This document shows, piece by piece, positions 1-64,000 of a stretch of 64,000 bases of DNA. This DNA is from Henricia sp. BOLD:AAB3569 (lineage: Eukaryota; Echinodermata; Asteroidea; Spinulosida; Echinasteridae). The stretch spans positions 62,001-126,000 of the forward strand of contig JBBELK010001221.1 of NCBI GenBank assembly GCA_037783545.1, written 5' to 3'. The notes beneath the pieces are model-generated. The model was not told the origin of the DNA, did no database searches, and saw only the letters and a list, made by a program, of their open reading frames with translations. The stretch's first letter is position 1. Each line of letters opens with the position of its first letter. The position numbers and the translations under genes were made by a program.

Positions 1-409
1 AGATGTATTATTTTTTTTAGATCAGGTTGGTTTAATGCATTGGTTCTCAAACTGGGAATTCCATCCTGCAGTGAGAATGTGATGGTCATAGAGTAAACAA
101 AAAAAGCATGGTTAAAACATCTTGGAATGCACTACGATGAAATAATCCTTGGTTAGATCATTCATGAGTACATGATAGAAAGTACCCCTAGAACTATGGT
201 GATACACATATCCCCCAATATGGTTATGCAGCAACTTTAACTGGGGTACATTAAAACATATGGCTAGCGCAATAACCTGCTGTCCAACCCTCACCAAACT
301 TCAGTTGCCCACTGAAATGGTTGAACTAATCCATGTCGCGTTATCTGCTTTTAACCAATCAGTGAATGAGAATCAATATATAAAACATTACTAATTTCAT
401 TCTCGACAG

Positions 410-3400
410 GTGACGATTGGTTTCAGTAAAGAAAAGGCGGAACCAGGACAAGATATTAATCTTGATATCACGGCAGAGGCCAACTCGTTTGTGGGTGTCC
501 TTGCGATTGACACTAGCGTAGCGTTGCTTAAGACAGGAAATGACATCACACAGACCCAGGTAGGTCAGAGGTCGTGGGGAGGTGGGCGCTGGGGGACGAG
601 ATATTAAGCTTGATATTAATGCGGAGGCAAACTCGTTTGTGGGTGTCCTTGCGATTGACACTAGTGTAGCGTTGCTTAAGACAGGAAATGACATCACACA
701 GACCCAGGTAGGTCAGAGGTCGTGGGGAGGTGGGCGCTGGGGGACGAGATATTAAGCTTGATATTAATGCGGAGGCAAACTCGTTTGTGGGTGTCCTTGC
801 GATTGACACTAGTCTAGTGCTCCTTAAGACAGGAAATAACATCACACAGACCCAGGTAGGTCAGAGGTCATAGGTTGTGACCTCACCATGGGGGACGATG
901 GGGGACGGGATATAGACAGCCGAAGTGTGACGTGGTTGCCATGGCGATTGGCTCTAAACTATCATTGCCGTCGGGAAAAGTACCATTGGAAAAGCACTGG
1001 GACACGGTTTAGTGATTTTTAGTTTAGAGCCAATTGCCTAGGCAACCAACAAAAGGTGACGTATTCACTTCGGCAGTCTATTAAGTTTGATATCATGGGG
1101 GAGGCCAACTCGTTTGTCGGGGACTCCTTGTGATTGACACTAGGGTCATTCCATGTCAAATCAACCAGTGGTCCCCAGGTGACCCTCTCAGATTTTGATG
1201 AAATTTCATGAGAATGATTGGGTGTGGCCCGAATGAACACATACAAAAAAGTAAGATAATTCTCGATGTCGTTTTCGAGATATGGCCAGTTGAAATTTGG
1301 TCAAGAGGGCCATTTTCTGCTCGCGTGTGTCGTGAAAAGTGATTTTTGTGATATTTTCCGACTTTGAAAGCTCATAATTCAGTCTTTGTACCAGGTAGAG
1401 AGCTCAAATATGGTATTCTAGCTTACTTCTTGGCAAAAATCTTGAATCTGCACTCAATTTAACTGTATCTCCTTTATTTTTCTGGTTATGGTCACCCAAA
1501 GTAGGCACTTTATTCAGCCAAAAATGTTTTTTTGTGATTTTCGGGGTCACCCTGTGCCCACATGATGGGTCAAATAAATCCTATATTCCCTAGGTAGTAT
1601 CTATGGGTGCATGTCTATACCCATAAGCAATTATAAGCTCACCAATGCATTAATTAAGAAATGGCATGGGCCCAAAGTTGGCTCCAGCCAGAAAAAGGTC
1701 AAAAAGACCCCTACCGTCTTGACCCCGGTTGACCCCGTGATCAATTGAAATTGTTTTTGAAATTTACACCAGTTAAACATATATATTATATCTACTTATA
1801 CACCAAATTTCAGCTTTGGCACTCAACTCCTTCATGGTGTGGTGGCAATTTGAATATTATAAGTTTTTCGCTCATTTAAACATAAATCCGTACAGTAATT
1901 TAACATCATACAGTGTATTTCAAGTTTGAAGCTTGTGTAATTTATTTTTTGCAGCTAGAAAAAAAGTATATTCAACACTAAAATTCATCAGAAAAAGTTT
2001 GTTTTTGTTTTTATTATTGTTTTTAGAAATAACATGTAAATACCATGTACAGCACATGTACAGACACATGTTACATGGTATTTACATGGTATTTACATGT
2101 ACATTTTAAAATTATTGTAACTAAAAAAACTGTAAGAGTGGCCATCCCAAATCTTTCTAGAAATGTTCCTTACATCTTAAGCTAACAAATAAATAAGCAA
2201 TTACGCATTTTGACAAATACGCATTTTTGCAAATCAAGGGGAAAAAGGTGCGAAAATTGTCTATTTCTCAAATTGTAACCACACCATGAAGGAGTTGAGT
2301 GCCAAAGATGAAATTTAGTGTATAAGTAGATATAATATATATGTTTAAGTGGTTTAAATTTCAAAAACAATTTCAATTGATCACGGGGTCAACCAGGGTC
2401 AAGACGGGAGGGGTCTTTTTGACCTTTTTCTGGCTGGAGCCAACTTTGGGCCCATGCCATTTCTTAATTAATGCATTGGTGAGCTTATAATTGCTTATGG
2501 GTATAGACATGCACCCATAGATACTACCTAGGGAATATAGGATTTATTTGACCCAACATGTGGGCACAGGGTGACCCCAAAAATCACAAAAAACATTTTC
2601 GGCTGAATAAAGTGCCTAGTTTGGGTGACCATAGCCAGAAAAATAAAGGAGATACAGTTAAATTGAGTGCAGATTCATGAATTTTGCCAAGAAGTAAGCT
2701 AGAATACTAAATTTGAGCTCTCTGCCTTGTACAAAGACTGAACTATGAGCTTTCAAAGTCGGAAAATATCACAAAAATCACTTTTCGTGACTCGCACGAG
2801 CACAAAATGGCCCTCTTGACCAAATTTCAACTGGTCATATCTCGAAAACGACATGGAGTATGATTTAACTTTTTTGTATGTGTTCATTTGGGCCACACTC
2901 AATCATTCTTATGAAATTTCATCAAAATCTGAGAGGGTCACCTGGGAACTTTTCAGAAAATTGGTTGATTTGACGCGGAATGACCCACTAGCTTAGCGCT
3001 CCTTAAGACAGGAAATGACATCACACAGGTCAGAGGTCATTTAATCGTATTCTTGACATCAACTCGACAAGACAAAAATTGTGCTAAATTCAGTTGAGCC
3101 TTTAAATCATGCTGTTTTTCTTTATAATACATGTCTCAGAAATGTTAACCTTTTGCTCAAATTATCTGGCATCAAACGAGCTTTTGGCTTGAAATTATTT
3201 TTGACTGCGAAACTTACACTACCCATCAAAACTTTGGAAACACCTTGAAAGTTTTAGGTTTTTGAGAAGGAAGTATTATTTTAATTGTTTATTCATAATA
3301 AACCAAGCTAATAAAGCAAACGGAGGTGTAAGGGGTATCTGGAGAGAAAGCAGTCATCTGGAGTGCCCAGTCACCTGATCTCAATCCTATTGAGCTGCTC

Positions 3401-6400
3401 TAGGAGGAGTTGGATCGTAAGGTCAGAAAGAAATGCCCAACCAGCCAAAAACACCTCTGGAGAGTCTTAAAAGAGGCGTATTTCCACTGAATGTTTAATG
3501 AAACTGACAATCAGGATGCATAGATTGTGTAGCAGTCATAGCTGCTAAGGGGGGATCCTTTGATGAACATCAAGTTTAGCCGTTTCGTTTTGCATGCTCT
3601 CCAATTTGTTGATAAAGCCCACTGCTGAGGCGGCGAGGCCGAAGACGGCACCAAAATTATTATATATATATATTGCTTTTTGTTAGAATACACCTACATT
3701 TGCTTTCACAAAATTAACATTCATTTATACGTTTTCTTTTCAAAAACCTGAAACTTTCAAGGTGTTTCCAAAGTTTTGATGGGTAGTGTAATTTAAAAAA
3801 ACAAAATCAGGATATGTCAAAGTTGGCCACGACAAATCCTCATGACTGACCGTCAAATTGGCTAATGTTGATAAATTCTAAATCAGGGGCCAATTTCATG
3901 GCGCTGCTAAGCACAACAATTTGCTTAGCAAAGGATTTGTTCGTTTTATTTTGCAAAAATAGATTGCCAGCCAAAATCGTAAGTGATGTGTATTGAAAGG
4001 TATTCACCTACTCTTGCGAAGAACACAAGTTGGCTTATAATTTTGGCTTGTAATCCATTTTATAAAACAAGTTATGTGCTAAGCAAATTTTTGGGCTTAG
4101 CAGCGCCATGAAATTGGCCCCTGGTGATTTCAATGTTTGCCAAAATCTAATCACATGTACCCATAGTTTGATTGATTTTAACTGTGACCGATGCATGTTT
4201 ACAGGTTATTGAGGCACTGGGGAAGTTTGACACAGTAAACAACGGTGGAAGTGATTTTGATGGTGATATTGGCCGCCCAATATTCCGCAGGAAACGCTCT
4301 GCTGTGTGTTGCGGATGGTGGCCCTACCCTACCCCAGGGGAGACTGCTCGGGAAGTCTTGAGGGTAAGTATGTCAGCTTGAGTCTAAACCTCCTGTCTTA
4401 ATCCAACCAGAATTTTTAAGGGACTAACTAAACTTTCCAAAATACTAATTTATAGCTTTCTACAACATGCAACATCCGGGAATGTTTGGGTGTCACTGTC
4501 CACACGCGTACACGCGCGCACCAATAGCCGCACATGAACATGCGTAAAAAATACCCACCAGTGTATTTTCATTTGGAAATGCTGCACGCGCGCGTTGCGT
4601 TACGTTAAAGTTATTGAGCATGTACTCAGCTTGCAAAAAACGAAAGTGTTTTTACTCGATCACGATTTAGCGTGAAGATTTAGCCGTGGTGCAACAACAT
4701 AAAGCAAGGTTAAGCAACAGAGGTAAGTGCAACCAATGTGCTTTTCTTGCTGGTTAGCACTCGGGCCACGTGAGTCATGGGCCTTTTTCCAAATCTCGGC
4801 TTCGTCTCCGTCTTCGGCTCTGTCTCCATTCCGCCATCTTGAAGCCGCATACCAAACTTCGGCTCGGCTTCAGGCTTCATTTTGAGGCTTCGTTTTGGCC
4901 CAAATGAGGCTCCAAAACGAAGTCAACTAAAGAGGTGACTTCGGCCGGCTTCGTGACGTCATGAACTGGAAAATCACGTGACGGCAACAAAAACTGAACT
5001 TTTGCAGGTTTGCTAAACTTTGCCGCTGACAAAACTCGTCTGCTAGCGCCCAAAAAAAGCCGCTAAAATAGAGTGGTAGGCCTACTAGGCTCGACTAGTG
5101 TTCCAAACGTTTTTTTGTTTGGCTTTGCTAAAGTGAAGCCGAAGACGGTTGGAGCCGGAGCCGCATGAAGCTGGAGCCTGAAAACGTAGTCGAGATTTGG
5201 AAAAGGGCCATGATTGTCAAATGACAACCAAAATGGTGGAAGGCATGATGTTACCGTATAGCTATCAATACACCAATCCGGTAACTAAGATCTCCTCCCT
5301 GCATATCCGCCATAGCTGGGGGGCATCCAGTGCATGGGCTGTGCGTTTTGTGTTGCTGTTACATTACATGAATGAACGAGCCTCCTTCGCGTATACGCGA
5401 CGCGCCTGCCTTTGCGTACACGCGACGCGCCCGCCTTCGCGCGCACACAACCGTACAAAGACGCGCAACTTGTTCGAAGTAAACAAATGCAGCTTCAGCA
5501 ACAACAAAAACATACAGTTCATTCAGTGGAAGCCCCCAAGCTATGGCGGATGTACAGGGAAGAAGACCTTATTACCGGATTGGTGTATAGCCAAAACAGG
5601 GCATGTCAAATTTTCCTCTCATACTCCTTGGGCGTATTTGAAACCCTGTTCACTGAAATATTGTTCTATTCTTAGTCGGCAGGTATTTTAGTCTTCACCG
5701 ATGCCCTTGTCTACGGGGAGCAATTCCATGGTTAGTAACGTTACATATTTAGCAATTTACTGTTCTATCCTCTGTTACATCAACACACAAGCCTGTCAGT
5801 TCTCCATTTTGGTACCATCAATGCATCTCACCAACATCTACTGGACAGTAATAACTAAAATCATCTAGCCCCATTGGTTAGTAACGTTACCAAAAAAGGG
5901 ACATGCAAAAATGCATATCTTGAAACAAAACGTTTCCTCAAATGGGACACAACTGAAACAAACTATTATATTTCGTTCATTGCTTGTTTACTGGTGTGTG
6001 TTTTTGTTGATGCCAAATCACCCCTACTCTCACCTTTTTTTATATGCTATCATTTAAAGTCGGTTTATACACAAAAATATAATTGTACATTTTGTGAAAA
6101 TGTCCACCTGATCGTGGAATTTATTTATTTATTCACCACATCCAACAGCGGAGGGACCGCCAATTACAGGAATGGGAGCAAGTGTGGTTGAGTGCCTTGC
6201 TCAAGGGCACAGGTGTCACGGCTCGGAATCGAACCTACATTCTAGTACTAGCATAGGAACTTAAGTTCGACGCACTAGACCGCTCGGCCATAACACCCCA
6301 CAAGAGGTCAATTGCCCATTGACCTCTCTCACAGACGCCATCTTTGTAGGAAAAATGCCACTGCGTATTAAACGCAATCAAGTACGCGCACGCACACCCT

Positions 6401-9400
6401 GGAAAATGTTCTTAAAACTTGTGCGTGTTGCTCGAAATTTGTTCGAAATATGACGCAGCCGTTGCGCGTCACAAAAAGATCCTGATGCACGTGACAATTT
6501 GTAGGATGTGACGTCATTTGAGAGTGATCAATACGGTCTATTGAGTAGTGGGAATAACGCTTGTTTGTCGACAGGGTTTGGCCGTGGAGGCATTATGGAT
6601 GATGCTATGGGCATGCCAGCATTTGCTGAAGCGGCCATGGGAGATGAAGCAGATAATTCTGGACCACTTTTGAAGTCATCTCCAGGCGTCGGTGCCACAA
6701 AGCCACGAGTTCGTACCGAGTTTCCTGAAACGTGGTTGTGGCAAGATTATACAACAGGGTACGTTATCTGGGGTAGATTTTGACGTGCATGCATGCTTGA
6801 TTGTCCACAGGGTATGCCCGTGGAGGCATTATGAGGGCTGATATCATGCCAGCACGAGCTGACTCTGGACTTGAAGAAGAAAAATCAGAACCAGTTCTCA
6901 AGTCTCCAGGCGTCGGTGCCACAAAGCCACGAGTTCGTACCGAGTTTCCCGAAACGTGGCTGTGGCATGATTATACAACAGGGTTGGTTTTTTAGTTTAG
7001 TGTTTTGTTTTTTTCAGTTCAGTATTCTTCATTGCTTTTCATTTCATTGTTTTAATTTAACCCGCAAAGTTTAGATTATATTGTCTCTTGAGAGCAAAAA
7101 GTTCCAATCAAATGTTAAATTAAACTTGACATTACCGGAAGTTACCAAAATAACTGACATTTTTGCAAAAAAACTGACCTGCAATGTAGTTTTATAACTG
7201 GCCAGAGATGAGGATGGTAAAATGCTGATACTTTCGATTGACATTGCTGTGTAGTACACTACTCACAATAAGTTAGGGATATTGGTATGGTTGAATGTTT
7301 GAATTTTTAAAAATAAAAATTTAATGACGGTTTTCGCCTATACCTGTGACGCAGGTGTGTCTGTCATGCAGATACAATTGTCTAATCATACAAAATCATT
7401 CAAGCGGAATGCATACCCTCAATAAAATAATCTGCATACACCCCACAATATCCCTAACTTATTGTGAGTAGTGTATGTAATAAATCTTGTGATTCGAGAC
7501 TTGTTGTATTACCTAAAGCGTTACTTTAGGCACAACTTGCGCCATGACTTGCGCTACGACTTATTTATGCCAGAATTTACACCGTGACTTCTGCCGCAAC
7601 TGACTATCACATGATCATAATAATAATAATAATAGTGACATCTTTTACAGCACACCTATCTATCCTGTGGGATACTCATGGCGCTTTACAATATCATTCA
7701 TTACCCTGGTCATTGGGCACAACTCCCTTGGGAGTATGCAGCCCTGGCAGCCTGACACACGCACTCAGGGGCAGGTACCCATTTGATCCTGGGTGGAGAG
7801 AGGCAACTTATGACAAAGTGCCTTGCCCAAGGGCACACACACCATGGAGGATAGTCGTATCACTTGACAACATTATCACCCTGGTCATTGGGCACAACTC
7901 CCTTGGGAGTATGCAGCCCTGGCAGCCTGACACAAGCGCTCAAATGCTGTAACACTTGCAGTTCCCCATTTACTCCTAGGTGGAGAGAGGCAACTTATGA
8001 CAAAGTGCCTTGCCCAAGGGCACACACACCATGGAGGATAGTCGTATCACTTGACAACATTATCACCCTGGTCATTGGGCACAACTCCCTTGGGAGTATG
8101 CAGCCCTGGCAGCCTGACACAAGCGCTCAAATGCTGTAACACTTGCAGTTCCCCATTTACTCCTAGGTGGAGAGAGGCAACTTATGACAAAGTGCCTTGC
8201 CCAAGGGCACACGCACCATGTTCGCGGCCGGGAATAGAACCCACGACCATGGAATTAGACACGCTCTTGAGTTCCATGCACCAAACCGCTTGGCCATATG
8301 GTACTCTATGAAACCATGAAACATGTACTAGACATCAACTCTCTACCTTTCACCGCGTTCCCTTTTCACTTTGCCTGTTGCAGAGCCGATGGTCGTGTCC
8401 GTGTTTCAGCCACTGTACCAGACACCATAACCTCATGGGTAGCCAGTGCATTTGCCATGTCGGCACAGAAAGGACTCGGAGTTGCTGAGTCACCTGCTAA
8501 GGTAACCACGAAATCCATGATTCTCAAATTAAGTATGAATAAGTGACTGTTTTTAGGGATGATGACCCAGGGACCGCCAGGGTCAATAAATTTGATACAG
8601 ATGTGGACAAATGTCCATGAGTTTGGGAAATCTGGATGCAGTGAAAAACCAACTTGGCTCCACCGGGATTGGAACCGCGGACCTTCTGCTTAACGTGCAG
8701 ACGCCCTACCAATTGAGCTATGAAGCCAACTGGTGGTCTTGAATCATGGTAGTGCAGTTGTTCCTCACTGATTTGGATTGGCTATCACGTGAGCTTAACA
8801 AGCCCTACAGAGGGATAGACCCTTCAATGAGATAACCACCCCTCCCAGAGATCAGTTAAGATGCGCCCCAAACCCAAATTCTCAAATTAATTCCAAATTC
8901 TGAGTTTGGTTTCCATTTGTGTAGAAAAAGACTCTTCCGAATAGAGTATAATTGTTAACCCTTTAGTGTCTGCGGTACTCAAAATCACTCAATCGCCCAA
9001 AATCACCCTCTCTGCTTCACTTCAATGTCTAAAACCTTCCAAGTAATCTGTGGTTTCAATGATTCTTTAAAGAAAAAAAAACAATCAAAAACATCAATTA
9101 GAAAATTTGAGTTAAAAATTGGAATACATGTAGGCCTATATAAATCTTGTTGGCATGTCTTTGTTGTCACTTAAAAATAAAAACGTAAACACTTCTGCAT
9201 TTTGGTGAACACAAAGGTTACAATTAATTGAACATCACAAACGTTTTTTTTTTTAAACAAAAGCTTGACAGAGCAAAAAAAGAGCAATTTTGTACACCTT
9301 TTATTAAAAGTTTAAAGGCACAGGCTCGTCAGCAACGCGCGCACGCCAAATTCGTTCCACGAAATACGCAGCTCCATGCATGTGCTATGGCGCTGCGTAT

Positions 9401-12400
9401 TTTTTGGCGCGCGCATTGCTGACGAGCCTGTGCCTTTAACCCCTTGCCACCGGATGTCGTCTATAGACTCGACTTGTGAATAGACCATGAACTGGCTGAC
9501 GTCTATAGCCGCATTACTGCACGTACACATATAATTCAACTTGCACCTGTGGTTGCTGGCATGTTTGCATTGATTGTTGAATTTTGTATTAGGGGAATGT
9601 TTAGAGAATATTTAGCCCCTTGCCACCGGATGACGTCTATAGACACGGTGTGACCCGGCGTATACCCTAGACACTGCCCGGTGGCCCACTGCATGAGTCC
9701 TCGGTGAAATTAATACCGGCCCACCAGCAACCATTCGTATAAAAATACCGGTGGCAAGGGGTTAATGTGAACGGAGAATGTTTTTATTATTATTTTTTTT
9801 TCCACCTTTACAAATGTATTTTGGCCCATATTTTAACAAAAAGGTTGCCAAGTTCCAACTGATTTCTTTTTATTGCAACGCAAATGAAATAACCAAATAT
9901 ATATTAAGAGAAACATATGGTCCTTCTTGAGATTTGAACCCAAGACATTTATCCTGACATTGGTACTGTTTTCCATCCAGGTGACTGTTTTCAGGCCGTT
10001 CTTTGTCTCGTTGACTCTCCCGTACTCGGTGATTCGTGGAGAGAAGCTCGTCCTTCAAGTTACTGTCTTCAATTACATGAACTATCCTGTACAGGTAATG
10101 ATAATAAAACCCAAAACGAGCTCGGCAATGATAGAAAAGAAACGCTTCGTACTTAAAGATCCCTGAGCACTCCTCTCATAAATAGTAAGGCAGGCATGTA
10201 ACTTTTCAGCTGATCAGCTGATTTTCTCTTTTTTGTTTCCTCATCTGTCCCATTGAAAATATAAAAAAAACACTGTACAAAGTTTACATTGTTTACATTT
10301 TCCTCTTTTTTTGATGTTTGATACAGTTGCATGCATGGTAAGGGGTTTCCCTGGTGTCTCTGGCCATCGGCTGCCAATGGCACCACCCACCTATGTATCT
10401 TGATATTTAGGTGGAAGACACTTGTAAATTTACGGGCTACGAATTGAAGTTCCATAAAGTATCAAAAAAGTCTACTGCCTTTACTTATTTCCATCAAAAA
10501 GATCAAATAGAGCTGTGAGTCAAAGGGGTTTCCCCGGTGTCTCTGGTCATCGGCTGCCAATGGCACCACCCACCTATGTATCTCGATGTTTAGGTGGAAG
10601 ACACTTGTTTATGAAGGGGTTTCCCTGGTGTCTCTGGCAATTGGCTGCCAATGGCACCACCCACCTATGTATCTTGATATTTAGGTGGAAGACACTTGTA
10701 AATTTACGGGCTACGAATTGAAGTTCCATAAAGTATCAAAAAAGTCTACTGCCTTTACTTATTTCCATCAAAAAGATCAAATAGAGCTGTGAGTCAAAGG
10801 GGTTTCCCCGGTGTCTCTGGTCATCGGCTGCCAATGGCACCACCCACCTATGTATCTCGATGTTTAGGTGGAAGACACTTGTTTATGAAGGGGTTTCCCT
10901 GGTGTCTCTGGCAATTGGCTGCCAATGGCGCCACCCACCTATGTATCTCGATGTTCATGCCGAGGATACTTGGAAGCTTTGTGCAATTCAGCCTACGGGC
11001 TGCGAATTTGAAGTTCATTATAAAACCCAATAAATAAAATAAAACAGTTTTGTCAAGTTGGTGTTAACCCTTTAAACACTAAATGTCACATTTGTGACTA
11101 ACCCGATGAGCCACTATTGTGACTTTTGAGTGACGTCTTCATAACCGGTTGATAAACCGGTGTCATTGCGCATAAATAATTTAGGGTTCAAAGGGTTAAG
11201 ATTTGTCAATTTACTGCTTATTTCTGTTGTATTATTAAAGTCTACATATAATTTACTTATAATTTTTGTCACTTTTTTTTATATTTAATTTTAAATTAAT
11301 GGTAAATTTTTTAATTTTCATTAATTTTATCTCAGGCATCGGTTACCTTGACTGGATCTCCTGAGTTTCAGAATCTGAATTATGACAACAAAGGCGCCGA
11401 AAAGACATCCAACACTGATCAGGTTAGTTCAGATATTGACCAAATAAACCATTTACAATGGCAGCCATGTCAGGGTGCAGGTATCCTTAAAGTGATGTGA
11501 CAATAGATTCGCAAAGTGCCTACTCATGCAAGACACACCTACTCATGATTGCCTACTAAAATGGCCGCCGGGCAAAGTACCTATTCTTGGGCTTCACTTG
11601 GCTTGACAACGGTTGCTATTATTTTCGCTTTGGCGTGCCATAGTATGGACACAGTAATGACAGATATGATAGCTGTTGACGTCACGCGTATGGCACGCCA
11701 AAGCGGAAATAATTCAACACTGATAATTTTACCATCAACCCTGAAAAACAAGTCTCAACATTTTTAAAAACTTGATAACAAAAGCACGGTATGCCAGTTT
11801 CAAACAGTCTATCAACATTTAAAAGTCATGGCAACCTTTTTTTCTTGCGCAACATTTGCGAAAATATGCGTCAACATATAAACTATTAGTGTTTAATTAT
11901 TTTTCGCTTTGGCGTGCCAAAGTATGGACGCAATAATGGCGGATAGCAACACATTGTCAAGCCAAGTGAAACCCAAGAATTGACCCCTTGCATATACGCC
12001 ATTTAGGAGTCAAATATGACGTGTCAGTCTTGACTCCGTGTGTGTGCACATTGTTTATGTCTTTTGGCGGGCGTAACGTGGTTTATTTAACTAATGTGAG
12101 GCTTAGGACAGCACGTTACCCGTGCTATAGTGACACACACAATACGCATGCACATTGCTTCAACAACGATGCAACATTATTTGACTCCCAATTGGATGTA
12201 GTAAGCACAACCCTATTATTACCCATTAGTTCTCAAAGCACCCGAAACAGCCCTGCAGCTTTCTCCTCAAAGCGCCCCAAACCACCCTGCAGCTTTCTCC
12301 TCAAAGCACCCGAAACAGCCCTGCAGCTTTCTCCTCAAAGCACCCGAAACAGCCCTGCAGCTTTCTCCTCAAAGCACCCCAAACTGCCCTGCAGCTTTCT

Positions 12401-15400
12401 CCTCAAAGTGCCCCAAACAGCCCTGCAGCTTTCTCCTCAAAGCACCCGAAACAGCCCTGCAGCTTTCTCCTCAAAGCACCCCAAACTGCCCTGCAGCTTT
12501 CTCCTCAAAGCGCCCCAAACCACCCTGCAGCTTTCTCCTCAAAGCACCCCAAACCACCCTGCAGCTTTCTCCTCAAAGCACCCGAAACAGCCCTGCAGCT
12601 TTCTCCTCAAAGCACCCCAAACTGCCCTGCAGCTTTCTCCTCAGAGCGCCCAAAACAGCCCTGCAGCTTTCTCCTCAAAGCACCCAAAACAGCCCTGCAG
12701 CATTCTCCTCAAAGCGCCCAAAACTTCCCTTTATTTATTCCATGTTCAACTCAGTGAAATTCAAGTTTCTGCAAACACACCCTCTATTGATAGGCATAGG
12801 GGTATTTCTATAAATTAGTGGTCCAAAAGTGTGACATTTAGTGTCCCCCGTTACAACTGATGTGTTATTTTTCGTACAAAAATAATTAAAATGGCCTTTA
12901 AACCACTTTATGTACTCACTCTTTGAGATGGAAAGTATTGTGTCCTGAATTTACAAAAACAAGATGTAAAATGTAACGGGGGACACCAACATTGGACCCC
13001 TAATTTATAGAAAGACCCATGTACTCGTAGCTTGACTCATCCTCTTTCAAATAATAAGGGTGGCTACTAATGAGTAACTCTGGTTATTGACCTTGACAAG
13101 GAACATTACTTATGACCAAAAAGCTCTGAAGAAAATAATAAGAGACACTATTTGTTACGAGTGAGTGCTATTGGGTAATCGTAATGCTTAACGTCATTTG
13201 CAGGTAAAGTCCGTCAAGGTACCGGCCAGCGATGGTGCGACCATCTACTTCCCCATTCTGCCACAGAAACTTGGAATGATTGACTTGGCAGTTCAGGCTA
13301 CCACTGATAAAGCAGGTGATGCCGTCGTACGACAACTTCTGGTCGAGGTATGTCATCAAATCCCCAGTTTTGACATTTTTATTTTTTATCTTTGGGCCAT
13401 TTCTTAAGTTTGTTTTCCAAGTCTTAAAAGACTGTGTCCAGATCACATTTTGAGCCCCCATTTTTCCCATGGGTGTTGAGACTTTAATAATTGATCATAT
13501 ACCACATTTTGCGTGCCAAATCCACATATTTCTAAGGAGATTGTCAAAATACCACCAATGTTTTGTAAACTAATTTTCCGGTTCCATAAAACAGTGCAGT
13601 AATTACACCAACCTTTTTGCTTCCACATCCAAATTGGAGATTGCAAGTTTCCCGTTTTCTTCCCATGGATAGTATTTTGGAGAGGTTATTTTATATGATT
13701 GTTGGGTTAGAACGAAATCCATTTTCTGGAAAAATTTGAACAACGTCCTTTAAAGAATAATCCAGAACACACCTGGCATATTAGTTTTGGGAGACTACAA
13801 TGTACTTAACAAGACTGACTATTAAAGTAATTACAATAATGGAATTCTTATTTGTCCGCAGCCCGAAGGAGTCCCCACATCCTTCACAGAACCCATCCTG
13901 ATTGATTTGGAGAAGACTGGTGGCTCATTCTCCAAGGATTTCACCTTCAGAATTCCCAAGGATCAGTTGGTTCCGGGATCTGTTAAATCTCAACTGACCA
14001 TAACAGGTGTGTAAAGTAAAATGGGTGTGTAAAGTGACAGGTGTGTAAAGTGACAGGTGCGTAAAGTGACAGGTGCGTAAAGTGACAGGTGTGTAAAATG
14101 AACAGATTTTAAAACTTGTTTTGGATTCCTGGAATAAGGGCATAACATATCTAAAGAAGAATCCTGGTAACCAGCCTGCAGAAATTTCAGCTACATAGAT
14201 GCAGCAATGCTTCAGAAAACCTTCAGAATCTATGCATGTTTTTTGTTTTAAGTAAATGGTTTTAAAAAAGAAGTGTTCACACACATTTTTAAAAAGCATC
14301 TTCAGTTGTTTCATTCAGTCGTTTCATTTCTTGCAAAACATACCATCTTGGACAGAACTCATGTGGTGTTTGTTACCATTGCTATCAACACTTTAAACAA
14401 GGTTTTTCTTGTCAACTAATGAACTCAACTTTTGCAAATGATATAACAGGCCCTCGGGACTTAACCCATGTCTTATTTTGTTTAATCATTGCTTGTAGGT
14501 GACATCATGGGTCCTACAATGAGTGGTCTTGACAAGTTGCTTCGACTACCGAGCGGTTGCGGAGAGCAGACAATGGTATCGTTTGCTCCTGATGTCTTCA
14601 TCTATTCATACCTGACGAGTACAAACCAGAATAACCCTACAGTCCAGCAGAAGGCTGTAGACTTCATGAAAACAGGTTTGGAAACGTGACTGATTGACCT
14701 TGTGCATTTTCTGTGTTGTATTGGGAGTCAAATGAAACCACCTCACAATGCATTAAGTGCGTGTTGCGCTTTATCAAACGCGAACGCACATTGGAATGCC
14801 ATGAGATGCGTTAATTTTGACTACCAAAATGGCAGTCTGTACATGTGTCTGCACATAGTTGCTTTCAGCTGCTAAACAGCTTTATGAATTTGGCCCCTGG
14901 TGTTGTCTAAACTCATAAAGGCAGAAAATAATACATTTCAGCGTTTCGACATGCATATGGGTAATTCCCAAAATTAGGGGTCCAAACTTTTTCGTGTCCC
15001 AGTTACGTACGACACTCTCTGCTTCAAAAATCACCACTCGTGATCACAAATTTCTCAGTAATGGACTGTGGCCTGTGATCATAAAATGTAGGGGGCAGCA
15101 TCATTTTCTTCAATATTCTGTTCTCTGATTCCTGAAAAATATTCAAAACGAAAGACCATAAAGGCTTATAATTCGTTCCATGGTATTGAATAGGAGTTTG
15201 GTGTCCCAGGTTACCTACGCCAATGAAAATTTACTGTAGAATTAGTTTTCATTAACCTTGGTGCCATATCTACACAAACATTAAATTTAAGTGGCATTTG
15301 TTGAAATAACAATAATTATTTTTTCCTGGGAAACCACTTTCAATCATTAAAAAAACTTGGAAATCTTAAAAAGCATGTCACACTTTTGGACCCCTAATTT

Positions 15401-18400
15401 TGGGAATTACCCATATCGTGTTATTCTCTATAATTTTACCATGTTAACTGGTTCCCTTGTCCCACAGGTTACCAGCGAGAGCTAACCTACAAACACAAGG
15501 ACAATTCATTCAGCGCATTCGGTAACAACGATCCCTCCGGTAGTACATGGCTTACGGCGTTTGTCATCAAGTGTTTCGCTCAGGCTAAACCATTCGTCTA
15601 CATCGACTCTAAAGTGATCAAGAACTCTACGGAGTGGCTGATTAGGCAACAGACTGTGGATGGGGATTTTGAGGAACCTGGGAGAGTTATCCACACTGAT
15701 ATGCAGGTAACTAGACCCATCGCAGTCTCCATAGATAAACTAACCCTCTATACCCATACACAAAAACGTGTTTACACTGGTCCCGAGCTCGGAATCAAGA
15801 TTGATCTCCTGATAAGAATGCGTCAGTGTTAACCGCAATGATCCTGAATGCCGCGTTTACATTCTGTAGTTGATTTCGAGCGCGGTGCCAGAAGTTGCAT
15901 TCAAAGGTCATGCTCTGTGTGTGCATGTACTGATCAATGTGTGCATGAGTTGTGCATGTACAGTGTACAATGCCACTGGGATGCGGTAAAGATTAATTGC
16001 TTATCTAACCGCAAAGTGCCTTCCTTGCTCTTGGACACACCCCATTTTTAGCATATTTGTTTCTTTCTGTGTTATACATTTGTTCCTTGGTCAATAGGCA
16101 TCTTATAGTAAAGTGCCTTGCCCAAGGGCACACACCATTGTCATCTTTTTGTCTGGCTTTCTGTCTCTCTAACTCAGCCTAAGGTATACCTTTACTCCTA
16201 GGTGGAGAGAGGCATCTTATAGTAAAGTGTCTTGCCCAAGGGCACACACCATTGTCATCTTTTTGTCTGGCTTTCCGTCTCTCTAACTCGGCCTAAGGTA
16301 TACCTTTACTCCTGGGTGGAGAGAGGCATCTTATAGTAAAGTGCCTTGCCCAAGGGCACACACCATTGTCATCTTTTTGTCTGGCTTTCTGTCTCTCTAA
16401 CTCAGCCTAAGGTATACCTTTACTCCTGGGTGGAGAGAGGCATCTTATAGTAAAGTGCCTTGCCCAAGGGCACACACCATTGTCATCATTTTGTCTGGCT
16501 TTCTGTCTCTCTAACTCAGCCTAAGGTATACCTTTACTCCTGGGTGGAGAGAGGCATCTTATAGTAAAGTGCCTTGCCCAAGGGCACACACCATTGTCAT
16601 CTTTTTGTCTGGCTTTCCGTCTCTCTAACTCAGCCTGAGGTATACCTTTACTACTAGGTGGAGAGAGGCATCTTATAGTAAAGTGCCTTGCCCAAGGGCA
16701 CACACCATTGTCATCTTTTTGTCTGGCTTTCTGTCTCTCTAACTCGGCCTAAGGTATACCTTTACTCCTGGGTGGAGAGAGGCATCTTATAGTAAAGTGC
16801 CTTGCCCAAGGGCACACACCATTGTCATCTTTTTGTCTGGCTTTCCGTCTCTCTAACTCGGCCTAAGGTATACCTTTACTCCTAGGTGGAGAGAGGCATC
16901 TTATAGTAAAGTGTCTTGCCCAAGGGCACACACCATTGTCATCTTTTTGTCTGGCTTTCCGTCTCTCTAACTCGGCCTAAGGTATACCTTTACTCCTGGG
17001 TGGAGAGAGGCATCTTATAGTAAAGTGCCTTGCCCAAGGGCACACACCATTGTCATCTTTTTGTCTGGCTTTCTGTCTCTCTAACTCAGCCTAAGGTATA
17101 CCTTTACTCCTGGGTGGAGAGAGGCATCTTATAGTAAAGTGCCTTGCCCAAGGGCACACACCATTGTCATCATTTTGTCTGGCTTTCTGTCTCTCTAACT
17201 CAGCCTAAGGTATACCTTTACTCCTGGGTGGAGAGAGGCATCTTATAGTAAAGTGCCTTGCCCAAGGGCACACACCATTGTCATCTTTTTGTCTGGCTTT
17301 CCGTCTCTCTAACTCAGCCTGAGGTATACCTTTACTACTAGGTGGAGATAGGCATCTTATAGTAAAGTGCCTTGCCCAAGGGCACACACCATTGTCATCT
17401 TTTTGTCTGGCTTTCTGTCTCTCTAACTCGGCCTAAGATATACCTTTACTCCTGGGTGGAGAGAGGCATCTTATAGTAAAGTGCCTTGCCCAAGGGCACA
17501 CACCATTGTCATCTTTTTGTCTGGCTTTCCGTCTCTCTAACTCGGCCTAAGGTATACCTTTACTCCTGGGTGGAGAGAGGCATCTTATAGTAAAGTGCCT
17601 TGCCCAAGGGCACACACCATTGTCATCTTTTTGTCTGGCTTTCTGTCTCTCTAACTCAGCCTAAGGTATACCTTTACTCCTGGGTGGAGAGAGGCATCTT
17701 ATAGTAAAGTGCCTTGCCCAAGGGCACACACCATTGTCATCTTTTTGTCTGGCTTTCCGTCTCTCTAACTCAGCCTAAGGTATACCTTTACTCCTAGGTG
17801 GAGAGAGGCATCTTATAGTAAAGTGCCTTGCTCAAGGGCACACACTATTGTCATCTTTTTGTCTTGCTATCTGTCTCTCTAACTCAGCCTAAGGTATACC
17901 TTTACTCCTGGGTGGAGAGAGGCATCTTATAGTAAAGTGCCTTGCCCAAGGGCACACACCATTGTCATCTTTTTGTCTGGCTTTCCGTCTCTCTAACTCA
18001 GCCTAAGGTATACCTTTACTACTAGGTGGAGAGAGGCATCTTATAGTAAAGTGCCTTGCCCAAGGGCACACACCATTGTCATCTTTTTGTCTTGCTATCT
18101 GTCTCTCTAACTCAGCCTAAGGTATACCTTTACTCCTGGGTGGAGAGAGGCATCTTATAGTAAAGTGCCTTGCCCAAGGGCACACACCATTGTCATCTTT
18201 TTGTCTGGCTTTCCGTCTCTCTAACTCAGCCTAAGGTATACCTTTACTCCTAGGTGGAGAGAGGCATCTTATAGTAAAGTGCCTTGCCCAAGGGCACACA
18301 CCATTGTCATCTTTTTGTCTTGCTATCTGTCTCTCTAACTCAGCCTAAGGTATACCTTTACTACTAGGTGGAGAGAGGCATCTTATAGTAAAGTGCCTTG

Positions 18401-21400
18401 CCCAAGGGCACACACCATTGTCATCTTTTTGTCTGGCTTTCCGTCTCTCTAACTCAGCCTAAGGTATACCTTTACTCCTGGGTGGAGAGAGGCATCTTAT
18501 AGTAAAGTGCCTTGCCCAAGGGCACACACCATTGTCATCTTTTTGTCTGGCTTTCCGTCTCTCTAACTCAGCCTAAGGTATACCTTTACTACTAGGTGGA
18601 GATAGGCATCTTATAGTAAAGTGCCTTGCCCAAGGGCACACACCATTGTCATCTTTTTGTCTGGCTTTCTGTCTCTCTAACTCGGCCTAAGGTATACCTT
18701 TACTCCTGGGTGGAGAGAGGCATCTTATAGTAAAGTGCCTTGCTCAAGGGCACACACCATTGTCATCTTTTTGTCTGGCTTTCTGTCTCTCTAACTCAGC
18801 CTAAGGTATACCTTTACTCCTGGGTGGAGAGAGGCATCTTATAGTAAAGTGCCTTGCCCAAGGGCACGCACCATTGTCATCTTTTTGTCTGGCTTTCTGT
18901 CTCTCTAACTCAGCCTAAGGTATACCTTTACTCCTGGGTGGAGAGAGACATCTTATAGTAAAGTGCCTTGCCCAAGGGCACGCACCATTGTCATCTTTTT
19001 GTCTGGCTTTCCGTCTCTCTAACTCAGCCTAAGGTATACCTTTACTACTAGGTGGAGATAGGCATCTTATAGTAAAGTGCCTTGCCCAAGGGCACACACC
19101 ATTGTCATCTTTTTGTCTGGCTTTCTGTCTCTCTAACTCGGCCTAAGGTATACCTTTACTCCTGGGTGGAGATAGGCATCTTATAGTAAAGTGCCTTGCC
19201 CAAGGGCACACACCATTGTCATCTTTTTGTCTGGCTTTCCGTCTCTCTAACTCGGCCTAAGGTATACCTTTACTCCTGGGTGGAGAGAGGCATCTTATAG
19301 TAAAGTGCCTTGCTCAAGGGCACACACCATTGTCATCTTTTTGTCTGGCTTTCTGTCTCTCTAACTCAGCCTAAGGTATACCTTTACTCCTGGGTGGAGA
19401 GAGACATCTTATAGTAAAGTGCCTTGCCCAAGGGCACGCACCATTGTCATCTTTTTGTCTGGCTTTCTGTCTCTCTAACTCAGCCTAAGGTATACCTTTA
19501 CTCCTGGGTGGAGAGAGGCATCTTATAGTAAAGTGCCTTGCCCAAGGGCACACACCATTGTCATCTTTTTGTCTGGCTTTCTGTCTCTCTAACTCAGCCT
19601 AAGGTATACCTTTACTCCTGGGTGGAGAGAGGCATCTTATAGTAAAGTGCCTTGCTCAAGGGCACGCACCATTGTCATCTTTTTGTCTTGCTATCTGTCT
19701 CTCTAACTCAGCCTAAGGTATACCTTTACTCCTGGGTGGAGAGAGGCATCTTATAGTAAAGTGCCTTGCCCAAGGGCACACACCATTGTCATCTTTTTGT
19801 CTGGCTTTCCGTCTCTCTAACTCGGCCTAAGGTATACCTTTACTCCTGGGTGGAGAGAGGCATCTTATAGTAAAGTGCCTTGCCCAAGGGCACACACCAT
19901 TTTTAGCATTTTTGTCTGTCTTTCAGGGCGGTGTGCCTTTTACGTCCTTTATTTCATAAAGCTGATGAGCAAAAAAAATTGCTTAATCCAAAATTGGTTG
20001 CTTTATAAAAATAGGTTAGTAGTCAAAATTTTATGTGATGTGTATTGCAATTGACTGATGTTCTGCTATTCTTGCTAAGAACACAAATTTATATACAATA
20101 ACCCATTTTTATTTAGCCAACAAGTTTTGGAATAAGCACATTTTTTTCTGCTAAACCACTTTATGAAAAAGGACGTCCGGATAAAAACCGTAGCTTAAGT
20201 GCCTTGCCCAAGGGCACACACCATTTTTACCATTACTGTCTGTCTTTGTCTTTCAGGGCGGTGTGTCCTCGGCGTCTACCATGACAGCTTACGTCTTAAT
20301 CACTCTCAAGGAAGTCCAGATGAAGACTGCAGAATTGGCTTTGCCGCAGGTAATGTATGCCGTGTCTTAGAGTAGTTTACCAAGCAATAAAAGAAATAGA
20401 ACAATTTGTACACTTTTTCCAATTTAAAAAAAGCTTCTAAACAGCGCCATGAAATTGGCCCCTGGTGTATATTGCATATACAACGTCGTGTATGGGCAAA
20501 TTACATCCATTTAAATCTTGATATTTATGATCAATATTTATATTTGTGATCATATGTCATTTCGTCTAACAGACTTTCTGGGATAACGTTGATCGTTCAG
20601 CCACTCTCGCTAGGAGCTTCCTCGAGCGCCGCTATGACAGTATCATTGACAAAGTGTACGCTCTGTCCATCGTGACCTACGCCTTGACGTTGTCTGGAAG
20701 CACTCAAGCCAGTCGCTTCTTGACTGCCTTTGAGACGTTGGCAGTTGTTGAAGGTAAGGCCCGTTTTAAACGTCGCGCTTATGCCGTGTCGAAATAAATT
20801 TAACTTGATTTTTTTTAATTCGACACGGCACAAGCACAACGTTGGAAGCCATTTGGCTCGGCAAAATGAATTCAACACGGCAGAAGAATTTAGCTCTACA
20901 GGGTCTGCCGTGCTAACTCAATTTAGTGCGGCACTAGCACGGCTCAGCTTCAAACGTGGTGCTTCTGCCGTGTCTAATTTATTTGCAGTTCGAAAATATT
21001 TCGACGTACAATGGACAGAATGGAAAACGCACGTGTACAACATCCATGACGTGCACAACGTCCATGACGTGCACAATACTCATCCTCCATGTTGGATGTA
21101 TTTAAGCTCAACCGGGAGCTTACAATTAAGTTGGACGTTTGAAGCCACTGCCGTGCTAACGTCGTGCCAAGTTAAATTTAATTGGACACGGCGCGACGTT
21201 TGAAGCCGGCCTAAGACTACAATCAGAATGAGTGACAAAACGTCTACTTTTTACTTTCGCATCCAAATTGGAAATTGTAAAGTTTTCTTCTTATGGATAG
21301 TATTTTAGGGAGGTATTTTATATGATTGTTAGGTTAGAACGAAATCCATTTTCTGGAAAAATCTGAACAAGCTCCTTTAATTGATAATCTTTATTTCTAA

Positions 21401-24400
21401 CATGGCAAACTATTCCTTCACTTACCCCTTCTCCAGATGGAGTTAAACATTGGGAAGACCCCAAGACAGCTAACGAGCAAGTTGACAGATGGACGTGTTT
21501 CTACTACCCGCCCCCCTCGGCCGACGTTGAGATGACTGGTTATGCTTTACTCACATACTTGGCTCTGGATAAAATCGCTGATGGCGCCGCCATAGCACGA
21601 TGGTTGGCAGATCAGAGGAATGAATATGGCGGCTACGGATCCACACAGGTACGTTAATTACAGAATTTCTGTGATATGAGATCCTAGTTGAGAGCATTTT
21701 TTTGGTTTCTGTGCAGAAAAACAACTCGGGATTTTGATTCGGATCTGTGATGATACAAACACGCCCTATGTAACAGCCACTGAAAATCCCCGGCCTTATG
21801 CTTATATCACATCATTCAGAAGTTCCCCATCATGAATATTGATGTTTATTCCTCTTCAGGACACCGTGATTGGTCTGCAAGCTCTATCTGCATATGCATC
21901 AGTCCTGAGTATGAATCCACGTAACATTGTAATCAATGTAACAGCCACTGAGAATCCCAGCTACAACAGCCGAGTCACTGTTACCGATGACAACTCGATC
22001 ATTCTACAGAAAGTTGAGGTACGCAGAAATTTATTTGAGTTGTGATTGATCATGGACCAAATTCCAAAATTTTCAATAACATTTTTTTGCAAGATTCCAT
22101 TTTTTTAAATTATAATTTCTGTGTTTTCTTTGGGTTATTTTTGATAAAATTTTGTGAAAAAAATCGTATCAATTTAAATACAAAAGCATTTTTACAATCA
22201 AGATTGGGGCCATTTTTTGCTGTTTAGTACTAAAATTTGTTTGGCACAAAATATACCCGATTTGCAAAAATGGGTTACCAGCTAAAATCATATTTGATGT
22301 GTGTTACGATTGACTGGTATTCTGCTACTGTTACTAAAAACACACGTTTACGTATACTGAAAGTCAAAAGAAACTCGTCGAGATATTGCGGAAAATTTGT
22401 GGCTCGGTACAAGTCAGAATTCAATTGGCTCCCCTAGACTTGATATAAACCAATTGCTACCGCCCCCTGTATTGTCAGGGAAACCTAACCTTATTTGCAC
22501 CCTATGTTTGCCCCCTCAGCTGCCTGTGACTTCGGGCACCGTGAGAACCTCCGTGACGGGTACCGGGACATGTCTGATGCAATTCACAGCCTTCTACAAC
22601 CTTAATGAAGTCTTAATGCGACCATCGTTTGAGCTAACGGTTACCATGTTGGATGTGGATAAGAACACCGTTACTATCGTGTCATGTGGCAAGTATGTTG
22701 CAAGAAAACACTCATTTTTACCTACGTAATTTATTTACTTATTTGTTTGATTTTAGCCAATCTTGACGTCGTCCATGCAATCGTTAAATGGTTGACGTCA
22801 TTATCCCTTTCAAAATTTCAAATATGGCACAACACATTTTGCATTAGTTGCAGAGACTATCATTAAAATTAATTGTGTTGCCGACGTTGAAAACAAGATT
22901 CTCTGATTCTCATAAAGGATTATGCACCGGTTATATTTTGATTAAATTCGTCAATAACTTCAAACAAGTGTTGTCCCTTCTTTTAACTATGTAGTAGTGA
23001 AAGACCAAAAATCTTTATAATTTCGTGATTTTGTGTCCCCTCCAAGATATGTCGGAGGGAACGATGCGACCGGCATGTCAATGCTTGAAGTGGGACTCCC
23101 GTCTGGTTTCTATGCCGATGAAGACTCGTTGAATGCTGAAGTTTCCAAGCAAGGGAATCTAGTCAAATATGAGATTGGGAAACGCACGGTGTACCTCTAT
23201 CTTAATGCAGTAAGTAATGGAGATAAATATACTATATCTAATAGCTGCCATCTTGTAGGGCAGTTTCTTTGTTTGTTCCGTGAGGATATGCATAGTTGCA
23301 CACTTTGTGCTTACATTGTTGACCAATTTAGAGGCCGTTGAAAATTGTCAACATCTTCACAGTTCTACAGAGAGTAGTATTTTTCAAGACCACCTCCCTC
23401 TAATCAAAATACTACTTGTCAATATTTCGTTACTACCATGAAATGTCAACATTTTACAGTGGAAATGGACGTCCCCTTAAATGACAATGGTTGCCCTACA
23501 AGATGGCAGCTGTTGGATGCGGTCTACTGACATCAATTTTTTGTAGTACCAGGGTCCAATTTCAAAGAGGTTTTTAAGCACAAAACTTTGCTTATTAAAG
23601 TACAAAAAACTCTTGCTGAGAAGAGAATGTTAACAGTGAAATCCTCATGTGGTAGAAAAAGTGACCAGTGTTAGAAGGCTGTTTCATTACCAAGGGAGCG
23701 CGTGTGGTCTAGTGGGTATGAAGCGGGACTCCCAATCGGAGGTTGGGGGTTCGAGCCCCACTTCGACCAACGTGTCTGTGTCCCTGGGCAAGGCACTTAA
23801 TCCCAGTTGCCTCGTCAACCCAAGCGATATATGGGAAGCTGTTATGGGGAATGCCACAATCTAACTGCTGATAGGATTGTGCGCCTTGGCCGGGTTGCCA
23901 CCTAGTTGAAGCGAAATGGTTCTGGTGATTTCCTGATGGCAGCGGTAATAATGGCAACAGCCGCCTCGGAATATGTCTACATCTATAGATAGATGGCGCT
24001 TTACAAATGCTTGTGATTATTATTATTACAATCACATGAAATTTTTGCTGGTAACGTCATTTTATCAAGCAAGGTTTTTTATGCTTAAGCAGCTTTATGA
24101 AATTGGCCCCAGGAGTGTGCAACTACAAGATCTGTTTATTGAGGACAATTCAAGCATGCACCTGTGTTTTTCTTCCTCCGCAGTTGAACCGAAACACTCA
24201 GTATTGCTTCAGCGTTGTGGCAAGACGCGACAAGATCGTGGCCAACTTGAAACCAAGCAACGCACTCATCTATGACTACTACAAACCAGGTTGGTATGCA
24301 GGCACGAAGACTGGTCTTTTTTTAGTCACAAATATCACATTAACCCATTTCCGTGTCCGAGTTCTTGGTGTCTGAGTTCCGAGTTCTTGGTGTCTGAGTT

Positions 24401-24837
24401 CCGAGTTCTTGGTGTCTGAGTTCCGAGTTCTTGTTTCAGTGCATTATTTTCAAGTGTCAGTAATCGTGACTCTATCTCTAGCAGCTTGTACATTTGCTTT
24501 AGGCCTAGGTGGAGATTTGAGCGCGAGGAAATCCATGAATGACGTTGGCACTGAGAGGGTTAATACTTATAATATACTTTTTGTAAAATGTATTCTGATC
24601 CTGAAATTGTTGTTGAAACTTTAGTTGAATAAGATTCAACAATTTTAATACTGTTTTCCCGCTATTTTTGCAGGTGACCAGACCGTCGTGAGCTACAGCT
24701 CCAAGTCCCTGTCTGAGAAGTCGGTATGCGACACCTGCCCTAGATGCTGTGGTATGGATCCTAATGGGAGCCAGCGCATCGTGGCACAGAGTCTGCTTGT
24801 TGCTATGACCACACTTCTTGTTGCTCTGCTCAACTAA
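410..24837 (+). CDS. CD109: CD109/thioester-containing protein (A2M family), 5' part outside window
   Basis: Exons: 410-559, 4205-4363, 5676-5730, then 6575-6758 or 6811-6982, 8384-8501, 9981-10094, 11336-11422, 13204-13347, 13862-14006, 14499-14675, 15468-15706, 20257-20349, 20573-20753, 21437-21648, 21860-22018, 22520-22692, 23047-23209, 24184-24289, 24674-24837. All junctions are GT-AG and phases agree; with exon 6575-6758 the sum is 2823 nt (940 aa plus stop). The order follows CD109: macroglobulin domain (NSFVGVLAIDTSVALL), RRKRS furin-like site, hypervariable/bait segment, RTEFPETWLW, MG7 (PYSVIRGEK), split CUB, thioester domain with PSGCGEQTM, receptor-binding domain, Cys-rich tail and hydrophobic C-terminus. 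Family members are secreted or GPI-anchored and bind proteases, surfaces or receptors covalently through the thioester. About 500 N-terminal residues lie upstream. CD109 is preferred over C3 or A2M because of the VIHTDMQGG context and the tail; a more general TEP is possible. Confidence 0.93.
913..1078. mobile_element. Short palindromic MITE (GACAGCCGAAG ends), TA target
   Basis: Ends TAGACAGCCGAAG and CTTCGGCAGTC are inverted, with inner inverted segments around GGTTGCC and TTTAG. It sits between exon-copy sequences; the empty copies read GATATTAAG, so the target duplication is TA. A second copy in opposite orientation is at 26126-26295. TA targets suggest mobilisation by Tc1/mariner-type transposase. 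Confidence 0.75.
1143..2986. mobile_element. 1.84-kb foldback DNA element, ~700-bp inverted repeats, ACTA target duplication
   Basis: The left arm (1143 to about 1850) and right arm (about 2275 to 2986) are near-identical reverse complements, with ends GGGTCATTCC and GGAATGACCC. The flanks are ACTA on both sides, and the paralogous empty exon copies have a single ACTA, fixing the insertion exactly. The 430-bp centre holds no coding frame, only palindromic ACATGTAC-rich sequence. The element is non-autonomous. Smaller relatives with the same GGGT ends occur at 12812, 14958, 54048 and 58252. Confidence 0.85.
3217..3788 (+). mobile_element. Degenerate Tc1/mariner-like transposon
   Basis: Inverted ends start CACTACCCATC and end GATGGGTAGTG, flanked by TA. 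Around 3357-3500 a decayed + frame reads WSAQSPDLNPIELLW then EELDRKVRKK, the hallmark C-terminal part of a Tc1-type DDE transposase (the PDLNPIE block), followed by stops. Most of the transposase is deleted, so this is an internally deleted fossil. Confidence 0.85.
3885..4123. mobile_element. MITE, family with GGGGCCAATTTCATGG ends (copy 1)
   Basis: A 239-bp inverted-repeat element running from AGGGGCCAATTTCATGGCG to GCCATGAAATTGGCCCCTGG. Other full copies are at 25111-25345 and 46706-46955. Fragments of the same end recur near 14890, 20445, 24095 and 61310. No coding capacity. Confidence 0.8.
4779..5209. mobile_element. 431-bp MITE with GGGCCTTTTTCC ends
   Basis: Left end GGGCCTTTTTCCAAATCTCG and right end CGAGATTTGGAAAAGGGCC are inverted. 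The interior is full of TCGGCTTCGTC-like short repeats. It lies in the CD109 intron before exon 5676-5730. Confidence 0.65.
6130..6300 (-). mobile_element. tRNA-derived SINE fragment
   Basis: Reading on the minus strand, a tRNA-like head (GGCCGAGCGGTCTAG...) with a B-box-like region is followed by the core TGTGCCCTTGAGCAAGGCACT. It is truncated after the core. This intron also contains a MITE related to 26880-27090, at about 6312-6530. Confidence 0.65.
6575..6758 (+). CDS. CD109: Alternative bait-region exon A of the CD109-like gene
   Basis: A 184-nt exon between ...gtcgacag and GTACGT. It takes up phase 1 (after 5676-5730, ending CATG) and leaves phase 2 (completed by the A at 8384). It encodes GFGRGGIMDD..., an acidic variable stretch, then PGVGATKPRVRTEFPETWLW and QDYTTG. 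The last part is the conserved start of MG7 in CD109 (FPETWIW in human). The exon has a close homologue 52 nt downstream with the same phases. Reading through its donor meets TGA at 6781-6783. Confidence 0.88.
6811..6982 (+). CDS. CD109: Alternative bait-region exon B of the CD109-like gene
   Basis: A 172-nt exon between ...ttgtccacag and GTTGGT, with the same entry and exit phases as exon A. It encodes GYARGGIMRADIMPARAD, a variable Glu-rich stretch, then the same PGVGATKPRVRTEFPETWLW and HDYTTG. The 3' half differs from exon A by only a few, mostly silent, bases, while the 5' half differs in length and residues. Splicing A and B together joins 2+2 leftover bases and shifts the frame, so only one can be used per mRNA. 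Confidence 0.87.
7258..7474. mobile_element. MITE with CACTACTCACAATAAG ends, TA target
   Basis: CACTACTCACAATAAGTTAG at the left matches the reverse complement of the right end, and both are flanked by TA. It is about 215 bp with no frame. The end sequence and TA target fit a Tc1/mariner-derived MITE. Confidence 0.75.
7613..8310 (-). mobile_element. tRNA-derived SINE with internally triplicated body
   Basis: Oriented on the minus strand: a tRNA-like head at 8215-8310 (GGCCAAGCGGTTTGG, B-box GGGTTCTATTC), the core GTGCCCTTGGGCAAGGCACT, a body, and an ATT-repeat tail at 7613-7635. The body is repeated, with CCCTGGTCATTGGGCAC at 7704, 7879 and 8066. Its GGTGGAGAGAGGCA...AAAGTGCCTTGCCC segment is the same as in the 114-bp array at 16080-19910. 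Confidence 0.75.
8655..8840 (-). mobile_element. tRNA-headed SINE, copy 1
   Basis: Positions 8656-8730 fold on the minus strand as a full tRNA cloverleaf sequence (TAGCTCAATTGG box, GGTTCCAATCC box). The anticodon loop would read GTT, but the base before it is C instead of the near-universal T33. A second copy at 60448-60620 shares more than 100 bp of 3' flank (AACTGGTGGTCTTGAATCA), so both are dispersed repeats, not working tRNA genes. Confidence 0.7.
9313..9438. mobile_element. Short palindrome MITE (AAAGGCACAGGCTCGTC ends)
   Basis: AAAGGCACAGGCTCGTCAGC and its reverse complement bracket a GC-rich CGCGCGCAC core. A shorter relative is at 48236-48315. Confidence 0.7.
9436..9765. mobile_element. 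MITE with TTAACCCCTTGCCACCGG ends
   Basis: Left TTAACCCCTTGCCACCGG and right CCGGTGGCAAGGGGTTAA are exact inverses. An internal repeat of CCCCTTGCCACCGGATG at about 9617 shows a nested or duplicated end. It directly abuts the previous palindrome. Confidence 0.75.
10150..11037. repeat. SINE-tail-derived tandem repeat, 274-bp unit
   Basis: The phrase GGGGTTTCC..GGTGTCTCTGG with GGCTGCCAATGGC and CACCCACCTATGTATC recurs at about 10340, 10525, 10615, 10800 and 10890. The large unit is 274 bp (CAAAGGGGTTTCCCC at 10521 and 10795). The same phrase is the 3' body of the SINE at 57718-58040, so the array is an amplified SINE end inside a CD109 intron. Confidence 0.75.
11063..11199. mobile_element. 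MITE with TTAACCCTTT ends
   Basis: TTAACCCTTTAAACAC at the left and GGGTTCAAAGGGTTAA at the right are imperfect inverses around about 137 bp with an inner GAGTGACGTC segment. Confidence 0.6.
11580..11980. mobile_element. Palindromic element in CD109 intron
   Basis: TATTCTTGGGCTTCACTTGG at the left is inverted as CCAAGTGAAACCCAAGAAT at the right. Inner TTTCGCTTTGGCGTGCCA occurs three times in both orientations. No coding frame. Confidence 0.6.
12235..12725 (+). repeat. 34-bp minisatellite, about 14 units
   Basis: The core CCCTGCAGCTTTCTCCTC recurs every 34 bp with variants (AGCACCCGAAACAG, AGCGCCCCAAACCAC, AGCACCCCAAACTG). The long frame over it (11988-12818) comes from the repeat and has no recognisable domain. 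Confidence 0.9.
12812..13018. mobile_element. MITE of the GGGT...ACCC family
   Basis: Ends GGGTATTTCTATAAATTAG and CTAATTTATAGAAAGACCC are inverted. The interior matches the copy at 54048-54295 (GTGTCCCCCGTTACA, TGTAACGGGGGACACC). Confidence 0.75.
14006..14100 (+). repeat. 16-bp tandem repeat starting at a splice donor
   Basis: The exon end ACAG and donor GTGTGTAAAG are followed by four further ACAG-GTGYGTAAAG units at 16-bp spacing. Each unit recreates a donor-like site. If a later donor were used, the added sequence reads ACA GGT GTG TAA, an immediate stop. Confidence 0.8.
14499..14675 (+). CDS. CD109: Thioester exon (GCGEQ) of the CD109-like gene
   Basis: The exon encodes GDIMGPTMSGLDKLL, then PSGCGEQTMVSFAPDVFI. 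The intramolecular thioester forms between the Cys codon 14558-14560 and the Gln codon 14567-14569. The histidine that speeds ester formation in C3 and CD109 is predicted 114 residues later (CAC 15692-15694, in RVIHTDMQ), in exon 15468-15706. This suggests an active, hydroxyl-preferring thioester. Confidence 0.93.
14958..15413. mobile_element. MITE of the GGGT...ACCC family, ATAT target duplication
   Basis: GGGTAATTCCCAAAATTAG and CTAATTTTGGGAATTACCC are inverted ends. ATAT flanks both sides. About 456 bp, AT-rich, no frame, between the thioester exon and the next CD109 exon. Confidence 0.75.
16080..19910 (+). repeat. 114-bp minisatellite/satellite array, about 33 units, in a CD109 intron
   Basis: The spacing of GGTGGAGAGAGGCATC is 114 bp (16321 to 16435 and on). 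Each unit has a SINE-derived half (ACTCCTAGGTGGAGAGAGGC, AAGTGCCTTGCCCAAGGG) and a pyrimidine-rich half (TTTTTGTCTGGCTTTC, GTCTCTCTAACTCAG) that resembles a branch point, tract and AG acceptor. Some units read CTCGG instead of CTCAG. The block from about 16190 is repeated 684 bp (6 units) later. Confidence 0.95.
19911..20256 (+). repeat. Duplicated acceptor region before exon 20257, split by a MITE-like insert
   Basis: CACCATTTTTA..., a CTGTCTTT tract and TTTCAGGGCGGTGTG occur at 19900-19936 and again before and at the true exon start (20257). Between them lies an inverted-repeat insert (ACGTCCTTTATTTCATAA to TTATGAAAAAGGACGT, about 19937-20178), a distant relative of the CCAATTTCATGG MITEs. 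The upstream acceptor is a decoy: after GGCGGTGTG the exon sequence is lost. Confidence 0.75.
20757..21212. mobile_element. 456-bp MITE, GGCCCGTTTTAAACGTCG ends
   Basis: Left GGCCCGTTTTAAACGTCGCG and right GGCGCGACGTTTGAAGCCGGC are inverted, with inner GCCGTGTCGAA / TTCGACACGGC pairs. It begins a few bases after the donor of exon 20573-20753. The frame at 20730-21203 is read through this element. Confidence 0.7.
23221..23528. mobile_element. MITE with AGCTGCCATCTTGTAGGGCA ends
   Basis: AGCTGCCATCTTGTAGGGCA near 23243 and TGCCCTACAAGATGGCAGCT near 23485 are inverted. A half copy is at 41310-41366. The inner GAGTAGTATTTTTCA region also resembles 30770-30860. Confidence 0.65.
23692..24025 (+). 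mobile_element. tRNA-derived SINE (TGGTCTAGTGG head), copy 1
   Basis: The head GGTCTAGTGGGTATGAAGCG has an A-box, and GGTTCGAGCCCCACTTCGAC a B-box. Then come the core GTCCCTGGGCAAGGCACTTAA, a long body (GCGATATATGGGAAGCTG, TGTGCGCCTTGGCCGGG) and a short TTATTATTATT tail. A second full copy is at 32205-32530 and a 5'-truncated copy at 52985-53235. Confidence 0.85.
24674..24837 (+). CDS. CD109: Last exon of CD109-like gene: Cys-rich stem and probable GPI signal
   Basis: This exon encodes a serine-rich stretch, then VCDTCPRCCG, a short polar segment and the hydrophobic end SLLVAMTTLLVALLN before TAA (24835-24837). A small Cys-rich motif followed by a C-terminal hydrophobic segment without a cytoplasmic tail matches the layout of human CD109, which is GPI-anchored. 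The anchor is inferred from composition; a short type I membrane segment is the alternative. Confidence 0.8.
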
Positions 24838-25058
24838 GAGATGTCAGCGTTTAATCACAAGGTCACAAGGTCAGCAAATGGTTCTGAACTGTTGAACATC
24901 CAAATGTAGCGTTTGTACAAATTGCAGAAGTTTTTTTTCAGTGGCTTATCTTCAGTGTTCTTTCAGTTATTTCTATTTTTAGCAGTTGTAAATGTCGAGC
25001 ATCCAAAATATATCACTTGTACCTAATGCATAATTTTTTGGTAGTTTGCTAATAAGGG

Positions 25059-25064
25059 AATAAA
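25059..25064 (+). terminator. Poly(A) signal of the CD109-like gene
   Basis: AATAAA lies 222 nt after the stop codon, giving a short 3' UTR. It is the first canonical hexamer after 24837 on this strand. A GT-rich stretch follows. Confidence 0.6.
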
Positions 25065-25110
25065 AGTGTTTTACCAGTCTTAAACTGTATGTTAAATACT
25101 GGCTGGGGAC

Positions 25111-25345
25111 CAGGGGCCAATTTCATGGCGTTGCTTAGCACAAACATTTGCTTAGAACAGGATTTGTTTGCTTTATTTTGCAAAAATGGATTGCCAGCCA
25201 AAATCGTAAGTGAAAGGTATTCTCCTACTCGTGCGAAGAACAAAAGTTGGTGTATAATTTTGGCTTGTAATCCATTTTATAAAGCAAATAAATCCTGTGC
25301 TTAGCAAATTTTCGTGCTAAGCAACACCATGAAATTGGCCCCTGG
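25111..25345. mobile_element. MITE, GGGGCCAATTTCATGG family (copy 2)
   Basis: Same ends and interior (TTGCAAAAATGGATTGCC, GTAATCCATTTTATAAA) as 3885-4123, just after the CD109 poly(A) signal. Confidence 0.8.
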
Positions 25346-26789
25346 AGGCTGATAGTGGCCCGAGTCTTAATTCATAAATGCTTTTTTGTGTAAATCAGCA
25401 AAATTCTTCGGCAATACATTTTGCAGTTTGGCCATTTTGCAAAATTTTTCTACATGCATCGTGTGCGTTTTTTTAATGTGTTGTGCGTTGAGTTCTTTTT
25501 GTTCGATCGCGTGCATTGCAGGCACCCGTGCTGTAAAAGCGCACGGCCGGGTAAATACACTGCATCAAATTTGCTTTTGTGTGCGTGCGAGTGTTACATA
25601 CGTGCTGAAACTGACTAGGGCGCAGCTGCGAGCCAGGCTCAAAAGTGTTTAAGACTGACCAGGCCTTTATCGTCCATTTAAGACTGATCATGTGACGTAC
25701 TCTCGGCCAATAGGGATGAAAAAAATGTCTAGATGAATGTTTGGTTTTTTAACAATAAGTACACATTAACGTAACAATTTAAGATTGTAAGGAAACGTAA
25801 AATAAATATGAAACCTTATAAGATGGCTAATTCTTGTAGTTTGCTTTTTTTTTTCAGTATGAATTGCAAGCTAATTAACTACAGACCATGTGACATTCGT
25901 TTACATCTAAGGGCGTGTTTGTTTCGGACGGATTCAGATCTGCGCAGATCAAATTCACGTGACTTGAATTCCTAGTCGAGAGCAGTTACGGTTTGTTTCT
26001 GCGCGTAAAATAACTCGGGAGCTAAAGTACCCTGTATTGACCACTCTCGCAGATGCCATCTTTGTCAGAAAAATTTAACTGCGCATTAAATGCCATCAGG
26101 TACACACTCTGGAAAATATTCCAAATAGACTGCCGAAGTGAATACGTCATCTTTTGTTGGTTGCCTAGGCAATTGGATCTAAACTAAAAATCACTCAACC
26201 GTGTCCCAGTGCTTTTTCAACGGTACTTTTCCCGACGGCCATGATAGTTTAGATCTAATTGCCATGGCAACGCACGTCACACTTCGGCTGTCTATTTGTA
26301 AGTGACGTCATTTGAGAGTGATCAATTCAAATCTAGCCTGCCGTTTTACACAGCATCATACTTTGCATAAACTTGCTCAGGGAATTATGTCAAAGCGATT
26401 AAAATTCGAAGCTGGTCTGAATGGCAAAGCGTGACCTCATTCCTTATCCATATTTATGCGCAGCTATCGCTGGGTGCGCACAGCGATAGCCACACCACCA
26501 ATGCTTTGATGCCTGCCGTGATGTCGGAGGTCGCACCAATATAACATCTTTATTTGTTGATACTATTGGAAACATACAATATCTGTTTGGGTTTTTGTTT
26601 TGTATATTTGTCTCTGTATCAGCCCTGTATCCATTATTATTATTTTTTTAATTCGGCCATCAATCGAAACCAGCATCACCACATGTGAGAATTTTTGGAT
26701 GATTGTGACAAAAAATTGTACAAAAAACATTCCTTTTGTTGGCCTCTGAGTGGCAGTAAATTATGGCTTTTAGGAGCTAGATAGCTAAT

Positions 26790-27178
26790 ACAGAGCTGCC
26801 AACCCTCCCGGATTTTGCAACAGATTCTTCGGAAAATGACTAATTTTGTGAGTCCCGACATTAATAAAAACCCTCCTGAATTGTCAATTGATCACGATCA
26901 CAGACGCCATCTTCGTAGGAAAAAATGCTACTGCGTATTAAACGCCATAAAGTACGCGCACGCACAAACGTGTTCCAAACATGCGCGTGCGTTGCTCGAA
27001 ATACAGCGCAACCGATCACAAAGAAATACGCTTAAAATCATGATACACGTGGCAATTTGTAGGAAGTGACGTCATTTGAACGTGATCAATTAACAACCTT
27101 GGGGATTTTTAGATGTGTTTGGAGTCGCGGAATGAACCTGTTTTCCAAGATGTACTCCAGGAGGGTTGGCAGCTCTGC
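26790..27178. mobile_element. Compound MITE: AGAGCTGCCAACC element carrying a second element
   Basis: The outer ends AGAGCTGCCAACCCTCC and GGAGGGTTGGCAGCTCT are inverted. An uninterrupted copy is at 59832-60030. At the site where that copy reads GTCAATTAACAACC, this one carries about 200 bp with inverted TGATCAC ends, related to 6312-6530 and 26037-26330 (GACGCCATCTT..GTAGGAAA, GTGACGTCATTTGA). Confidence 0.8.
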
Positions 27179-28260
27179 TAATACTAGATCAATCGTAATA
27201 AATGTAAAAGCCTTAAAATAAGAAACCCAGATCAATTTGAATAATTGTGCCTATTTTGGTTAGCATATACTTTGATTAAATATATACTTGAATGTAATTA
27301 ATTAAAATTAAAATCTATTTTTGTGTCAACTCGTGTCAACATTTTACCCTGTGTATATCAATATGTGAGTCATGTGAATATAATGTACCGGTAGTACTTT
27401 TGCATGCAGGGATTATGTATCCTAATTGTGTCGTATTAATCTTGGATTTTTGCAAATTGCACCATGTTCCTATAAAACGATATAAATTAACATTGTCTAT
27501 TCCTGACTGTTGTCACATTATTATTTGATTTTGGCATATTGCATTTGTAACCACGTTCTTGTAAAGGATAGATATTTTGAGAAATCGCTGGACTAACCCC
27601 TTGTTTTTGTTTTTATGATTCAGATTTTCTTCAAAATTGAAGTAAATGTTGCCGAGAACCCATAGATATTTCTTGACCTTGACTGCTCACCCAGGGAGTG
27701 AAACATGAAATTTTAAAAACTTCAGATTTTACGGAAATTTTAAATTTGGGCCTAAATTTCACTTTCTTAGAAATTAGCTTCGAAAATGTGTTCCAAACGG
27801 GGTAAAGTTTTGTTGGGAATCATTTCTGAGACATCTTCCGAAAAGTCAATTTTGTCAAATAAAGGTCATGCTTTTATACAGGTTGACAGATGTTCTATTT
27901 TACACTCGGCTTTGCTTCGTGGAATAGAACATTGAATCCATCACCTCATGGAATTATTGCACTCATAAACATTCATTTGTATAATATTAGACTTGAAGAA
28001 AAAAGTTATGGCAAAACATGAGACAACTAATTTTATTAACAATACATTCAAGTTTAATGTACTCTCGTTGTGTGAACACGCTACTTCAAAGAAACAATCT
28101 GCTCTATCATAAATTCCACTCTTAAAATCTTGTGGATGTACGTTAAACCTTTAACCGTCAAACATACAACTTTGTGCCACTACTCTACACATTAGAAAAG
28201 GACCGTTAAAGCAGTTTCACAAGTGTTACGAACCATCTCCAAATATTTGTTGTGCATGTA

Positions 28261-28680
28261 TACACTCATCAAAATAAAATAAGGGTCAAAAGTATTTTTG
28301 TGAAAAATGTTGACCAAGTCAGGACATAGAAACAATTTTAGTAAGGGTGATGGGCTAAAGGTTGCTCTGCAACATTTTAAGCACTTTTTACATGGTTTGC
28401 ACGTCTATTGGCTTAGAAACTGACAGATCATGTGACAAGACACAAAAATGCTGATGCATATTATGTAAACATAAAAATCAAAAACCTTGATTTTAAACCC
28501 CCAAACAACTTCCAAGTAGGGTTTTTATGATTGTAAATTAATGGACTAGTTTCATAGCACAGATTTCATTGATAAAAACACCATTTCAGGGGCCCTTTAC
28601 TAAAATTGTTTCTATGTCCTGACTTGGTCAACATTTTTCACAAAAATACTTTTGATCCTTATTTTATTTTGAGGAGTGTA
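28261..28680. mobile_element. 420-bp element with ~95-bp inverted repeats, TA ends
   Basis: TACACTCATCAAAATAAAAT and the reverse complement of the right end match over about 95 bp (AAAAGTATTTTTGTG, TTGACCAAGTCAGGACATAG). No frame. Confidence 0.8.
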
Positions 28681-28872
28681 TTTCAAAACTATGACCCAAA
28701 ACAAAAGTCCCAAGCTCAAACCTGCTCAGCTGTTTTTGTAGTGGTTGGCTTACTGACATGTTTGGCTTAGCCAAGTAGACGGATGGGCAACCTGTTAGTT
28801 GAAGCTTGTAAAGCATGGGGGAAAAATACGCCGAGTAGTTAGTACAATATAGATTTTAAAATGAACAAAGTT

Positions 28873-29246
28873 ATAGACCTTTATCACGGTGCGTCCGTCG
28901 TCCATCTTTGTCTTGTTCCCCATACTACGTGTCAGGCACGATCAGTGCGTGTGCGCGACTGCGCAATAGCGCGTGCAGCCTTCCGTTGTTGTTTTGAGAG
29001 AATCACTTGTCCACGCTGTGCGTTTTCTTGATCACGCTGCGCGCATGTCATTGTGATCCACACAATTAACATATTCACAGGCCACGGTGCGCGCTCTCTT
29101 GATCGGCAACACCTGTGCCATTGTAATGTGTGCATTGAACAATTTCAAAACGGGACCAAACTATTTTTTTCTGCAAGCCTCGTTTCGGTTACGTTCATTT
29201 GAATAGGGAAAAAGGGAAGATGGCCGCACAGTGATAAAGGTCTATA
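28873..29246. mobile_element. MITE with TATAGACCTTTATCAC ends
   Basis: TATAGACCTTTATCACGGTG and CACAGTGATAAAGGTCTATA bracket the element. A partial copy (GGCCATCTTCCCTTTT, GCAGAAAAAAATAGTTTGG) is at 61450-61600. Confidence 0.75.
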
Positions 29247-29392
29247 GAGCTTCTGCACTGGCGGCCATGACAGGGGGCAGGTTTTCTTATTTAAATGATG
29301 TAACAATAGAACCACAAAGCACCTACTCATGCATGACACATGGTAACAATATGACTGCCCCCTGTCATGGCCGCCGTGCAAAGGCTCTATTG
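29246..29392. mobile_element. MITE with GGCCATGACAGGGGGCAG ends
   Basis: GGCCATGACAGGGGGCAG and CTGCCCCCTGTCATGGCC are inverted. A second copy is at 37885-38035 in the EIF2S2-NOB1 spacer. Confidence 0.75.
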
Positions 29393-29920
29393 ATAGACTG
29401 TTAGTAAATCAAGTTATTTGTACGGGAAACAGTTGACAAACAAACAAATTACAATGAAACACAACAATTACCAAACATTACATAATGAACTGATACATCA
29501 AATTATCCATTTGGTTTTGGTTCTAATTCAGGAACACAGACAGACAAATTAGAAGACACCAAGAAATAGGCCTTGTCCAAATTAACTGGCTACGGCTTGA
29601 AAATACACATGAGTCTATGGAAGACGCTATGTAGCCGGATTGATCATTTTACATAGATTGTGCAATTTCAAGACAAAGCCAAAAATCTCGGACAGTCATT
29701 AAGTTACATGATTCGTATAAAACAAAAACAAAACAAAACAAAAAAGTACCAAACAAAAGAATTGTAGGCATCAACCCAAACCACCACTAAAAGGTCACCC
29801 ATGCCCTGCCCCGCCCCTCCTGTTTGTTCATCAGTTCCTATCACTAATAGAAACCGATGGACTATCACCCCAAAGTCCATATTCCACACCCCCTAAATGC
29901 CCCAGTACCCCCTTGACTGT

Positions 29921-32900
29921 TTAATTAGCCTTAGCTCTGATCTGTGCTCGCTTGGCTGTGACTGCCTGGTACCCGGACTTGATGCTGGCGACCGAACACC
30001 GAGACTGACATCTTTCACACTGAAGGAAGAAGAGGCGGTTCTCTTTATGTAAGAAAGTGTCTGAAGATCGACACGTGTGACATGTTACGTACTCCTCTGT
30101 TGAATAAAACATGAATGAATATTAATTAATACATATTCAGGATTTGATCACTATGAGCATATTTCATTTGGGAAACAAATTTGTGGATCTCTTTGTGAAA
30201 ATGGGGTGACATAAATGACATACTCCGATGATGAATAAAAAAAACATTGCATATTAATTAATCTGCCTCATACATATTCAGAAGTCATTCTTTCTAAGCA
30301 TATGTGACCGGCTCCAGCAAAACCCAACACTTGTGATGAAAATTCAAAATTTAAGTTTTGGTATCAGCTTAGTATGCATACAAAAAGGTATCTTTTAAAA
30401 TATGTTTGAGGAAATTCTGATAATTTTTGGCGAAGTTATGACCAATTAAAGTATGACAGATCAGAAAAAGTGAAATGGAGCTATAGTTTGACAAACTAGT
30501 TGATTATTTAATTTTTTGTCAATAATATGAGGAATTTTGAGACAGTTCAAACAACAAAACAAATCTTGAATGTATCCCGATGTTGATTCTGCCAAATTTT
30601 TAAGTTGGTCCCAGAGGCCATTTTTTAAGGTTGTGGGCCCATATCACGTACTGGGAAATGCCAAGAAGCGTCGGGTTTTGCCAGAGTCGGTCACATATTT
30701 CAATGGACAAAGAGTTGGGTCTTTTTCTGTAGTTAGGGGCTGTCAAAAGTTGTAAACATTTTCACCGAACTTTTTACAGAGCGTAGTATTTTTCATGACA
30801 TCCTCTCCAAAATATTACATTTTTTCAATACCGTGAATTCGTGAAATTTTATGTCAACATTTTACAGTGCATGTAAAGTCCTACGTGACTCCCCTCCCCA
30901 TTCCTACGCGGCAGTGTGATTTTTTCCGTGATAGTGTGAACGCCTTTAGTATTCCAACTGTTCCACAATTAGTGGCAGACATAAAAGCCTGATTGCACAG
31001 TGTAGAGAGTTTTTTTGTTTACCTAAACCTAAAATAATAGCAATGTTGACTTCTAACCGCAATGAGCTTGCTTAAGTGAATAGGAGCATGACCATGTAAA
31101 CATTTATACACCATGAGATCAGATTTAAAATCAGATTTAAAATCAGATTAAAAATCAGATTTAAAATCAGATTTAAAATCAGATTTAATATCAGATTTAA
31201 AATCAGATTTAAAATCAGATTTAAAATCAGATTTAAGATTCTGCAAGATTAGGTTTACTCACTAATATATCGGCGGAGGACGTTTTCAATCTGTTTCTGT
31301 TGGAATCGGCCCTTGATGATCAGTTGATTATTACCATCAATTGAGCCGCTTGTACCCATCTCGGCTAGGAGGAAGGACAAGAGGTGTTCCGTGGGCCGAT
31401 GAAGCCTACACAAGGGAACCAAAATGGGCATTAATCAGGGCATGATTTGGACGAAAAACTCTACATAGCAATTATTGTTGTGTACTATTAGTATGTATGC
31501 TATAGACGAATCCCAAATTAGCAAATTTGAGACCGTTCTGCGCAATTCCGGGTTTGATAACGAGGCTCTTCGTGTTAAGCAACTGAAGTGAACTAATGTA
31601 CGCATGTAAATGCACAATCATACATGCCACGCAGAACAGCACACGTACGCAAACACTCAGTCACTGTAGGATACTGTACGTGTAGAGCACGTGTACTGCC
31701 GACTTTACATGAAGAGCCTTGGTTTCAATGCAGAAGTGCGCAGAACAGGCTAAAGTGAAATTTGTCTATAGTTATGTTAATTTACTGCTAATTTTTGAAA
31801 AATGGCATTATAAAGGACCTCTCGGAAGAGCTTGCAAAAATTATAGATCACATTAATTGAGGTTTGTTTTGCCCTTACCCAACGTAATTGTTAACACTGT
31901 ATGATCAGCACTTTCCCGAGACACTATGAACAACTTTATAGCGTGCTCGGGTGGGACTCGAACCCCACGACCTCCTGCAAATGAGGCAGACGTCTTAACC
32001 ACTCGACCACCGAGCTAGCCGGTGATGAATGGCCGGTTCGAATCATTTCACAAGGGGGATTGCAATTAGTCATAAATTGATTTAGCTTGCAATTAATATT
32101 CAGTTTCCTCGACACAAGCTAAATCAATTTCTGATTATTGATCATGTCAGGTAAGGAATTTCATGGAGGTCATTGAGGCAAGACGGCCACACCCTCTTGT
32201 TCCTGGTCTTGGGAGCACTTGTAGTCTAGTGGGTATCCAGCCGTGCTCGTGATCGGATGATTGGGGGTTCGAGCCCCACTCGTGCCAACGTGTTTGTGTC
32301 CGTGGGCAAGACACTTAATCCAAATTGCCTCGTCAACCCAAGCGATATTTGGGGAGCTGTTAGGGGAGATGCCACAATCTAACTGCTGATAGGTTGTGCG
32401 CCTTGGCCGGGTAGCCACCTAGTTGAAGCGAAATGGTTCTGGTGATTTCCTGATGGCAGCGATGATGTTAATGGCAACAGCGCCAGGAGTACCCTAGGGT
32501 AGACATGTGCGCTATACAAGTGTCCACCATTACATTACATTATTGGGCTTGATGAATTTTTCTGTCATGTCCATAAATAAGAAAAGGGCAACATATCAAC
32601 ATGGGAGGAGGAGACTTTGGGGCTGGGTCTTGGGGAAATTGAGGCTTAAAATTCCTTCTGTTATTTTTACAATTTTAAAAACTTTGACTTACATTTTACA
32701 AATATCTGTGAAGTTGACGAAGCTGCTTTTCTTGGTTCCAACCCTGACAACTTGAGGCGGTTTCATGATGAATCGCTTCCTCTCACCGGTAACCATGTCG
32801 GGATTCTTGGCTCGCATGATGTCAAATACTCTCGTCAGAAGCTGTGGTCAAGTTAGGATGATAAATGACAAAATGCAGACTTACAAGTTTTTAAGGTTTT

Positions 32901-35900
32901 CAAGGAGATTGGTACGTTGAAGTGCTGATATAGAATACTACAGAAAAAATGCTATCCTCATTTGTATAGTTTTGGGCACCTCATTTATCTACTATTGGGA
33001 ACTTCCACACGTGCACTTGCACATTCTAAATGTTTGTGATGGTCGCATGTGTTATGTTTTAACACAAAACGTGCTACACATTCATGCGTACCAAACCAAC
33101 CCAAACCGGTTGCGGTAGTGTGCCATTCAACAACACACTAAATTCTTATCTAGCTTATAATGGAATTCTGTAATTACCAACCCATCTTCAACAAGTATCT
33201 AAAACGACTCAAGACTCATCATAAATATAGTCTCTCTCAATCCCGGCCCACGCAGTGCCACTCGTGTCTTTGACGTCTGCATTTTACATACACCATAGGG
33301 AGTTAGGGCTAAACAAGCTAAAACACTGCCAAACCTCACCTCATCATAAATATAGTCTCTCTCGGTCCCGGCCCACGTAGTGCCACTCGTGTCTTTGACC
33401 TCAGCGTTTTCCTTCTCATTCTCCTTGTCTCCGTTCTCTAAGGCTTCTGTGTCAAGATCTTCAAGCTTAACCTGAAGGGGGATAAGACTTATTTAGCATA
33501 AAATGCTACAAGGACTTGAAATTACAAATATTACGCACCATACCAGAAATTGCATACATTATTTTGCCCAGTTGCACTACCATGCAACACTAAGACAAAA
33601 AATGCATTCATAGGGAAAACCTGAGGGAGTATACCAACTGTGCCTCATAGCTCAGCTGGTAGAGCATCTGCCTGGTATGTCAGAGGTCTTGGGGAAAACC
33701 TGAGGGAGTATACCACTGTGCCTCATAGCTCAGCTGGTAGAGCATCTGCCCGGTGAGTCAGAGGTCTCCGGTTGGAATCCCGATAAGGCCCTTACTATTT
33801 TTCTCTCATCCCAAATTTGGTTGCTTCATTTCAATAATGGTTAGGTACCATGTACCAGATATTCCGTTAGTTAAATAATATTCAACACACATTCAAATTA
33901 CAAATAACAGAAATAACAAGTCACATAGGTGCTTCTAGTGTTTTACTGATTTAAATCATTTTACTTTGAATTCAAATTCTGAAATTGCCCCATAATTCTT
34001 TTTCCCAATTCCTACCTTCTTTTTCTTTTTCTTTTTCTTGGTGAGAGCAAAGTCCAAGTCACTTGTCTCTGTCAGCAACTGATCCTTGGATGTTTCCTGA
34101 GATTCGACTTCACCCGTGTTCTCCGTTTCCTGTCAATTGCGAGAAATAAAAAAATCTCTTAAATGTTATAAACACAAAGTTTAATAGTGGCCACCCAAGG
34201 GACCGACAGAAAGTGGCCAGAATAAACAGGTGGCCACTATATAAAGATTTAGCGGGTACATGTAAAGATGTACAAACACCATAAAACATACTGCAGCACA
34301 CATAGTCAAAGAAACAGCTGAAAATGAACTGCACCAAAGGGTACATCATTAAAAAGTTGAACGATGTTCAGTCTTTTAATAACTTCATTTAATCTTAAGC
34401 TCCTCATGAAATTTCCCAGAGTAACTTGATTCATCGAGGCAATTTACTGTGTCTGGCCAGATTATCCAGGTTTAACTGCCATAGGATTGTAAACACACAG
34501 AGATCCTAGTGCCCTGGCCACTGGCCACGTTAAGGACCCTAATATCAAGGTTTGTGTACAAACTGATATCGGACCAAACAGATGTAGACACTTCAGGCAG
34601 GTGACCACTTTACAAAGATGGCCTTATAACAGCAGGTTTGTAAGAACTCTGGATGTCGCAATGGGGCGACATTTCGGGAAGCCTCTCCCCGGGGACCACC
34701 GAAATTTCGGCAAGAATCACTCAAAATTACACCTTATTTTTCTACCCAAAGCTTCCAAAGATGGTTACAGACCTAAGAGAGACGGTTCTAGACCTAATAA
34801 AAATGGTTCTCGATTTTAAAAAAATGGTTTTTGACCTAAAAAAATGATTTAAAAAAAAAGAATATTAGGGCGACACCAAAATGTCGCCCTATTGAGCGTG
34901 TCGCCCTAATATACCTTTTTTACACACAAATTGTCGCCCTATCCTAGCATCCATAGTTTTTGACTTTATCACAAATGATATTTTGACAAGTTCCGTGAAC
35001 AGCTAGGAAGTAAATCAAGACTTACGGCGAGTGCCTCTTCCATGTTGTCCATATCGAACACTTTCTTCTTTTTCTTCTTCTTCTTGATGCCCAAGTCAAA
35101 ATCAAAATCAATATCTTCAGGAAACAAGAAAGAAAACACAAATTTTGTTATACAGCAAATCATAAATGGTCATGGATTTTCCTTTGCCTAAAATAGGCTT
35201 ATAATTGCATCCAAATTTTCAAATGACACAATTCAAATAACGCAAGTTAACAAAAAAACAAAACAAAAAAATCACTAGAAAAGATTTTAAAATCCGAGTT
35301 GCTCTGTTTTCAACCTATGCCAAGACATGCCTGGAACTAATTATCAACAATTTTATCAAAACAGCGGTGCAATTTGTTCCCTCTAGAGCTGTACTTTTAA
35401 AATGGAATTATACCCAAGAAACAAAAAAGACTTTATCTCTCCGAGTGTAAACTAGTATCTAAATTACGTTGGGTAGATCAAACAAGCATTTGTAAAATAC
35501 AGAAAACAATGTTATCCGTGACAACGAACCTATAAACAACATTACCCAAACATGTCCCCTTCAATCACATGCCTACATTTGTTGAAAGAGACCTCTTTTT
35601 ATGCCCAAATTCCTGTGACCGAAAGGGATTATAGTTTGTACACACTGATGAAAGTTCACAAGTGTATTACATCATGCATTCCTCAAAGTGTCCTGATGCC
35701 TCTCTCAATAGTCACCAGTACCTTAGTGACAACATTCTATGGCATTTCTTTAAAAAAATTGAAGTTACGGACTTGAACTAAGTTTTGCGTCATGAACAGC
35801 TGTAAACATGAGCACAATTTATCCACGTAATTTTTACTGGTTGCCAATTATTCTACTTGCGCCCTAATAACCACCAAAGGAACGTAATTTTAGGAGTGAA

Positions 35901-37508
35901 AAACATTCAAAATTTATTAATGCGTCATGAACAGCTGTAAACATGAGCACAATTTATCCACGTAATTTTTACTGGTTGCCAATTATTCTACTTGCGCCCT
36001 AATAACCACCAAAGGAACGTAATTTTAGGAGTGAAAAACATTCAAAATTTATTAATGCGTCATGAACAGCTGTAAACATGAGCACAATTTATCCACGTAA
36101 TTTTTACTGGTTGCCAATTATTCTACTTGCGCCATAATAACCACCAAAGGAACGTAATTTTAGGAGTGAAAAACTTTCAACAATTTCTTTGAAAATACAT
36201 TTTCTGCCCTGTTCCATAGATGCAGAAATTTGGCAGTCTTTTGTATTGAGTTTGAGAGATATGGAATCACATCAAAGCAGAATCGACCCCAAAAAGATCC
36301 GAATTGCCCCAAAGTACCACATACCATCAATCTTCTTGTCTGTCTCGGCAGGTTCTGTGCTTTTAGGAACATCATCCTTTTCAGGTGCTTCTGTTGTCTC
36401 CTGTAGGTCTCCACTGCCTCCTTCGAGGGCGGCCTCCAAATCAAACGGCATCTTCTTCTTTTTCTTCTTCTTCTTCATGGTGGGGTCAAATATCTGCAAA
36501 TATAAGAAAATGCAACGAATACATGTATTTACAAAAACTTTAAAAGAATTAAGCAGTGTTACGCCACAAATACGCCAATGGTCCCAATTTATAGTAAAGG
36601 CTTTTCCAAATAAGGATGGAAATGAGTAGTAAATGACCATGATCGCTGCAGAACTTGTGTACAAAAGTAACATATGGCACTGGTTGATTTTTTAAAAGAA
36701 AATATAGTAGACCTAACAGTCAAATGTCAGCATAGTTGCCAGGTCCGTGAGGTCGCCACCCTTTTGATGAACAATGGCTGATGAATAGGGTGGCAAACCT
36801 CACAGACCTAATGACTATGTTGACATTCATTTTTTTCCCTATACATTGAACAAAGATTTGAAGGAAATTACCTCCTGGAATCAACACATAATGTAATTTT
36901 AAGATATACTTCCAACTTGCACTTTTGTCGCAAATGTTGCTTTTCTGTAAAACAAAATCACATTTTCTCCTTCAAAAATTGCCTTCAGTATACTGTATAG
37001 TGCACAATATAACCATTCACGCGCGCGCGCACAGACCGCTCGCCGCGTCATTTAGTGCATTACTTTATGCAGTCATTTTATCATTTATTTATCTCAGAAA
37101 TGCAACATTTGCGACAGAAGTGCAAGTGGGAAGTATATCTTAGAATTTGATGATCTGTTGATTCCAGGAGGTAATTTCATTCAATTCTTTTTTCAATGTA
37201 TGTAACAAAAATACCATAACACTTATTTAAAGCAATAAAAATCATTTTATAAATTATGTTCAATTTAATTTTAAATTTATTTATAATTTGTTATAATTTG
37301 TTAAGTTGGGTTTTATCATTCGCGTATAATGTCATAATTTATACATAAACCATAACACTGTGACAATGCAAAGCAGTCTTGGGTACGAGTTGTTTCGGGG
37401 ACGAATTGTCCAGCATTCAGTTCATTGTCTTGACAGGGGAAAAACGTGAACACGAAAAACAACAAGAAACCAATCCAAAATCTATCTTACCGCTTCGTCT
37501 TCGGCCAT
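29921..37508 (-). CDS. EIF2S2: Eukaryotic translation initiation factor 2 subunit beta
   Basis: Exons on the minus strand: 37508-37491 (MAEDEA), 36493-36325, 35114-35026, 34129-34016, 33471-33340, 32841-32693, 31405-31263, 30096-29921. They sum to 990 nt, 329 aa, close to the human 333. The N-terminus has IFDPTM and three lysine blocks of exactly eight Lys each, one each in exons 2, 3 and 4. Known K-boxes bind eIF5 and eIF2B-epsilon. The core reads [32 protein letters not shown], then [12 protein letters not shown]. The C-terminal zinc finger has CHTC and CERC and ends [10 protein letters not shown]. The product is the beta subunit of the eIF2 complex that delivers initiator Met-tRNA to the 40S subunit in the cytosol. 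The start has a good context (AAGATGG). All junctions are GT-AG. Confidence 0.97.
30299..30698. mobile_element. MITE with ATATGTGACCGGCTCC ends
   Basis: TATGTGACCGGCTCCAGC and GCCAGAGTCGGTCACATA are inverted ends and continue inward as CAAAACCCAAC / GTCGGGTTTTG. About 400 bp in the last EIF2S2 intron. Confidence 0.75.
31116..31235. repeat. 12-bp microsatellite-like array (ATCAGATTTAAA), about 10 units
   Basis: ATCAGATTTAAA repeats with single variants (ATTAAA, TAATA), ending 28 nt before the EIF2S2 donor at 31262. Confidence 0.9.
31940..32080 (-). mobile_element. tRNA-derived SINE, copy with CAT anticodon loop
   Basis: The minus strand reads GCTCGGTGGTCGAGTGG, an anticodon arm with loop CTCATTT, and GTGGGGTTCGAGTCCCAC (perfect T arm). 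The acceptor stem pairs at 6 of 7 positions. A diverged copy with a similar flank is at 55325-55450, so it is a dispersed repeat. Confidence 0.65.
32205..32535 (+). mobile_element. tRNA-derived SINE (TGGTCTAGTGG family), copy 2
   Basis: Head TAGTCTAGTGGGTATCC, B-box GGTTCGAGCCCCACTCG, core GTGGGCAAGACACTTAAT, body GTGCGCCTTGGCCGGG and end GCGCTATACAAGTG. Matches 23692-24025. Confidence 0.85.
33217..33292 (-). pseudogene. Decayed partial copy of EIF2S2 exon 33340-33471
   Basis: About 75 bp repeats the 3' end of the exon 120 bp further on: CTCATCATAAATATAGTCTC, CCCGGCCCACG, AGTGCCACTCGTGTCTTTGA. Its donor position reads GAG-TCTTGA instead of GAG-GTGAGG, so it cannot be spliced normally. Confidence 0.8.
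33613..33800 (+). mobile_element. tRNA-headed repeat, partly duplicated
   Basis: GCCTCATAGCTCAGCTGGTA occurs at about 33650 (truncated) and 33720 (full), followed by GGTTGGAATCCCGAT. The acceptor and D stems pair, but the anticodon arm gives only 4 bp and a 10-base loop, and the T stem has a C-C mismatch. A third copy at 41518-42670 is split by a LINE. A tRNA pseudogene or SINE head, not a working tRNA. Confidence 0.65.
34650..34945. repeat. Repeat with GTCGCCCTAAT hairpins and GACCTAATAAAAATGGTT phrases
   Basis: GGGCGAC occurs at 34664 and 34868, and GTCGCCCT at 34883, 34900 and 34933, forming hairpins. The middle has a degenerate 18-20 bp phrase (GACCTAAxAAAAATGGTTxT). A homologue at 50770-51075 has the same layout with GGGAGAC / GTCTCCCT instead. 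Confidence 0.65.
35786..36181. repeat. 135-bp tandem repeat, three units, in EIF2S2 intron
   Basis: TGCGTCATGAACAGCTGTAA starts units at 35786, 35921 and 36056. The units are almost identical, so the amplification is recent. Confidence 0.95.
36864..37179. mobile_element. MITE with GAAATTACCTCCTGGAATC ends
   Basis: GAAATTACCTCCTGGAATCA and TGATTCCAGGAGGTAATTTC are inverted. Inner GCACTTTTGTCGCAAATGTT / AACATTTGCGACAGAAGTGC also pair. It sits in the first EIF2S2 intron. Confidence 0.8.
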
Positions 37509-39879
37509 CTTGATTTCTGTTTCCGTCTCTAATCGATCAAATACTAGTACACTAAATACCACTTTGCTGGCGTAGGTAAATTCGCTACGCTAAGTTGGCA
37601 AAATCTAGATAAAATTCACTCGTAAACGCGTGCAATAATGACTGTAAACTGTGCACATGCATGCGCTGTTTTTCAACATATGGAAAATCAGCACTTAGCC
37701 AAGGGTCATGAACACCCAGACTTTTTCCATTGCGATAATGCAGGGGCCTGAAGGTTACCAGACTAAGTGTTGCATCATTTTTCCTATCCATTTAAAACCG
37801 CAAGAGGGCGCTATTTCAACAAAGCGGTTGAGAACGGGGAGGGGGCGGAGCTAAACGGATTTCCGTGGGATTACCCTTATTAATAGAGTTCTTGCACTTG
37901 CGACCATGACAGGAGGCAGGTTTTCATATTTTAATGCTGCGACATTAGATCCACAAAGTGCCAACTCGTGCACAACGCACGGTGACAATGTGATTGCCCC
38001 CTGTCATGGCCGCCCGTGCAAAGGGTCTATATAAAACAGTGTCCAATGTACCTGAAATGCGACATCATGGTTCGCTTACATACGCCATCGATATATATAT
38101 ACACTGGATGAAGTATCCAATATCAGTTGGCTATACGAGATTTAAAGCCATGCGCCGGCCGCCATTAATTGTACCCCACGAACAATGCTTGGCCTAGACT
38201 GCTCCCCGGTCCATGCGATCGCTTGCATTCCACTCAACACATGTAGACCATGATGTAGACTAATGAAGACAGTATGACCAGTCTAGGCAAGGCATTGTAT
38301 TTGGTGGGGTACAATGGCGGACGGTGGCTTAAATTGTAGACATCGTTGCTTCATCCAGTGTATATATATAGATGACATACGCACTTTCCTGTGGCCTTAT
38401 GTTGTCTAGTACCCTGAGACTCCCCCATAGATTTGCACACATGTAAACAAACCATGACATCATTATATTTGTCTTTATCTTTTTGTTAATGTTTGGTGGG
38501 GTGCGGGCAAAAACAACTGATAAAGACCAAGACAAGTGTTTCATCTTGGGTCTAAGAAAAAAGTGCAATAGATTTCTGACGTACAACTTTTCCCAGATCG
38601 CATAAATTTAATAATAGTAAAAATTTATGTAAATTTATGTATTTATTACTTAAATTATTAAATTCCCACGACCAACCGAATGGAAATTACAGTATACTAT
38701 TATTATTATTATTACTTTCTGGTATTCATACCAAGGATTCCTCAATAGTGCTCATTGCACTGTCACTCGCAAGCGTGAGGAAACCCATGAAGAATTAGAA
38801 TTATAAATGGCCAGAGACACCGGGGAATCCCCTTGCTCTTCACGAAAGAATGCTCTGGGATCTTTAGAGTGCGTTACCATCACCCAACACACTAGACCAA
38901 CGGCATTACATCCCTTCCGAAGGATGGAGCAAGTGTTGTTGAGTGCCTTGCCCAAGGGCACAGGTACCGCAGCCGGATTCGAACCCGCAACCCCAAGTTT
39001 TCACCCATGATTGCGAGTCAATGGCCCTAACCACTCGGCCACGATACCCCCACTAGACGGTACCCCACTAGACTGAAATGTGTAATTTATAATGGCACAG
39101 AAAAACCACCTTAGTTTGAAATCTTTGAAAGTCTCTGCGAATAGTATTACAAGACACAACACAAAACATTTCATGAAACAAATGTGTACATCAAGTTTTT
39201 ATAATTTATTCTTTGCATGAAATATTTTCAATGTTTTTGCTAATGTGGGCATTTTAACATATAATTCAATAATTCAATATTTAAATAATTAACAGACGTT
39301 TGATGAAGGACTTATATAGTGGCTACCATGGAGACCAGTGTGATGTCGATTGCCATGGTGATAGTTGTAACATTGTCTAGGGACGATTTCACAAATGTTA
39401 AGACGAGTTCAATGCGTCCTAATTCCAATAGCAACATTCCAAGATAAGAGGAGTGGCCCTTCCTAAGACGCATCTTAGCGCTTTGTGAAATCGGCCCCTG
39501 GTTATGTATTTAGATCGAGTAACAGGTCTCATCAGTCAGTACAAATGATAAACTAACAACTGAGACCTGGGATCTATTTTACAAGTTAACACACGTTCAA
39601 TGCGTCCTAATTCCCATACCAACGTCCCAATATAAGAGTGACCCTTTTTTAGATGTATGTCTTAGCGCTTTGTGAAATCGGCCCATGATCATGTATTTAA
39701 ATCAAGTAACAGGTCTCGCCAGTTAGTTCAAATTATCAACTAGCCACTGAGACCTGGTATCGTTTCACTCCATAATTTTTCCACTCCGCTTTTCTCAAAA
39801 TGACACGCGTCAAATTTATACACATTAACGGATGAAAAGGCTTACAGAGAATTATTATGAAGGTTTTTCGTCAAAGTTT
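37509..39879. other. Spacer between EIF2S2 start and NOB1 end
   Basis: The EIF2S2 promoter must lie just right of 37508, but no TATA-like box or other defined site is visible. The rest is repeats: a MITE at 37885-38035, a palindromic element at 38088-38372, a minus-strand SINE at 38717-39056, and two related repeats ending GTGAAATCGGCCC near 39495 and 39685. The NOB1 3' UTR enters from the right. Confidence 0.6.
38717..39056 (-). mobile_element. tRNA-derived SINE (GTGGCCGAGTGGTTAG family), minus copy
   Basis: On the minus strand: GGTATCGTGGCCGAGTGGTT head, GGGTTCGAATCCGGC B-box, core GTGCCCTTGGGCAAGGCACT, body with CGGTGTCTCTGGCCATT, GAGGAATCCTTGGTATGAAT and an (AAT)n tail at 38700. Plus-strand copies are at 49957-50300, 50398-50763 and 57718-58040. 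Confidence 0.88.
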
Positions 39880-42800
39880 TTATTTCTTGCGACCCCGTTT
39901 TGGCCTGACTTGGTTAGGGTTCCGTCGATGATGCGCAGCGTTACTCATGAAGCTCCGTACTCCGAGCTGTGCCGATTTACTGGTCGTGTCTTTAGGAGCA
40001 AACGGCGAGCTGCCAACGATGTAGTCTGTGTTGAAGATGTCGGTTTTCATTTGAGCCTTATGGGAGAGACGATTATGGGGGATTGGTTGGTCCTCTACTA
40101 GGATGGGGTTATCGGCATGTTTTCCCCCTTTGGGTTGCGGTAGTGGGTACTGAGGAGGAAAGTAAAGATAGATTTATGTCAAAATATGTCGGCTGATGTC
40201 ACAATGGTATTGTGTCGCACCAAACTAAATCTTTGGGGTAATTGTATAGCTTTTGGGTTGGAGTCCTGACCTTATCCATGGTGCATCTGCCCTTAGGCAA
40301 GGCACTTTTACTGTAAATTGCCTCTTTACATGTTTTTACAATAAGTAAAGCAAAGGCAGATGTGTTGAATTGCCCTGCAGCCAATTTCACAAAAATTCAC
40401 AAAATTATTTTAAACTTCACTGCATGCAATGAACATTATGGGATCCATAAAACTGATTTATTTTAGAATTCATTTTTTGAACAAAGATAAATATTATACG
40501 AAGCAACAAAAGCAATGCAAATTTTCCTCACAAACAAGTTTATCAAAATTAGAAAATTTCTTTTGTAATTAAGTTGACATCAAAATATTCACATAACAGC
40601 TTCATTATCCATGACTGCGTAAAGCTTCTGTGTGCTGAAAATTCCCACTCTCAGATTGACAGAAAGAGTGGGGAAATGTTTTGCCGTTTCTTTTGTTGCT
40701 CGTAAGCCAAGACTGGTGCTCTAATTCATATTATGTTGAGTACATAGCACCTGGTGTGTTGTCGTACCTTGAAACCTCTTTTATTGATGACCTTGCGATG
40801 TGACAGATGAATGCGTTGACTTCCATCTTCATTCGTTGTCACGGTAACCTTGTCAAGAGTTTTGTTACCACAGAACGGACAGAACACCTTGGTCAGCACT
40901 TTGGTGATTCTGGGAAGAAAAAAACAAACATGATAAAAAACTAGAAAATTTGATCTTGTAATGATGACATGTTTACAAGTTTCTGGTCTTTTTAGTTACC
41001 ATGAGGACTAGTATTGGCTAGCAACAAGAGGGGCACTTAATAGTTCTAAATAAAGCCCGGTTAATACTTCGGGCGAAATCGAATGCAAACGAGAATTTGA
41101 CGTAAATCTGACAGCAAACATTTCGTGGCAAAGATTCACAAGTTGAAATTAGTTCAACTTTCTGCAAAATCACGGCACAAAAACTTCACTGTGATGACAA
41201 ATTTGTGTTTGGTTCGCTATCGCAAGTATGAACCGGGCTTAACCGAATAGACTATCAAATAGCTGGGCAATTTATTTGTTCCTTCAGGACATTTTGTGCT
41301 TACATCGTTGACCAATTTCAACAACAAAAGTTGCCCTACAAGATGGCAGCTATTCGATATGGTCTATAAGAAACTATGCACCAATTCAGCAGAAAACATT
41401 GCTGTACAGTACTGTTAGTAACTTGCAATAAATTTGCAATAAATTTGAATTTTGCAAACATTGTTTCATTTTAATGATTAGGCACCATGCCAAATATTGA
41501 GGAGTAGGCCTTTACCAGAGTGCCTCATAGCTCAGCTGGTAGACTCTAGAGCAGACTGCTACTCAGACGATACTCGGTTGTATTTGTCATTCTGTCCTGA
41601 TGAGTCTGGTAGTCAAGAGTTTGCTCTTTCTGCCATGGAGGCTTGCATCCACGATGTCCGGCAGTGGTTGCTTACTCACGGGTTACTTTTGAATGACAAT
41701 AAGACTGAGTTCCTGATAGTTGGTACCCGTCAACAATCATCCAAAGTCACTCTTGATGGTATACAGGTCGGGCAGTTTACTCTCTCCCCTGTGTCCCTTG
41801 CCAGAAACCTTGGTGCATGGTTTGATGCTAATATGTCTATGAAAACCCATGTCACTAAGGTTTGTGGTAGTGCTTTTTATTATTTGCACAATATCAGACG
41901 AATTAGGCCATATTTATCAAAGAAATGTACCGAGATTCTGATCCATGCATTTATTTCTAGTAGACTTGATTATTGCAATAGCCTTTTTTATGGTTTACCG
42001 GACACACAAGTCAAACAACTCCAGAGAGTGCAGAATGCTTGTGCGCGGCTTGTCTGTAACGAGATTAAGTTCTGCCACATTACACCATTTTCATGGATTT
42101 ACATTGGCTTCCTGTTAGGTTTAGAATCGAGTTTAAGATTTTATTAATTACGTATAAAATTTTATTTGGTTTAGCCCCACAGTATTTAAGTCGGCTTGTT
42201 TCTGTCAGGTCCCAGTCTCGTTATTGTCTTCGTAGCTCTGTTGACGGTATTTTTCTAAATTATCCTACAGGCCATGGTAAGGTTACTCTTGGGAACCGAG
42301 CTTTTGAGTATAGTGCACCACACCTATGGAACAAACTTCCACTTAATGTTAGGAGTGCTCCTAGTCTTGATGTTTTTAAATCAGTGTTGAAAACTCACCT
42401 TTTTAAACAAGCTTTTTATTGATGGGTGGGTTTGATATCTACCGATGCACTTTCTATGTTTAGGTAATTACACGTGTAAATTAATGTATTGTAGTTATGT
42501 TAACCTGTTTTAATAACTTTTTTTTTATTTTTTATATTTTATATTATTATTATTGAAAGTGTAATGCGCCTGTGAACATTGGATGGAATGGGCGCAATAT
42601 AAATTAATACATTATTATTATTATTATTATCTGACCTGAGACTCGGAGGTCTCGGGTTCAAATCCTGAATGGGGACAGGAGAGGTTACAGGCGAATAAAG
42701 ACAGACTCACTTGAAGCAAGCTCGACATCTTAGTACAAAGCTCTTGGCTGTCTTGATTAGCATTCCTTCAACAGACAGGACTGAGATTCCCATCTGGATT

Positions 42801-45800
42801 AAGACATTCTGTGGGAGAAATAAGATGCACATGCGAGGTCCTGCAGTTATTTTCAACAATCTGACCGGGTTGCTGTCAAGGTAATTGCAAGACCACCATA
42901 AAGTTAATAACACAAGTTTAGCAACAAGTAACAAAAGATTAACAGACACAAAAGAATGCCTTTTTTGCAATTATATTAAATCCTTCAAGATTGCGTGTTT
43001 GTCTCAACAATTACCGTAGGTGGTAAAACAAACAAAACTACTGGCTATCTTCACACCATCATTTTTACGGCTCAAAATAATTTGAAATATCTTTCTCTTC
43101 CTATTATGTTTGGTATATAGAAAATAGCCGTGTTAAATAATTTAAAAAACAGACTCTGACCTGCATAGCAAAATCCGCCGTCATGCAGCCAACAGTGACA
43201 GTCTCGTCTGGTAAGGTGCCTTCAGAGCTCTGCTTGATCCTAGCGATGTTCTCTGGCGTGATCCAACCTTCATCATCATCATCACTTGCCTCCCCGTCTC
43301 CGTCTAATTCCTCATCTTCATTGTCGTCTTGAAACTCCTCTTCCTCAACTTCCGTCTTCAAATCTCCAGTCTCAACTGAAGGAGATCTAACCAAATCATC
43401 CGTCTTCATAGTCACCTCAATTCCATCTTCCAACAGCTTCAACGCCTCCTGTGGTTTGTCTGAAATCTCGTCAGTTCTCTCATCGACAGACACATCATAG
43501 TTTCCTTGATCTTGACCTTCCTCCACTGATTCATTCCCCCTACTGCCATAATCAGTTCCATTCTCACCATCAGCTTCGTCTCGGACATCGAGTTTATCCA
43601 AGGTGAGCTCAATGTCTTCAGTTTCTACCTCAGTCGTGCAGGAGCTGGACTCGGATGTTAAGGTCGACTTTGCTTCGTCTTTATCTTCATAGTGTTTGGA
43701 GTCCTGCATCCAGTAAAAAAATAAATTATACATGACTGGTTATACATAACTTTAACCCACTGACAGTTGTTACTCTTATCCATTGTATGGGCATTAGTTA
43801 TACTAAAATTAGATATGTTTAGTTTATTATTATTCCAAACTCCTTTATACAACATGCAAGCTGATGCAACAATACAAGTTAGAAATACGCTACATACAAT
43901 AGGATGCAACAAAAACAAAAAAACCTTTGTTCTCTTTTTAAAAAATGACCTTTTGTTCTTTGTAGGCAGCAGCTTCACCACGCTTTTTAAAGTGGGGGAA
44001 GGAAGCCTAAGGGGTGGCATAACTGTTTGGAAGAGGCACGTTAATTTCTTCAAAGGAGCTTAAACATGCAGATTTTCAAACGTCAAAGCCACAGACTCCC
44101 AGTTTCACGCAGTGGCCACTGCATTATCAACCTCACACTCCCAATTCAATAATTTGACTTATAAATGTTACAGTGTCCATATTATTACACTAGGAGTATC
44201 ACAGAAAATTCACTTTTTCAATAATCTTACCTTTGGAGGTAGATAAAAGCCGACAATGTCCGTAGCCTTTACAAGTGGTCTCGTGTTGCTCACTAAAGTA
44301 ACCTGACGATGCAAATGTTAAAAGGAAATGTTTCAGATTGTTTTGCATTTAAAAAAAGGAAATGCTGTACGTATGTCAAATCCTCCAAGATTGTCAAATC
44401 CTTCAACTTTACACTGATAAAGGATCAAATTAATAAATTCCAAACTACAACATATTTAATGTTTGGTATGAATTCCGTTCTGGTCGCCACTGAGACGCCG
44501 TGCGTTAAGTCTATGGAACAGGGCAGAACAAGTTTCAGTATTTTCAACGAAATCATTGAATGTTTTTCACTCCTAAATTCACTTCCCTTTAAAATATTAA
44601 CACGTTTTGGCGGTTATTGAATCATTATAAGGAGAATAAGTGGCGACCAGTAAACGGAATTTTTTCCTTAATGTTTTGCAAATATTCACCTTTTTCTCTG
44701 GGACTAGTCTGAGGTGTTCAAGGCCACAATGCTCCTTGGTGAGGTGAACGGCCAGGGCAAGTATTTTGACATCTACCGCCGACAGACTGCGATAGTCACC
44801 GGTCTTCTTGGCAAAATCTGATACTGTGAAAAGATAAATAGAAAATGATACAATAACTAATATACTGTAAAATACCACCTTTTTTGTGTGTAAACAATAA
44901 AATGAAAAAACAAATTTCTCAATCTAACTCTTTTTACACAGACTACTTACCAATCTGTATGCTGTCATGAGAAGGATCTCGATACTTGAGGTCATAGGGT
45001 AAAACAGCTAATCGTTGTCTTGTGGCCGCATCTTTAATCTCATTTACTACTCCTTCAGTAGTGTAGATGTTCTCTGCAATATCCTACAATCAATCAACAA
45101 TGCAAATGAGTCAGAAAAAGAGATTGGCTGAATTTTTATTTCCTTCACAATTGTTCTTGACAAGGTTTTATTTTTGGTTCGAGTCAAAGTGTTTCATTAT
45201 ACTATTGTCAGTCCTGGCCAACTTGGACAGGGTTGTTTTTGTCGTTTAGTTTTTTAGTTTTAGTTTTGTTTTTTAAATCATATGTTGTATATGTTGTATT
45301 TTGGAAGAATGTTTGTACTTTGTACCGTGTTGTTGAAGGCCAAATAAATAATAATAATAATAATAAAGAATTTAGTACTCAGACGTCACTAATTTTGCCT
45401 TAAAATGATTTATTCTACATCAATAAGTGCAGATCTAATGAAGAAACCAACATTTGGACGGGAAAAAATATATAGAATTTACTAGGAAAAAATATTTCTG
45501 TGTTGTCCCATAGGCTTAGTGCATGAGGGCTTATGCAGTTATGTGACTTCCGACTTGTAAATTCTTTCCAAATCATGTTTCCTAGCTAAATTATTATTAT
45601 TATTATTATTATTATTATTTATTCGGCCAATACATCAACAAAAAAAACAAAAAAACAAGAGCACACAAATTACAGGCTGTGAACAATAAACAAAAGTTAC
45701 AAAAGAAAGCGCAATTTACGATGTGATACTGAATAATGCAGAGAAAATAGACAGGAGTGAACTAGGATAAAACAGTCCAAGCCGGCCAGGGTAAGCAAAA

Positions 45801-46220
45801 GTGAACCTAAACACTGTAGCCCTAAAGCCTGCTTACCCAAATTAACTCTTTCTGTGCCATTATCATGTCATATTAGAAAGAATTGGTCATGGTGGCGAAC
45901 GTGTACATTATTTATACCGGCCCAGCGACTTCCTTCCACAAAATTTTCCAAATAGCCACGTGACTTACCCTCCACGTGCGCAATTAAAGCAATGGCATGC
46001 ATTTTCAACTGTCCGGAAATTGGACACGATTAAACAACTAATTTAAAGAAAATTCGGGCAATATGTAGCGTGTATCTTTGGTTATAATGTATAAATAGGT
46101 CCTCCTAATTAAGATATAATGATTGTCTTTTCATTATAAATATTGACTTGCCTGCAGCTGAACATTTTTAAAGAAAGCAACGGTGTCTACCACAACGTGC
46201 GCCACTCTGCTCTCCGCCAT
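39880..46220 (-). CDS. NOB1: RNA-binding protein NOB1, 18S rRNA 3'-end endonuclease
   Basis: Exons on the minus strand: 46220-46152, 45083-44951, 44823-44690, 44302-44231, 43703-43161, 42808-42711, 40909-40768, 40149-39880. They sum to 1461 nt, 486 aa (human 412; the acidic central exon is longer here). The PIN domain starts HVVVDTVAFF with the active-site Asp, then IAENIYTTEGVVNEIKDAA and KKTGDYRSLSAVDVKIL. The conserved block DEGWITPENIARIK follows, then VGCMTADFAMQNVLIQMG. The zinc ribbon has CRAC and CPFC. The C-terminus reads YPLPQPKGGKHADNP and ends PKRGRKK. NOB1 cuts the precursor at site D to make mature 18S rRNA in late cytoplasmic 40S assembly. Intron 1 has a GC donor (CAG-GCAAGT); the others are GT-AG. 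The stop overlaps an AATAAA. Confidence 0.96.
41055..41245. mobile_element. MITE with AAGCCCGGTTAATACTTCG ends
   Basis: AAGCCCGGTTAATACTTC at the left and AAGTATGAACCGGGCTTAA at the right are imperfect inverses around 190 bp in a NOB1 intron. Confidence 0.6.
41546..42632 (+). mobile_element. 5'-truncated L2/CR1-type LINE with reverse transcriptase end, frameshifted
   Basis: It starts at the reverse transcriptase catalytic motif (CYSDDTRLYLSF, an F/YADD variant), continues with NLGAWFDANMSMKTHV and IHAFISSRLDYCNSLFYGL, breaks frame near 42090, and resumes with MDLHWLPVRFRIEFKIL, GLAPQYLS and AFEYSAPHLWNKLP. The 3' end is GGGCGCAATATAAATTAAT followed by (ATT)n, typical of this clade. It is inserted in a tRNA-headed repeat, with halves at 41518-41545 and 42633-42675, in a NOB1 intron. 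Not functional. Confidence 0.88.
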
Positions 46221-46705
46221 GTTTAACACTGATACGGTGGCCTAGGTAAGACAAACAAGTAATAAATATATTTTCCGTAAATGTTTATGTGTTGCTGTTT
46301 TTCTGCATACAACTCGTAACAGAGAAGTGCAAAAACGTCAACACCTAAAAAATAGGCCCTTTAAAATAAATTAGGTTAGTTATCTTGATGTGATTTAAAT
46401 TATATTATTTCACGTAGCTCCTCCACGCCTCCGTATATTTAACTTTCGCGGGAAACGCAGCACTGAATGTCTGCATGTTTTTCGTTCCAATCCAAGGCTT
46501 TGCTGTTATTTTCCCCGGATCGTGGCCCGAAAAGCGGAGTCAGAGGCGCAAAAAGTATAGTGAAAGGAGCTTTGGACCAATTAAAAATGCATACTGCTAG
46601 CATGACCACGGAAATACGAAATCGCATTTAAATTTCAGGGAAATATTTTATGATTGATAGCCTAGGCTGCTGGCTAGGCTAGGGCTAGGCAGAGTCAGAG
46701 CTAGA

Positions 46706-46955
46706 CTAGGGGCAAATTTCATGGCGTTGCTTAGCACAACAATTTGCTTAGCACAGGATTTATTTGCTTTATAAAATGGATTACAAGCCAAAATTATACA
46801 CCAACTTGTGTTCTTCGCAAGAGTAGAAGAATACCTTTCAATACACATCACTTACGATATTGGCTGGCAATCCATTTTTGCAAAATATTAAAAGCAAACT
46901 AATCCTGTGCTAAGCAAATTTTTGTGCTGTGCAACGCCATGAAATTGGCCCTAGG
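46706..46955. mobile_element. MITE, GGGGCCAATTTCATGG family (copy 3)
   Basis: GGGGCAAATTTCATGGCG at the left and CGCCATGAAATTGGCCC at the right, with inner TGGATTACAAGCCAAAATTA. Same family as 3885 and 25111, with the interior in inverse order. Confidence 0.8.
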
Positions 46956-47309
46956 TCTCTGGGCTAGGCCTAGTAGAAGATCCCCGGTTAAATTTTGGCT
47001 TGGGTTTTTACCTTTTTAATCGAAAGGGTCCAGGTTAAAAATGTACAAAAAAATGTCTTAACTGGTGGGGCTATAGGGCCTATAGTGCTGAGCTAGGCTA
47101 GGGCTAGGTCTATACCAGCTTGCTAAACTAGGCCTAGCTAGCCATTTTGCAAAACATTGCAGTAAAAAGTGCTACGCCTTTAATATAGGCCTATAGGGTA
47201 CTAAAACTACTAAACATGCTAAAGGCCTAGGCCTACCATGTCATATGATCAGGCCTAGTTTAATATCATTGAGAAGACTAACAGTAACATTAGCATATGT
47301 CTTACATTA

Positions 47310-47450
47310 AGCGGGCCTCCCACTGTGCGATTTTTGTCACGAATTTCCTACGATTGGGTACGATTGTGTGTATAGTATATAGGCAGTCTCCGATAATCGT
47401 ACCAATTCGCAGGAAATTCGTGGCGAAAATCGCACAGTGGGAGGCCCGCT
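47310..47450. mobile_element. Palindromic MITE with TTA target duplication
   Basis: AGCGGGCCTCCCACTGTGCG and its exact inverse CGCACAGTGGGAGGCCCGCT form the ends, and the pairing continues for about 60 bp. TTA flanks both sides, which fits PIF/Harbinger-type insertion. Confidence 0.85.
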
Positions 47451-47523
47451 TTAGGCCTAAAGGTCTAGACGGAGGATTTAAACCCTAGTTGGTTTAGGCT
47501 ATGCCTATAACATATTGCATTGG

Positions 47524-47716
47524 CAGGCGCGGATCCAGAGGGGGGTTTTGGGGGTCAAAAACCCCCCCCCCCCCTGCTCCGACACCAAAAAATATAATGT
47601 AATGCATTTGTTTGCGTGTCCGCCTGTCCGAAACAAGCAGACATAAAAATCTGATAGGCAAAACCCCTCCCTGGTGGCAAAACCCCCTCCTGCAAAAATT
47701 CCTGGATCTGCCCCTG
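47524..47716. mobile_element. hAT-like MITE (CAGGxGCGGATCCAG ends)
   Basis: CAGGCGCGGATCCAG and CTGGATCTGCCCCTG are the hAT-type inverted ends. A 14-C run lies at about 47562-47575. The flanks share ATTGG, but a full 8-bp duplication is not intact. Confidence 0.75.
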
Positions 47717-47875
47717 ATTGGTAACCATGCATATTGTCCACCTTTTAGCAACATTTTCTGCAATACTGCATGTGGCTGAGGCCAATTAATAGTGTCTAAT
47801 ACTAGGCCAGGCTTATTAAACATAATTTGTAAAACTATGTTACCATCCATTTGGATAGGTTGACAGCTCATCACC

Positions 47876-50800
47876 ATGGCAACCAGATCAAACACATCAT
47901 CAGCAAGTATCTTCTTCGCCAGCATCCCTGACTTCAAGAATTTGTGCTCAGTCATGCTTCATCTTCAAGACGTCTCGCAAACAGAGACGTCAAAGAAATG
48001 GGTCGGGTCTCAGCCTCAGATTTTAAAATGCAGGCACGTTTAATTAAAAATAAATAATTAATTCTTATATTCCTTTTAAAAAATATTTTCTGGGCAATAT
48101 TTCAACCGTGAAACTTAACAAATTCCAATCGATTAAGTATCCTAGTACACTCCAGAACAAGTTGGATGAGACTTCAATCATTCGTCAATTCATTAAAATG
48201 TACCCTGAAGGGTTTACAGGCCTATTTGTTGAACACTTAAAGGCACAGGCTCGTCAGCAATGCGCGTGCGACAAATTCGTGCCACGAATTAAGTAGCACG
48301 AGCCTGTGCCTTCAAAGTAATAACATTAATTCTGCAAATATGATTTCTCTTCAGAAGTATTTTATCCATATATACTTAATTGACATTATCTTTAGTGATT
48401 TTCCTTTCTTTTGATTTTGTTTTCAAATCTTCCTGTCTTTTTTAGGGCTTTACGTGTCAGTGTTAACAAAGATGATATGACCATTTACCTGTTTCATTTT
48501 ATACAGTCACGTGAACATTTGTCTCTTTCTTGTCTTAGGGAGTTGATCTTCGTTGAGCCAAGCATACTAGCATCCCCTTCCCTTCAACAAGAGGGGCACA
48601 TCTATGTCATACTGGAACAGTCGTTCTGGAAGTCGGGTCGTTTTCAAGCTAGATGCGCCAAGATGGGTATTGTGGTATGTTAACTTTACTGATGAAGTCA
48701 ACCGAAGCAATGGACTGCGCTTTAGCAATGAATGTTTCAGATAACATTAGACACAGTTACCTTGGTAAATAAGGTCACAATTTAGGGCAAGTTTGATTCA
48801 CGACTAGAGTTAACCAAAGGTTAAAACATCATCTTAATGCCCAAGTGCAAATGTCTTCAGTTAGTCAACTGGTTCCGAGCAAAACACTGCATTAACTCAA
48901 TGCCTTATGGGTACCAGTGAGCACGACCATGCCCTGTGGGCTGGTTCTAAATGGTCGACCAGACATGACTAACCATTGTTGACTAGAAATAGACGAACTA
49001 TAGTTAACTATAGTCATGAATCAAACTTGCCCTTATATTTGTTTTAAAACCACTCTATAACCATTTCCGCAGGTTAACAAGCCCATGCGAGTCATCAGTG
49101 CCGTCTTCCAAGCTTGCTTAGCCTACACCATCCGAGCTCGTCTGGCTCCGCTATGGAACAAAGCTGGTAACTGGTACCTGCAGGGAAGGGACTTCTTACT
49201 GGCACCAGGCAGGATACCAGCCATTGGTTAGTGCTTGTACTTGGTCAACTTTCTTGATGTCCCATAATTTACAAATTAACACTGGTAACCTCGTTTCAGA
49301 TGCTGAGCCATTTTTTTATGTAACACATCTTTTCATTTGCAAATTCTATCACAAAAGAAGCTCTGAGACCGATCATTTCCGATGACAATTTAAAATTCCT
49401 CAATTATAATCAATCATTTTGCCAAACAAAAAAACCTTACTCAAATGGACGATAGAAGTAGTACCAACCGTCCAATGCAGGGATTTCATCCGAGACATCT
49501 GTTTACTTTTTACCAAAAAAATGATATTTGAAGATGAAAGGGCTCGGTCTAAAAAAAACTAGGCCCCTCACTTCCATGGTATTAAGGGTTTGTTTTCCAT
49601 ATAGTATAGTCGGGGGACCAGCCTAAATAGAGCAGTGGCAATTGCACAATTTTTTAAAAGCATAGACAATTTTTTTCTTCTTTAGAAAATAGACGAGGAA
49701 CTGAGCTTACGCTTATTGTACACATTTGATAGATTTTGACACGCTTTGTAATGTTTTGTCATCAGATATGGAGCTAAATGTAACGGAAGCAGAGATCTGC
49801 CTAGCGCTGAGACCTCTAATGATAAAGCTACCTCAGTGCTCAGTAAGTCTTCAAGTATCTCTTTATTTGACTCTTAAAATGCCACTTGGTCCTGGCTTAA
49901 CCTGTACAATAATTTTATACAGAGCTGCCAATTAACCCTCCTAAATTTTGCAACAGTGGGGTACCGTGGCTGAGTGGTTTGGGTCGTTGACTCATAATCA
50001 TGGGTGAAGACTTGGGGTACCTGTGGTACCTGTGCCCTTGGGCAAGGCACTCAACCACACTTGCTCCATCCTTCGGAAGAGATAAAAAGCCGTTGGTCCA
50101 GTGTGTTAGGTAATGGTAACGCACTCTAAAGATCCCAGAGCATTCTTTCGTAAAGAGCAAGGGGATATTCCCCGGTGTCTCTGGTCATTTCTAATTCGAA
50201 TTCTTCATGGGTTTCCTCACGCTTGCGAGTGACAGTGCAATGGGCACTATTGAGGAATCCTTGGTATGAATACCAGAAAGAAATAATAATAATAATAATA
50301 AACAGATTTCCTGGGAAAATGGCTGATTTTTTGACTCCTGACACAGATAAAAACCCTCCTGGATTGTCAATTAACAACCTCAGAGTTGTTAGATGTATCT
50401 ACCGTGGCCGAGCGGTTTAGGTCATTGACTCGCAATCATAGGTGAAAACTTGGGGTTGCAGGTTCGAACCTCCCCACGGCTACGGTACCTGTGCCCTTGG
50501 GCAAGGCACTCAACCACACCTGCTCCATCCTTCGGAAGGGATGTAAAGCCGTTGGTCCAGTGTGTTAGGTAATGGAAACGCACTCTAAAGATCCCAGAGC
50601 ATTCTTTCGTGAAGAGCAAGGGGGATCATCCCCGGTGTCTCTGGCCATTTCTAATTCTAATTCTTCATGGGTTTCCTCACGCTTGCGAGTGACAGTGCAA
50701 TGGGCACTATTGAGGAATCCTTGGTATGAATACCAGAAAGAAATAATAATAATAATAATAATAATTACCGACAATGGTGCATTTGGGAGATGATTTCGGC

Positions 50801-53800
50801 AAGCGTTTTAATTAGGACCACTCAACTCTGGGTAGAAAGCTCTCTAAAAACACTAATTTTCTCAAAAAAAAGCTTACAGAAGATGGTTTTCGACCTAAAC
50901 GAAAATGGTTCTCGACCTAAAAAGAATAGTTAAGAACATAATAAAAATGGTTTTCGACCTAATAAAAATGGTTTTTAACCTTCTTGGAATTAGGGAGACA
51001 TGGCAATGTCTCCCTAATACCCCATGTCTCCCTAATACCTGATAATAACCCTCTCGTGTCTCCCTAATACCCTATATGTAGTTGTAAACAGATTTCCTGG
51101 GAAAATGGCTGATTTTGTGACTCTTGACACAGATAAAAACCCTCCTGGATTGTCAATTAACAACCTCACAGATTGTTAGATGTATCTGAAGTCAGGAGAT
51201 TAGCCTACTTTTTATGTCTTTAAAATCTGAGAAAGTTGGCAGTTCTGATGATAGAAGATCATATTCAACTGAAATAGTTTAATCAATGATATTCAGCCCA
51301 AAACCTAGCTGTTTGCGTTTGATTCCTTTTGTTTCTAATTCCCAGATCAGTGATTTTGAAGTGTGTCAGCCGGTACTGCAGGAATTTTTCCTCTCACAAA
51401 CCAACGTTGTGTCAGAGTATTCCATCGACAGCAAATGGTGCTTCGTTCTGCCCAGGTAAAAATACCCACCTTCTGGAAGACATGTCCATTCAATATTTTA
51501 ATAATTTTTCTGTTAGCAATGTTAGTATGATTTTTTTCTCTTCACAATGGAAAGCTTTCCACAATTTTCTTAACTCTTTCAGTGCTTATTGTTGTTAACA
51601 CTTGACCTTAAAGTGCCAAAGTTTTTCATTTTTCATAATTTTTTTAAATTGAGGCCTCGCATGTGTGACAATTGGCGTGTTGGAAGAAAAAAATGTTACA
51701 ATTGAGATCATACATGTACGATAACACTTTCAGAGTACATACAAAAGAACGTATACGAAAGAACGTACACGTACGACATTGGCACTGAAAGAGGTAAATA
51801 TTCTGCTTAACTCTAATTTCACTCCGAAATTTGCTTCAAGGTTTTGTGTTGGAATTAATCGAAGGCCAAGATTATTTGTATTGTCAGAAAGCTATTGGTA
51901 GTGGCTTTCTGGCCTAAAGGAGATGTTTTTCAAGCTGCTGTGAGCGGCACACTAGCGCAGACAAATTATTATTATTATTATTTTTTTCTGATTTTTAACC
52001 AGGGTAGCCCGTTCACATAAAGTGGTCTACCAAAGGGCCCTGGATCACAATAAACATAAAACAATAAATTTAGTACAAGAAACTCAAAATAAATATTTGG
52101 CAAAAGAATGAGCGATAAAAATAGAGGTAAAAGCAAAGCAAATTATGAAGTTTTAACATGAAATCCAAACCTCCTATGTTTTTTCTGTCCTCGTTATAGT
52201 CTAAAGAAAGGCAAAGTAGTGAGCATCAGTCATGAGATCCCAGAGACGAGTCCCTTTAAGACTTACAAGGACATCAGGAGATACTGGAAGAATGCGGTGA
52301 GTTACAACATAAACTTTGAGACGTTAAGTTTTTTCTTTTCAAGCTGAATGAAGGGAACATTTTGGTGATATTTTATATACTCATCAATTTTTTTTTAAAT
52401 GCACATTTCGCAAGTGCCAGTAATTTGCAAATTAGCCATCATGGAGCAGTGTCTAGGCTTGTGACCTTGTTGGGTCTCCAAGACGTGTGTAACTTTTACG
52501 AAATTGAATTTAAATTGTTATGTTGAGTACAGAATAAAGGTTTATATGAACAGTTATTCGATTATCAAACAAAGTGAACAACCTATTTTATTCCACTGAA
52601 ATCTGATATAATGATTTCATTGTCTTTAAAACTTGTATGAATAGGTGATTTTTAGGAATAATGACCCTTTTAGCAAATACTTAATTGTTGTATTTATTTT
52701 TGTCTCAGTATGGCTACCGTCTCCCCGAGTCCAACAATGGTGTACTGTACTACAATATCTACTTTCCTGCCATCGGACCAACGCTCTTCAGGTAGCTTTT
52801 ACGAGTCTTTTCACTTTTTATTATTTTGGGAGGAGGGGGAAAGCGGGGTTTGGGGGAGCGGATGGTTTCATTGGACAAAACAAAATATTTTTTTGTTATT
52901 AAAACCTTTTAGCTTCAGGTACCATTACACCTTATAAACATAACTGCATGTAACCGCAATTTTATTACATATGCTTCAATAAAGAAAAAGCCTCACTAGT
53001 GCCCATGTGTTTGTGTCCATAGGCAAGGCACTTAATCTCAATTGAGTGATATTTGGGAAGCTGTTGGGGGAATGCCACAGTTCTAAGTGCTGATAGGGTT
53101 GTGCGCCTTGGCCAGGCAGCCACCAAGTTGAAGTAAATTCTGGTGATTTCCTAGTGGCAGCGGTAATATCAACAGCGCCAGGAGTACCCTGCAGGATAGA
53201 CATGTGCACTGTACGAGAATCCACCATTGTTATTTCTCCTAAATTGCACCCATGACAGCTACCCACAGTACTGCATCCGCAAGCAAGACCCCATACTACA
53301 GGCTCGCGTCGACCCATCACCAATCTTAGAAGCCTAGCTTCTTGAATGATCTTACAATCAATCTTAGATTATGTCTTCTGATTGCACCCATGACAGCTAC
53401 CCACAGTACTGCATCCGCAAGCAAGACCCCATACTACAGGCTCGCGTCGACCCATCACCAATCTTAGAAGCCTTCTTGAATGATCTTATAGAATCAATCT
53501 GAGATTATGTCTTCTGATTGCAACCCCGACAGCTACCCGCAGTACTGCATCCGCAAGCAAGACCCCATACTACAGGCTCGTGTTGATCCATCACCAATCT
53601 TAGAAACCTTCTTGAATGATCTTACAATCAATCTTAGATTATGTCTTCTGATTGCACCCATGACAGCTACCCGCAGTACTGCATCCGCAAGCAAGACCCC
53701 ATACTACAGGCTCGTGTTGATCCATCACCAATCTTAGAAACCTTCTTGAATGATCTTACAATCAATCTTAGATTATGTCTTCTGATTGCACCCATGACAG

Positions 53801-56800
53801 CTACCCGCAGTACTGCATCCGCAAGCAAGACCCCATACTACAGGCTCGCGTCGACCAATCACCAATCTTAGAAGCCTTCTTGAGTGACCTACAACACAAA
53901 CTTCCCTCAATCTGTGGTACAACCTTCAAAGTGACTCCTAAGGCTCAATACACAAGCACTGGGCTGTACCCGTCTCTTCATGAGGTAAGTAACAGTGTAT
54001 TGTAGTGAAGTCCACCCTTTTAAATTACATGTCCTTGTCCAGCATATGGGTCTTTCTATGAATTAGGGGTCCAAAAGTGTGACATTTGGTGTCCCCCGTT
54101 ACACCTGATATGTGTTATTTTTCGTACAAAAATCATTAAAATGGCTTTTAAACCATTTTGTATGAATTGTACTTTATGTACTCACTCTTTGAGATGGAAA
54201 TTATTTAAAGAATGTGTCCTGAATTTACAAAAACAAGATGTAAAATGTAACGGGGGACACCAACATTGGACCCCTAATTTATAGAAAGACCCATATACCT
54301 GGGGAGGATTGCAATATAACCGTCTCAAGTCTGAGACACATTATATGTCCTAACTGTGTTTATGACATCTTACCTAAGACACATTGAAAAATGTCTTGCA
54401 ATATCCAAAAGTTAAGATGTCTTAGCTAAGACATACAATTTTGTATGTCTTTACTGTTGTGAGCAGCGCTTCAATCGCATTCGTGTTTGCGCATGTGCAT
54501 TACATTACTTGCCGGTCGTTGCTGACGCGTATACGTGTGACAGTGGCGTGAAAAACATCGTTAAAACTTTCATAATTACATGTATATAGCTTGAATCGTA
54601 ATTTCCTTTCAGTGAAAACTGAGTGTAAGAAAGACAAACTATCAAAAAATAAACTTTTGATCCTAGTCACAATGCTCCTTTTGTCGAAATTGAGCAGGAC
54701 ATTTCAAACAATTTTCCAATTTTATGTGTCCTAGGACACAAGTTGGGATACATAAATGTTTATTGCAAGGCAAAATAATCTATGGTGTCTTAGTAATGTC
54801 AGAGTTAGGACGTCCTAGGAGTTAGGACGTCCTAACTGTCTTTATTGCAATCCACCCCTGATTCCTTAACAGTCTGAGTCCAAGTCAGAGTCCTTAAAAA
54901 TCAGGACTCGAATCCGAGTTCGAAATCAAACCCTAAAGCACTGGTAAGTAATCATGCAGTTTAAATGTGACATCAGTTGCCAGGGTAATCTAAAATATCC
55001 ATTGCTAAAGCGCAGGGAAAAAGTTCACTGGTTATAGTGTAGACCCAGTAACCTTGGCAACACACAAAGGTGACGTTTTCACTTTATTACTCTATTGCTG
55101 ACTAATGCATGCTGAAGTTGTGTAGGAAATTAAGTATTATTGTGTAATTTGGATGTAATTTGGGCAAATTACATCCATTTAACATAATATAGTGTTGTGA
55201 TATCTGAAATAAGGAATTATTGCGTTAGTCCAAACGATGCTAAGTGGAAGTAATTGTTGCCCATTCACGACGCGGTATGCACTATATACTAAGTGCTTTT
55301 ACTGAGGACACACTCAAAATCATAGCGTGCTCGGGCGGGACTCGAACCCACGACCTCCTGCATACTAGGCAGATGTCCCAACCACTCGACCACTGAGCAT
55401 GCTGATGGCGAATGGCAGGTTCGATGGTCCTACAGCGGGCGATTGTAATTTACATGAAGTAAGAAATGATTGCGTCTATTGTGATAATAGGGAGGTTTCG
55501 GTCGCATACCGTTAGGCAAAACGAACTTTACGTCATCGATTTGTGCGTACTTGTGGCGTTTACACAAATATCCCAAGTGTTGTTTTGTTGTTTACACTGA
55601 TAGCAACGCCTCTATACCTTATTGAAAAACGGACAGCGAAAAGTAACGATTTTGAGGTTTGGTTTGTAATCACTAAACGTGCACACCGAAACCTCACTAT
55701 TATTAGCAAAACTTTAAACTCCAAGTTGTTTTCATTTCATAGTATATCATTCATTTCTCGTCAGGAATCTAAACTCTCCCAGTTGACTCTCTCCTGTACC
55801 CCACCACCAAACTCCGTCCGTCGCATCCCAACTCGCCACCTTGCTGTCCAGGGATACACCACCTCTAGCAATCACTCTCAGAGTCAGCCAGTAGCTAATC
55901 TCACAACATCCGCCCCGTATCCCCTGTCCGGGACACTTGGCAATTACTCAGCTGCTTCCCAACCGCCCGTGTGGCAAACCGTCAACACGTCTCAAGCCGC
56001 TTCTCAAAGGTACAGCTCCATGAGTACTCAAAATGTAGCTAATCTCACAACATCTGCCCCCGTATCCCCTGTCTGGGACACTTAGCCAAAGGTTTAGTCT
56101 ATAGGTTTAGTTTATAGCTTTTGTGTGATTTCTGTACATATTTTTTAAAGGACTTTTTTCATCATCAATATTTTAATGTAAATTTAATAATTATTTGTTA
56201 CATAGACTGCCACTTATACCTTATATTTCCTTGAGTTTTAACTGATAGTTTTACTGTGGGCTTTTTATGCACAACGCTTTGAGGTCTTTTTAAAGATATT
56301 ATTATTGTTATTATTATTATTACAGACAGCCTGAGCAGATGTACCCTAGTTCCCAACCATCCTGGGGTCTAACGTCGACACAACACTCAGTCCAAACACA
56401 GCAATCCGCCTCTTTCAACCCAGCTCAGTTCCTGTCGACACCAGATACAAGCAGCCAAAGCAGTTATGCTGCTCTGTACAAGTCGTACGGCAGGCGTCCT
56501 GTTGGCAGTGCAACACGTAGTGATATTTTGATCAATCTGTTTGGTCCTTCGGTGATGAGTGACAGGTCAGCCCCTCCCATGGCACCTGTTCTCCAGTCTA
56601 TTGCACCCGTTTCCCAATCTATGGCACATGGTCTCCCATATATGGCACCTGTTCCCTCACATATGGCACCCCTTCCCCCACATACAACACATGCTTCCTC
56701 ATCTATGGCACCTATTCCCCAGTCTACTGCACCTGTTTCCCCACATATGGCACTCTTTCCCCCATTTATGGCACCTGTTCCCCAGCCTATGGCACCTGTT

Positions 56801-59209
56801 CTACAATCTATTTCACCCGTTTCTATGGCACATGTTCCCTGGTCTATTGCACCCGTTCCCTCATCTATTTCCCCACATATGGCACATATTCCCCCACGCA
56901 TCTTCCCAAGGTTTATCTCCAAACAACCCAAGTCAACTCCCCACTCCAGCATCCACAGTGACTACCGAATTCCTCGAATCACGCCAACATTTCACGCCGC
57001 TCAGAAACCGCCTCCACAACCCAAGATCCCATCATCCCAACCTAATGAAAGGATCATACCACCTTCAACATCTCAGACCAATATTGACACCAATAACAAA
57101 CAACCTGCAACCAAACCCACTATTGCACCGTCATTCTCTCGCAAAACCTCTCAAGTCACCAAACAGCCCTCAACCAAGAAGAAGACACAGCTGACACTGG
57201 ATGGTGTGGTGCAGAAGATGCCTAGAGGGAGTCCACACACACAAAAAGGCTGCAACAAGACTACAAAGAGAAAGATGGTCAGTGTGGGACTATATGTTTG
57301 CGGAATTACAAACCCAGTGAAGCCACAATTCACAAAGAATAATAAATGTGTCTTGTATGCCGGACATCGTGGGTTCAAGTCCCACCCGTCTATTGGCGCG
57401 TGTGACCGTTGACACCCAAACATTCCCGGATGTTCTATGTCACGGAAAGCAATCAATAAGACATTGCTTATACGTTGATTTTGCCGATTAAAAAGTTTCC
57501 TGCGGCTTATAAAACGGGTGGCTTGTACACCAAATTTTGGAAAAAAAGATGACATGCACATGAACAAAATTATGTACTGATATAAGGAAATGTTTCTAAA
57601 ATAATTTATTAATCGTTACCTGAGGAATTTTTTTTATTGTCAAATAGTGTGAGACCGTCGCGCAAAAAGGTATAAACCAGAACTGAAGAGCGGTCATATG
57701 TCTGTGAGTGTACAACTGTGTGGGGTACCCTGGCCGAGTCACTGACCCGCAACACTCGAGTAAAAATTTGGTGTTGCGGGTTCGATACCCGGCTGGGGTA
57801 CCTGTGCCCTCGAGCAAGGCACTTAAACACACTTGCTACATCCTTCAGAAGGGATGTAAAGCCATTGGTCCAGTGTGTTGTACAACGCATTAAAAGATCC
57901 CGGAGCACTCTTTTGTGAAGATTAAGAGGATTTCCTGGTGTCTCTGGCCGTCAGCTGCCAATGGCGCCACCCACCTGTGTATCTCGATGCAGTTCAGCCT
58001 ACAGGCTGCAAATTGAAGTTCATTAAATAAAATAAAAAAACAAACAAAATGAATTTCTGTAATCACTTAATCAAGAATCTCTGAATTGTTAATTACTCTT
58101 GTCTCAAGCAGGATAACAACTCTGTCGATGGTGCAGCTGTTGCTAAGAAGCCTAGAGCCAAACCAAAGGTACAAGATGATGTTGATGTTCAGTCACTGGC
58201 TCTTAATGATCAGGTAAGCAAGAACCAAGCTGCTTAGCTGGTTTACACTTGGGTCATTCTATAAATTTGGGGTCCAGTTTTTCTGTCCCCTGTTACGTCT
58301 GACATCTTGTAAAATGTTGTAGTTTGTCAATTCAGGACATATTCTTTAAATGCCTTCTATTTCAAAGAGTGATTACATAAAGTACAATGCATAAAAATGT
58401 GTTTTGAAGGCATTTTTAATAATACTTGTACGGCAAATGGCAGTATGTCAGGTGTAACAGGGACAGGAAAATGTCACACGTTGGACCCCAAATTTATAGA
58501 ATGACCCACTTCCTCTTACCACAAACAAACACACACACACACACCGCTCACAGCGGCTACTTTAAATTGGAAAGCTGGTGCCGGCGACTGGAAACAATCA
58601 AACCCGGCCATTGTTTAATTACATCATAAATCTTGGAAAACTCTGTAGTGAAACAATATCACTGTTATTTCAAATGTCCAGGGTTGTAATGACTCGGACT
58701 CGAGTCCCGATTTTCACTGACTTGACTTGAGATTCAAAACCTCAAATGACTTGACTTGACTCAAACTTTTTGACTTGAGTTTGCAAAAATTCTTTTATGC
58801 ATTTTGTTTGTCATTTAGGAGACCGAATTGTATTTCAGCACTAAGGGAACCTTGGTCAGAGCAACATGGATGCGAGTTTCTGCGTTTAGACTTATTTTGA
58901 AATTAGCTTGAACAAATTTACTGTCCTGACTATTTGTTGACTTGACCCTACTTGACTCGGGACTCGAAGGCAGCTTGACTTGGGACTTGAGAAGAGGGAG
59001 ACTCGTTACAACCCAGCAAATGTCATTTTTATGTTTGAGGGCACAATAGTTATTGCCCATTCTTTGTTTTGCAGCTGTCCAAGGTGAACACCGTTACCTT
59101 GGCAACCTGGCTGAAAGGCAAAGGAATCACCATCAAAGCTAAAGAGAAGAAAGCTGATCTCATACACAAAGTAGCTCAGTTCATCCATGCAAACTCCATT
59201 AAGGATTGA
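47876..59209 (+). CDS. C18orf63: Orthologue of human C18orf63 (uncharacterised, DUF4708-type)
   Basis: Exons: 47876-48033, 48539-48674, 49073-49226, 49766-49842, 51346-51455, 52200-52296, 52709-52791, 53801-53984, 55765-56009, 56326-57277, 58112-58213, 59075-59209. The sum is 2433 nt, 810 aa; human is about 685. Recognition rests on colinear blocks: FFASIPDFKNLCSV, then RELIFVEPSILASP, WKSGRFQARCAKMG, YTIRARLAPLWNKAGNW, LQGRDFLL, NVTEAEICLALRP, KWCFVLPSLKKGKVVSI, SYPQYCIRKQDPIL and FLSDLQHKLPSICG. The C-terminal half is Ser/Pro/Gln-rich and low in conservation, with a heptad repeat in exon 10, and ends in a SAP-like helix pair. Intron 1 has a GC donor (CAG-GCACGT). The start ATG (CACCATGG) fits. 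No biochemical function is known to me. Confidence 0.9.
48236..48315. mobile_element. Short palindrome MITE (GGCACAGGCTCGTC ends), small copy
   Basis: AAAGGCACAGGCTCGTCAGC and GAGCCTGTGCCTT are inverted. A shorter relative of 9313-9438. Confidence 0.6.
48784..49033. mobile_element. MITE with AGGGCAAGTTTGATTCA ends
   Basis: AGGGCAAGTTTGATTCACGA at the left and TCATGAATCAAACTTGCCCT at the right are inverted; about 250 bp, in C18orf63 intron 2. Confidence 0.75.
49957..50300 (+). mobile_element. tRNA-derived SINE (GTGGCCGAGTGGTTAG family), plus copy 1
   Basis: Head GGGGTACCGTGGCTGAGTGG, core GTGCCCTTGGGCAAGGCACT, body CTCGGTGTCTCTGG-like and GAGGAATCCTTGGTATGAAT, (AAT)n tail. AACAG lies on both sides as a short target duplication. 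Confidence 0.85.
50398..50763 (+). mobile_element. tRNA-derived SINE (GTGGCCGAGTGGTTAG family), plus copy 2
   Basis: Head CTACCGTGGCCGAGCGGTTT with B-box GGTTCGAACCTCC, core GTGCCCTTGGGCAAGGCACT, same body and (AAT)n tail as 49957-50300. The two copies are very similar. Confidence 0.87.
52985..53240 (+). mobile_element. 5'-truncated SINE (TGGTCTAGTGG family)
   Basis: Begins at the core (GTGTCCATAGGCAAGGCACT), then GATATTTGGGAAGCTGTTG, TGTGCGCCTTGGCCAGGC, and ends near CACTGTACGAG. It directly precedes the tandem exon copies at 53259. Confidence 0.8.
53259..53800 (+). pseudogene. Four tandem truncated copies of C18orf63 exon 8 with acceptors
   Basis: ATGACAG or CCGACAG acceptors followed by CTACCC.CAGTACTGCATCC occur at 53259, 53397, 53533 and 53667, then at the true exon 53801 (spacing 138, 136, 134, 134). 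Each copy has about 105 bp of exon start, then TTACAATCAATCTTAGATTA and the intron end again, and lacks the exon 3' part and donor. Copy 1 has an in-frame TAG (GAA GCC TAG). The others read into the next copy out of frame and stop. Confidence 0.88.
54048..54295. mobile_element. MITE of the GGGT...ACCC family, ATAT target duplication
   Basis: GGGTCTTTCTATGAATTAGG and CCTAATTTATAGAAAGACCC are inverted; ATAT flanks both ends. Close relative of 12812-13018. Confidence 0.82.
54300..54860. mobile_element. MITE with GGGxGGATTGCAATA ends
   Basis: GGGGAGGATTGCAATATAAC at the left and TTTATTGCAATCCACCCCTG at the right are imperfect inverses. Inner TGTCTTA / TAAGACA pairs are frequent. Confidence 0.65.
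55325..55450 (-). mobile_element. tRNA-derived SINE, second copy of the 31940 family
   Basis: The minus strand reads GCTCAGTGGTCGAGTGGTTG, an anticodon arm, then GTGGGTTCGAGTCCCGCCC. The flank GGCGAATGGCAGGTTCGA matches that at 32030. Confidence 0.65.
56326..57277 (+). CDS. C18orf63: C18orf63 exon 10: disordered, with Met-Ala-Pro-Val heptad repeat
   Basis: A 952-nt exon from (ATT)n-ACAG to ATG-GTCAGT. It encodes QPEQMYPSSQPSWGL, then about 15 seven-residue repeats of the type M/I-A-P-V-x-x-S (56575-56900; 21-nt DNA units such as ATGGCACCTGTTCCCCAGTC), then a Lys/Thr/Pro-rich region with KKTQLTLDGVVQKM. Two other long frames across the repeat (plus 56559-57194, minus 56464-56952) are by-products of the repeat. 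Confidence 0.85.
57718..58040 (+). mobile_element. tRNA-derived SINE, hybrid copy
   Basis: Head GGGTACCCTGGCCGAGTCAC, B-box GGGTTCGATACCCGGC, core TGCCCTCGAGCAAGGCACTT. The 3' part (TTTCCTGGTGTCTCTGG, CAGCTGCCAATGGCGCCACC) is the unit amplified at 10150-11037. In C18orf63 intron 10. Confidence 0.82.
58252..58506. mobile_element. MITE of the GGGT...ACCC family, ACTT target duplication
   Basis: GGGTCATTCTATAAATTTGG and CCAAATTTATAGAATGACCC are inverted; ACTT flanks both sides. Confidence 0.82.
58678..59017. mobile_element. MITE with CxGGGTTGTAA ends and ACTTGACTTGA repeats
   Basis: GGGTTGTAATGACTCGG at the left and GACTCGTTACAACCCAG at the right are inverted; the interior has many TTGACTTGA / GACTCG short repeats. 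It ends 57 nt before the last C18orf63 exon. Confidence 0.7.
59075..59209 (+). CDS. C18orf63: Last exon of C18orf63: SAP-like C-terminus
   Basis: The exon encodes LSKVNTVTLATWLKGKGI, then KAKEKKADLIHKVAQFIHAN and a stop at 59207-59209. The pattern V-x-T-L-A-x-W-L-K-x-K-G...K-K-x-D-L-I-x-K-V resembles a SAP-type helix-loop-helix DNA-binding motif. This is inferred from the pattern only. Confidence 0.8.
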   Translation: MSKVNTVTLATWLKGKGITIKAKEKKADLIHKVAQFIHANSIKD

Positions 59210-59831
59210 ACCACGCGGTAGGTGCGTCTACAAATCCCATGTACTCCTCTATGCATGCCCAAACTCAAAAGCTTGGTTTTCCTTGATTTTGGTACACTTG
59301 GTGCAGTACACGCAGGTGCGAATTCACATACAATCGCGGACGTCCCTTTGTTCCTCTTTTGTTTGGACATAGTATATTTGTCCTTACTCTCGTTGGTTTT
59401 GTACAGGAGCGAATCACGGACGTTCGCTTGCCAATCGCGGACGATATTGTTCTCTTTGTTAGACCTCCCTAAAACGTCCACGATTGTTTGGGAGAACAAG
59501 CGCAGCTCTACATTACCATACATTGACATTAACAGAGGCCAACATGCCCTGCTGAGTTGGCCCTGATGCCCCTTCAAGATATACACTTTCCGAGGCCAAC
59601 TTTGCCAGCATGTCCTATCCCAGGCCTTGACATTATCCCAGGCCACCAAGGCCAATATGCCCCTTCAAGATATACACTTTCTCAGGCCAGCATGCCCTAT
59701 CCTCTTAAATTTCATGAGGCTTGTATACACAAATTACCAGTACACATTTGGAACATTGTTGGCCATGGTGCCCCTCCAGTTGGCCTCAGTGCCCTTTGCA
59801 GTTTGGACAAAATCAAGGCCAGAGTTAGCTA

Positions 59832-60030
59832 CCCCAGAGCTGCCAAGCCTCCTGGATTTTGCAACAGATTCTTCAGAAAATGACTAATTTTATGAGTCCT
59901 GTCATGGATAAAAACCCTCCTGGATTGTCAATTAACAACCTTGGGGATTTTTAGATGTGTTTGGAGTCACGGAATTAACCTGTTTTCCCAGATGTCGTCC
60001 CCAAAATCCGGGAGGGTTAGAAGCTCTGCT
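59832..60030. mobile_element. AGAGCTGCCAA MITE, uninterrupted copy
   Basis: AGAGCTGCCAAGCCTCCTGG at the left and CCGGGAGGGTTAGAAGCTCT at the right. It matches 26790-27178 except for the insert there. Confidence 0.82.
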
Positions 60031-60447
60031 ACCCCCTTATTTTCAAAACATTGTGGCATGCCTAGGGACATTGTTTCAAATGTTTCTGTCTGTAGAATAT
60101 ACTGTGATGTTATTGCACACTCTTTGATTTTGTTGTATTTTATCAAGTGTACAAAAAGTACAAATCAGACTTTTGCATTTTTATCCATTTATATTTTTTT
60201 ACCACTTTCCCCATCACATTTGCAAGCTTTGTACATGTTATCCTTGTATGCAACATCACAGTTTAGCAACTTTTACAGTTATTTTCTTTAGTACTGACAT
60301 TTTACCAGCTAATAATATTTATTTGAATCACAGATTTCCATTATACGCCAGATAAGCATTGGCTGTGTTATTGAATAACATAGCACCATAAATGGTTTTG
60401 GTCAGTTTGGTTCGCATGCATGTGCATCAATCTGGATGCATTGAAAA

Positions 60448-60620
60448 GAAACCTGGCTCCACCGGGATTCGAACCGCGGACCTTCTGCTTAATGTGCAGA
60501 CGCCCTACCAATTGAGCTATGAAGCCAACTGGTGGTCTTGAATCACGGTACTGCAGTTGTTCCTCACTGATTGGGATTGGCTATCACGTGGGGTTAGCAA
60601 GCTCTACAGAGGGATAAACT
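60448..60620 (-). mobile_element. tRNA-headed SINE, copy 2
   Basis: Minus-strand tRNA-like sequence with TAGCTCAATTGGTAGGGCG and GGTTCGAATCCCGGTGGAGC. The anticodon loop reads ACATTAA. The same 3' flank as 8655-8840 shows a repeat family. Confidence 0.7.
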
Positions 60621-60880
60621 TAATGAGATAACATGAGGTTAATGAGATAACGTGAGGTTAGCAAGCCCTAGAGTACGGAGCCGATTTTTGCTCAGGTTGG
60701 TTTTAATAATTCCTATCTTCAATCACACAGGGAGATAAAACCATTTGTAACGGTTTACCAATCATGTGTTCTGCCTTTAAGCATGCGCGTGCTTGGAAAC
60801 AGACATTGTTGCATCACTAGTGTTTAGCAAATATTGCATCTGAAGCTAGTAAACATTTAGCAGTGCTTAAGGTTACAGTC

Positions 60881-61300
60881 GCCATGAAATAGCCGGAGTC
60901 GCCATGAAATAGCCGGAGTCGCCATGAAATAGCCGGAGTCGCCATGAAATAGCCGGAGTCGCCATGAAATAGCCGGAGTCGCCATGAAATAGCCGGAGTC
61001 GCCATGAAATAGCCGGAGTCGCCATGAAATAGCCGGAGTCGCCATGAAATAGCCGGAGTCGCCATGAAATAGCCGGAGTCGCCATGAAATAGCCGGAGTC
61101 GCCATGAAATAGCCGGAGTCGCCATGAAATAGCCGGAGTCGCCATGAAATAGCCGGAGTCGCCATGAAATAGCCGGAGTCGCCATGAAATAGCCGGAGTC
61201 GCCATGAAATAGCCGGAGTCGCCATGAAATAGCCGGAGTCGCCATGAAATAGCCGGAGTCGCCATGAAATAGCCGGAGTCGCCATGAAATAGCCGGAGCC
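60881..61300. repeat. Perfect 20-bp minisatellite, 21 units
   Basis: GCCATGAAATAGCCGGAGTC repeats 21 times without change except one base in the last unit. Long minus-strand frames here (60817-61396) exist only because the unit has no stop in three frames. GCCATGAAAT is also the end motif of the CCAATTTCATGG MITEs, and TCAAATTGGCCCCTGG follows at 61311, so the array probably grew inside a MITE end. Confidence 0.97.
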
Positions 61301-61666
61301 TCCGTTAGCATCAAATTGGCCCCTGGTTGTTAATGGAATTCTGTCATTTGAATACACACTGGTAACCATCAATATTTTTCCACAGAGAGTTGACACCTGT
61401 AGGTAAGCACCATTAACTAATATGGGTGTATTTGGGAAGCTTTCAACCTATAGACCTTTATCACGGTGCGGCCATCTTCCCTTTTCTCCTATTAAAATGA
61501 ACGTAACGAACGCGAGGCTTGCAGAAAAAAATAGTTTGGCTCCGTGTTGAAATTGTTCATTGTGTGCATCACAAGAAAATGCGCAGTGCGACGGTGATTC
61601 TCTCAAATAGTAGAGGACCTGGCTTAGACATGTATGCACATAATTTAGGAGAGGATAACTCAACTG

Positions 61667-64000
61667 TTATAGGCTAATATGACCCCAAGGAACAACTTGG
61701 GATGTGTGCCAAAATCTCTATCCGGGGCGAAAAGCCCGAAAATGACCACACCCTTTTTAAGATGGTCACGCCCCTTTCTTAATCAGTAGTGCTGCTTCCG
61801 ACATAGTTGTATCTACTGAATTCAACTGATATTAGCTAATATGACCCCGAGGAACAACTTGGGATGTGTCCCAAAATCGCTACCGGGGAGAAGTACCCAA
61901 AACTGACCACGCCCTTTTAAATGACCACGACCTTTATCAGAAGTGCTACCTCTGACATATCTATACATGTATCTACTGAACTCGACTGATCTAAGCTAAT
62001 TTGAACCCAAGGAACAACTTGGGATTGGTGCCAAATTTACTATCGATAGAAAAGTACCCGGAAATGACCACACCCTTTTAAACGACCACGCCCCATATTA
62101 TCAGAAGTGCTATTTCCGACATAGCCAAACTAATGAACTCAACTGATAAAGGCTAATTTGAGCCCTAGGAATAACTTGAGATATGTGTCAAAATCGCCAC
62201 CTAGAGAGTAGTTCCCACAAATGACCATGCCCTTTTAAAAATGACCACGCCCCTTATTTAAATTGCTACTTCCGACATCGGTGTATCTACTCTAGAGCAA
62301 GCTAATTTGATCTCAGGTAACAACTTCGGATTTGTGCCAAATTCCCTATCCGGGATAAGTACCCAAAAATGACCACGTCCTTTTAAATGACCACACCACC
62401 TCTTATCAGAAGTGCTACATGTACTTTTAATTTTGCTCTATCTACTGAAATCAACAGATATAAGATAATATGACCCCGAGGAACAACATGGGATGTATGC
62501 CAAAATCCTGGGGGAAAAGTACCCAAAAATGAACACGCCCTTTTTTTCGTCAGAAGCGCATTACTTCCGACATAGTTGTATTTATGATGTAAGCTAATTT
62601 GACCCCGAGGAACAATTTGGTGTGTGTGCCATATTCGCTGTTAGGGGAGAAGTACCCCAAAACGACAACATTCCTCTTTTTCTTTTCATCAGCAGTGCTA
62701 CTTCCGACATAGCTGTATCTTCAAAACTGTTACAGCTGGGTATCTGGGTGTTTAGTGGGTCATATAGAAGAGTTTCAAATTTATATTTTGATAATTAGAG
62801 AAAAATTGCCAAAAATGTTATCCATTACCATATATACATACCCCTTACTACCTACATATATATCAATTGCCAAATATTTATTAACGTAAGCGTTCCATGC
62901 TTAAATTGTACGAATGTCTATTTCTTATTCTATAGTGCACTCACACAGGAGTAAATCGTGTTATGAATTCCGTCTTAATGACATTATAGCATTTTTTTTA
63001 GGGGTGGGTAGGCAATGCACCCTATCAGCAGTATGGATTAACACGAATAGCTAGATTTTTAAATACATGTAATGTGCACCAAGCTATAGTGAGTAGATTG
63101 TTTCTTTTGAATAATTTTCACCTTTTAACTACATGTACTTTGAACAAGGTGAAGCACAAGGAGCAGTGAGAGCGACCTCACCCTAAAAAGAAACAGTTAT
63201 ACCATCATCAGATTGCTACACAAAGTCAAGAGTAAATTTTGCTCTGCCATCAAATACCGCTATATTTCTCTCCAAAGCAAAGACTTTGCCCTCTAATACA
63301 CGGTACAGATCTAATTTCTATCAAAATATAAATTTAAAACTCTTCTATGATCCCCTAAACATTATGACCATTCCGAACATTTTGAGCAACCCAGAAAATA
63401 CAACTATGTCAGAAGTACATATTTCTGATAAGAAGTGGGTGTGGTCATTTTCTGGTACTTCTCCCCGGATAGCGAATTTGGCACACATCCCACATTGTTT
63501 CTCAGAGTTAAATTAGCTTACATCAGTTAAGTTCAGTAGTATATCTATGATGGATACAGCATTTCTGATAAGAAGGGGCGTGGTCATTTCCTGGATAGCG
63601 AATTTGGCACAAATCCTAAGTTGTTCCTTGGGGTCAAATTATATTGTATCAGTCGAGTTCAGTAGATACAGCGATGTCGAAAGTAGCACTTTAAATGTGG
63701 GGCGTAGTCATTTTTAAAAGGGCGTGGTCATTTTCGGGAACTTCTCCCTAAGTGGCGATATTGACACACATCCCAAGTTATTCCTCGGGGTCAAATTAGC
63801 TTATCAGTTGAGTTCAGTAGTTTAGCTATGTCGGAAATAGCACTTCTGATAAGGTGGGGCGTGGTCATTTAAAAGGGTGTGGTCATTTCTGTATAATTTT
63901 CCATCGATAGTAAATTTGGCACAAATCCCAAGTTGTTCCTCGGGGTCAAATTAGCTTATATCAGTCAGGTTCAGTAGATACATGTACAGATATGTCGGAA
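61667..64000. repeat. Large inverted pair of diverged ~155-bp tandem arrays, running off the window
   Basis: From 61667 to about 62730, units begin CTAATxTGACCCCxAGGAAC (about 61674, 61834, 61991, 62151, 62304, 62465, 62592) and contain AATGACCACGCCC and TTCCGACATAG. From about 63360 to the window end the same units appear inverted (GGGCGTGGTCATTT, GGGGTCAAATTAGCTTA, CTATGTCGGAA). The spacer 62730-63350 is AT-rich without a frame. Part of a transposon or satellite that continues beyond 64000. Confidence 0.85.

Follow-up and report, generated by a model that had tools for sequence, protein, structure and literature searches.

The window analysed here is a stretch of 64,000 nt (C1221:62001-126000) from one assembly of 740.7 Mb in 2104 contigs. 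It holds part of a thioester protein gene, for which 31 coding pieces (the alternative exons A and B included) were delineated by similarity to sister genes, from 11.8 kb upstream of the window to position 24834; the edges of these pieces are approximate, and small exons may be missing. A domain search with a hand-assembled conceptual protein of 1440 residues, its exon edges likewise approximate, returned six Pfam matches above the cut-offs (TED_complement 330 bits, A2M 107, A2M_BRD 96, A2M_recep 74, MG3 63 and MG2 42). The A2M, TED, BRD, receptor and MG domains, together with a GCGEQ motif, place the product among the A2M/CD109 thioester-containing proteins. The sequence-only reading of this DNA had called it CD109-type, and the comparison with solved structures bears this out: human CD109 was the best match among them (738 bits), followed by A2ML1 (496), A2M (477), mosquito TEP1 (393) and C3 (278). 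Judged by these scores, the predicted product is closer to CD109 than to A2M, C3 or insect TEP. The features of the gene that matter for the argument are the following, in window coordinates.

4205..4363, plus strand: exon two before the bait, with RRKR, which we take to be a furin-like motif, plus a CC pair
5676..5730, plus strand: upstream constant exon (SAGILVFTDALVYGEQFH+G), phase 0 in, phase 1 out
6575..6758, plus strand: alternative bait exon A, 184 nt, open in 4/4 copies
6575..6687, plus strand: hypervariable bait part of exon A, 113 nt, from the alignment of both units
6688..6758, plus strand: conserved tail of exon A (VGATKPRVRTEFPETWLWQDYTT), with the slot A marker TTG in TWLW
6759..6810, plus strand: A-B intron, 52 nt (48-66 nt in the other copies)
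6783..6783, plus strand: candidate branch-point adenine for exon B (TTGAC, +25 from donor A), a match to the yUnAy consensus only
6811..6982, plus strand: alternative bait exon B, 172 nt, open in 3/4 copies
6811..6911, plus strand: hypervariable bait part of exon B, 101 nt, from the alignment of both units
6912..6982, plus strand: conserved tail of exon B (VGATKPRVRTEFPETWLWHDYTT), with the slot B marker CTG in TWLW
8384..8501, plus strand: downstream constant exon (ADGRVRVSATVPDTITSW...), in frame only after two leftover bases
14501..14677, plus strand: thioester exon, GCGEQ (PSGCGEQTM), TED_complement 330 bits
24676..24834, plus strand: C-terminal exon with a cysteine cluster and the hydrophobic end LLVAMTTLLVALLN, GPI-signal-like by eye only

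Several repeats were noted in and around the gene. Tandem partial copies of 148 bp follow the exon VTIGFSKEK...TQTQ, with a donor present and the acceptor unclear (window 410-869); the partial-exon array itself, at 446-869, amounts to 2.9 copies. By eye, an inverted-repeat element of 1.8 kb interrupts one more copy (about 1080-1144 / 2990-3040), and the neighbouring gene carries about seven such partial copies. The intron after exon B contains a perfect 30-nt inverted repeat with arms 161 nt apart (7255-7475), resembling a small transposon. Other introns of the gene hold a 34-bp minisatellite (14.5 copies, open over long stretches in three reading frames; 12232-12724) and a 114-bp satellite-like array of 33.6 copies at 96% (16096-19924). 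Four matches to the Rfam tRNA family were recorded on the minus strand (8655-8727, 31943-32016, 55327-55399 and 60454-60526), the first of which lies inside a thioester-gene intron and may be a tRNA-derived repeat. Elsewhere in the window there is a 20-bp array of 21 copies with 100% matches (60877-61298), and an open reading frame at 41497-42147 (RLDYCNSLFYGLP) presumably resembles a C-terminal piece of a reverse transcriptase.

The gene had also been ascribed to a deuterostome, and the mitochondrial sequences of the same assembly agree, displaying an echinoderm-type genetic code and gene order. Among translation tables 9, 5 and 2, COX1 is read best by table 9 (AAA=Asn, ATA=Ile, TGA=Trp), as judged by conserved residues. 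The reading frames are ordered cox1-nad4L-cox2-atp8, where we take those after COX1 to be nad4L, cox2 and atp8 and their order to be that of echinoderms. The 1.5 kb before cox1 carry minus-strand tRNA genes (Leu, Gly, Tyr, Leu, Asn) and a plus-strand one for Gln, an inverted tRNA block that we assume to fit a sea star. The mitochondrial evidence indicates an echinoderm host, probably a sea star, and the animal is called the sea star below for short. COX1 occurs three times in contig C955, 16221 bp apart, and once in C2104; the mitochondrial genome seems to have been assembled head to tail, probably as an artefact.

Exons A and B had been described from the letters alone as homologous exons of 184 and 172 nt sharing entry and exit phases, and all coordinates, lengths and phases, as well as the 52-nt intron between them, proved exact. 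Both are bounded by GT and AG, and a repeat finder aligned the copies at 88% over 103 nt and 82% over 50 nt. The claim that their 3' parts are alike and their bait parts unlike holds as well, since both end in VGATKPRVRTEFPETWLW[Q/H]DYTT and diverge 5' of that. The upstream exon 5676-5730 ends with a single leftover base, and two are required in front of exon 8384-8501. Scripted joins to these exons showed that only A alone or B alone is open and in frame, as had been proposed; in the window gene, the A+B join meets a stop after 89 of 176 residues, omission of both exons after 33 of 57, and retention of the A-B intron after 87 of 193. The two exons are consequently adjacent, homologous, of the same phase and of similar length, and either joint inclusion or skipping breaks the frame, which is what is expected of mutually exclusive exons. 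The alignment of the A and B units and a repeat spacing of 224-236 nt fit a single tandem duplication of approximately 236 bp that included acceptor and donor. Such a duplication, carrying the exon plus both splice sites, would explain why the A-B intron is so short.

A genome search with the 408-bp A-B stretch found the pair at four places in all. The three places besides the window match the query at 80-82%, one over its full length and two over positions 46-408 and 49-408. The lengths of exon A, spacer and exon B in the four copies are given below.

W, the window gene: 184/52/172 nt
T, its tandem neighbour, C1221:19621-20028: 181/49/178 nt
H46, C46:130916-131286: 160/48/187 nt
H412, C412:1753760-1754140: 175/66/176 nt

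The four copies represent three loci (W, T and one locus present as two haplotypes) on three contigs. Seven of the eight bait exons are open and 1 mod 3 in length; the exception is slot B of H412, which at 176 nt is frameshifted with a stop, the shift being either real or a sequence error. Single-exon products are in frame with A in four of four copies and with B in three of four, and in every copy joining both exons, skipping both or retaining the intron gives an out-of-frame product that runs into a stop. The donor of the exon before the bait is GGTTAGTAACG in all four, where this exon measures 55, 64, 58 and 64 nt (each 1 mod 3); its last codons also differ among the gene copies. The assembler might in principle have placed two haplotypes or repeats wrongly in tandem, and the assembly does contain one locus as two haplotypes. 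However, a tandem pair with slot-specific splice sites recurs at four places on three contigs, and an assembly artefact was rejected on this ground as next to incredible.

The slots can be told apart by their own marks. Slot A combines the donor GTACGTTAT with TTG in TWLW, and slot B the donor GTTGGTTTTT with CTG in TWLW, each in four of four copies. These slot-specific donors and the synonymous TTG/CTG marker indicate that the exon pair predates the gene copies, so that the exon duplication would be older than their split. A regular expression for the tail, which would miss a diverged tail, gave exactly two matches per gene and no further bait exon in the whole of C1221 and in 30 kb each of C46 and C412. 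Between genes, A and B as whole exons are 62-80% identical and most other pieces 82-100%; pieces 8 and 9 are divergent too (67-82%), which makes the bait contrast weaker between genes than between the haplotypes discussed below. A 78-aa query over exons 8384-8501 and 9981-10094 revealed no near-identical retrocopy of a spliced transcript; eight of its 16 matches span the junction of these exons, at 40-57%, and are more distant relatives. Among eight loci of other thioester genes examined by eye, two have no equivalent motif. The equivalent exon shows one differing residue among 67 between L014 and L015, and four plus a one-residue gap in about 100 between L019 and L020 (both by eye, and with haplotype status of each pair assumed).

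The broken slot B of H412 implies that B is dispensable in at least some copies, and it is also the first point in favour of a simpler account, in which one exon works and the other is a decaying duplicate skipped by splicing. The donor of B (GTTGGT) looks weaker by eye than that of A (GTACGT), and the partial exon copies at 446-869 represent a seemingly useless local duplication in the same gene. Conversely, B is open and 1 mod 3 in three of four copies despite large changes in length and sequence, and its acceptor and donor are kept in all four. The intact B tails, furthermore, differ from that of exon A in T mostly at synonymous sites (synonymous/replacement: 3/0 for B of H46, 1/0 for B of T and 2/1 for B of W), while the H412 B tail has one replacement. 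On balance, decay of one exon is an unlikely explanation of the pair.

The short spacer also bears on how the choice would be made. Branch-point-like TTGAC or TTCAC, matching the yUnAy consensus, stands at +25, +26, +25 and +24 from donor A in the four copies, and further yUnAy matches in the short introns lie at +42, +39, +19 and +38, and +56; the second match of the window gene, at +42, is 10 nt from the acceptor. Introns of about 50 nt get spliced in some animals. The available parts of published work put the limit for simultaneous use of a donor and a branch point at about 50 nt (PMC5740500, PMC7969005), with 25-41 nt in OGDH (PMC7969005). The matches at +24 to +26 fall below this limit, which makes a steric either/or choice plausible; enforcement by the short intron, as suggested by the sequence-only reading, would thus have a candidate basis in these consensus matches. 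The reading frame enforces the either/or outcome at the protein level too. A different account is ordinary alternative inclusion, in which transcripts with both exons would be made and then degraded, the choice thereby adjusting the protein level as well; it fits the A+B stop, which falls inside B in three of four copies and, in the remaining one, in the following exon. Two observations speak against it: all four copies have a spacer of 48-66 nt and, at +24 to +26, a branch-point-like match; and the next shortest gap among the 31 coding pieces, whose edges are approximate, is 171 nt compared with 52 nt here. We regard inclusion followed by decay as rather improbable.

The copies on C46 and C412 allow the bait exons to be compared between what are most likely two haplotypes of one locus. 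The contigs align over most of 30 kb in pieces of 88-97%. Moreover, a query of 2 kb taken at 1.0 Mb of C46 has 1225 nt in common with C412 at 0.95 Mb, 100% identical and in the expected opposite orientation, as seen among the best 40 of 1885 candidates scored; the remainder of the query is a repeat present on many contigs. The haplotype assignment derives from this one marker, 0.8-0.9 Mb from the bait locus, together with the local alignment. Separate genes are unlikely given a 1225-nt marker at 100%, though a megabase duplication is conceivable. For the window contig, no other full-length match to C1221:171001-173000 appeared among the best 40 of 2328 candidates.

Differences between the two haplotypes are concentrated in both bait segments. 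The 5' intron is identical at 929 of 971 positions with 58 gap columns (95.7%, gaps apart), and the tails at 81/82 (A, 99%) and 78/82 (B, 95%), both free of gaps. The baits compare at 56/78 aligned bases with 15 gap columns over the first 78 nt of H46 exon A (72%), and at 53/94 with 11 gap columns over the first 105 nt of H46 exon B (56%), the H412 B exon being compared as DNA only because it is out of frame. With sites treated as independent, Fisher tests of bait versus 5' intron gave p = 6e-11 (A) and 4e-25 (B), and of bait versus tails p = 4e-7 and 9e-10. The short A-B intron is identical at 46/48 with 18 gap columns, and the 3' stretch at 1276/1545, where the last eight 60-nt windows drop to 40-52% and colinearity ends. 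In 12 other exons the haplotypes differ at 6 of 561 residues, four of the six in one exon, two before the bait. These 12 come from 14 of the 29 non-A/B pieces that were submitted; one piece was left out because of a gap, with one residue different by eye, and another because it was found in a single haplotype only.

The same contrast between bait and tail is seen in the codon comparisons of the seven intact exons. In the bait pN exceeds pS in 15 of 21 pairs and is lower in six, although these counts rest on 25-37 codons, a gapped alignment and non-independent pairs. In the tails pS exceeds pN in 15 of 21 pairs, the reverse applies in three (all with exon A of W) and three are without differences. 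The bait shows fast evolution by replacement, a pattern in keeping with diversifying selection without proving it. The longest exact block between baits, 44 nt, joins slot A of W with slot B of H46, that is, different slots of different genes; the next longest (38 nt) joins slot A of T with slot A of H412, within one slot. Likewise, slot A reads GPLLKS and slot B EPVLKS in W, and the arrangement is opposite in T (EPVLKS in A, GPLMKS in B) and in H46 (VPVLKS in A, GPLLKS in B). Gene conversion between slots and genes is the simplest reading suggested by these common blocks, the alternative being that the blocks were inherited.

In combination, these observations point with good though not complete confidence to A and B as true mutually exclusive bait exons that arose by tandem duplication, one per transcript, with baits that diversify fast. 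A duplication of about 236 bp would have taken one bait exon with both of its splice sites. Each transcript would then take A or B, as donor A lies too near the presumed branch point of B for joint splicing, and since A+B or neither wrecks the frame, a single-exon choice would follow. The predicted product is a CD109-type thioester protein with two versions of its bait loop, the near-identical tail possibly anchoring the loop in the protein core. In A2ML1, according to the available part of PMC9156758, proteases cut the bait, and the C-terminal part of the bait runs threaded through a channel; a bait that is free and a tail that is fixed would agree with this in the sea-star protein. Both bait segments appear to change fast and to swap short blocks with other slots and sister genes, hence the differing baits among gene copies, even between the two haplotypes of one animal. 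A likely use would be a wider range of proteases or attackers that trigger the thioester.

The mutually exclusive pair could also be part of a cassette system, with templated copying of short blocks among slot A, slot B and sister genes and diversity held by selection, so that every chromosome has its own bait pair from which each transcript picks one. We consider this possible, and lean somewhat against it. If it is true, otherwise near-identical haplotypes would differ in what they trap, and a protease bait would serve in this echinoderm as the basis of something comparable to highly polymorphic immune recognition.

Precedents for alternative bait exons were correctly named in the sequence-only reading. 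In the available parts of the reports, exon 5 of Drosophila Tep2 gives rise to five isoforms, and Chlamys farreri CfTEP has six either/or exons (PMC7016707, PMC5489563); both resemble the present gene in placing alternative exons at the equivalent hypervariable region, and are insect and mollusc TEPs, unlike the CD109-type gene of the sea star. Closer still are two genes of the snail Biomphalaria glabrata, as far as PMC7016707 was available: BgTEP2, with 12 either/or exons over 30 kb and transcripts shown, and BgCD109, with eight variants predicted and four recovered. Like the sea-star gene, these use alternative exons for a bait-like hypervariable region that varies in length and residues and keeps some strongly conserved residues in its C-terminal part, and one of the two is CD109-like. 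Unlike BgTEP2, the sea-star gene has two exons 48-66 nt apart, occurs at three loci and is known from the genome alone, and unlike in either snail gene its haplotype variation is visible from the genome. The residues that differ between snail strains cluster in the bait or hypervariable region as well, according to the part of PMC9363628 available, which provides a partial precedent for allelic bait variation.

Outside these proteins, OGDH exons 4a/4b belong to a vertebrate metabolic enzyme with mapped branch points, whereas the sea star offers consensus matches only (available portions of PMC7969005). The Dscam arrays of Daphnia and Drosophila are likewise immune-type tandem either/or exons with an excess of replacement in parts that putatively contact pathogens, seen in Dscam as polymorphism; the accessible text of PMC3236188 describes no sign of gene conversion between Dscam exons, whereas the common blocks in the sea star suggest exchange. 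The A2M of Hilsa shad, also a deuterostome member of the A2M family, has splice isoforms that touch the bait region, yet these have or lack the bait (4/12 have it), and the portion of PMC6650032 at hand describes no either/or bait exons.

A CD109-type deuterostome gene with such exons had been thought worthy of note, and this stands in so far as no echinoderm case of either/or bait exons was found among the matches listed in the open-access literature. It does not stand for the principle, as snail CD109 variants and the 12-exon snail TEP were already published (PMC7016707, as available). Compared with the accessible parts of this literature, what appears new is that three loci have kept the pair at so short a spacing, that the two haplotypes of one animal contrast sharply in either slot, and that a block is common to different slots. 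Either/or bait exons are thereby extended to a probable echinoderm CD109-type gene, in which the pair was kept through gene duplication at a spacing of 48-66 nt, and a direct test becomes feasible of whether splicing, gene copies and alleles jointly create a bait repertoire in a deuterostome that has no antibodies.
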